The position numbers and the translations under genes are program-made. The notes below the pieces were generated by a model. It saw only the letters and a program-made list of their open reading frames with translations, was not told the DNA's origin and searched no databases. Shown here piece by piece: positions 1-37,289 of a stretch of DNA of 37,289 nucleotides (position 1 is its first letter; each line of letters begins with the position of its first letter). Source of the DNA: Gammaproteobacteria bacterium (GTDB lineage: Bacteria; Pseudomonadota; Gammaproteobacteria; Pseudomonadales; Azotimanducaceae); the NCBI GenBank assembly GCA_009841615.1, contig VXLL01000033.1, forward strand, positions 1 through 37,289, given 5' to 3'.

Positions 1-2
1 CT

Positions 3-1562
3 CCCACACCAACCGAGCCTGTGACGACGACACCCGACGAGGTACCATCAACCAACGTACCAGATAACTCTATCCCCGAAGTAGAAGGCTTGGATGTAGA
101 AATGCTTGAAGACTCCGATACTCAAGTGGAGCTCAAAGCTACCGATACCGATGGAACTATCTCGCGATTCGGGATTACAACATTACCAGCACATGGAACT
201 CTCAGTGGGTCTGGATCGAAACGAACTTACACACCAACCAAGAACTTTTTTGGTACCGATTCATTTGCTTACGTAGCTATAGACGATCAAGGTGGCGTTT
301 CGCGACCCGCCGTGGTGTCTATCACAGTTGATTCAGTCAATGACCGTCCTACTGCGGATTCTTCAAGTTGGGTCACCGTCGAAGACAGCACAGGCGTCTA
401 CATTGACTTGCGAGCGCAAGATCCCGACGGATCTATTGTGTCTTACACGATCGTTCAATCCCCCTCTCATGGCAGAGTTGATGACATGGGTAGTGGTCGC
501 TGGTTTTACGTGCCTAACGAAAACTATTCGGGCTACGACTCGTTCCAATGGGTCGCGATCGATGATGAGGGTGATCGAAGTCTGGAGGCAACAACTACCA
601 TAACCGTAACCGAACAACCCGATCCACCTACGATCCGAATGCGAGAAAATCAATATGAGACTACGGTAGGTACGCGACTAGACATTGACGTCAGAGTTTC
701 CGATCCCGAAAACGACATTGACCGATTTGAAATTCGACAAACCCCGCGTGCTAATGGCAAGTTTTATCCTAATAGTGGTACGGTGGGTGAGTTAGATTTT
801 CTGCGTTTCGAAGCAACTAAACGTGGGATCAGTTCCTACCGTATAGAGGTGCGAGATAGATCGGGATTGAGCGCGTTCGCTACGTTCACAATCGAGGTGA
901 CCAACACACCACCGGTCGTGAAGTTGCCAACGCCTAGTTATGATCGAAAAGCTGGAGTCGTGAATTTCAACTTGAGAGTTCGTGATCCGGATGGCACTAT
1001 TCAACATTTCGTGATTCAAACCATCGACAACCGAAGAGCCGATAGCATTAAAGTAAACGGGACAAGTGTAACGGATGCCATATCTTTTACAACGGGAGGT
1101 GCTTGCGAGACTGAGGAAGGTGCTTGGTGTAATCTAAACGTGGTGTATACGCCTGATGTAATTGACGGACATTCGCGTCGTATTCGAGTTTACGCGATTG
1201 ACGACGAGGGAGCTTCTTCGCCGAAAGACTTTATCAGAATTGAGACCAGACAGCTTCAAGTTGCCCGTCATGTCGTGCAAGACGATGACGACGATGATGA
1301 GTATTGGCAATCGCCTAATCCCCGTGTTCCACCTAGTACACCGCCAACAACATCCGATCCTCCGTCGCGTCCACCGAACAACACGAGCGATACAACACCA
1401 CCTACGCCGCCACCACCGCCAGTAACAGACGAATCCGACGATGATGACGACGACAGCACCTCTACAAGGGATTCAGACGAAGTAATTGTTGATCGTGTCG
1501 ACAAAGAAGAGACAAAGAAAGTCACCGATCCAAACCGAGAAGTGCCTCGCGTACGGAATTAA
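3..1562 (+). CDS. Secreted protein with tandem cadherin/Ig-like (tandem-95 type) repeats, 5' end missing
   Basis: The frame is already open at base 3 and codes Pro/Thr-rich sequence, so the gene starts before the window and the GTG at 21 is not a credible start. Two clear beta-sandwich repeats follow at about 100-350 and 350-620. Both have the pattern of an E-D-S-x-x-x-x-x-L segment, then D-x-D-G-[TS]-I, then a Y-x-P-x-x-x-[FY]-x-G-x-D-S-F block, as in cadherin-like/tandem-95 repeats of large bacterial adhesins and surface proteins. Two more diverged Ig-like units run to about 1250. The C-terminus (about 1280-1562) is low complexity: an Asp run, a Pro/Thr/Ser-rich stretch, a second Asp run, then a charged tail. 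I see no C-terminal sorting or RTX signal. The acidic runs may bind calcium (inference). A strong terminator follows. It is probably a surface or secreted adhesin-like protein; its function is unknown. Confidence 0.85.
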   Translation, partial: PTPTEPVTTTPDEVPSTNVPDNSIPEVEGLDVEMLEDSDTQVELKATDTDGTISRFGITTLPAHGTLSGSGSKRTYTPTKNFFGTDSFAYVAIDDQGGVSRPAVVSITVDSVNDRPTADSSSWVTVEDSTGVYIDLRAQDPDGSIVSYTIVQSPSHGRVDDMGSGRWFYVPNENYSGYDSFQWVAIDDEGDRSLEATTTITVTEQPDPPTIRMRENQYETTVGTRLDIDVRVSDPENDIDRFEIRQTPRANGKFYPNSGTVGELDFLRFEATKRGISSYRIEVRDRSGLSAFATFTIEVTNTPPVVKLPTPSYDRKAGVVNFNLRVRDPDGTIQHFVIQTIDNRRADSIKVNGTSVTDAISFTTGGACETEEGAWCNLNVVYTPDVIDGHSRRIRVYAIDDEGASSPKDFIRIETRQLQVARHVVQDDDDDDEYWQSPNPRVPPSTPPTTSDPPSRPPNNTSDTTPPTPPPPPVTDESDDDDDDSTSTRDSDEVIVDRVDKEETKKVTDPNREVPRVRN

Positions 1563-1603
1563 AACACTTACAAATGCGCTCTAGGATTGCTAGACTGTAG
1601 TGA

Positions 1604-1633
1604 AAAAGCCGTCTTCAAGACGGCTTTTCTTTT
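1604..1633 (+). terminator. Rho-independent terminator after the cadherin-like gene
   Basis: A perfect inverted repeat AAAAGCCGTCT / AGACGGCTTTT with a three-base TCA loop is followed by CTTTT. It lies 42 bases after the stop at 1562. The A-tract on the other side could also make it work for the convergent minus-strand barrel gene ending at 1743. Confidence 0.9.
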
Positions 1634-1742
1634 GGTTGGCCTAGTACGACCAACTCATTACCGGCGAGCTAGTCTCTCAACTTTGTAACGCCTTTTCACA
1701 ACAAGAGATTATTGTTTTGCATCGAACTTAACAAGCTCGTCG

Positions 1743-2312
1743 TTAGAAGCGGTATCGAAAAATTGTATTAACCGTCTGAGTTTCGGCATCACCGGTATAC
1801 TGCGTTACCGAAAATTCAAGCGACGCCTTTTCATTGATTTGAAGCATTAGACCACCGGAAGCAAATAAATCGGTGCCGCTGTCTTCGCACGATATGAAAT
1901 CGCAAAGGTCGATCTCATTTACGGAAACCCGTTCAAATTCGACCGAGTAGTTAAATATCCCAGCTCTCCAGATGCCGGAAATGCTGTTGTTTAACGGAAG
2001 CGTAAGCGTACCGGCTAAGGAGACGTAGGTGTTTCCAACAGTCGATATGTCATATACGCTAACATGCACAGCCAGGCTATTGAGTATGGTGTCTGGGCTA
2101 AGTTCGGGTGCAATATCAACGAAACCCTCAACCCCAAATCTTTCATTGATTTGCCAACCTAGCCCACCGCGAAAACCAGCCCCGTCCCCGACACCAGTTT
2201 CGATATCTTCATCAAAATTGACAAAACCGCCAAATATGTACAAGTCCGTCTGTTGCGCCGAACATGGGGCGGCTAGGACGAAAAGGGAGAAGAGAAGAAC
2301 TGCATATTTCAT
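1743..2312 (-). CDS. Small outer-membrane beta-barrel protein
   Basis: About 189 aa from the ATG at 2312. This start gives an ordinary signal peptide (Met-Lys, a hydrophobic core, then Cys-Ser-Ala before QQTD) and has GAGG upstream. An upstream GTG-type start at 2399 would bury the signal peptide and is unlikely. The mature protein alternates hydrophobic and polar residues, contains the block GVGDGAGFRGGLGWQINERF and ends in Phe after aromatic/basic residues (Y-R-F), as BAM-targeted barrels do. The GVGDGA...FG...APELSP pattern matches the barrel gene at 11644-12387 (TVGDGA...FGLE...APALSP), so they are paralogues. Two Cys six residues apart (LCDFISC) could form an extracellular disulfide loop. 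It probably has about eight strands (OmpA/OmpW-like size). Role unknown. Confidence 0.8.
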   Translation of the reverse strand: MKYAVLLFSLFVLAAPCSAQQTDLYIFGGFVNFDEDIETGVGDGAGFRGGLGWQINERFGVEGFVDIAPELSPDTILNSLAVHVSVYDISTVGNTYVSLAGTLTLPLNNSISGIWRAGIFNYSVEFERVSVNEIDLCDFISCEDSGTDLFASGGLMLQINEKASLEFSVTQYTGDAETQTVNTIFRYRF

Positions 2313-2422
2313 GAGATAGTACCTCGCGTCATGTAGTTTGAAAGCGGAGTTGTTCCCAAGCATTGTACGAACAGATCGTAGTAGGTAGGGAGTTGCCAAT
2401 TCTTACCGAATACTAAGCTCAA

Positions 2423-5400
2423 TTAGTTATCGGGAGCAACTGCCATTACGTCGCTTGAGTAGTCCCCCCTTGAGCCGTCGATCGTGACATTGAAGACCAA
2501 TCGATAGTCCCGTGCGTCCGGAGGATTGTACGGACATAATTCATTGGTCGTTCGTACTTCTCCATCGACATCGGTCCAATTTTCACCAAGAGAATTGCGG
2601 AACTGCCAAGCAGAACTATGCACCGTATAGGAGACGTCTCCAATCTGGCGATTGTCGAATGCTTCACACTCGGTTATCGAAAGACTGTCTAACTGTATCG
2701 AACTGGGTTCAACGTTCATTGCGACTAACCGCACTAAATATTGGTCGTATAAATCGAACGTCGGTCTCGGAATCGCATCATTAGCACCGGTTACGCGTTC
2801 AAAGCGATGTATGGAATCTATCCAATCATCAACTACAACGTACGAAAATTTGCCATTCTGAGTACTCACACCAAAAGCATCTACCATGTCATTAAACTCG
2901 GGTAGTTGATTTCCATATCGGTCGGGTTGTTCGTTCGATGACCAGTCGGATATGTAGAGTTCTCTCGTGGATTCATCAAAAGTGACCACATAGTTCATAT
3001 AGCGACAGAAAACTTCAATAGCGGGGTACTCTGTCCTGTGGACGTCGTTGACTAGACACTGACCGGAGTCCCAAGAATCTGGACGCCGAATATGAGAGGG
3101 GAAGAACGGGAAATTATCATTAATGTAATAATTATCAATTGCGGCGATTGCTAGGGGTGTCGAGCGGTTCTCACTGCTAATGTCAAACACAGCGACTGCA
3201 GGATTATTCTGTCCAACCACAAACAGGTAATCGCCACTAGCGTCAAGTGTTATACTCGCGCCATCGAATCTGTTTGAGTTTTCATCGAGTCCGGTACTTG
3301 TTAACCAAGATGTGTGAGTGGTGGTGGAAGATATACTGAGCATACCCGTTTCGTCGTCTCTTCCGAAGGTAAATATCCGATCGTCAGAGAGACCATACAG
3401 GTAGTCCTGGATTGGATCAAAGGACAAAAACCGTAAGCCAGTCAATTCGATGATCTCCGTTTTTAGTGCGTGAGATGCGCTCGACGATGTCGCTACTTGG
3501 ATAAGAGACATTTCACAGGGGCCATCAACTCGGTAGGTTGCAATCGTGCCTAAGCCGATCTTGTAAATGTATCGGCCAGTACCGTCGTGTAAAACCTGGG
3601 TAGGAGTATGTCGGAAGTCACTCTCTACGCTACAGTTGGAAACAGTCCGATCAGTCTGATCTAAACCCTCGAACAATACAAAGCCTGTTCTCAAAGGCGC
3701 GTACAATGCGCCGCGAGCAGCATTCCAACCTAGGACTGGTAGGTCGGGGACGTCAACTGTTTCTCCATCGGCATCTTCGTACGGGATCGTTTCGACTACG
3801 CTGAGGTCGTCAGTGTCATCGGAAAGTCCAAGTACGAGCATTTCGTCTTCAACTGCGATGAGCACTTTGTCGAGGTCGCTGCCAACGACCGCTCCCGCCG
3901 TGGGATTAATCAGTTCTTCGATATTGTGTCCCGTTGGACTGCCAATTTCTTGGAAGTCAAGGCTGCTCGTGATCCATGAAGGAATACGTGCTTCCCTCCA
4001 GAAAATGTCGACCTCGGTTTGACTGGTTGAAAACTCCGTCCTATTACTACGCATTGCGACCTGAACTAGATATTCAGCCCCCGCTTCCGGTTTAAAGATC
4101 GCCTCCGGTCTACCACTGATAATAAATGATCGATCGGTCGACGCTATGAGATCCCACGGATCATCGTCGTCATCACGTTTGTGAATGGCAAGGAAATACT
4201 GATCGGAAGCGCTTCTTAAACTTGCGTCCTCCCATGTCTCAGTAGAAAACTCCATCCATCCATTAAAACCGGCAGTAGGAGTCCACTCTCCCCAAACAGA
4301 TGAATGGACACCAGCACTAGTAAGGCCGTTGGCACGCGATTCATCGGGTGTCGTCGTGGCGTATTTCAAAGCCCAACTTGCATCTCCAGTCGTACCACTA
4401 ATAGATGTTGCGGCACTAATCGAGTCATTTTCTGGGGTCGCGCCCCATAGGAAAGAATTGTTGGAAACGTCGAACGAATATTCCAACCCACTATTACGGT
4501 GGATCACAATGTAGTAAGTCGTACCACTATTTACATCAAGAACAAACTCCTGGCCCGTTGCAAGATGAGTTAGCGTACTAAGAGTTGAACCAACGAACGC
4601 GCTTAGAACATCGATCTGTGCGTTCGAAAGGCGAAATGTGAATCTACCCGTGCCAGGAGCTTCCCATGCCCACCATAGCGAATGAGAAATTGTTTGGGCT
4701 GGTTCACCCACTTCGATTGTACGATCAACTCCACTGCACGTACTACACTTTGTCCTGCTTCCCTGCGCGCCAGAAATCTCAATGGCATTGGAGAACATAT
4801 CGTTACTCATCAGGTTGGAGGTGGATGATTCTTCCCAGGATAACTCATAAGATCCTTCAAAATCGGAAAACTCGGCGTCGGTACTGACGCAGATTTTGTA
4901 CTCTTGGTTTGCTGACACGGGTATATCCGCATTGTAGTAGGCAGGATCTGAAACTAAACGAAGGTCGTCGACAGAATCGCCTAGAAAGACATACACATTC
5001 GGCCGTTCGTCTGAGTAAGGAGCATCTGCTTCAAATGTCCAAACACCATCGGAGGGTGCAGTCCATGTAAACCAAGTCGTACCGACCGATACGTGCCCTC
5101 CAGGCTCACCTTGTTCAACAGTTGCGTATGCATTATTGCCCGTTACATCGCCATTCTCACCGGAGAGGGCGATACTATCAGCAAAGTCATCGTTAACTGG
5201 TTTTGCGTCAAATTTTTCCCAAGTGAACTCCAGTTCAGGAGCTCGCAAGCTCCAGTAAGTATTAACCCGTAAATAGTAATCGGTATGTGCTTGTAAATAA
5301 AACTCAAAAAAGTCGGTAGTCCACATATTTCCTGGTGGCGGTAGAAACATGTTGTCTTCTGAAATTAGTTGGAAGGACACGTTCGCGTTCCTCGGATCTT

Positions 5401-8365
5401 GACTCGTGAGTTGAATTCGGTATTTCACTGGTGTAGATGTCGAGAGTTTGTACCACGCGCTCCGAGACTGGGAGTAACCCTGTGTAAAAACAAAGTATTG
5501 GTCTATTTCCCAATCTCGTTGAGTGACGAAAACAGCCAGCACCTCCGTGTCAATATAGAGTTCGCCGGGATCTCGGGTTCCGGCTATCAGATCGACAGAT
5601 ACAGTACCTGAATCGCTAGGCAATTCGACCGCGCTGGTCGCGTAGTTGTTCGAAAGTGCTGCGGAAGGAGACGGCAAGTCTTGACCATCGACTAGAACAT
5701 CAACCGTGTCTACGTCAGCCATCGCGTTCGTGCTTGCAACCGATACATACAGCTGGTGACTGCCAGTTTTCATCTCTGGTGGAAATACGAGAGCTACGTT
5801 TTGAACCTCGCCAGATACGACTTCTCCCAAAAATATGGGCCTACCTATGGAAATTCCAGCTAGGTCTTGAACGGTCCCATCCTCTCGCGTGATTTGGCTG
5901 CCTGGTTGCCAGAACGATTCTTCTGCGTTGTACACGTAGTCACAATCGCCAGTCCTCTGGTCGCGACAAGCAATGTGTAGCGCGACTCCTCCCGCAACAA
6001 ATTCATCCGTAGAAACGGTGAGTTCAAGTTGAGGTCTTCTAACATTAGCAGTATTTAAGGTGTCCGATTCGAGCTCAATGTCCAGTTGCGGAGTTGACTT
6101 CCCGATCAACATCCACGACACGGCGATGCGCGGAGCGAACTGAAAAACGTTGTGAGGTATCACAGTAATTCGCTTGGTCCCGGCTTCTGGGTTAGCAATG
6201 ATGAGATATTCCAAGTTATCGACGCGAGAGCTAGATACATGTTCGCCACACTCAGTGACGTCACAGTCTTCGTCTGGGCCGAGATAAAGATCGAGATCTG
6301 CCATCACAGTAGAACCAACTTCGTCGCTCGGTGGTTCGTCCCACGTTAACACGATATCAAGACGATCTGTGTTCTCCGGTACTTCGATTTCGATGTAGGC
6401 ATATTCGTCATTCTCGATTTCACTCACCGCGCTATGACTGGACCATTCGTTGTTTGGACCCTGAATTAAAGCGGTTCTCGCCGAAACTGAACCCATCCCA
6501 TATTGGTTGTTGACGAATCCAGTACCGTAGGTGTTCGTTCTTGGAGCAAAGGCTTCTGAGTCAAAGTAAGCATCTGGTTTGATCGCGGTCGCCATGAGTT
6601 GTGCCCGCACCAGAGCAGGATTAGTTTTAAAGCCGTCGTCCGTTCCCATAAGGAGAGTTGCTATGCCGGCAACGGCCGGCGATGACATACTCGACCCGTT
6701 CTTGGTCACGTAGCCAGACTCCGCGCCATTGCCGTCAGCGGCCTGGATAAAGTCTCCGGTCATACCCACGTTCGGTGTCATTCGTCCGTCCACAGCTGGT
6801 CCGAAACTGGTAAAGAAGTTTGCAAACAATGCATCTGTCAACCAAGCTACTGAGAGCGAGTTTTTCGCAGAAGCGTAATGCGAGTATGCGCTCCTACGCC
6901 AGTTACCTTGAGACACGACATAAACTTGGTTGTGATTCCAAACAGCCCAATCTAACTTTTTCGCGCCGACTCGATCACCGGTGTCTGCTGATGGAATTCC
7001 TAAACTCACGTTGATTATGTTGGGTTTCATCGCGACCGACTCGGTGCCGTTCCACTCGCACGAAGACTCTTGGGTCAAGTAATCGATGGATTTGAGGGTG
7101 GAAGTAGTGTCTGCCCCATCATCATCTTTGGCAAAAGCCTTGGCAAATCGAATGTGTTTTACGCCGGGTGCAAATCCTGCTCGGCTTCGATCATCTACTC
7201 CTGCACCGGCAAAAATGCTCGTAACGTGAGTACCGTGCCCCGCGAGATCGACCCAAAGATCGTCGGTATCCAGTTGCCCGTTGTCCATCGTTTGAAAACT
7301 CTCACCACAGATGCTATCGCGGGTAGAAGAAATGTCAGGGTGTGAAAGATTTAGTCCACTATCGATCACTCCAATGGTGATGTTCGCCCCTGTAATTCCA
7401 ACAAAGCTACCATTGATTGCCTGGTGAGTTCGTAGTCCATCCGCGCCCGAGACAGGTACTGCAGAATCAAGGCTCAGCTCCAGCGTGCCAACAGGTTCGA
7501 CTGCTTGTACAAAGTCCCATTCAGCTAGGTCAATCAACTTGCCATAGGGAACGGAAGCAGCTAGCACTCGAATCGTAGGGTCCCAGTGTTCGATGACTGC
7601 ACCGAGCTCCTCGATTTCGCTTCGCCAGTGCGTGAGGTTAGTTGTGGTCATGAGCGTAATGAACACTTTTTTGGTTTCAGAACCAACGCTGGTGTAAATT
7701 TCCTCTCGGAAGTTGGGTCCGATTTTTTCGCTAATCGGCTTATTTCCTAGTGCAAGGACGGACTCATGTGCTAGTAACTGCTTCAAACTACCGGTGTCAC
7801 GAGGTAGTCGTACCCGCCGATATTCGTTACCACCGTCATATATTTCGACTCCCAACGATTTGAACGTATCGCGTTCAATGGTGTGTAAAACGTTGGGATT
7901 GAGTTGAATCCAAGCATAGAAATAGTCCCGGTTTAAACTCTCCTCGGAGTCTGGAAACGAGATCGTAGATGCGTCCTTTGTGAACCATGAGAGGCTGGGA
8001 TGAGAGTTAACGTCGACTGAAGGTCTTTGCGCGAGTTTACCCTTTTTCATTTCACCGCGAAAGTCAGTGAGCTCAAAGGTCTTTACTCCTATATTGGTCG
8101 ATTCTGTACTTTCGCTGGACGAACGATTTGAACTCTCAACTGAAGCTAATTCGGGAGCTTCTTCCGTGACGTGTGGAGAGTTGCTTATTTGACGAGTGCT
8201 TTCGGTTTGAGAGGTGTTCATACCTGGATTGAACGTGCGTTCAAATTCAGTATCTGATATCTTCTGAGGATGTTCAGGTTTAAATATCACCTCATGCAAA
8301 AACACACTGAGACAAACCAAACCCACAAGGGCAAAGCAAGAAATGGCGACACGAATACGTTGCAT
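2423..8365 (-). CDS. Giant secreted subtilisin-family (S8) serine protease with PPC-like and propeller-like C-terminal regions
   Basis: About 1980 aa. An AAGGAGG site precedes either TTG at 8368 or ATG at 8365; I prefer the ATG, but spacing fits both. Numbered from the ATG: an N-terminal hydrophobic signal/anchor (about 8-27); a Ser/Thr/Glu-rich linker and propeptide to about 300; then the S8 domain with Asp335 in GVIDSG, His377 in AGHGTH, oxyanion Asn488 in SQGN and Ser559 in NGSSMSSP. All catalytic positions are intact. Three diverged repeats beginning with N-D-x-[FI] (about 1060, 1190, 1310) resemble bacterial pre-peptidase C-terminal (PPC) domains. Residues about 1480-1900 hold repeated strands like a YncE/lactonase-type propeller. 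The C-terminus (about 1900-1980) looks Ig-like. It is probably exported or anchored and degrades extracellular protein. Domain calls beyond S8 are inference. Confidence 0.9.
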   Translation of the reverse strand: MQRIRVAISCFALVGLVCLSVFLHEVIFKPEHPQKISDTEFERTFNPGMNTSQTESTRQISNSPHVTEEAPELASVESSNRSSSESTESTNIGVKTFELTDFRGEMKKGKLAQRPSVDVNSHPSLSWFTKDASTISFPDSEESLNRDYFYAWIQLNPNVLHTIERDTFKSLGVEIYDGGNEYRRVRLPRDTGSLKQLLAHESVLALGNKPISEKIGPNFREEIYTSVGSETKKVFITLMTTTNLTHWRSEIEELGAVIEHWDPTIRVLAASVPYGKLIDLAEWDFVQAVEPVGTLELSLDSAVPVSGADGLRTHQAINGSFVGITGANITIGVIDSGLNLSHPDISSTRDSICGESFQTMDNGQLDTDDLWVDLAGHGTHVTSIFAGAGVDDRSRAGFAPGVKHIRFAKAFAKDDDGADTTSTLKSIDYLTQESSCEWNGTESVAMKPNIINVSLGIPSADTGDRVGAKKLDWAVWNHNQVYVVSQGNWRRSAYSHYASAKNSLSVAWLTDALFANFFTSFGPAVDGRMTPNVGMTGDFIQAADGNGAESGYVTKNGSSMSSPAVAGIATLLMGTDDGFKTNPALVRAQLMATAIKPDAYFDSEAFAPRTNTYGTGFVNNQYGMGSVSARTALIQGPNNEWSSHSAVSEIENDEYAYIEIEVPENTDRLDIVLTWDEPPSDEVGSTVMADLDLYLGPDEDCDVTECGEHVSSSRVDNLEYLIIANPEAGTKRITVIPHNVFQFAPRIAVSWMLIGKSTPQLDIELESDTLNTANVRRPQLELTVSTDEFVAGGVALHIACRDQRTGDCDYVYNAEESFWQPGSQITREDGTVQDLAGISIGRPIFLGEVVSGEVQNVALVFPPEMKTGSHQLYVSVASTNAMADVDTVDVLVDGQDLPSPSAALSNNYATSAVELPSDSGTVSVDLIAGTRDPGELYIDTEVLAVFVTQRDWEIDQYFVFTQGYSQSRSAWYKLSTSTPVKYRIQLTSQDPRNANVSFQLISEDNMFLPPPGNMWTTDFFEFYLQAHTDYYLRVNTYWSLRAPELEFTWEKFDAKPVNDDFADSIALSGENGDVTGNNAYATVEQGEPGGHVSVGTTWFTWTAPSDGVWTFEADAPYSDERPNVYVFLGDSVDDLRLVSDPAYYNADIPVSANQEYKICVSTDAEFSDFEGSYELSWEESSTSNLMSNDMFSNAIEISGAQGSRTKCSTCSGVDRTIEVGEPAQTISHSLWWAWEAPGTGRFTFRLSNAQIDVLSAFVGSTLSTLTHLATGQEFVLDVNSGTTYYIVIHRNSGLEYSFDVSNNSFLWGATPENDSISAATSISGTTGDASWALKYATTTPDESRANGLTSAGVHSSVWGEWTPTAGFNGWMEFSTETWEDASLRSASDQYFLAIHKRDDDDDPWDLIASTDRSFIISGRPEAIFKPEAGAEYLVQVAMRSNRTEFSTSQTEVDIFWREARIPSWITSSLDFQEIGSPTGHNIEELINPTAGAVVGSDLDKVLIAVEDEMLVLGLSDDTDDLSVVETIPYEDADGETVDVPDLPVLGWNAARGALYAPLRTGFVLFEGLDQTDRTVSNCSVESDFRHTPTQVLHDGTGRYIYKIGLGTIATYRVDGPCEMSLIQVATSSSASHALKTEIIELTGLRFLSFDPIQDYLYGLSDDRIFTFGRDDETGMLSISSTTTHTSWLTSTGLDENSNRFDGASITLDASGDYLFVVGQNNPAVAVFDISSENRSTPLAIAAIDNYYINDNFPFFPSHIRRPDSWDSGQCLVNDVHRTEYPAIEVFCRYMNYVVTFDESTRELYISDWSSNEQPDRYGNQLPEFNDMVDAFGVSTQNGKFSYVVVDDWIDSIHRFERVTGANDAIPRPTFDLYDQYLVRLVAMNVEPSSIQLDSLSITECEAFDNRQIGDVSYTVHSSAWQFRNSLGENWTDVDGEVRTTNELCPYNPPDARDYRLVFNVTIDGSRGDYSSDVMAVAPDN

Positions 8366-8582
8366 CAAAAAATCTCCTCCTTAGACTAGGATCTGAAAGT
8401 ATTGGACGGTTTCTCTAAACCTATTATGGCACGAACTAAGTAAGAAAGTTCTACAAAGCGTCACTATTTTGTTGATATCTCAAGAATCTAGCCAATAGCG
8501 TAGAACAAAAAGATCGTGACCTATTCCAATATACGCTACGTTGTTAACTGTGAATTGGAGACAAATGAACGACCAACAATCA

Positions 8583-9446
8583 TCAATCTTCATCGGAGTC
8601 TGTCGAAGGAACGAGTGCTTCTTTACGAAATTCCCATTCGCGGACTATTTCGAGTAAGTCTAAAGATTCGCGCATCGATTGCGGGAACGCAGAAAACGGT
8701 GCGGCTAATTCGACGATGTTTTTCGCGGCTTCGTCGAGAACTTCATGCCCCGACGAACGGACTACTCGAGTCTCTTTCACTGAACCATCAGGTTTAATTG
8801 CAACGTAGAGTCGCAACTTGCCGTAGAGTTTTTTCTCGACGGCTTCCTGCGGATAGTTTAACTGCCCGATCGCTTTTACTTTCTTCAACCACGCTTTAAG
8901 GTAGAACTCTTCCTCGGTATTGGTGGCATCATCGACTTCAATATTTCGTACGTTTTGTTCGCTTGACTGTTCGCGGATGATCGCGGTAGCAGTTTTGAGC
9001 AAGTCTCGTATCGATACTGGAGGGCGATCGTTCGCTGTCATATTTGGTTCGAGAACGTTGACGACATCAGTGGACGCATCTGTTATTACGTCCATTTTTG
9101 GAGCCGTGGTGTCGGTGTCTCTATCAGGACTAAGGCTAGTGTTTCTTTCGAGTTGTGCAGGGTTGCTCTCTCGTTGATTAAGCTCTTGGTCTGGCACAGT
9201 TTCGGGAGTGGAGTTGGAAACATCTGGATCAAGAATTTCTGCGTTGAGATCGTGACTTTGCGTGGGTGTGTTAGATACTATACTCGCCGACTCAGACTGA
9301 GGAACGAGCTGGACATTTAATACCCGTGGTTCTCGATCCCGTGCTTCGAACCGAAAGTCTATCGCAAATATGACGAGAGTATGGAAGATCACAGATCCAA
9401 TGAATGCGATCACCAATAGTTTCGTGTCGTTGAGAGCCAACTTCAT
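8583..9446 (-). CDS. tonB: Energy transducer TonB
   Basis: 287 aa. Residues about 10-30 form one membrane helix with an internal His22, as in TonB/TolA-type transducers. A Ser/Thr/Asp/Glu/Pro-rich periplasmic linker follows to about 180. Residues about 190-275 are a clear TonB C-terminal domain: G-Q-L-N-Y-P, then A-V-x-x-K-L-Y-G-K-L-x-L-x-V-x-I-x-x-D-G-S-V, then SSGHEVLDEAA and AAPFSAFP. It would couple the proton motive force, via ExbBD, to TonB-dependent receptors. It lies 59 bases downstream of gshB on the same strand, the usual gammaproteobacterial order, so the two are probably co-transcribed. The linker is acidic rather than Pro-Lys rich, unlike classical TonB. No exbB or exbD is in the window. 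Confidence 0.9.
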   Translation of the reverse strand: MKLALNDTKLLVIAFIGSVIFHTLVIFAIDFRFEARDREPRVLNVQLVPQSESASIVSNTPTQSHDLNAEILDPDVSNSTPETVPDQELNQRESNPAQLERNTSLSPDRDTDTTAPKMDVITDASTDVVNVLEPNMTANDRPPVSIRDLLKTATAIIREQSSEQNVRNIEVDDATNTEEEFYLKAWLKKVKAIGQLNYPQEAVEKKLYGKLRLYVAIKPDGSVKETRVVRSSGHEVLDEAAKNIVELAAPFSAFPQSMRESLDLLEIVREWEFRKEALVPSTDSDED

Positions 9447-9505
9447 GACGCCTAATTCACCGTGTCCAACTCTGCAAGCTACTCTGTTTTCTCATCGTTA
9501 TACGA

Positions 9506-10483
9506 TTACATGTGGCGTTCTACAGCATCCATAAGCAACGAACCGATATCGAGGTCATACGCTTTGTCAAGCTCTCTAATACAAGTGGGACAGGTGATAT
9601 TGATCTCAGTCAGGTAAGGACCGATCACATCAATTCCAACAAATAGAAGTCCTTGTTTACGAAACTCTGATGCCAGGGTATTAGCCATCTCCAAGTCTTC
9701 TTGAGACAATGGTTGCGGTATGCCAGTTCCACCTGTTGCTAAATTTGCACGAGTCTCGCCATCCGGTGGTACCCGTGCGAGAGCGTATGGAATAGTCTCG
9801 TTATCGACGATCAGTATGCGTTTATCACCAGCATCGATCTCAGGTAAAAACTTTTGTCCCATTATCGGGGAGGTGCCATTTACTGTCAGGGTCTCCAGTA
9901 CCGCATTGAGGTTGGGGTCATCTTCTCGTACTCTAAAGATGCCCTTACCGCCCATTCCGTCTAATTGTTTGAACACAACATCCCTATGTTCAAAGTAAAA
10001 CTGCTTTAACGTATTCAGGTCTTGAGCGACCACCATAGGTGGTGTGAACTCAGGAAAGTGCGTAGCGTAGAATTTTTCATTGAAGTCCCTTAGACTCGAC
10101 GGTTTGTTTACAACCAGTACACCTTGGGCTTCGGCACGATCGAGCATATAGGTTGTGTAAATGTAATTCATGTCGAACGGAGGGTCCTTGCGCATGAATA
10201 CGGCTTGAAAGGATGCCAGTGTACGTTTTTGCTTGTCTCCCGTGCTGCGATACCAAGGTTCGTCCCCGAGAACTGAAGGGTCAAGGCGGTCAAGAAATTT
10301 GTGATGCACTTCGAGCGGGGTAACGAAAGTAACCACTTCGTTATTCTCCCAATAAAGATCGCGTTGTTCCATTACCCAGACCTGCCAATCCCGACGTATC
10401 GCGGCGCGAAACATCGCAATTGTCGAGTCTTTGGCGACATTGAGAGTGGGTATCGGATCAGTTATGAACGCGATTTCGGTCAT
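9506..10483 (-). CDS. gshB: Glutathione synthetase
   Basis: 325 aa, close to the usual bacterial GshB length (about 315). It catalyses ATP-dependent ligation of gamma-glutamylcysteine and glycine, the second step of glutathione synthesis, in the cytoplasm. Visible hallmarks: the start MTEIAFITDPI, RKDPPFDMNYIY around residue 98, the ATP-grasp loop KQLDGMGGKGIF (172-183), ATGGTG near 249-254 and the metal/substrate segment TEINITCPTCIREL (292-305), nearly identical to the E. coli motif. No clear Shine-Dalgarno precedes the ATG at 10483, but the N-terminus matches the family start exactly. It is first of a probable gshB-tonB operon. Confidence 0.97.
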   Translation of the reverse strand: MTEIAFITDPIPTLNVAKDSTIAMFRAAIRRDWQVWVMEQRDLYWENNEVVTFVTPLEVHHKFLDRLDPSVLGDEPWYRSTGDKQKRTLASFQAVFMRKDPPFDMNYIYTTYMLDRAEAQGVLVVNKPSSLRDFNEKFYATHFPEFTPPMVVAQDLNTLKQFYFEHRDVVFKQLDGMGGKGIFRVREDDPNLNAVLETLTVNGTSPIMGQKFLPEIDAGDKRILIVDNETIPYALARVPPDGETRANLATGGTGIPQPLSQEDLEMANTLASEFRKQGLLFVGIDVIGPYLTEINITCPTCIRELDKAYDLDIGSLLMDAVERHM

Positions 10484-10692
10484 GAATTGATTGTAGACGA
10501 TAAGAGGGAAAATCGGTATAACCTCTTAGAGTCGGAGTTTACAACCGAATTTTTGAAACTATTAGCATAAAGTCGAGTCTATTGAAAAGTGTTCTTGTTT
10601 GAAAACGATTTAGTGTTTTGACCGCTCTCCTGTAAGGAGGGATTTTCAAGAAGTTACGACGTCAAATTCTTATTTTCTCAAAGGAAATTGAA

Positions 10693-11412
10693 ATGAAGAA
10701 ATGTTTAACCTCAAGAGTCTTGGCAGCTACTCTCACACTCGTAATTACCAGCCAAGCCATCGCCGATGACGCGAACGCGCCGAACGTCGATGAGACGGAA
10801 GAGTCAATCACAGTAGACATGAATGGGAATTCCGCCTCGAAGACTAAGGAGCGCGATTACGAAGTTTATGTATCTATAGGATCTTCGAATTTTCAAGAAG
10901 ACGTTGGTTCCGGGATCGGTAGTGGCGAGTCCTTTCGACTTACATTTGGATATCAATTCAGGAAATGGTTTGGGTTTGAACTTTTTGAGGAAAGAACTCC
11001 TGCACCTGAGACTAAGTCGATAGTTGCAGATCTACGTCAGTCATTGGATGAAAGAATATTGGATTATTCTGTTGCGACTCGAGGAAACTGGTATGGTGGA
11101 TATTTGGCTAAGTTTTCTCATAGACTCAACGAAACCTATACTCTTGTTGCCAAAGTTGGAGTCGCGACGTATTAAGCGCATCGAATCACGGCACGACTAA
11201 CTTTGGACGAAGAATCGGGTGACAGCCTTTTCAGTTATCGTGATCTGGATCGAGAGGTAGAGGGCTATACCCCCATATTTTCTTTGGGTTTGGAATTCCC
11301 TTTTCCGTATCCTGATAGCGAGAAAACCTCTTCGGAAGCGATGTTAGTTCAAATGACTGACAAGAAGGTAGAAAGTTTGTCATTTCGACTCGCGTTCAAA
11401 TACACGTTCTAA
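10693..11412 (+). pseudogene. Outer-membrane barrel gene interrupted by one in-frame TAA
   Basis: The gene starts with a signal peptide (Met-Lys-Lys, hydrophobic, A-I-A before DD) after AAAGGAAATTGAA. It codes a barrel protein until TAA at 11173-11175 (codon 161). The same frame then stays open to 11412 and ends K-Y-T-F, a typical barrel C-terminus. Aligned with the paralogue just downstream, the stop falls in GVATY-stop-AHRITARL versus GLARFDAHETSAKL, so it replaces the Asp codon and nothing else is missing. The second half is clearly homologous (LFSYRDLDREVEGYTP versus VFTYQKFEGGVKGYSP). I read this as a recent nonsense mutation or a sequence error; programmed readthrough is possible but has no support. 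A truncated barrel lacking the C-terminal strands would not be expected to assemble. Confidence 0.8.
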
Positions 11413-11643
11413 CACCCATCTCAAACTAAATCTGAATTGATACAGCGATTGTTCGCCAAGACAGTCGATCGTAATCGGAAGAGTGTTTGTATTCGCTAAG
11501 ATCGCGTTGAATTTTGTGAGATTCTGTTTGTCTGCTTGCGTGTGCTCTGTTTGTTGGCACTCTCTTGGTGAGTGAGTCTCTTCACGCCTATTCCTGCTAG
11601 AGCATGTTGTAGTAGAGTGCTTGTTAAACGAAAGGAAATTGAA

Positions 11644-12387
11644 ATGAAACGAACGTCGACAGTCGGATTTTTAGTATCGATTCTCGCACTTTTCGTTTCG
11701 GGTCACCTATCAGCTGAGGAACAACTTCAGTTAAAGATAACAGAAGTGATGAACGAACGTAACACTAAGGATTTGTTTGATCCACTCAAGAATTTGGTAC
11801 CAAGACTAACCGTTGCTAAGAAAGAGAAACAGCGCGATTACCGGTTCTTTTTGACTGGTGGACTGTCTATCTTTCGAGAAGATCTTCAGACCACGGTAGG
11901 TGATGGTGCTATGCCTCGGATTGCTTTGGGAGTTCAGTACAACGACTGGTTTGGTTTAGAGCTCTATTCGGAATCAGCTCCGGCACTTTCACCGATGTCG
12001 TTGCTGGAAGATCTGGAGCAGCGTCTTAACCAAACAGCAACGAGTTTCTCTGTCAGTACCACAACTAACAGATATTTAGGTCTATCAAGCAAATTTTCAT
12101 TCGAAGTAAACAAGGGTTTTTCACTAGTTGGAAAAGTTGGACTTGCTCGATTTGATGCGCATGAGACTAGCGCTAAGCTGAAATGGAAGAACGAAGCAGA
12201 CCAGAGTGTGTTCACTTATCAAAAATTTGAGGGTGGAGTGAAGGGTTACTCTCCCGTGGTTTCATTGGGATACGAAACGCCTTTCCCCAATCACAAGAAG
12301 GCTTCTTTGGAAGTGTTTTTGACACAAATGTTTGACGACAAGGTTAAGAACTTGTCGTTGAGTACTATGCTTAAGTACTCCTTCTAA
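11644..12387 (+). CDS. Outer-membrane beta-barrel protein, intact tandem paralogue
   Basis: 247 aa from the ATG at 11644. This start gives a clean signal peptide ending S-A-E-E and follows AAAGGAAATTGAA, identical to the leader of the preceding broken paralogue. A TTG-type start further upstream would add an unlikely N-terminus. Residues about 25-65 form a charged, possibly helical stretch before the barrel begins at YRFFLTGGLSIF. The barrel carries TVGDGAMPRIALGVQYNDWFG and ends L-K-Y-S-F, a BAM-recognition C-terminus. It is a tandem duplicate of 10693-11412 and more distantly related to the barrel at 1743-2312. Function unknown; substrate or adhesion roles cannot be inferred. It may provide redundancy that allowed the upstream copy to decay. 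Confidence 0.85.
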   Translation: MKRTSTVGFLVSILALFVSGHLSAEEQLQLKITEVMNERNTKDLFDPLKNLVPRLTVAKKEKQRDYRFFLTGGLSIFREDLQTTVGDGAMPRIALGVQYNDWFGLELYSESAPALSPMSLLEDLEQRLNQTATSFSVSTTTNRYLGLSSKFSFEVNKGFSLVGKVGLARFDAHETSAKLKWKNEADQSVFTYQKFEGGVKGYSPVVSLGYETPFPNHKKASLEVFLTQMFDDKVKNLSLSTMLKYSF

Positions 12388-12801
12388 CGCATATTTGCTT
12401 CAACACTTCTAGTAGTTGTGCGATCGCTCAGCAAATACACTAGGTGTTAGAATTGTTATAGTCGATATCGGGTTTTGTAGCGGAAATGCGTCAACGATTG
12501 AGCCGTCCCTATGTCTGGTACACACAGATTTCTCCTGCTTCCCGAAGTTCGAAGTACATATTTTGGAATACGATTGTGCGCAGGATGCTCGTAGAATCCC
12601 AAGACTACTCATCGAGAAGTCTAAAAACAAATCATCTGTCTAACCAAAACTCGAACGGCACCCAGACTCACCAGAGCTAGACTGCAACATTTTTCATGCA
12701 ATTCGCTGTCGGGCTTCCCTCAATGATGTCTGATCAGTGCAGTATTGAAAAAGTGCAGCAGTTTCGCTCCCGCTAGCCGTGTTTTCCTGGTGTACTCATC
12801 T
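12388..12801 (+). other. Intergenic, no supported gene
   Basis: This 414-base gap holds short overlapping open frames on both strands (about 60-75 codons). None has a ribosome-binding site, recognisable motif or coding-like composition. No terminator or tRNA was seen. It must contain the promoter of the following oxidoreductase. Confidence 0.5.
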
Positions 12802-14376
12802 ATGAACGTTCGCGACGACGTTGTTGTGCTTGGTGCTGGGCACAACGGACTGGTTTGTGCGTGTTATCTAGCGATGGCGGGGTTGCAGGTTCGCATTCTG
12901 GAGCGTTGTGGTGTTGTTGGCGGAGCGTGCGTTACAGAGGAGTTTTGTCCTGGCTTTCGAAATTCTACGGCGAGCTACACCGTAGGCTTGCTTGATGGTG
13001 AAATCATTCGAGATCTCAAGTTGTTCGAACACGGTTTGCGAATCGTTCCAAGACCGCTAGCAAACTTTTTTCCTTTACCAAATGGCGAGTCGTTGTCGAT
13101 CTTCAACGACCCAAAAGACGCTCAAGAAGAATTTAAACGCTTTTCCGTAAGTGATGCCGCAACACTTCCTCAGTTTCAAGCAATGGTTAGAGAAATTGGC
13201 GATGTAGTGATTCCTCAAATGCACCGGACACCGCCAAATAAAGGCACAGGAATTCGTGGTTGGATCCAAACGCTCGAGACCACTCGAGAAGTGATGCGAT
13301 TAACGACGCAACGACGTCGAGACCTGTCCAAGCTCTTTCTTTCTTCTATTGCCGATTTAGTGAAGAGTTGGTTTGAGAATCCCCATGTTCAAGCTGCTGT
13401 TGCATTCGACGCCGTAGTTGGGAACTTTGCGTCATTAAACGCTTCGGGTACAGCCTACGGGCTACTCCATCACGCTATTGGTGAGGTTGCTAGCCAACGA
13501 GGAGTATGGGGACACCCAATAGGTGGTATGGGCGCAATAACTCAAGCTATGCTCAAACAGGCAAACGATCTTGGTGTCTCAGTCGAAACGAATGCCAACG
13601 TGGTTGAGGTCTGCACTGAAAACGGCAAGGCTACTGGTGCGGTATTAGCAGACGGGTCGATACGAAGTGCTAAAGCGATAGTTGCAAACTTAGCACCTCA
13701 GCAACTGTATCTGGATTTAATCGACCGAGGGAGTCTCGATGAGGATTTCATACAAAACATCGAGAACTTGCGAAGCGAGTCTGCCGTCTTGCGGATCAAC
13801 GTAGCATTATCGGAACTACCGCAGTTTGAATGTAAACCAAGCGACGAAATTCAAGAGCACCACCAATCCGGGATCGTAATCGGTCCAACTCTCGACTACA
13901 TGGAATCTGCCTATTTAGACGCGCGAACTAAAGATTGGTCTCGGGAACCGGTGATCGAGATGTTGATTCCTTCCACCGTCGATGACTCTCTCGCTCCGAC
14001 TGGTCAGCACGTAGCTAGTCTGTTCTGTCAATATTTCCCTTACGAACGGGATTGGGACAAAGATCGAGAGCGCACGGCTGACACAGTCTTCAAAACAATA
14101 GATCAATATGCTCCTAACTTCTCTGATGCAGTTATTGACCGACAAGTTCTCACGCCATTAGATCTTGAACGCAAGTTTAGTCTACCTCGTGGCGACATTT
14201 TTCACTTATCTCACAGTCCCAGTCAATTGTGGATTAATCGACCAGTCTTTGGTCATGCTGCATATCGTGGACCGATATCGTGCTTGTACCACTGCGGCGC
14301 GGGATCGCATCCTGGCGGAGGCGTGAGTGGAATACCTGGCAAGAATGCAGCGCGTCAAATTCTTCGATACTTGTAA
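12802..14376 (+). CDS. FAD-dependent phytoene-desaturase-like oxidoreductase (PYROXD2/CrtI-like)
   Basis: 524 aa from the ATG at 12802. The frame is open upstream to a TTG at 12745, but the dinucleotide-binding fold begins directly after the ATG (DDVVVLGAGHNGLV, Gly11-x-Gly13-x-x-Gly16), as family members normally do. An E-R-x-x-x-x-G-G-A-C segment follows, as in CrtI-like enzymes. Near the C-terminus is CGAGSHPGGGVSGIPGKNAA, the second FAD-contact motif typical of the PYROXD2 group. Such enzymes are FAD-dependent desaturases, isomerases or amine/polyene oxidoreductases; PYROXD2-type substrates are mostly unknown. No carotenoid genes lie nearby, so a phytoene substrate is unlikely. It stands alone on the plus strand with about 270 bases to the next gene. 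Confidence 0.9.
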   Translation: MNVRDDVVVLGAGHNGLVCACYLAMAGLQVRILERCGVVGGACVTEEFCPGFRNSTASYTVGLLDGEIIRDLKLFEHGLRIVPRPLANFFPLPNGESLSIFNDPKDAQEEFKRFSVSDAATLPQFQAMVREIGDVVIPQMHRTPPNKGTGIRGWIQTLETTREVMRLTTQRRRDLSKLFLSSIADLVKSWFENPHVQAAVAFDAVVGNFASLNASGTAYGLLHHAIGEVASQRGVWGHPIGGMGAITQAMLKQANDLGVSVETNANVVEVCTENGKATGAVLADGSIRSAKAIVANLAPQQLYLDLIDRGSLDEDFIQNIENLRSESAVLRINVALSELPQFECKPSDEIQEHHQSGIVIGPTLDYMESAYLDARTKDWSREPVIEMLIPSTVDDSLAPTGQHVASLFCQYFPYERDWDKDRERTADTVFKTIDQYAPNFSDAVIDRQVLTPLDLERKFSLPRGDIFHLSHSPSQLWINRPVFGHAAYRGPISCLYHCGAGSHPGGGVSGIPGKNAARQILRYL

Positions 14377-14646
14377 GCTGAACTTCGGCTTGGATTATTC
14401 TTTGTGTCGTAGTCGAACTCGATACGAAATAGACCTATGAGTCACGGACTCTCGAAATCGAAAGACTAATTGCAGTATATGTGACGGACTAATTCTGGAG
14501 TAACATTACTAGATACAGAATTAGACCCTGATAACGTGGAAACGGATACTGTGCATGTTGAGGCAGTTGTTAAAGTAGCGTTTCAAAGCCTTCGCAACTA
14601 TGTAATTAGATGAAATGTTGGGTTTAACACGTAGAGCAAAAATGCT

Positions 14647-15114
14647 ATGTCAAGATTAACTGACGCACAAGTTCGCGGGAAGGGTACCGCGGTCGCGGTC
14701 CAAAACGTGGAAGATCTTTTGATATATCACGGCAAACTCAAGCCGTTATTTTCCGCACCTTGTGATAACTGGTTTGAAGACATCGACCCCCCAGAAAGAG
14801 TCCCAACTGGATATATTGCTATTCGCCAACTCTCCACTGGGTGTTTAGCGTTTTTACCAAAAGACAAACTTGAAGCATTGGACTATTCGAAATACGAGAG
14901 CGAAACGTTGGACTATTCGAAATACGGGAGTGAAACTTTGGACGATTCGAAATACGAGAGTGATACGTTGGACTATTCGAACAACGAGAGTGAAACGTTG
15001 GATCGTTCAGACAATAAGCGTGACAAGTTGGGTCGCTCAAAAAAGAAACGTCGGTGGGATTCAATGGACGTATTAGATACGATCTTTTCGATATTGTTTC
15101 CAAAATGGTGGTAA
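14647..15114 (+). CDS. Hypothetical protein with 10-residue Ser/Tyr/Asp tandem repeat
   Basis: 155 aa, not recognised. Residues 1-77 look like a folded domain containing two Cys (APCDNW and STGCLAF) and a V-P-x-G-Y-I-A-I segment. Residues 78-137 are about six 10-residue repeats with consensus L-D-Y-S-K-Y-E-S-E-T; the last two degrade to basic sequence (L-D-R-S-D-N-K-R-D-K, L-G-R-S-K-K-K-R-R). The C-terminus is hydrophobic and aromatic (LDTIFSILFPKWW), so it may associate with a membrane. The ribosome-binding site is weak (GAGC, 10 bases before the ATG). No signal peptide. Function unknown; it is likely real because the repeat stays in frame and the charge pattern is protein-like. Confidence 0.6.
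   Translation: MSRLTDAQVRGKGTAVAVQNVEDLLIYHGKLKPLFSAPCDNWFEDIDPPERVPTGYIAIRQLSTGCLAFLPKDKLEALDYSKYESETLDYSKYGSETLDDSKYESDTLDYSNNESETLDRSDNKRDKLGRSKKKRRWDSMDVLDTIFSILFPKWW
14878..15057 (+). repeat. 30-bp tandem repeat, about six units, inside the coding region
   Basis: Units start at 14878, 14908, 14938, 14968, 14998 and 15028, each opening with TTGG. The first four are near identical (TTGGACTATTCGAAATACGA type) and the last two are diverged. The period is a multiple of three, so unit gain or loss would keep the reading frame. Confidence 0.9.
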
Positions 15115-15289
15115 TCTACAGGCTCGGAATTCACGATCGGGACCCAAACCTATAACGAGACTTTAGCTCTGCCAGCTCAGTTCTGAAAGCAATCTATGCG
15201 AAACGGTCTTCGCAATTAGCGATATCGGAACAGTGATTTTGAAATGAGTCAGAACAGATCTCATAGATCCATTGACGTTTGCGGGCTGA

Positions 15290-15982
15290 CTAGTTTTCAT
15301 AAGGGAAGTTCCGGACTATACCCGGTATCCTACTGTTTAGACTTTTCGCGAGATTCTGTGAGTCTGCGAATATGACATGTCCTTTAAGGGTATGATCGTA
15401 GTTCCATAACAATTTTCCGGTTTCACTCTCATGTATGGACATCGATATGTTCGTTCGATCGTTTTCCCCCCATCCCAATCCAAGCCGCCAACGAACTTGA
15501 GCCACTGGACTCCGCAATCGGATCACAGTCATACTTCCTGTGATAATTGCATCAACGTTCAGAATTTCGCAAATTTCCGATTTTGACAAAGAGGACAAGT
15601 CTTTTCGAGTCCCGTCTCTTTCGGCTGCTCGCTCCAATAACGTTTGCGTCTCGTCGATGTTTTGAAACTCGACAGTGAATCGTCCGGCCTGTTGCGATAG
15701 CGACAATTGAGTGAATAACGCTCTCCGAAAGTGCTCTTCCTGCCTCTTAGCCCTCAATTCCAATTCTTGCTCAGAAAACCAACGCAAGAAAACTTTCTTG
15801 TACGCGTCGTTGTTTACAGTGACATCGAACGGTATGATCGCGATAGTCTGATGGTGGAGCTTAAACTCTTCAAAGTCGGGCGTAGTAGCAGTTTGCACTG
15901 TAGAACAGCTCGCCGCTATGCCGCTGATGACCAATATACCCAACACCAGTACAGAATGCTTCGTCGTAAGTCGATTCATCAT
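15290..15982 (-). CDS. Predicted lipoprotein, TolB-N/GNA1162/CsgG-like
   Basis: 230 aa. GGAG lies five bases before the first of two adjacent ATG codons. A lipoprotein signal peptide ends in the lipobox GIAASC (Cys26), so it is probably anchored in the outer membrane. The mature part has a T-I-A-I-I-P-F strand near residue 50 and E-I-C-E-I-L-N-V-D-A-I-I-T-G-S-M-T near 140. This is the pattern of the small alpha/beta fold shared by GNA1162, CsgG and TolB N-terminal domains, in which an L-x-V-D-A segment precedes a G-x-[IM] strand. The end has ETGKLLW, also common in that group. Function unknown; a structural or export role at the envelope is plausible. No curli or type VI genes are nearby. Confidence 0.75.
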   Translation of the reverse strand: MMNRLTTKHSVLVLGILVISGIAASCSTVQTATTPDFEEFKLHHQTIAIIPFDVTVNNDAYKKVFLRWFSEQELELRAKRQEEHFRRALFTQLSLSQQAGRFTVEFQNIDETQTLLERAAERDGTRKDLSSLSKSEICEILNVDAIITGSMTVIRLRSPVAQVRWRLGLGWGENDRTNISMSIHESETGKLLWNYDHTLKGHVIFADSQNLAKSLNSRIPGIVRNFPYEN

Positions 15983-16308
15983 TTACTCCATTTCGAATTA
16001 TTGAAGTCAGTCGATCTCATGTTTCATCTAGTCAATCGTACCGATTCTACAATTTCACCTACTCGATTGAAGAGAATGCTCGTGGTTTTCAGAAAATAGT
16101 GCTGTAAGCATCCGCTATTGACTCAACCGCGTATCCATACTGTGGGTCACGAATTGCAATTTACGGTTTTTCACCTCCAATTAGTCATTGGAGCATAAAA
16201 AAGATTCAGAATCTATCGCTTGTTGGAGATTCTTTGTATAGGGCTATCCGGTGTATATGCAGTCTGTTTGTGTTCAAGATGAGATCATTGGCTTTATACC
16301 GCGAACCG
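15983..16308. other. Intergenic between two minus-strand genes, no gene seen
   Basis: A 326-base gap. The only structure noted is a 7-bp hairpin (CTCCAAT at 16175-16181, ATTGGAG at 16187-16193) without a T-run on either strand, so I do not call it a terminator. It should hold the promoter of the lipoprotein gene. Confidence 0.4.
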
Positions 16309-17463
16309 TTAGCTTTCCTTAAAGAGCTCCACTAAGTTATAGAACAAATAACGTCGATTGCGATGACGATGAGTGTATTCCCTCAATAACCCACATTCAA
16401 CCATACGCGAGACCAGTGCATTTGCTGACGCAAACGTGGTACCCGTGAGTTCACGAACTTCGTTCACGCTGACGAACGGAAACTCGTACAGTCGATCGAG
16501 TAGTCGATGTCCATTAGCTGCCAAACGACCGATGGTGTCGTTTATCATGCGACGGTTTTCTTCGCGCGTTTCTAAGATGCGTCGAACGGTAATAGCGGCA
16601 TGTTTACCTACTTGTGCCACTGCTTTCAAAAAGAACGAGAGCCATTCCTCCCAGTTGCCGTCTTCTCGAACCGACTGCAAACTTTCGTGATACTCACGGT
16701 TGTAACGACTGAAGAACCAAGAAAGATTAAGAACGGGCTTTTCGACTAGTTTGCTTTTGTGAAGTAACAGTGCCAACAGCAATCTGTTTACTCGACCATT
16801 GCCGTTCAGAAATGGCTGAATATTTTCAACCTGTGAATGAATCAATCCGATCTTTACTAGGGGTGGTAGTCCGATATCGGTGGCAGCGAACTGATCTATT
16901 GCTTGCATTTGAGGTTTGACTAGATCTGGTGGTGGCGGTACGAATTTGGCGTCATGAACACTACAGCCTGGCGGACCAATCCAACTCTGCTGTGTTCTGA
17001 ATTCGCCTAGATTGAGGTTCGATCTATTTTTGTGGTGAAGGATCAGTCTGTGAGTCTCACGCGCAGTTGAAGGAAACGATTGATCAGTGTCGATTTGCCC
17101 AAAATCACGTTTCATGACTGTGATGTAGTTCCGTATTTCGTGTATTTCGTGGCTGTTCTTGCTCGTTGAAATATGAGCTTCCGCTGCTATCAGATCAAGA
17201 AGTCCAATGTCCGCGCCGTCGATCTTGCTCGAGAGTACAGCTTCATGGCGAATGTACATTGACACGAACTTATCAGGGTCTGGGAGTGTAAAGATTGAAC
17301 CATTCAGTCGATCTAGAGAGTGTTCCGCTTTAGAAAGAGCGTTTAATAGCCTGCCTGTCAATCGAATTCGTGGATTTGGAGGTAAAGGCGCCGGAATGAA
17401 AGCGCGGAATCCCTGGTTTTGATTCTCGTAGTGGCCGGCGCGGTTGGAGTGGTTGCTAGTCAA
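16309..17463 (-). CDS. Fic-domain protein with altered catalytic motif and C-terminal winged helix
   Basis: 384 aa, TTG start: an in-frame stop lies 18 bases upstream and there is no earlier start. The layout is that of common Fic proteins: an N-terminal segment with AFIPAPLPPNPRI, the inhibitory-helix region HEAVLSSKIDG (73-83), the Fic core, then a winged helix-turn-helix near 315-384. The Fic motif, normally HPFx[DE]GNGRxxR, reads QPFLNGNGRVNR (216-227). The catalytic His is Gln (CAG, 16816-16818) and the acidic residue is Asn220. The usual inhibitory Glu of SSxIEG is Asp82. The nucleotide-binding GNGR and final Arg remain. AMP transfer by the normal mechanism looks impaired, so it may be inactive, a binder/regulator via the winged helix, or use altered chemistry. 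No antitoxin gene is adjacent. Confidence 0.92.
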   Translation of the reverse strand: MTSNHSNRAGHYENQNQGFRAFIPAPLPPNPRIRLTGRLLNALSKAEHSLDRLNGSIFTLPDPDKFVSMYIRHEAVLSSKIDGADIGLLDLIAAEAHISTSKNSHEIHEIRNYITVMKRDFGQIDTDQSFPSTARETHRLILHHKNRSNLNLGEFRTQQSWIGPPGCSVHDAKFVPPPPDLVKPQMQAIDQFAATDIGLPPLVKIGLIHSQVENIQPFLNGNGRVNRLLLALLLHKSKLVEKPVLNLSWFFSRYNREYHESLQSVREDGNWEEWLSFFLKAVAQVGKHAAITVRRILETREENRRMINDTIGRLAANGHRLLDRLYEFPFVSVNEVRELTGTTFASANALVSRMVECGLLREYTHRHRNRRYLFYNLVELFKES

Positions 17464-17819
17464 TTTCAGAGAATTTCTGTCAAGTGAAAGCGGATTACTA
17501 TATTATTGTTAGATAATCATATAAAGAAGGCGATTGCTTATATTATACCTTATTAGATTACTTATATTATTCTAACAAATATATAACTGGAGTGAACGAA
17601 CCCAAACAATTCCCCGTAAGATTTCAAGACAGAAACAACGATCAAAAGAACGGGAGTCTCTAGGGAAAGATTACTGGACTGTTAGGTAACCCCTGTCGAT
17701 CCCGATTATTCGAGTACTAGTCGATAGGAATGTTGATCGCCGAGAACAGAGAATGAAATCGACTACACCAGCGCGAACAAGTTACGAGCCTCAGCGCAGG
17801 TAAACAGCATTTACTGGAT
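17464..17819. other. AT-rich intergenic region upstream of the Fic gene
   Basis: A 356-base gap containing a very AT-rich stretch at about 17498-17590. GTTAGA near 17505 and TCTAAC near 17571 form the arms of an inverted repeat, and TATATTATT-like words recur. It lies upstream of the minus-strand Fic gene, so it probably contains that gene's promoter and possibly an operator for its winged-helix domain (inference). No gene seen. Confidence 0.5.
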
Positions 17820-18158
17820 TTATCGATTTTCGCTCTGCCTACGTCTGCGCCATCTCCAAAACGCTACAAATCCTGTAGGGATTACTACGTAGAAGACAGT
17901 TACCCATGCAATCATACTTGATAGTCCAAGAGCCGAGTCTATTTTCAAGCCAAAAATCTGTACTGTCAGTAGTGTAGGAAGAAATAGGACGACTGTCATG
18001 ACTAGACCGACGATTAGATGGACGATCCAACTGATAAATCTCCAACCTACGATGTACACACCGAAACCTGTTAAAACAACAACGACAACTATGGTAATCC
18101 AAGTCCAAATTAAAACTTTCACTCTTTGAGAGCTTTCTTGTGTTGATTGGACCCTCAT
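17820..18158 (-). CDS. Small integral membrane protein
   Basis: 112 aa, not recognised. Three hydrophobic segments are evident at about 14-36, 40-66 and 78-100, followed by a strongly basic tail (W-R-W-R-R-R-R), which predicts a cytoplasmic C-terminus. GGAG lies nine bases before the ATG at 18158. A longer minus-strand frame overlapping it (to 18267) is polar and lacks these features, so I treat that as a shadow. Function unknown. The divergent neighbour is a Yip1-like membrane protein. Confidence 0.6.
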   Translation of the reverse strand: MRVQSTQESSQRVKVLIWTWITIVVVVVLTGFGVYIVGWRFISWIVHLIVGLVMTVVLFLPTLLTVQIFGLKIDSALGLSSMIAWVTVFYVVIPTGFVAFWRWRRRRQSENR

Positions 18159-18489
18159 GCAGCACTACTCCGTTGACGTCTTTTCTATATGGTATCGAAT
18201 GCCCTGTCCAACGTAGTAAACGAACTCTGTAGCCACGAAAAACTTTGTCTTGATAAATCTTCAGCACTAAGCGCGGATTTAGTTGAACTGTGTGAACACA
18301 TTTTTGCTTCGACGGTGGTCTAGATTGAATTGTAAGGTGAATTACGTTCTTCGGAATTCCCGTTACTCGACCTCCTAAATTCTGAATTACTATAGTAAAT
18401 TACCCCAAAAAACATCTAGAATAGAGTTCTGTTGGCAAATCGCGCAACCTCCTAGGTCAATTCAATAAAAGGAGGCAAGCAAGTGTGAA
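18159..18489. other. Divergent intergenic region
   Basis: 331 bases between two divergently transcribed membrane-protein genes. AAAGGAGG at 18470-18477 is the only clear signal. No gene seen; a minus-strand open frame reaching to 18267 is judged spurious. Confidence 0.4.
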
Positions 18490-19146
18490 ATGAATCTGCT
18501 AAATAAGTACGTTTGGAAACATTTGTGGAGTATCTACACCCTTTCGTCTAGGCAGGTATTTGAGCTAGTTAAACCGCCAGATACGCCAATATTGATTCCG
18601 GTCCTCTTTGTCTGTATAGCGTCCACGCTGATACTTTGGGTGCTAATGCCGATTCTTTATTCGATCATCGGTGTCACTTCAATGGATGATTCCATCATTC
18701 CAGCTGAGCTAGTTGAGTTTAGTCTTACATCTATATTGAAGCTCGTAATTTGGGTTCCTACCACAGTTTTAGCACTCTTTGTAGCGTTGGTTTTGCTAGG
18801 GACATACTTCTTCATTATCGGCCGACGTTTTCGTATAGACATATCTTGGAAACATTGGCTTGGTTTCGCTGCATGGATAAACATTCCAATGGTATTGACA
18901 CTGTTTGGGACTTCTTTGTTGAGCGTCTGGGGTCACACTCCAAATCCGTCCCCCATCGTCTTTGTTTCCCTTATTGTCATGTTCATCATATTGCCTCTTG
19001 TGTGGGCGGTCGTTCTTTGTGTTCAGGGTTTAAGAATTTGGACCGAAAGAGAGATGTCCTTTTGCGTTTGGATCAGTTTATTACCTTATTTCGTTTACGC
19101 AATATTGACGACACTAGACATCATTTACTTAGCAGTTCAAGCATAG
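18490..19146 (+). CDS. Yip1-like multi-spanning membrane protein, paralogue A
   Basis: 218 aa. The N-terminus is cytoplasmic-looking with W-K-H-L-W-x-I-Y-T-L-S-S-R-x-V-F-E-L-V-K-P-P-D-T-P. About five membrane helices follow (about 35-60, 78-105, 125-150, 155-180, 190-215), with FRIDISWKHWLGFAAW between the second and third. Layout and the SSRxVF...PP...P opening resemble small bacterial Yip1/DUF1282-type membrane proteins; the family call is tentative. A strong AAAGGAGG site lies about 13 bases before the ATG, longer than usual, and nearby GTG codons run into stops. It is clearly paralogous to 26015-26677 across the whole length. Function unknown. Confidence 0.8.
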   Translation: MNLLNKYVWKHLWSIYTLSSRQVFELVKPPDTPILIPVLFVCIASTLILWVLMPILYSIIGVTSMDDSIIPAELVEFSLTSILKLVIWVPTTVLALFVALVLLGTYFFIIGRRFRIDISWKHWLGFAAWINIPMVLTLFGTSLLSVWGHTPNPSPIVFVSLIVMFIILPLVWAVVLCVQGLRIWTEREMSFCVWISLLPYFVYAILTTLDIIYLAVQA

Positions 19147-19339
19147 TAGCGTAGGATAGGAAACGAGACTGCGCACTAGCTGAATCGATTGCTCCGTTGA
19201 TCTTTGATCGAAAGCTGTACATCAGTGATCGCGCTTAATGCCAATCCTAAAGTGGAATCGACATACTCAATGGTTGTCTCGAGCTTTAGGTCAATACACG
19301 CTCGGAACGTTTTAGCAAGGCGGCTTCGAATCTCCACAT

Positions 19340-20593
19340 TCACTGCGAATAAACAGGAAATTTCCTACACAGTTCAAGTACGCTCCTCCCGATCGAAGCA
19401 ATCCTATCCTCGTTGGTGACATCGTCGAGAATGTCACACATCCAATCTGCTAGAGTGGAACACTCTTGCGCACCAAAACCTCGACGAGTTACCGCCGCTG
19501 AACCAATACGGAGCCGGTTCGGTACTCTCGGCGAGTGCGGAGTCCTGCGACCGGAAATTTTGTTCACGGAGATATGAGCATGTCTGAGAGCTCCATAAGC
19601 AATTTCACCAGGGGCATCGTTAGGAGTGAGATTCACCAGGAACATATGGATATCGGTGCCACCGGAAACAACGGTATAGCCACGATCCAAAAATCTTCGA
19701 GCCATGGCGCGGGCATTTTCAACGACCCCTAGTTGATAGTAACGAAACTCTCGGGTCGCAGCTTCTTTAAAACACACTGCTTTCGCCGCGACGACATGCA
19801 TTAAAGGCCCACCCTGTGTTCCAGGAAAGAGTGCAGAATTGAGTTTCTTCTCAACTTCTGTGTTTGCTCGAGCTAAGATCAATCCACCCCGTGGTCCCGC
19901 GAGAGTTTTGTGAGTCGTAGTAGTTACGACATCGGCATACGGTACTGGGTTGGGATAAACTCCAGCGGCGACCAAGCCGGCAACATGTGCCATATCTACC
20001 ATCAAGTAAGCACCCACCGAGTCAGCAATTTCGCGAAACTTGGCCCAGTCTAACGTACGACTATACGCCGAAAAACCCGCAACCACAATTTTCGGTTGGT
20101 GTTCTTGAGCTTTCACAAACGCGCCATCGTAGTCGACTAATCCATCATCCTGCTTTACGCCGTAGTGAATCGCGTTGTAGATTCGACCTGAAAAACTGTC
20201 CGGAGAACCATGTGTAGGGTGCCCGCCTTGCGTAGAACTCATACCAAGTAACAGGTCACCGGGTTCGATCAACGCGAGATAGACCGACGCATTAGCTTGA
20301 CTACCGGAATGAGGTTGTACATTCGCATAGTCGGCATCAAAGAGTCTTTTTGCACGATCAATCGCTAATAGTTCTACCTGATCGACAAAGTCGCAACCAC
20401 CGTAATATCGTTTGCCTGGATAGCCTTCTGCGTATTTATTAGTCATCCTGCAACCCTGTGCTTCGAGCACTGCTGGAGAAACGTAGTTTTCTGAAGCAGA
20501 GAGCTCGATGTGATTTTCTTGTCGACTATTTTCTGCGGTAATCGCCTCCCATACATGGGCATCGAAATCACACAATTTTTTTTGACAAAACAT
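19340..20593 (-). CDS. glyA: Serine hydroxymethyltransferase homologue with altered folate site
   Basis: 417 aa, full length and close to E. coli GlyA throughout. The PLP site is intact: SGSQAN (96-101), His125, the DMAHVAG block (200-206) and TTTTHKT with PLP lysine Lys229; the substrate carboxylate Arg362 also remains. Canonical GlyA interconverts serine and glycine using tetrahydrofolate. Three positions corresponding to folate contacts in E. coli GlyA differ: Leu121 is Ser120, Leu127 is Pro126 (which has no backbone NH) and Asn347 is Ile346. The segment normally reading like VTSGIR is VPNRLR, and the Gly loop reads FPGTQGG. I infer weak or absent folate use, perhaps aldolase or another PLP activity. 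It is divergent from the RiPP cluster (165-bp gap). The symbol reflects homology only. A canonical glyA may exist elsewhere. Confidence 0.85.
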
Positions 20594-20719
20594 AGACGGA
20601 ATAAGGAAGCGTATTCAATAAATTGAACACCGAAATTCTAGTGTTTCAAAAACAGAGAAATGCGTAAATATACCTTTACTCGAGTTAGTACTACTGAATT
20701 TAGCGTTGAGAGTGTAATA

Positions 20720-20725
20720 TATAAT
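20720..20725 (+). promoter_or_regulatory. Probable -10 element for the RiPP precursor
   Basis: A perfect TATAAT lies 33 bases before the precursor ATG. No good -35 sits at 16-18 bases; TTTAGC at 20699-20704 is the nearest weak match with a short spacer. An AAAGGTG ribosome-binding site follows at 20748-20754. It may be an extended or activator-dependent promoter. Confidence 0.5.
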
Positions 20726-20758
20726 TGATTCGTTTAATACTGCATCGAAAGGTGATTT

Positions 20759-21085
20759 ATGGAAGATCAAAAATTACAGCACCTCCGCGAGAAATTGGGA
20801 ATCTCTTCCCACGATCAGAAACAGGCATTGGGTAAAGAACTCGGTCAGAATTTGCAGAAGAAAGTTTCAGGCTATACCGAAGCCGGTGGTAATTTCGTCT
20901 CAGCTCCTCCCGGTACTGAGTCAGTGGCGGCTGGTGGAAATTTTGTTTCTGCTCCACCCGGATCGGAACAAGTAGCAGCTGGTGGAAATTTCGTCTCCGC
21001 TCCACCTGGAACCGAGTCGATAGCTGCAGGCGGCAATTTTGTCTCAGCTCCTCCTGGTACTGAATCGAAAGCAACAAAGAGCTAG
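20759..21085 (+). CDS. RiPP precursor with four tandem GGNFVSAPPG cores
   Basis: 108 aa, no Cys. Residues 1-41 are a polar, probably helical leader (Leu/Lys/Gln/Glu-rich, opening MEDQKLQHLREKLG). Residues 42-104 are four repeats of 16 residues, each containing an identical GGNFVSAPPG followed by a variable T/S-E-S/Q-V/I/K linker and Ala-Ala. AAAGGTG precedes the ATG by four bases. A radical SAM/SPASM gene begins 257 bases downstream on the same strand, then a possible oxygenase gene. Phe-Val-Ser matches the FxS tripeptide of FxsA-type precursors, in which the SPASM maturase links the aromatic ring to the beta carbon of the third residue; I infer up to four such rings (Phe46-Ser48, 62-64, 78-80, 94-96). 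Where the leader is cut, and whether the linkers are cut into four peptides, cannot be seen. Confidence 0.85.
   Translation: MEDQKLQHLREKLGISSHDQKQALGKELGQNLQKKVSGYTEAGGNFVSAPPGTESVAAGGNFVSAPPGSEQVAAGGNFVSAPPGTESIAAGGNFVSAPPGTESKATKS
20882..21073 (+). repeat. 48-bp tandem repeat, four units (core-peptide repeats)
   Basis: Units begin at 20882, 20930, 20978 and 21026. Codons of the ten-residue core differ between units almost only at third positions (for example GGT/GGA/GGC, TTC/TTT, TCA/TCT/TCC, CCC/CCT/CCA), while the amino acids stay identical. The linker residues do change. This is an old array held by selection at the protein level rather than a fresh duplication. Confidence 0.95.
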
Positions 21086-21342
21086 GGACATCTAAAAGAG
21101 ACCGATTATCTGAAATCCAAGCTTTAAACATTTGAGGACGCGCTACGTCTTAGGAAAATAACGTGGTTTCGCACACCTGTGTGTGATTCGCGGCTGCGCT
21201 AGTTTAATGTTTGGCTAGAGAGCAGATGTGTTCATGGTCTACTAGAGTAGCGTAGGAGTGTCTGAACACAAACTCGGTGTTGATCTTTAAAGTAATTTTT
21301 GTCCTTGTTTGGATAGCTTAGACTGCGCCAATTCTGAGAGCA

Positions 21343-22545
21343 ATGTACGAAAACGCACATACATCGAAGACCATAATTTCTTCTGATCGAGTCAAGGTTG
21401 ACTTTCGCAATCTTCATACGCTTGCGATCACTCTGAAGATTTCAGAACGTTGCAATCTCGATTGCGACTACTGCTATTTCTTCAACGCGGGAGACGATAG
21501 CTATGAAAGTCATTCAGCACTCATATCCCAAGACACGATCAACGTACTCGTAGCGAGACTCAAAGAATTCGCAGCAGAATATGAGCTGAGAAGAATAGTT
21601 ATCCACTTGCATGGCGGCGAGCCTCTGTTGATGCCGAAAGATCGCTTCAACGGGATTTGCGAAGAAATTAGATCAAATCTGGATCCCATCGTAGATTTAG
21701 CATTGACCGTGCAGACCAATGGCATGCTGATCGATCTCGAATGGATCGAAATGTTTAAGAAGTATGGCATTCAGGTGGGAATAAGTCTTGACGGCGCGCA
21801 GAAACACAACGATGCGCACCGCCGCGATCATCAAGGCAGATCGTCGTATGAAGCTACCGCGCGCGGCATAAAGTTATGTCAGGAAAACCTCCAACAATCA
21901 CCAATGATTCTGTCTGTCGTGGACGAGAAATTCGACGCAAAGGAAATCTACTCGCACTTCCGGGAAGATCTAGGCGTAGATCATTTTGACTTTCTGCTTC
22001 CGGACATGAATCATGACAACTTTGAAGGTAACGCGGAAGCCTATGGTGACTTTCTGATTGATGTTTTCGATCAAATGGTAAACGATGACGACTCCGTAAG
22101 CGTTCGGATAATCGATCACTTCTTGGCCCGGATTTATGGACATGGTAACTTCCTTTTCAGTAGCGAGAGATATACACCAGAAAATCTTCTAGTAACTGTT
22201 TCGTCCGAAGGTGGTATGGGGCCGGAAGACACGATTAGATCCACGAAGTTCTGGAGTGGATACGAATATCGAGACGTGAAAGAAACCAGCATTGGTGAGG
22301 TTATACAAGATCCAATATTTCAGGATTTCGTATACGGTAAAAATACACCAGCAAAAGCGTGCTCGAATTGTTGCTGGCGCGATGTTTGTGGAAGTGGCCA
22401 ACCCGAACATCGGTATAGAAGTGAAAACGGTTTTGACAATCCTTCTGTATATTGCGCAGGATTAGACAAGTTCTACACGCACGTGGTGAGGCACTTGGCT
22501 CTACAGGGTGAATCGTTGTCCACTCTCAGCGCGGAGTTGGTTTAA
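21343..22545 (+). CDS. Radical SAM/SPASM peptide maturase (FxsB/XyeB-like, cyclophane-forming type)
   Basis: 400 aa. The radical SAM cluster motif is CNLDCDYCYF (Cys37, Cys41, Cys44); HGGEP (90-94) and QTNG (about 126) are the SAM-binding strands, and GISLDG follows near 145. The C-terminal SPASM region has Cys340, Cys343, Cys344, Cys349 and Cys371, enough for auxiliary iron-sulfur binding. The usual Cys before this region is absent (VSSEGGMGPED), as in FxsB/Xye-type maturases, which join an aromatic side chain to the beta carbon of a residue two positions on. A GAGAG site precedes the ATG. Gene order precursor-maturase-oxygenase implies it acts on the repeats at 20882-21073. I see no separate N-terminal RRE domain. 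Exact bond type is inference. Confidence 0.92.
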   Translation: MYENAHTSKTIISSDRVKVDFRNLHTLAITLKISERCNLDCDYCYFFNAGDDSYESHSALISQDTINVLVARLKEFAAEYELRRIVIHLHGGEPLLMPKDRFNGICEEIRSNLDPIVDLALTVQTNGMLIDLEWIEMFKKYGIQVGISLDGAQKHNDAHRRDHQGRSSYEATARGIKLCQENLQQSPMILSVVDEKFDAKEIYSHFREDLGVDHFDFLLPDMNHDNFEGNAEAYGDFLIDVFDQMVNDDDSVSVRIIDHFLARIYGHGNFLFSSERYTPENLLVTVSSEGGMGPEDTIRSTKFWSGYEYRDVKETSIGEVIQDPIFQDFVYGKNTPAKACSNCCWRDVCGSGQPEHRYRSENGFDNPSVYCAGLDKFYTHVVRHLALQGESLSTLSAELV

Positions 22546-22645
22546 GCAGCTTAGCCTATTTCACGCGCTCGTGCTCGTCGATTCGTAGGTTTAAACGATT
22601 GACGGTGGAGAAACGCGTGTCCGCTCTCAACATACAAAAGTTGTC

Positions 22646-23356
22646 GTGAAGGTTTACTATGATCCTCGATTGGGGTCAGTACATGATTTGATCACGTACA
22701 GCGACACGATCGTCTCCGTTCAAGACAATTTTTCGGACAATGTCAATTATCGACCGAACGCGAAATTACCCTCAAACTTTCGAAAGTTAGAAGAAGTTGA
22801 GGTCCAGAAATACACAGGTACTCTTGACGATCTATCACTTGATGATGAGCTCAATTTTGTTGCGATCTTTCCCTGCGAACCAAAGTCGGATGAGACCTTG
22901 AACTTCTCTCCTTTTACAAGCTTATCACAGATTAGCGTGCTGAATACTTCCGTCGATTACCCGAGCAGTCCGTCGATTACTGTAGACAAGACCACTGGGC
23001 TTAAGTTGGGATTGCATTTGGACACATGGGATGATCACGATGTTCAATCCAGATGGAAGAGCCGCAACCGCATCGTAGTGAATCGCGGACCAGGCGACCG
23101 GTATGTCTTTCTAGTGCTAGTACCGATTGAAGAAATGGCTGAGTTTGTGGACTCGCCGAGCAACCTTCATCCTTGTGAAGTCGCCGATGTGTATATAAAA
23201 CACACCGAAAGCCGTATTCCGTGTCTTCGAATTTGGCAGCAACCAAACGTTGCTTATGTAGGTTGTACCGAGCGTCTCGTCCACGATGCGTGCGTTCATC
23301 CAAACCATGAAAAAGCGGAGAGCCGACACTACCTAGGTCATTTCGTAAAAGTCTAA
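22646..23356 (+). CDS. Putative HxD...H non-haem iron (2-oxoglutarate-type) oxygenase of the RiPP cluster
   Basis: 236 aa, GTG start, 100 bases after the maturase on the same strand. I do not recognise a named family with certainty. The middle has LGLHLDTWDD (His124-x-Asp126) followed by NRIVVNRGPGDRYVFLVLVPI, a strand pair with Arg152. Near the end are TERLVHDAC (His213) and HYLGHFVKV. A His-x-Asp with a distal His about 90 residues later and an Arg fits the double-stranded beta-helix Fe(II)/2-oxoglutarate fold; assigning His213 as the third ligand is a guess (His218, His221, His228 and His232 are near). If correct it would hydroxylate the modified core, for example at Asn, Val or Pro. No signal peptide; cytoplasmic. 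It could also be a cupin-like non-enzymatic partner. Confidence 0.6.
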   Translation: MKVYYDPRLGSVHDLITYSDTIVSVQDNFSDNVNYRPNAKLPSNFRKLEEVEVQKYTGTLDDLSLDDELNFVAIFPCEPKSDETLNFSPFTSLSQISVLNTSVDYPSSPSITVDKTTGLKLGLHLDTWDDHDVQSRWKSRNRIVVNRGPGDRYVFLVLVPIEEMAEFVDSPSNLHPCEVADVYIKHTESRIPCLRIWQQPNVAYVGCTERLVHDACVHPNHEKAESRHYLGHFVKV

Positions 23357-23412
23357 GTCCTGTCGTGTTTTTCTACGAGCGTGTCGCGGTTCGAACTAAA
23401 TTTGGTCGTTGA

Positions 23413-23715
23413 TCAACCACTGGGTTTTCCAGTCCTCCAGTCCCACATCCGAATGTGAGTTTGTGCCAGGGTACCTGCCTTACTGTAGGGACAATCCTCA
23501 ATAAAAGCTCGGACTGAATCTAGTGAGGAGGCTTCGACTACTAACAGGAAACCATCGACTATACTGACATCGTCGTCGTGAGTAGGACCGGCGTTGTGGA
23601 CGACAACGTCCGAGTGTTCAGGATGACTATTTAAATAGTCCGCAAATGCTAACTGAACTTCACTACCAGATCGCACTCGACCGGGTTGGTGATGGGCGAT
23701 AACTACATAGTACAT
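23413..23715 (-). CDS. YciI-like protein
   Basis: 100 aa. The sequence opens MYYVVIAHHQPG and has a later segment DDVSIVDGFLLVVEASSLDSVRAFIEDCPYSKAG, then an ending W-D-W-R-T. This is the ferredoxin-like YCII-related fold: an N-terminal strand with His, a D-G-x-x-x-[LV]-V-E strand, then a D-P-[FY]-type helix (here C-P-Y-S-K-A-G). Family members are small dimeric cytoplasmic proteins; some act as dehydrochlorinases or lyases, most have no known role. The ribosome-binding site is weak. It is convergent with the RiPP oxygenase gene and about 120 bases from the permease gene on its own strand, with which it might be co-transcribed. Confidence 0.8.
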   Translation of the reverse strand: MYYVVIAHHQPGRVRSGSEVQLAFADYLNSHPEHSDVVVHNAGPTHDDDVSIVDGFLLVVEASSLDSVRAFIEDCPYSKAGTLAQTHIRMWDWRTGKPSG

Positions 23716-23832
23716 CGTTTGATCCGATTTTGTTGTTTAAGAGAAGTCAGAAATTGTAAGCACGGACTGGCTAGCTCTCTTGGAAGACAAACCGTGCGTG
23801 TGGGGCCGGTTTAAGTGAGAGACCGAGCATAT

Positions 23833-25596
23833 CTACTCTGTGTCATCAACCTGATGCTGCCGATAATCTACTCGAACCGTGACGATATCAGTTTCGTAAT
23901 ATTGTTGATGGCGGACGGACGAAGCAAGATGACGCAGAAGACGTAATGAAATGTCCTGTTCGACCATAGCAGCCGCATTCGCTTCGCCCATGAGCGCTAT
24001 CCGATCCTGAATGTTTTCTTCACCCTTTGAGGATACGAAATCCAAGACAATCGCGCGATCTTCGCCGTATATTGTTAGTAGTAATCGTCTCCCTACGTCG
24101 GTATTGAGTGCTTCGTTTCGGTTCAGCGTTAACCAAATCTCTTCGCAGACTGCGTTGAGCCGATCAACCAGCTGTTTGTCCCATTTTTTTCGTGTTGCGA
24201 GGGCATCGAGAAACTCCCAAATTTCGCGCAACGCAGATTCATTAAATCCCACTTCTATACGGTACCGACGTGATTTTGTTAGTTCAAGAAATATGGTCAA
24301 CACGACCGCGACGATACCGCCTGCGAGCATTCCGTTTTGCAGGAGTACGCGCGCAAATTCTGGCGCAGCCTCGGGGAATATTGCTTGGGTTTGAAATCCG
24401 ATCCCGAGCCAGAAGGAAATCCCAACTATCAATCCTTTACGAAAATCAATACCGTCCTGAATGATCACCCGCGCGCCAATGATGAAAATAGTCGCCATCG
24501 TGACAGTGATAAATGACGCGACTACCGGACTTGGAATAGCAAGGATCACTGCGAGTGCTTTGGGAACGAACGCGAGAAGGATTAACAACAATCCCAGCGC
24601 GATGCCGATGCGCCGAGAACTTAGCCCGGTTATCTCCACCATGGCTGCGCCTGAAGGCCTGAAACCGAGCGGCATCGTACACGCTAAGCCCGATAGCAAA
24701 TTACCCGCTGCGTCTCCAGCTACTGCTCCTTGAACAGCTCGAAAGTCCACCGCACGTGGCTCCTCCCAAGAGACTTGTTGAATTCCAACTGCGCCACTAA
24801 TTGTCTGCATGGTGCAGATTAACGCTACCAAGATGAATGCCGGAAGCAATACCCAAAACTCAGATTTGAACTCAAGGTCTAAGACAACTAATTCTGGATT
24901 TGGTATCCCGATCCAAGAAGCTGTCGCGACACGGTCAATGTCGTACAAGCCGAACATCGCTCCAACTATCGAGCCCAAAACGATCCCGATAACCGGTCCC
25001 CAAAATCGCATCCGATTCTTTCCAATTAGTGTGATTCCGACAATGAGACTCATAGTCACAAGCGCGCTGAGTGCCGCACCAACTAGAGACACGTCTCCGA
25101 TCAACACGTCAGGTTGATTGAACAGGACGGGCATAATCGTGATTGGAGTGAGCATGAGAACCGTGCCTGTCACCGTCGGCGTGAGTATGCGTCTGAGCAC
25201 GGAGAGGTGCGTAGAAAACAAGACTTGAACTAACGCGAAGCAAACCACCAAAGTTGCGAGCAACGCCATTCCGCCAGCGGCTAACGCCGTAATGCTGACG
25301 GCGATGGCCGCTATTGACGGTCCCACCGCAAGAATATACCCCGCGCCAAACCTACCAATCCGCTGAGCCTGCAGGATCGCGGTTATACCAGATATTGCGA
25401 CGGACGCAAATACGGCCCACTGCAGATTTTCTTCCGGTTGACCAGCTGTTCTAAACACGACTGTGGGAATCATCACTATGCCCGGTATCACCAGGCAAGC
25501 GATCTGAACTGCGACACCGAAGCTCTGAGGAATCGGGGTTGCAACGTTCGGATCTCGCCGGTTCAGTGAGCGCTGATCGGATTCGTTGAGACTCAA
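23833..25596 (-). CDS. NCS2-type xanthine/uracil permease-like transporter with C-terminal degenerate ATPase-like domain
   Basis: 587 aa. Residues about 25-440 contain some 12-14 hydrophobic helices and NCS2 signatures: a central EEPRAVDFRAVQGAVAGDAA block followed by LSGLACTMPLGFRPSG. In known NCS2 carriers this region shapes the nucleobase site; here the acidic residue of the usual Q-x-E-x-[PG]-x-T-x-[YF] motif is changed, so the substrate is uncertain. Residues about 440-587 are soluble and resemble anti-sigma/RsbW-like HATPase folds: LVDRLNAVCEEIWLTLNRN where an N-box should be, and DISLRLLRHLASSVRHQQYY like the G-L-x-L-[IL] helix, but the D-x-G-x-G box is not evident. Such a fusion suggests transport or sensing coupled to a regulatory domain (inference). 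Confidence 0.85.
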   Translation of the reverse strand: MSLNESDQRSLNRRDPNVATPIPQSFGVAVQIACLVIPGIVMIPTVVFRTAGQPEENLQWAVFASVAISGITAILQAQRIGRFGAGYILAVGPSIAAIAVSITALAAGGMALLATLVVCFALVQVLFSTHLSVLRRILTPTVTGTVLMLTPITIMPVLFNQPDVLIGDVSLVGAALSALVTMSLIVGITLIGKNRMRFWGPVIGIVLGSIVGAMFGLYDIDRVATASWIGIPNPELVVLDLEFKSEFWVLLPAFILVALICTMQTISGAVGIQQVSWEEPRAVDFRAVQGAVAGDAAGNLLSGLACTMPLGFRPSGAAMVEITGLSSRRIGIALGLLLILLAFVPKALAVILAIPSPVVASFITVTMATIFIIGARVIIQDGIDFRKGLIVGISFWLGIGFQTQAIFPEAAPEFARVLLQNGMLAGGIVAVVLTIFLELTKSRRYRIEVGFNESALREIWEFLDALATRKKWDKQLVDRLNAVCEEIWLTLNRNEALNTDVGRRLLLTIYGEDRAIVLDFVSSKGEENIQDRIALMGEANAAAMVEQDISLRLLRHLASSVRHQQYYETDIVTVRVDYRQHQVDDTE

Positions 25597-26014
25597 TGTC
25601 TAGTCCCTGTATAGTGTACGTTTGTCGACGACGACAGTTGCGTATCCTCTGACACGAGCCTCTGAACAACTCCAAGGGCAAGGCTGTATGCAGTCAGACA
25701 GTCAAATGACATTGTAAATAGTAGAAGAGTGCTCTAGGTGACTTGAGAAGTTGATTCAAGAGTTTCGGTAACAGTTTATCGAGCTCTGCAACGTGTTAGA
25801 GTCCGCGATTCTCACAATGAATTTGATAGCACTATGTGCGATAGAATAAACCACTGTTGGTAAATTGGTAACACTCTGTCATTTGTCGCTGTGTATGAGA
25901 AGGCGAATTGGCATTGCAGTTGCTTAGGTACATTTAGGATTGGAGCGACGCTAGCAATTACCGTGTAGTAGTGTTAATCAGTCTCCAATCGAGTAGCGAA
26001 CAGGTAAGTTTGAC
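25597..26014. other. Divergent intergenic region, no gene seen
   Basis: 418 bases between the permease gene and the second Yip1-like gene. A minus-strand open frame overlapping the permease start (to 25681) lacks any coding feature. Promoters for both flanking genes should be here; I could not assign -35/-10 boxes confidently. Confidence 0.4.
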
Positions 26015-26677
26015 GTGAATCACTCGAGACGAGACGACTGGAAAAGATTGTTAAGGGTCGTCTCCTTTTCATCGAGAGAAGTATTTGAAGAGATAAGACC
26101 ACCTTCCACACCGATCTTGGTGCCTGCACTGTTCGTGTTGTTTTCAGCCTTCATTCTGTGGCTACCTCTTTACGTACTGGTTTTTACTGGTCTATTGTCG
26201 ATTCCACTAGTTGGTGAGCCGAACCTTGGGATTGCGATTTCGTCTTGGCAAGATTTGCTTGCTTTATTAGTTCCTATCCCAGTTGCATTCATGTTCGTCT
26301 ACGTTAGTGGAGCGGCAATTCTCGCAGCTTGGTATTTTGCGATTGCTCGATATTTTCGAGTCGATATTTCGTGGGAACACTGGTTTGGTTTTACATGTTT
26401 GACGCTTGTTCCAATGATCGTTGTGCCTTGCTCTCGACTGTTCATATTCGTCCTCGCTAGTTTAGATGACCCGCCTCTCGTTTTGAGTATTGTCGTGGTA
26501 GTGTTGTTTTATTTACTACCGGTCTTGTGGACAGTGTCTCTCACTCAACAGGGATTACGTGTTTGGACGGCTAAAGGTAGAGTCATAACCCTCCTCATAA
26601 GCGTAATTCCGTACGTGCTTTACGTCCTCTTATCTGTACAGAAAGTCGTGGGGTTGATGCACGCGGCTTTTTCGTAG
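26015..26677 (+). CDS. Yip1-like multi-spanning membrane protein, paralogue B
   Basis: 220 aa, GTG start with CAGGT upstream. The N-terminal signature W-K-R-L-L-R-V-V-S-F-S-S-R-E-V-F-E-E and PPSTPILVPALF matches paralogue A (18490-19146). About five membrane helices follow at similar spacings, and FRVDISWEHWFGF aligns with FRIDISWKHWLGF. The conserved D-I-S-W-[KE]-H-W-[LF]-G-F segment between helices 2 and 3 is the best family marker. The two copies bracket the RiPP cluster and permease on the same strand, 7 kb apart, and a third N-terminal fragment sits 140 bases downstream. Function unknown; family assignment to Yip1/DUF1282-like proteins is tentative. Confidence 0.8.
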   Translation: MNHSRRDDWKRLLRVVSFSSREVFEEIRPPSTPILVPALFVLFSAFILWLPLYVLVFTGLLSIPLVGEPNLGIAISSWQDLLALLVPIPVAFMFVYVSGAAILAAWYFAIARYFRVDISWEHWFGFTCLTLVPMIVVPCSRLFIFVLASLDDPPLVLSIVVVVLFYLLPVLWTVSLTQQGLRVWTAKGRVITLLISVIPYVLYVLLSVQKVVGLMHAAFS

Positions 26678-26816
26678 TTTGAGTCTGAATGATCTTAATC
26701 CTACATTTCATAGGCTACTTAGTCGAACAATAATCGCAAGTGGTGACAGTACGATTTGACAACAGACTTAGAGTTCGAATCTTGAACGAAGATATATTGC
26801 ACTTGAGAAACATCGA

Positions 26817-26906
26817 ATGAATCCTTCAACAAAATTCGATTGGTCACGGATCGGAAAGATTTTTACCTTCTCTTCAAACGTGGTGTTTATTCAGGCAACT
26901 ACTTGA
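26817..26906 (+). pseudogene. N-terminal remnant of a third Yip1-like paralogue
   Basis: ATG at 26817 opens a 29-codon frame whose product (MNPSTKFDWSRIGKIFTFSS, then NVVF) aligns without gaps to the first 24 residues of both neighbouring paralogues: Met-Asn, the Trp at position 9, hydrophobic positions 12, 15 and 16, the [FL]SS triplet and V-F. It then diverges (IQATT) and stops at 26904-26906. No further homologous sequence, such as the PP...TP segment, follows. It is probably the stump of a deleted tandem copy, though a functional short peptide cannot be excluded. Confidence 0.55.
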
Positions 26907-27015
26907 TTGTTGCTTCGTTAGTGCTCAAGTAAACGTGCTTTCGTTGAGTTAGTTGCAAGTATTCACGTAGTCAGTCACTAGTGCTCTGAACTGAAACAGA
27001 GTGTTGTCGTTCGAG
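26907..27015. other. Intergenic sequence between the remnant and the terminator
   Basis: Together with 26678-26816 this makes up the rest of the 396-base gap between the Yip1-like gene B and the ARPP-1 gene. Apart from the remnant and the terminator I see no gene or site in it. Confidence 0.4.
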
Positions 27016-27045
27016 AAAAAAGAGCTCCGGCACTACCGGAGCTCC
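27016..27045 (-). terminator. Rho-independent terminator for the ARPP-1 gene
   Basis: On the minus strand, GAGCTCCGG and CCGGAGCTC form a perfect 9-bp stem with a five-base loop, followed directly by TTTTTT. It begins about 30 bases after the stop of the minus-strand gene ending at 27074. Confidence 0.92.
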
Positions 27046-27073
27046 AAGTCACAGTACTCTACTTTAAGAGTGT

Positions 27074-28081
27074 TTAATGGGTTGCGTTTCCCTCGGTTGC
27101 TGATAGTTCAGGATCCAATGCAAATGCACATAGATGGAGTAGTTGGTCGTCGTGCACTAAAGCACCACCGGTGAGATGATCGTCCTTGAATCGAAAATTC
27201 TCGCCAATGCACACGCCGTCAAAACGTTTAGTCCAAGACGACTTCAATCTCTTGGCGAATTCTTCAGTAGCCGCTAAACACTGCTCTTTCGTTAACTTGC
27301 TTATCGGCTCAACAGCACCCATTGGCTGAGTCATAGAAGAATCAACAGCATCGAGTGCATAGCTTCGTACCAACTTTTGAATCATCCGTTTGTGAGTAGC
27401 TTCGGTAGCAAACAGTTCAAGCCCCGAAACTACGCCATCAATCAAGAATACGGATCCCACTTGGGTGGGTACAGGCTTGAATGACTTGAGGTAATCTTCC
27501 ATTTGCGACTCTGCGGAAACATACATCGCGTCCGACGCGGAAGACGGCGAATGCGCCTTCATTCGACTTGATTTGAGGTTAATGTCCCGCCACACACCGG
27601 ATTGGTCACTGCGATATTCGTGATTGGAATCGAGACTAGCAGATACTGCTTGATTCTCAAACGCGCGTCCGCGTGCATAGTGCATCCTATTTGCAGCTTT
27701 AAACCGTTGCTTCGAGCGCTTCTGGTGTTGGTGTCGCCAACGTCCGGCCTCCACGCAGGAGACAGGAATGGTTTGTTTGGTTTTTGGCGTTACGAAAATC
27801 GACACATTCAAGATACGGTTTTGCATTGCACCAAGAAACTCTTCTCCCTCAAACAGCAACGCAAATTTGTCGGACTGATTGCGGAAAAGGATGTCATTAA
27901 CGCTCGCGCCTCCATCCAACTCTTCGACTTCGAACAGAGAAGCTTCTAAGCCTTCGTCCAATGTAAAGTACTCTGGCTGGGAGTCGTGTGTGTTTAACAA
28001 CGGAACGATCGCAAGATTGTTGCAAATCGTCGGGTTGCCAATTTGTAATTCTGAGGGAAAAGGGGATATAGTAGTGTTCAA
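27074..28081 (-). CDS. ARPP-1 domain protein (DUF6569-like)
   Basis: 335 aa, TTG start with AGGA seven bases upstream. The central segment LLFEGEEFLGAMQNRILNVS is followed by IPVSCVEAGRW, the characteristic signature of the ARPP-1 domain (ARG and Rhodanese-Phosphatase-superfamily-associated protein). The domain was named from comparative genomics of RNA/NAD-linked conflict systems, and its biochemical activity is, to my knowledge, not settled. A charged, Arg-rich insert follows (about 110-200). The C-terminal part (about 205-330) continues the fold with VGSVFLIDGVVSGLELF and ends GGALVHDDQLLHLCAF. It stands alone with its own terminator, without the rhodanese or phosphatase partners I would look for. 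Cytoplasmic; no signal peptide. Confidence 0.8.
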   Translation of the reverse strand: MNTTISPFPSELQIGNPTICNNLAIVPLLNTHDSQPEYFTLDEGLEASLFEVEELDGGASVNDILFRNQSDKFALLFEGEEFLGAMQNRILNVSIFVTPKTKQTIPVSCVEAGRWRHQHQKRSKQRFKAANRMHYARGRAFENQAVSASLDSNHEYRSDQSGVWRDINLKSSRMKAHSPSSASDAMYVSAESQMEDYLKSFKPVPTQVGSVFLIDGVVSGLELFATEATHKRMIQKLVRSYALDAVDSSMTQPMGAVEPISKLTKEQCLAATEEFAKRLKSSWTKRFDGVCIGENFRFKDDHLTGGALVHDDQLLHLCAFALDPELSATEGNATH

Positions 28082-28627
28082 TATATTATCCTATAAATAT
28101 TAACAGTAAAAAGTGGATAGTAAGAATTGAATAAATTTAAGCTAGGTTTCTTTGGCACTCCCTTCGCCTACTTGGAGCGAAAATTTGAAAAAGATTGCGT
28201 GAGTTCGATACATATACCATTATACCACATTCGAGTTTCGAAGGTTTTTTCTAGAATTATTGCCTGACGTATATCTCGTTAACACCGAGTTTAACTGCTC
28301 ACTCGGTCTTGGAATAATGGCGTTGTAGCGTGTTCCCTTGTTAGAACGCGGAGTTTGATATCGAAATGACAAGAGAGCCATCTTTTTGTTGCCACCGTCA
28401 TTCCTTCACCAGAGTTCCGGTCCGGTATCAATTGGTCGAGTTTAGGTGCTGATTCATCTTTAAACTTTCCCAAATTTCGTAGTTTAAGTTTTGCTTACGA
28501 AAGTCGGTATCGACTAAAAACTCTTACACGAACCATTAACAACATTCCCGAAAAACACGATGTAGATAGTCGCTCAAAAGCTAAATTTCTCTCCTGCTGC
28601 AACGAAACTTTTTAGAATTGGTCTGAG
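28082..28627. other. Divergent intergenic region of 546 bases
   Basis: An AT-rich stretch (28082-28135) upstream of the ARPP-1 gene probably contains its promoter. Short frames exist (plus 28127-28273, about 47 codons, TTG start; minus 28291-28473) but without ribosome-binding sites or recognisable sequence. No gene called. Confidence 0.4.
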
Positions 28628-29719
28628 ATGCGATATTTGTTCAATTCAGTATTTGGTGTTTTCTCAGCGCGAAGGTTACTCGCGCTGATTTTGCTAGCAC
28701 TAATGAGCGGGTGTAGTTCGGTGTATGTCTTGCCACGAGTTGAGCTCACTGATCACTTGAAAAATTTCGTCGTTATGAAAACTTCGAAAACAGACTTTGG
28801 CGCTAATGAATCTCGCATTATTGCTCTTTCCAGGGAGTTCTACCGACATTATGAGGACGAGTTTGACTTACTAGTTTTTATGGCGCACAATCCCTACAGG
28901 TTCATGGATCAATGGGAGGTCGGTCGTAGAGGCACAATGAACCTGGTCCGGAACGCTGAAGTAGGAACAGGATCAAGTATAGTCGATGTCGGGGGAATTT
29001 TTGGTTCCGAGAACAGACTCAGGGGTGTGATTTCTTTAATACATCCTGATCGAATATTTACTGAATCTATGCTGCTGCACGAGATCATGCATCTATGGTA
29101 TACCGATCTCGAGGTCATTCCGACTACGATGTACTCTCACTGGGGATTCAGTAGTGTTGGCGGACAACTGGGTGGATTCCAGCAAGCTGACATAAGATCA
29201 CTAGGAGACGGGAAATACTCGGCAGGAAACTTCGCACCACAGCGCGCAAAGACTTCTGTACCGTACAGTCCGCTAGAAATGTATTTAGCAGGGTGGATAC
29301 CTCCTGAAGAAGTGCCCGATATATGGGTCGCGGAGGATGGCTCGTGGTTAATGCGGGAACGCTCTGGCGGACGACCCCAACATCAAACAGACGCGGAAGG
29401 GGATCGGATATTTACAGCTAGTCAGATATCAACATGGAGTATAGAAAAAATCATCGGAAAATTGGGTCCACGGACACCGAACTTTGAACAGTCTCAGAAA
29501 GAGTTCCGTATCGCTTTCGTCCTTGTTACGGACGGTGAAGAGCCTGTTAAAGAAGAGTATTTAGACGCAACCAACTTATTCATCGAAGAGTTTACCAAGA
29601 AGGGTCCGATATCAACTTGGTTTAGAAACACATCGCGTGATAGCCTACTCAACTTTTGGGAAGCAACGCGAGGTATTGCTACTCTGGACCTGGGCGATCT
29701 TCGGTCGTTTAGAAGGTGA
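28628..29719 (+). CDS. HExxH zincin-like lipoprotein, first of a tandem pair
   Basis: 363 aa. The lipoprotein signal peptide has twin Arg then a hydrophobic core and lipobox LMSGC (Cys29); Ser follows, so outer-membrane sorting is likely. The metalloprotease motif is LLHEIMHLW (His151, Glu152, His155), with HWGFSSVGGQLGG (His171) downstream as a possible third zinc ligand. The later block YSPLEMYLAGWIPPEEV is seen in other uncharacterised bacterial zincin-like secreted proteins. It is about 60 percent similar to the next gene along its whole length. Predicted role: surface or periplasmic zinc peptidase, substrate unknown. The third ligand and activity are inference. Confidence 0.8.
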   Translation: MRYLFNSVFGVFSARRLLALILLALMSGCSSVYVLPRVELTDHLKNFVVMKTSKTDFGANESRIIALSREFYRHYEDEFDLLVFMAHNPYRFMDQWEVGRRGTMNLVRNAEVGTGSSIVDVGGIFGSENRLRGVISLIHPDRIFTESMLLHEIMHLWYTDLEVIPTTMYSHWGFSSVGGQLGGFQQADIRSLGDGKYSAGNFAPQRAKTSVPYSPLEMYLAGWIPPEEVPDIWVAEDGSWLMRERSGGRPQHQTDAEGDRIFTASQISTWSIEKIIGKLGPRTPNFEQSQKEFRIAFVLVTDGEEPVKEEYLDATNLFIEEFTKKGPISTWFRNTSRDSLLNFWEATRGIATLDLGDLRSFRR

Positions 29720-29778
29720 ATTAGGACTTCTGTTTGAATTTCTTGTGAACTTGAAAGTTCAGTTGAATCGCATCGATT

Positions 29779-30870
29779 TTGAAACGATTTTTTAAAGCTA
29801 ATTCGTTTAGCAGCACTTCACGTTGCCTATTCATGCTTATATTCGTAGCGCTGGTGAGCGGATGCGGTTATCGCTATTTTCTACCAGGTGCTAGTGTCAC
29901 GCAACACTTAGAAAACCTTGTCGTAATGGAGACTTCGAAGACAGACTTTGGACCAAATATGACTCGGACGATTAGCATCTGTCGAGAATTCTATCGACAC
30001 TATGAAGACGAGTTTGATGTACTAGTTCTGATTGCCCATAACCCTGAATATATCGAGGATCTATGGGGAGATGGTTATTCTGGCAGAATGAAGGTGGTTC
30101 GGAACGCCGTAGCAGGCATAGGGGTAGAAACACTTGACATTGGGAACCTGTTCGGGTCGGAACACAGGCTCAAGGGGGTCGTGCGTTTAGTACACCCTAA
30201 GCACGTGTTCGACGAAACTCTGTTGCACGAACTCATGCACCTGTGGAAGTCTGATCTCGATGTTATTCCGTCCACCGAGCAAGGACACTGGGGTTTCAGT
30301 AGCGTGGGGGGGCAACTCGGAGGATTTCAACTAGATGATCTCAGATCTTTAGGAGACGGGAAATACTCTGCAGGTAACTTCGCGCCGCAACGAGCATTGG
30401 AGTCTGTGCCCTACAGCCCATTGGAGATGTATTTAGCGGGCTGGATACCGCCTAGTGAGGTATCCGACATTTGGGTAGCGGAGGATGGTTCGTGGTTAAT
30501 GAGTAAATGGATTAAAGGACGCCGCTACGTACAGAAGGACGCGGAAGGCAATAGAGTCTTTAAAGCTAGAAAGATTTCGACGTGGACCATAGAGCGAATT
30601 GTCGATAAGTTAGGTCCACGTTCACCAAGTTTCGAACATTCCCAGAAGGAGTTTCGCGTCGCGTTTGTGTATGTTACTACCGGTCGCGCTCCGCGTGAGG
30701 AATTAGAGCTTGCGAGTACAGAATTCTACATCCGACAATTCACCAAGAAGGGGCCAGTATCCACCTGGTTAAAGGGTGTATTAAAGGTTGACAGTAGATA
30801 CAACTTTTGGGAAGCAACGCGAGGCATCGCTTCTATAGAAACAGGCGATTTACAGTCTTTTAGGCACTAG
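29779..30870 (+). CDS. HExxH zincin-like lipoprotein, second of a tandem pair
   Basis: 363 aa, the same length as its upstream paralogue, starting at TTG 29779. No good ribosome-binding site is visible, but a later ATG would leave a signal peptide that is too short. Lipobox LVSGC (Cys29) is in the same position as in the partner. The zinc motif is LLHELMHLW (His150, Glu151, His154), with HWGFSSVGGQLGG (His170) conserved. The blocks YSPLEMYLAGWIPP and NFWEATRGIA are shared. The gap is only 59 bases, so translation may be coupled with the first copy. The most diverged parts are about residues 90-125 and 250-262, which may set substrate range (inference). Confidence 0.8.
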   Translation: MKRFFKANSFSSTSRCLFMLIFVALVSGCGYRYFLPGASVTQHLENLVVMETSKTDFGPNMTRTISICREFYRHYEDEFDVLVLIAHNPEYIEDLWGDGYSGRMKVVRNAVAGIGVETLDIGNLFGSEHRLKGVVRLVHPKHVFDETLLHELMHLWKSDLDVIPSTEQGHWGFSSVGGQLGGFQLDDLRSLGDGKYSAGNFAPQRALESVPYSPLEMYLAGWIPPSEVSDIWVAEDGSWLMSKWIKGRRYVQKDAEGNRVFKARKISTWTIERIVDKLGPRSPSFEHSQKEFRVAFVYVTTGRAPREELELASTEFYIRQFTKKGPVSTWLKGVLKVDSRYNFWEATRGIASIETGDLQSFRH

Positions 30871-30916
30871 GTTATTAGTAATCGAACAGAGCTATCCCCA
30901 AGAATTAGCACTAAAG

Positions 30917-30953
30917 CTCGATCAGTAGGATGATCGAGAATTGATAATTTTTT
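30917..30953 (+). terminator. Possible terminator after the zincin pair
   Basis: CTCGATCA and TGATCGAG form an 8-bp stem with a six-base loop at 30917-30938. A T-run (30947-30953) comes nine bases after the stem, further than ideal, so the call is moderate. Confidence 0.5.
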
Positions 30954-31038
30954 TACACACCGACGATGTGGTTGTTAGTCGCCCAACACCGTTTAACAAA
31001 TGGCGAACTAATGCTCGCACGACTCTCTATCGTTGCAG

Positions 31039-31485
31039 TCAGATACCCCCAGCCGCTCCAGCAGCGGCTGCTCCAGCTCCAATGATGGCAGCGTTTTGCT
31101 GGACAGCTCGAAGTATAGAATCGCGGGTCAGCGGTATTCGTTTTTCCCAGCTTCTTTTCTTCAATTTCTCGTACACTTTATCCGATATCTGATTGTGAAT
31201 TCGGCGCATTTGCTTTAACTCTCGATTCGAGACGATTTGTGGTCCCGATGCAACCACCTCTTTCCGCCACCATCGTTTCCTTGGATTGGACTTCACAATC
31301 AAGCGTTCAGTGTCCATCATAAGGTGGCTAGCGAGAACATGAACCTCGAGTATGCTCGTGTGTAACTTGACCGTCGATTGGATTGCCTTTGATTGATCCT
31401 TCCTGATCAATTCTTCCCAATCGTTTTTTGAAGCGAAGAGTGCATTGGTTGCGTCGGCCAATTGCGTTTGAAGATTGTCGATCAT
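31039..31485 (-). CDS. Small helical protein with Ala/Gly-rich hydrophobic tail
   Basis: 148 aa. AAGGGAC lies three bases before the ATG at 31485, which fixes the start. Residues 1-115 are predicted mostly helical, with mixed charge and a basic middle (NPRKRWWRKE). The C-terminus is a short hydrophobic Ala/Gly segment (AAIIGAGAAAAGAAGGI), long enough to insert as a tail-like helix or form a glycine-zipper. I do not recognise the family. Glycine-zipper tails are known in some effector, toxin and stress proteins, but nothing else supports that here. It is convergent with the zincin pair. Confidence 0.6.
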   Translation of the reverse strand: MIDNLQTQLADATNALFASKNDWEELIRKDQSKAIQSTVKLHTSILEVHVLASHLMMDTERLIVKSNPRKRWWRKEVVASGPQIVSNRELKQMRRIHNQISDKVYEKLKKRSWEKRIPLTRDSILRAVQQNAAIIGAGAAAAGAAGGI

Positions 31486-32101
31486 ACTGTCCCTTAGTTG
31501 ATTGTTTTCTTAAATATTAGTCTATTTCGCGTAGATGACGTGAGTCTAAATAATTTCTGTGAATGCAAATTGGAAGACAGCCCTGTCGGAAAAATTGCTT
31601 TGTCCTCTGGTGGCGTTACCACATCTTGACTGTAGACTTCAACCAATAAAGAATTGGTGATAGATCAATAACCCGACTAAAGGCAACAAGACAATCGCCA
31701 CTCAGATTGACAGAATTAGACCCACCGCAAGCACTAGCGAGTTGTATGAAATTGCTACGAAATCGCGGTTTCTTCAAACTACAGTTTCGAGATTCGTGGG
31801 AGCGTGTCGAGTTCACCTTGAACTAGAAGGAAGAGGATCAAGATGAAACTACCGTCGCGGTCTTCACAGCAGCTTCTATCATCCCACTTATTTCTTCATA
31901 GTCGGTTCAACGGACGAGACGAGCGAGATCGTTTACCTCGTACAAACTTCTGCTAGCTGAGCTTCGTCACCAAAGAAATTCGATTTCACCGCGTGTAATC
32001 GGCACAAATACTCTATACTAAGAGGTGACTAGATGAAACGCGCACCAAAAATTTGTGCACTGCATGAAAACCGCGCGAGAAAAGAATTTTGAGGAGGAAA
32101 T
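31486..32101. other. Intergenic region of 616 bases
   Basis: It lies between divergent genes. A 37-codon plus-strand frame at 31843-31956 has AGAGGA before its ATG, but its Ser/Arg-rich product shows no protein-like pattern, so I do not call it. No terminator, tRNA or repeat seen. Confidence 0.4.
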
Positions 32102-32500
32102 ATGAACTCAATAAAACTCTTGGTCCTTACTATTATTGCAACATTGTTCGTCATTTCGACGGGAGCACATCCTGGTCCCGAACGACATCCAATCGAACAA
32201 GAACTGACAGATTTAGCAACTGAGCTTCGATCTCACATCAATGAACTAGAACGACGATTAAACGCACGTATAGATGGTCTCGCTGCCCCAGACGAAGAAG
32301 CGATCTCCGTCGTCGTAGAGAGTACTGTGAATGCGGCACTAGTTGGAATAACTCAGTCATCGGATGAATTGAAAAATCAAGTGGATGAGCTTGTCGCGAC
32401 CGACCGACAGCACATGTACTATGGCCTGGGTGCGTTAGCGGTCCTATTGGTAGGGTTTATCGGCATGTTCGCGTATTTCCAAGTTAAGCTGAAAACCTGA
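32102..32500 (+). CDS. Small exported coiled-coil membrane protein
   Basis: 132 aa with a strong GAGGAGG site six bases before the ATG. A signal peptide or N-terminal helix (about 5-21) ends at S-T-G-A-H. Residues about 28-100 are charged heptad-like helix (ELTDLATELRSHINELERRL), then a C-terminal membrane helix (about 106-127) and a short basic tail (KLKT). The topology fits a periplasmic coiled coil held in the inner membrane. Family not recognised. It precedes the DUF2779 gene by 161 bases. Confidence 0.7.
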   Translation: MNSIKLLVLTIIATLFVISTGAHPGPERHPIEQELTDLATELRSHINELERRLNARIDGLAAPDEEAISVVVESTVNAALVGITQSSDELKNQVDELVATDRQHMYYGLGALAVLLVGFIGMFAYFQVKLKT

Positions 32501-32661
32501 AGTAGAACACGTCAATTAGTGTTCCGCACACGTGTTTCGCGTTGTACTTAGTAGTACGACGTAGTACCATGGTTGTTGCGCGAATTAGGGATGATTTGGT
32601 TAAATGATCCAAACTCAACAGTTTCTGCAAGACTGTACCTCCTCACGCCAGAACTGCAATT

Positions 32662-34140
32662 TTGAGCAACCGTCCCGCTCTATCTAAATCTCGCTTTATC
32701 TCGGGATCTCAATGCCACTTACGTCTGTGGAACGATGTGCACGCCCAAGATCTTGCTACCGATCCTGGAACTTCTCTCCAAGCTATCTTCGACACTGGGC
32801 ATGAAGTTGGAGAATTGGTCTGCAAACGGTACCCGGGCGGGCATTTTGTCGCTCAAAACCACTTGGAAATTGCGGAAGCATTAGCAGAGACTCGTCGAGT
32901 CATTGAACAGGGTACGGCATCCTCACTGTTTGAGGCAGCCTTTGAGTATCAAGGGTTACTTTCACGCGCTGACATTCTCGAAAAACTTACGACTGGCGGG
33001 TGGCGATTGATTGAGGTCAAGTCCGCTACGAGTCTGAAGGATGTCTTTGTTATTGATGTCGCGTTTCAACTTTCCTTGCTACGCCAAACTGGATTAGATG
33101 TTCGAGAAGCGGTTGTGATGACTCTGGATCGGTCGTATGTTTACGACGGAAAGATGCTCGACTTAGAAAAACTCTTTAAACTACACGATGTTCTGGAACA
33201 GTGCGAAACACTACAAGATACTGTCAATGGAAACGCGCGCGAAATGCAGGCGTTGATTGCAGTCGAAGAGCCACCCAACATACAGACTGGGGACCATTGC
33301 TTTAACCCCTACGACTGCCCATACTATGAACACTGCTCTCGAGATGAAGTTTATCCGGACCACGGTATAGACGAACTTCCATCGCTACGCGGCACTCGAC
33401 GTGCGCAATTGAACGAGGCTGGTGTCGAAGAAATTCGGAACATTCCGGACGGTTTTCCTTTAACAAATTTACAGCGCATCGTGCATCAGACTGTGCTGAC
33501 CAAGGAAGCTGTGGTCCATGGGGATATTTCAGCGATGCTCAGGGAACTTCAACCTCCAATTCGCTACTTAGATTTCGAAACGTTCGCGCCTCCGATTCCT
33601 CGTTTGGTTGGTACTCGCCCTTACGATGCCATACCGTTTCTCTTCTCCCTACATGTTGAGCGCGAACTCGGTACACTAGGGCACACCGATTATCTGCATG
33701 AGCAGGACGACGACCCGCGCCCTCAAATCGTCGAACAGTTGATTGAAGCGGTCGACGATGAAGGATCGATCTGTACATATTCGAACTATGAACGAACAGT
33801 GCTGAATGCGTTGGTCAACACGTTGCCCGAGTGGGCCAAAGAAATACAAGCAATCTCGTCGCGACTGTTTGATTTACATCGAGTCGTGAAGAATTCGATC
33901 TATCATCCAGAATTTAGAGGGTCGTTCTCGATTAAGAGTGTCTTACCGGTTTTGGTACCTGGAATGGGCTACGACGATCTGGAAGTCGCGGATGGTCAAA
34001 CGGCTTCTGTCCACTATATGCAAGCATTAAAGAACAGCGACAGCCGGAAGCGAAAACAGACATTCGAAAATCTCCGCGCATACTGCGAACGCGACACTCT
34101 GGCTATGGTGAGACTGCTCGAAGCCCTAAAACAACTTTAG
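32662..34140 (+). CDS. DUF2779 protein: RecB/Cas4-like nuclease region plus DnaQ-like exonuclease region
   Basis: 492 aa, TTG start at 32662; the family's N-terminal block KSRFISGSQCHLRLW begins eight residues in, and no ATG lies nearby. Residues 1-240 look like a PD-(D/E)XK/Cas4-type domain: Cys near 18, the strand RLIEVKSAT (D/E-x-K core) near 113-121, and a Cys cluster CFNPYDCPYYEHC (about 213-225) that with the early Cys could bind an iron-sulfur cluster. Residues about 290-490 are the DUF2779 part: IRYLDFETF (metal-binding Asp-Glu pair), GTRPYDAIPFLFSLH, then C-E-R-D-T near the end, as in DEDD exonucleases. It probably acts on DNA or RNA. A PD-(D/E)XK-like gene converges on it. Confidence 0.88.
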   Translation: MSNRPALSKSRFISGSQCHLRLWNDVHAQDLATDPGTSLQAIFDTGHEVGELVCKRYPGGHFVAQNHLEIAEALAETRRVIEQGTASSLFEAAFEYQGLLSRADILEKLTTGGWRLIEVKSATSLKDVFVIDVAFQLSLLRQTGLDVREAVVMTLDRSYVYDGKMLDLEKLFKLHDVLEQCETLQDTVNGNAREMQALIAVEEPPNIQTGDHCFNPYDCPYYEHCSRDEVYPDHGIDELPSLRGTRRAQLNEAGVEEIRNIPDGFPLTNLQRIVHQTVLTKEAVVHGDISAMLRELQPPIRYLDFETFAPPIPRLVGTRPYDAIPFLFSLHVERELGTLGHTDYLHEQDDDPRPQIVEQLIEAVDDEGSICTYSNYERTVLNALVNTLPEWAKEIQAISSRLFDLHRVVKNSIYHPEFRGSFSIKSVLPVLVPGMGYDDLEVADGQTASVHYMQALKNSDSRKRKQTFENLRAYCERDTLAMVRLLEALKQL

Positions 34141-34238
34141 TGCCGTGTTTAGTTATCCCGATCAAATTTGGTAACAACTAGCCGCAGGTCAATTCCTGCC
34201 TGTTTTAAAGGAAGTTCGAAGAGTTCGACTACTAACCG

Positions 34239-34790
34239 TTAAATATAGGGGTAGCCTAGTAAGTCGACAGAAGCGTCGGAGTCCTTCCAATCCGATGGAT
34301 GTGGTATGAATGCAACAAACAAACGACCTGTTTGGTGTTCTGCAATTCCCAAGACTTGTTCTGTGAGCCACGTGAGGTTTGTTGTATCAGACCAGGATCT
34401 TCGCACTACGAACATTTTGTCGCTATCCACTGCACCCGCGCGAAGTTTGTTCAAGTCGTGCATGATTTCACTCCCATCATTGGACATTTCGACTTCTATC
34501 TGCCACAAGACGTTAACAACCCTGTCGATCTCCGTAGGTTGGACCGGCCCCGAAATCTCTTCCACTTGACAGATTGATATATCGTGGAGGAACTCGCGAG
34601 GATTGCCCCTAGACGACACTCGAACTATTAGGTCATCTTTTGAGTAGTAGTCTCTAAATTTATTTGTTAGGCACTCGACAAATTTGGCACTCTTTTTTTG
34701 ATTGTCTGGTTCATCGTTGGCACCTTGCATTGCTTGACCTAGAGCGTCTTCAAGGAGTTTTCTTAGTTCGTCTCTGCCGATTTTGCGCAT
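34239..34790 (-). CDS. Hypothetical protein, possibly PD-(D/E)XK endonuclease-like
   Basis: 183 aa, ATG at 34790 with a weak site upstream (GGACAACTTC). Residues 1-45 are a charged helical region. The centre has VVNVLWQIEVEMSNDGSEIMHDLNKL, where a hydrophobic strand ending in E-V-E is followed by a helix with a conserved-looking H-D-x-x-K-L. The next strand K-M-F-V-V-R-R is typical of small restriction-like folds. This is pattern-based; no family was recognised. It ends 98 bases from the convergent DUF2779 gene, which also carries a nuclease core. Function unknown. Confidence 0.6.
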   Translation of the reverse strand: MRKIGRDELRKLLEDALGQAMQGANDEPDNQKKSAKFVECLTNKFRDYYSKDDLIVRVSSRGNPREFLHDISICQVEEISGPVQPTEIDRVVNVLWQIEVEMSNDGSEIMHDLNKLRAGAVDSDKMFVVRRSWSDTTNLTWLTEQVLGIAEHQTGRLFVAFIPHPSDWKDSDASVDLLGYPYI

Positions 34791-35011
34791 GTGAAGTTGT
34801 CCTTTGGTTGCGGATGGTTAATTTTAGCATGTGGATACGATGATGAACCTGACATCTCTAGATTCACGTTCATATCCTCCAAAAACTACAGAACAAGATA
34901 GACAGTATCAGATTCATCATCCAAGCGCGCCCTCGATTAAGAACAACTGATGGTTTTTGTATCGTATCACGACCATGCAGAAGGGAACTCTGCTAGAATT
35001 GGTAACTGTAT

Positions 35012-35619
35012 GTGTTTGCAAAAATTGACATCGACTTGGCATTAATAAGCTACGTAATTCTTACTGTACTCATTTTTGGCTTTCGGGTTGCAATCCAAAA
35101 GAGACGAACAGGAGATACGGGTCTTCGAGTTGCAACGCAACTGTCTTCGCCAATACAGAGAGTAACGACTTATTTCCAAATTTTTGTTCTGCTTGCAGTA
35201 TTGACGATCGCGATTCTCGAAAGTCTAGGTTTGCTCAAGCCACACTTTGAGTTTGCAATAGTTGGGACCAGCGTGGGTCTAACACTGTGTGCAAGCGGCA
35301 CCACGCTCACGATGGATTCGCAGTACCAGATGGGACAGTCGTGGCGAATCGGGGTCGATGAAAACGAAAAGACCGAACTAGTCACTCACGGCATGTTTTC
35401 CTGTAGTCGAAATCCCATCTATTTTGGCATGCTGATAGTGGGTCTAGGGTTCTAGTTCCGTACGTATCCATGGTAATTTGCTTCATCTTGGCCTTTATGG
35501 GTATAGATTTGCAAGTGCGAAAGATTGAAGAACCTCACTTGGTGCGCGTATTTGGGGACGATTATGTTGAGTACGCCAATAGAACCAATCGGTATTTTCC
35601 GTGGATACAGCGTACGTGA
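35012..35619 (+). pseudogene. Isoprenylcysteine carboxyl methyltransferase-like gene with a -1 frameshift
   Basis: The first frame (GTG 35012 to TAG 35453-35455, 147 aa) codes membrane helices and the ICMT/PEMT hallmark THGMFSCSRNPIYFGMLIVG, then stops right after GLGF. The other frame (from about 35452) continues as LVPYVSMVICFILAFMGIDL, then QVRKIEEPHLVRVFGDDYVEY and RYFPWI, stopping at TGA 35617-35619. That is exactly the C-terminal half expected for this family: two helices, then an E-E-x-x-L-x-x-x-F-G-x-x-Y block with the catalytic region. One missing T in the run at about 35450-35452 explains the break. The gene is probably dead, or the base is a sequence error. Intact enzymes are membrane methyltransferases. 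Confidence 0.85.
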
Positions 35620-35716
35620 GGGTGCCCTACGATGAAAACAGCTTACCGGACCGATGCCTTCGCGCATTTAGATCGATACGGGCTTTGCATAGACAACGTT
35701 ACCAGGAGGAAAATAA

Positions 35717-36028
35717 GTGAATCAAGATTTTGAACTGAAAGGCTTGTATCGAAGATTAGAGCATCTTCAAAAGTTCAGCACGCGAGCATCATATGGAGCG
35801 CTCTTGGTAGGATTCATTTGTGCGCTATTCTTCTTCAACTTCGGATTGATCAGCCCGCAAAGAGCCTCAGATATTGCCTGGAGGTCAAGCGGTGTGATTT
35901 GGCTTGTTGTTGGATGCTATTTTCTTGGAGTCGCTACTTCTTATTTGTTTGTCAGAAAACTCAAACGGATTGTCAAGTCTAACAAGGAAAAGTGGCATCA
36001 AGACGAAGTGGTACAAGAGTCGTGTTAA
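35717..36028 (+). CDS. Small two-helix membrane protein
   Basis: 103 aa, GTG start at 35717, set by AGGAGG seven bases upstream. Two membrane helices (about 25-47 and 58-80) lie between a charged N-terminal segment (ELKGLYRRLEHLQKF) and a basic C-terminal helix (KLKRIVKSNKEK). Both ends are probably cytoplasmic. Not recognised. It lies 98 bases after the frameshifted methyltransferase gene, in the same direction. Confidence 0.75.
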   Translation: MNQDFELKGLYRRLEHLQKFSTRASYGALLVGFICALFFFNFGLISPQRASDIAWRSSGVIWLVVGCYFLGVATSYLFVRKLKRIVKSNKEKWHQDEVVQESC

Positions 36029-36308
36029 GCGAAGTACGGCTTAGTGCTATGCGAAGAAACCAAATAGAGAATTGGGAACTTGGTCGTTCAGGGTAAAAGT
36101 AAGCATCTCGGTAGATGTCAGAATCGTAGACTTGTTTGACTATTCTTGAGTGTCGGTAAACGATTCAGTCGTACTGAGTAGCGTTTTTACATGAGCTATC
36201 GGGTGTGGTGTTTTTCGTACAATCTTCTCCTTAGCCACATCGAAATAACCGACTGTTCAGAAAGCTTGACCTCATCGAGTGTCGTCTTGGAAAAGCAGGA
36301 AACTAACC
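36029..36308. other. Intergenic, no gene seen
   Basis: 280 bases without a supported frame or hairpin terminator. It holds the leader of the small membrane protein gene that follows. Confidence 0.4.
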
Positions 36309-36446
36309 TTGAACAAAGACAAGTTTAGGAAAATTTGGAAACTCGAGCAGATTGTTTTCGCGGCTGTTTTTTTAGTATTGTTTATCGGTCTTGGGTTGCT
36401 AGGCATCGGTTTTATGATGGGTTTTTGGGAATCCATGATCTTCTGA
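36309..36446 (+). CDS. Small single-helix membrane protein (45 aa)
   Basis: TTG start at 36309 with CAGGAAA eight bases upstream, stop TGA at 36444-36446. The product has a basic N-terminus (LNKDKFRKIWKLEQ) then one long hydrophobic helix with Gly-rich faces (LFIGLGLLGIGFMMGF) and a short end. The basic-in topology and clean helix are protein-like. Open frames on both strands over the same bases (minus 36272-36454, plus 36335-36547) have no membrane or start signals. Function unknown; small single-pass proteins often bind larger membrane complexes. Confidence 0.6.
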   Translation: MNKDKFRKIWKLEQIVFAAVFLVLFIGLGLLGIGFMMGFWESMIF

Positions 36447-36595
36447 CCGACCAAGATTGGTGGATAGTTGAATGTTGTGACAGTCTTACATGGACATTTC
36501 GACTAGGAACTTTAACTGCTGGCAAGGCTAATTCAATCGAACAATAGGTATACTTTACGCTTTCACACGTTCACCTCGGGCATGGCGTTAGAAGT

Positions 36596-37237
36596 ATGCG
36601 TTTCATATCGACAACTTTGGTATTAATCCTACTCGCTTTCGCACATTCAACTAATGCTCGAGAAATCATAATTTTTAGTGGCTTTAATTATTTGGATACA
36701 GAAACAACCCGAACCATGAATACGGGAGATACAGAGATAGCATCCACGGGACCGAAAGCCGTCAATTCTGGTACTCGAACAGGATTTGGAGCGTTCATTC
36801 AATCTTTTGAAGACGATAGTGTCTACGTAAGTGCAGGATTTCAACGCACTGACGGGAGCTATGACTTCTGTGTGGATGAGGACTGCCTTGATGTCAATCT
36901 TAAAGTGGACGAAGTGAACGTGGAACTTGGTTGGTCGAGACGCCAATGGACTCCGTTCCTTGAATTTTCGTGGTCCGACATCGAGTCCCAAATTCCAGCT
37001 GCATTTGATTTAGAGAAAGATTTAGAGTTTGGAATTGGTTCTTGGTACAAATTCGTTGAAGACACAAAGATAAAAGTTAAAATCAGTGGTTTGCGCAATA
37101 ACGACAGCCAAATGATCACCGCAGGTTTCCAACGAACGTTGCAAGGCTATTTCACGATCGACGGATCATTTACCTACCCATTCAACCAGGACGTAACCGG
37201 ATACGGCTTCCGTTTTGCTGTTGGTTGGACACTATAA
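36596..37237 (+). CDS. Outer-membrane beta-barrel protein
   Basis: 213 aa, ATG 36596. A signal peptide (M-R-F-I then a hydrophobic core, ending in THR-Asn-Ala before REII) leads to alternating strands and the C-terminal pattern F-R-F-A-V-G-W-T-L, weaker than the aromatic end of the other barrels but still amphipathic. Two Cys (FCVDEDC) six residues apart resemble the LCDFISC pair of the barrel at 1743-2312, possibly a surface disulfide loop. About 8 strands expected. The gene that follows begins 26 bases downstream and may be co-transcribed. Role unknown. Confidence 0.75.
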   Translation: MRFISTTLVLILLAFAHSTNAREIIIFSGFNYLDTETTRTMNTGDTEIASTGPKAVNSGTRTGFGAFIQSFEDDSVYVSAGFQRTDGSYDFCVDEDCLDVNLKVDEVNVELGWSRRQWTPFLEFSWSDIESQIPAAFDLEKDLEFGIGSWYKFVEDTKIKVKISGLRNNDSQMITAGFQRTLQGYFTIDGSFTYPFNQDVTGYGFRFAVGWTL

Positions 37238-37263
37238 CCCTTACTTCACAAACAGGAGAAAAC

Positions 37264-37289
37264 ATGAAGAAACTCACCGCGTTCCTCGC
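37264..37289 (+). CDS. Start of an exported protein, cut by the window end
   Basis: ATG at 37264 follows CAGGAGAAAAC, a good ribosome-binding site. The visible codons read MKKLTAFL then a partial codon, the beginning of a signal peptide. It lies 26 bases after the barrel gene, so the two are probably co-transcribed. Nothing can be said of its function. Confidence 0.7.

Follow-up and report, generated by a model that had tools for sequence, protein, structure and literature searches.

A conserved RiPP cassette with tandem GGNFVSAPPG cores, a triceptide-superfamily maturase and a predicted MicC-family oxygenase

A cassette encoding a repeat-bearing precursor peptide, a radical SAM/SPASM maturase and a predicted iron-dependent oxygenase was characterised in the window, that is, the whole stretch of 37,289 nucleotides analysed here. 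Its assignment as a RiPP cassette with a ring-forming enzyme and an oxygenase is well supported, and the cassette appears to represent a new branch within a known ring-bearing bacterial peptide family, in a marine bacterial genus. The more specific reading that we favour, at a probability of roughly two in three, is a multi-core system of the triceptide kind, in which Phe-Ser rings would be formed, oxidised and released by cleavage as small peptides. It is built on an established gene set, its co-occurrence across genomes, the codon-level constraint on the core and the enzyme families. The features concerned are the following:

19340..20593, minus strand: divergent serine hydroxymethyltransferase (SHMT) paralog, 165 bp from the precursor gene, with the PLP lysine motif retained and several presumed folate-pocket positions altered; putative member of the system by co-occurrence
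20719..20754, plus strand: ATATAAT (20719-20725) and Shine-Dalgarno-like AAGGTG (20749-20754), 5' of the precursor gene
20759..21085, plus strand: precursor peptide gene, 108 aa, with a leader of about 42 residues and then four 16-residue units; same gene in 7/58 genomes
20885..20914, plus strand: core 1, GGNFVSAPPG (exact-core scan)
20933..20962, plus strand: core 2, GGNFVSAPPG (exact-core scan)
20981..21010, plus strand: core 3, GGNFVSAPPG (exact-core scan)
21029..21058, plus strand: core 4, GGNFVSAPPG (exact-core scan)
21343..22545, plus strand: maturase of the radical SAM/SPASM type, 400 aa, a triceptide (3-CyFE) superfamily member forming a clade of its own on the XyeB side
21451..21474, plus strand: CxxxCxxC radical SAM motif (C37, C41, C44; CNLDCDYC), from sequence and ortholog alignment
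22360..22455, plus strand: C-terminal SPASM-type cysteines C340, C343, C349 and C371, from sequence and ortholog alignment
22646..23356, plus strand: MicC-family alpha-ketoglutarate/Fe(II) oxygenase (by sequence and model), 236 aa; start uncertain, the open frame running further upstream
23015..23023, plus strand: H124-x-D126, predicted iron ligands (third ligand H213, 23282-23284)
23413..23715, minus strand: YciI-domain protein, following the cassette in 6/6 loci checked; putative link to the system
23833..25596, minus strand: xanthine/uracil-type permease, following the cassette in 6/6 loci checked; putative link to the system

An earlier note on this DNA had described a 108-aa precursor with four GGNFVSAPPG cores, and the open reading frame at 20759-21085 (plus strand) is exactly that, with a repeat period of 16 residues (TRF period 48). 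The repeats are not a product of chance, because a 6-mer occurring three times was obtained in 0/10,000 codon shuffles of the precursor and because the 24 cores found in seven genomes (4, 3, 4, 4, 3, 4 and 2 per precursor) are one and the same peptide. These 24 cores are encoded by 23 distinct DNA sequences, which rules out recent duplication or gene conversion as the origin of the repeats; third codon positions vary at 10/10 sites, while first and second positions vary at 0/20. The counts refer to exact GGNFVSAPPG only, no degenerate core being seen by inspection of the seven precursors, in which the spacers vary little, whereas the cores do not vary at all. F-V-S, an aromatic-x-x motif, is present in 24/24 cores. 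Full invariance over ten residues is more than an F-x-S ring requires and counts against the multi-core triceptide reading, as do the GG sites of the window precursor, which presumably lack the usual double-glycine leader pattern. The search of the precursor against Pfam returned no family, all of its best profile matches being far under cut-off, and those to Thiovarsolin and FdhF were taken as noise; the letters GGNFVSAPPG were absent from the open-licence papers in PMC.

Upstream of the precursor gene, ATATAAT and AAGGT are identical in the alignment of 7/7 genomes. The consensus promoter scan picked up nothing at 20719..20754, and the promoter and terminator scan of 20590-23420 gave fewer matches than shuffled sequence. 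The gap between precursor and maturase genes measures 257 bp and is poorly conserved, so that a shared transcript of the two is no more than possible, a point against the multi-core reading.

The radical SAM/SPASM gene claimed to follow was confirmed at 21343-22545 (plus strand), and the cysteines of both its CxxxCxxC motif and its C-terminal cluster (C340, C343, C349, C371) are invariant in seven orthologs. In Pfam, Radical_SAM was matched over its cut-off (60.9 bits) and SPASM under it (15 bits, cut-off 21.5). The best NCBIfam match was the XyeB model (TIGR04496; 284.7 bits, cut-off 450), with YhhB (NF041707; 272.4 bits, cut-off 445), FxsB (TIGR04269; 262.0 bits, cut-off 370) and GrrM/OscB (TIGR04261; 138.0 bits, cut-off 310) also under their thresholds. 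The top matches are makers of three-residue cyclophanes, and the maturase is, as judged from its sequence, a member of this triceptide-type superfamily in a distinct clade; since it scores under every curated cut-off, the bond that it makes is not readable from the family. In the tree, inferred from a set from which a motif filter had removed 5 of 41 rows (L016, L017, L037, L065, L072), the clade falls on the XyeB side, in a group that is not strongly supported (82/92), apart from the FxsB and YhhB rows. Identity to relatives outside the clade is at most 38% over its length, among the matches listed, and the scan of genome contigs, which used one peptide pattern, found at least 22 loci. Relative to the window copy, the dN/dS of the maturase is 0.02-0.04 in 5/6 comparisons (dS was not computable for G010). 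A structure model computed from seven near-identical rows was poor (pLDDT 52) and was not used as evidence. Of the interpretation first offered, the RiPP-type cassette is supported, its maturase belonging to the triceptide superfamily and its partner to the non-heme iron oxygenases; the filing under FxsA/FxsB is not: membership is ruled out by the FxsB model score and the tree position, and the cores are internal. YhhABC membership is ruled out by the YhhB and YhhC model scores.

The 236-aa protein noted for its HxD...H pattern is encoded at 22646-23356 (plus strand), and the suggestion that it resembles an iron oxygenase is borne out by a MicC-family match, the aligned HxD...H residues and a dioxygenase fold. 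H124-x-D126 and H213 are invariant in 22/22 alignment rows, the window protein included. The profile of the partner family (window protein plus 21 relatives) matches MicC with an E of 1.7e-46 over most of the partner's length, a value that belongs to the family profile, the window partner alone giving E 0.00028. We take the enzyme in PDB entry 9vkm to be MicC on the sole basis of its molecule name; no paper attributable to it was found among the literature matches listed. The structure model of the partner (pLDDT 91.9) matched the Fe(II)/alpha-ketoglutarate dioxygenase fold with modest E and Z, 9vkm being absent from the structure matches listed, and the YhhC model (NF041706, cut-off 150) gave no match at E<=1, with 0 NCBIfam matches overall. 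Sequence and model together place the partner among the alpha-ketoglutarate/iron oxygenases of the MicC family, with predicted activity on the precursor; its dN/dS relative to the window copy is 0.05-0.15 (5/6 comparisons, dS not being computable for G010). Relatives of the partner lie near cyclophane-maker-like radical SAM genes at 14/16 loci, two of the 14 weakly; such a gene was absent from the DNA examined at the other two (L041, a 4.3 kb contig, and L051) and at 1/3 plasmid matches. These relatives pair mostly with GrrM-like enzymes and not with the window maturase clade, which counts against the multi-core triceptide reading. At 1e-10, a MicC-family match was found among the 398 genomes of the phylum sample (like the class sample of 369, an even draw) in the window's own genome only, and the partner was unmatched in the phage collection.

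Precursor, maturase and partner co-occur in the same 7/58 related genomes (all counts being from draft genomes), and the gene order of the cassette is fixed in 6/6 further loci. The pairing of maturase and precursor holds within the genus, where 7/7 maturases adjoin a GGNFVSAPPG precursor and no repeat protein without a maturase was found among the 58 genomes; beyond it, maturases of about 31-38% identity adjoin other precursor-like ORFs, as expected because that comparison is superfamily-wide. The block formed by SHMT, cassette, YciI-domain protein and permease is kept in G010, where the outer window genes tested are absent. The permease recurs at 43-52% identity in five other genomes of the genus; in the 19 kb examined around it, the other window neighbours tested were absent, except for YciI at 38% in L126, and no empty cassette site was readable in the five genus genomes with the permease and without the cassette. 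The statement that neither protease nor exporter lies next door holds for the family-scanned genes (18490-28081), apart from the adjoining xanthine/uracil-type permease; the flanking ORFs of the relatives were family-scanned in part. A subtilisin-like ORF, recognised by eye, lies about 12 kb from the cassette inside the window. Overlooked in the earlier note, a C39-peptidase exporter is encoded elsewhere (G000:C7), and a C39-peptidase match is present in 16/18 genus genomes, the window's included.

The chemistry, processing and biological role that we infer for the cassette would run as follows. The leader would recruit the maturase, which would act at every repeat and, going by family and motif, link the aromatic ring of Phe with the C-beta of Ser at position i+2 in each F-V-S, yielding 2-4 identical strained cyclophanes per precursor. 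After or before ring closure, the MicC-family oxygenase, whose proposed use of the precursor as substrate draws on the gene pairing, may oxidise a ring residue or one next to it, candidates being Phe, Val, Asn and the prolines of PPG. A protease encoded at another locus would then release the repeats as individual small peptides; the C39-peptidase exporter, cleaving every unit at its GG, is a weak candidate for this step. Once exported, the peptides might act within a host-associated community, either as a small signal or as an antagonist.

Rival readings differ in the bond, the product or the membership of the system. That the same RiPP carries other radical chemistry, on Val (cyclopropylglycine), by Ser oxidation, on Asn or Pro, or from Phe to another residue, is doubtful, the top NCBIfam matches being cyclophane makers and F-V-S fitting the aromatic-x-x motif; in its favour, the cores never vary at Val, Ser, Asn or either Pro, and the maturase clade is distant from the outside relatives listed. 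It also has a precedent in the published TVGG-repeat radical SAM RiPP, where TvgB acts on a multi-repeat precursor and, according to the available part of the source, makes cyclopropylglycine from Val (PMC9062424), in a cluster that holds an alpha-ketoglutarate enzyme gene (PMC11002830, available part). The repeats might instead stay uncut, with the whole protein and its 2-4 rings as a surface, structural or metal-binding product, a minority possibility to which the variable core number, the little-varying spacers and the lack of a protease among the family-scanned genes adjoining the cassette lend some weight; against it stand the spacers, which vary where the cores do not, and the widespread C39-peptidase match. 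That the precursor is an ordinary repeat protein with no connection to the adjacent genes, as its lack of a Pfam family and its profile matches far under cut-off would allow, is already disfavoured and hardly credible in view of the 7/7 co-occurrence and fixed gene order.

The SHMT paralog, which adjoins the cassette and had been overlooked, scores 566.7 bits with the SHMT model (cut-off 335) and keeps the motif TTTTHKT, whose Lys we take to be the PLP lysine. Second SHMT copies are present in 7/7 cassette genomes and 0/11 others in the genus, ten of which have one copy and one of which (G012) had none found. At the counterparts of E. coli L121 and N347, presumably folate-pocket residues, 7/7 cassette copies have S and I, and the 17/17 other genus copies have L and N; clade support is 100/100 and dN/dS is 0.07-0.14 (6/6 comparisons). 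Together with the block kept in G010, these features speak for a tailoring enzyme, namely a PLP aldolase independent of folate, whose target would be a beta-hydroxylated residue (e.g. a freed N-terminal one) or a building block. Such a role is nonetheless improbable: no SHMT-like gene was found in 40 other loci examined, the paralog may be a mere neighbour with a metabolic role, and the folate contacts are presumptive. We know of no SHMT use on a ribosomal peptide, and the name was absent from literature on such peptide chemistry among the matches listed. More speculative still is a new triceptide subfamily combining cyclisation by the distinct clade, MicC-family oxidation and then retro-aldol or transaldol chemistry by the folate-independent paralog on a beta-hydroxylated residue.

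On the favoured multi-core triceptide reading, triceptides would be extended by GGNFVSAPPG as a new core and by a maturase clade that is deep and separate. For the genus concerned, reef animals are possible hosts if some of the record names are taken as a guide. Naturally occurring precursors of two, three and four cores, alongside one maturase and one oxygenase, offer a system for studying enzyme progression along repeats and whether the ring closes before or after oxidation, and an SHMT with an altered folate pocket is a testable lead to unusual PLP chemistry.

Among known systems, XyeA/XyeB (XncAB) is similar in the best NCBIfam match of the maturase, the tree side and a short precursor just upstream, and differs in that XyeB is 36% identical to the window maturase. 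The Xenorhabdus XyeA precursor has one W-V-N after GG, against four F-V-S cores here, and its locus carries, from a reading of its sequence, an aspartyl-protease-like third gene in place of an oxygenase and is adjoined by HlyD and peptidase-ABC genes, whereas no such exporter lies beside the window cassette. FxsA precursors bear a single C-terminal FxSxx; the cores of the window precursor are internal and tandem, its C-terminus is TESKATKS, and the FxsB model gives 262 against 370 bits. The likeness to FxsA/FxsB and MscB is the Phe-x-Ser motif, which F-V-S fits by analogy: in the available part of the source, MscB makes a Phe-Ser cyclophane by bonding Phe C4 with Ser C-beta (PMC11002830). YhhA-YhhB-YhhC shares the order of precursor, cyclophane maturase and 2OG-Fe(II) oxygenase, but the partner lacks a YhhC match, YhhB scores 272 against 445, and the motif is another, Tyr or His linked to Arg (PMC11002830, available part).

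In GrrM/OscB clusters, a MicC-family oxygenase also stands beside a cyclophane maturase, several with repeated-motif precursor-like ORFs; the window maturase is on the other tree side, and the ORFs inspected have W/F-x-N type motifs without PPG, unlike the window core. The TVG (poly-cyclopropylglycine) system combines, as far as the available text goes, a tandem-repeat precursor, a radical SAM enzyme and an alpha-ketoglutarate enzyme gene, and differs in its TVGG motif, its cyclopropylglycine product and the transporter genes inside its cluster. Internal tandem cores, taken earlier as unusual, have parallels both in this TVGG-repeat RiPP (PMC9062424, available part) and in precursor-like ORFs beside related maturases, with tandem Y-x-Q units in L015 and L072 and W-x-N or PWNNF units in L045, L048 and L040.

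ORF reading of the window recovered three same-strand genes in the order that the earlier note had described, preceded by a divergently oriented serine hydroxymethyltransferase (SHMT) gene:

19340-20593, minus strand, SHMT, divergent from the precursor gene
20759-21085, plus strand, precursor, 108 aa
21343-22545, plus strand, radical SAM/SPASM protein (maturase), 400 aa
22646-23356, plus strand, oxygenase partner of the MicC family, 236 aa

The 108-aa precursor indeed carries four GGNFVSAPPG cores, repeated with a period of 16 residues and separated by TESVAA-like spacers. The window belongs to a 2.66 Mb draft genome, and the conserved co-occurrence that the earlier note had proposed to look for was found among 58 genomes (its own, genus, family and order): maturase, partner and precursor were each present in the same seven, all within the genus (7 of 18 members), with identical gene order in 6/6 further loci (from named records). 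Units per precursor numbered 4, 3, 4, 4, 3, 4 and 2. These 24 cores encode one peptide through 23 distinct DNA sequences, third codon positions being variable at 10/10 sites and first and second positions at 0/20, while leaders in the seven-genome set are 57-88% identical to that of the window (dN/dS 0.07-0.26); this pattern points to a core peptide under strict constraint and speaks against recent copying of cores. To our knowledge, the 16-residue unit with NFVSAPPG has no earlier instance, and its letters gave no match in open-licence PMC literature.

The maturase matched Radical_SAM in Pfam, and its top NCBIfam matches were XyeB (284.7 bits), YhhB (272.4) and FxsB (262.0). Since all were well under their own curated cut-offs, its sequence places it in the superfamily of cyclophane makers, outside each named subfamily; by sequence, the ChlB radical SAM domain was the closest solved structure. 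A 36-row tree (5 of 41 having been removed by a motif filter) placed the seven genus maturases together with 100/100 support, their long branch (1.01) arising inside an XyeB-side group (82/92, branch not starred), separate from the FxsB/YhhB-containing group (97/95) and from GrrM rows. Neither model score nor tree supports the FxsB-type assignment proposed earlier. Outside the genus, the best maturases among the matches listed from 369 class and 398 phylum genomes were 37-38% identical. These distant relatives adjoin other precursor-like ORFs; all seven genus maturases accompany the GGNFVSAPPG precursor.

Precursor-like ORFs in related loci were read by eye and are not annotated genes. Beside GrrM-like and MicC-family genes, they contain ...WSDWDNWDNW... 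(L045, 6620-6934), ...WDNWGNWDNW... (L048, 2665-2994) and PWNNF units (L040, 3430-3711), with W-x-N, D-N-W or PWNNF repeats being numerous. Tandem Y-x-Q glycine-rich units lie immediately ahead of XyeB-like maturases in L072 (G279:C4; 3675-4085; GGNYRQSGGGSYSQSGGGDYSQ...) and in L015 from Pseudoalteromonas (4689-4928), possibly another multi-core triceptide type. Because of these repeated motifs, tandem cores, which had been considered unusual, are not new in kind. Within the window, a 155-aa ORF (14647-15114, plus strand; present in 5/6 other cassette genomes at 47-75% identity) holds about four 10-residue ETLDYSKYES-like repeats, with a DNA period of 30 at 14871-15002.

Genome G010 retains six genes as one block, running from SHMT through precursor, maturase, oxygenase and YciI to the permease. 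The remaining tested window genes were not found around it, an indication that the six move as a unit. On each side of the block lies a Yip1-domain membrane protein (18490-19146 and 26015-26677, plus strand), and further copies occur in other cassette genomes. SHMT genes numbered two in 7/7 cassette genomes and one in 10/11 other genus genomes, none being found in the remaining one (77% complete). Cassette-linked copies group together (100/100) and retain the PLP lysine motif; 18 columns invariant across 17/17 other copies are changed in 7/7 of them, six lying in the loop that precedes the counterpart of Arg R363 in E. coli. With E. coli SHMT (1dfo) as the reference, the changes include L121 to Ser and N347 to Ile, both at folate-contacting positions, and F357 to Arg or Ala. 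Their dN/dS of 0.07-0.14 (6 comparisons; about 0.03 for the housekeeping copy in 5/6) indicates that they are still under selection. As 40 other loci showed no gene resembling SHMT, YciI or the permease (E<=1e-4), the association is specific to this genus and could still be coincidental.

For release and export, contig C7 of the same genome encodes a two-gene NHLM-type bacteriocin ABC exporter (L125, G000:C7:104000-114000; 3969-6179 and 6176-9121), at 828 and 654 bits slightly under the curated cut-offs of 853 and 709. Its first protein has a C39 peptidase domain with Cys/His/Asp motifs in place (residues by eye), and our guess is that it would cleave at the GG ahead of each core. C39 matches occurred in 16/18 genus genomes, cassette-free ones included, and none was found in the cassette genome G013. 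Ahead of the pair lies a membrane protein of 780 aa that looks RND-like by eye. About 12 kb from the cassette, a 1981-aa ORF (2423-8368, minus strand) resembles a subtilisin-type serine protease by eye and has counterparts in four other cassette genomes, with conservation of about 68-80%. A tandem pair of 363-aa paralogs (28628-29719 and 29779-30870, plus strand) has lipoprotein-like starts and an HExMHLW motif suggesting, by eye, a metallopeptidase.

'Plut', found among the record names, perhaps denotes, at a guess, the coral Porites lutea. The isolate label SB0677 is used for a Nitrospira matched in sponges (PMC12203066). From these two names, a reef-host habitat for the cassette genus is plausible.

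The bond made by MscB is reported to run from C4 of Phe to C-beta of a Ser with a single residue in between, and that made by XncB or OscB to run from Phe to Asn (PMC11002830). F-V-S in each core fits an MscB-type link, by which every unit would gain a single ring. A residue close to this ring is the probable target of the oxygenase. Because no PPG was read in precursor-like ORFs beside other oxygenase-family members (L026, L036, L040, L045, L048 and L050), ring residues and their neighbours would be likelier targets than Pro. Triceptides paired with an oxygenase are already known, and in YhhA-YhhB-YhhC the oxygenase gene likewise stands third, in the same order as here. Judged by its genes, the cassette appears to be a new, well-separated triceptide variant, a solidly supported subfamily with a naturally graded core number, an unexpected PLP-enzyme neighbour and predicted ring and oxidation chemistry.
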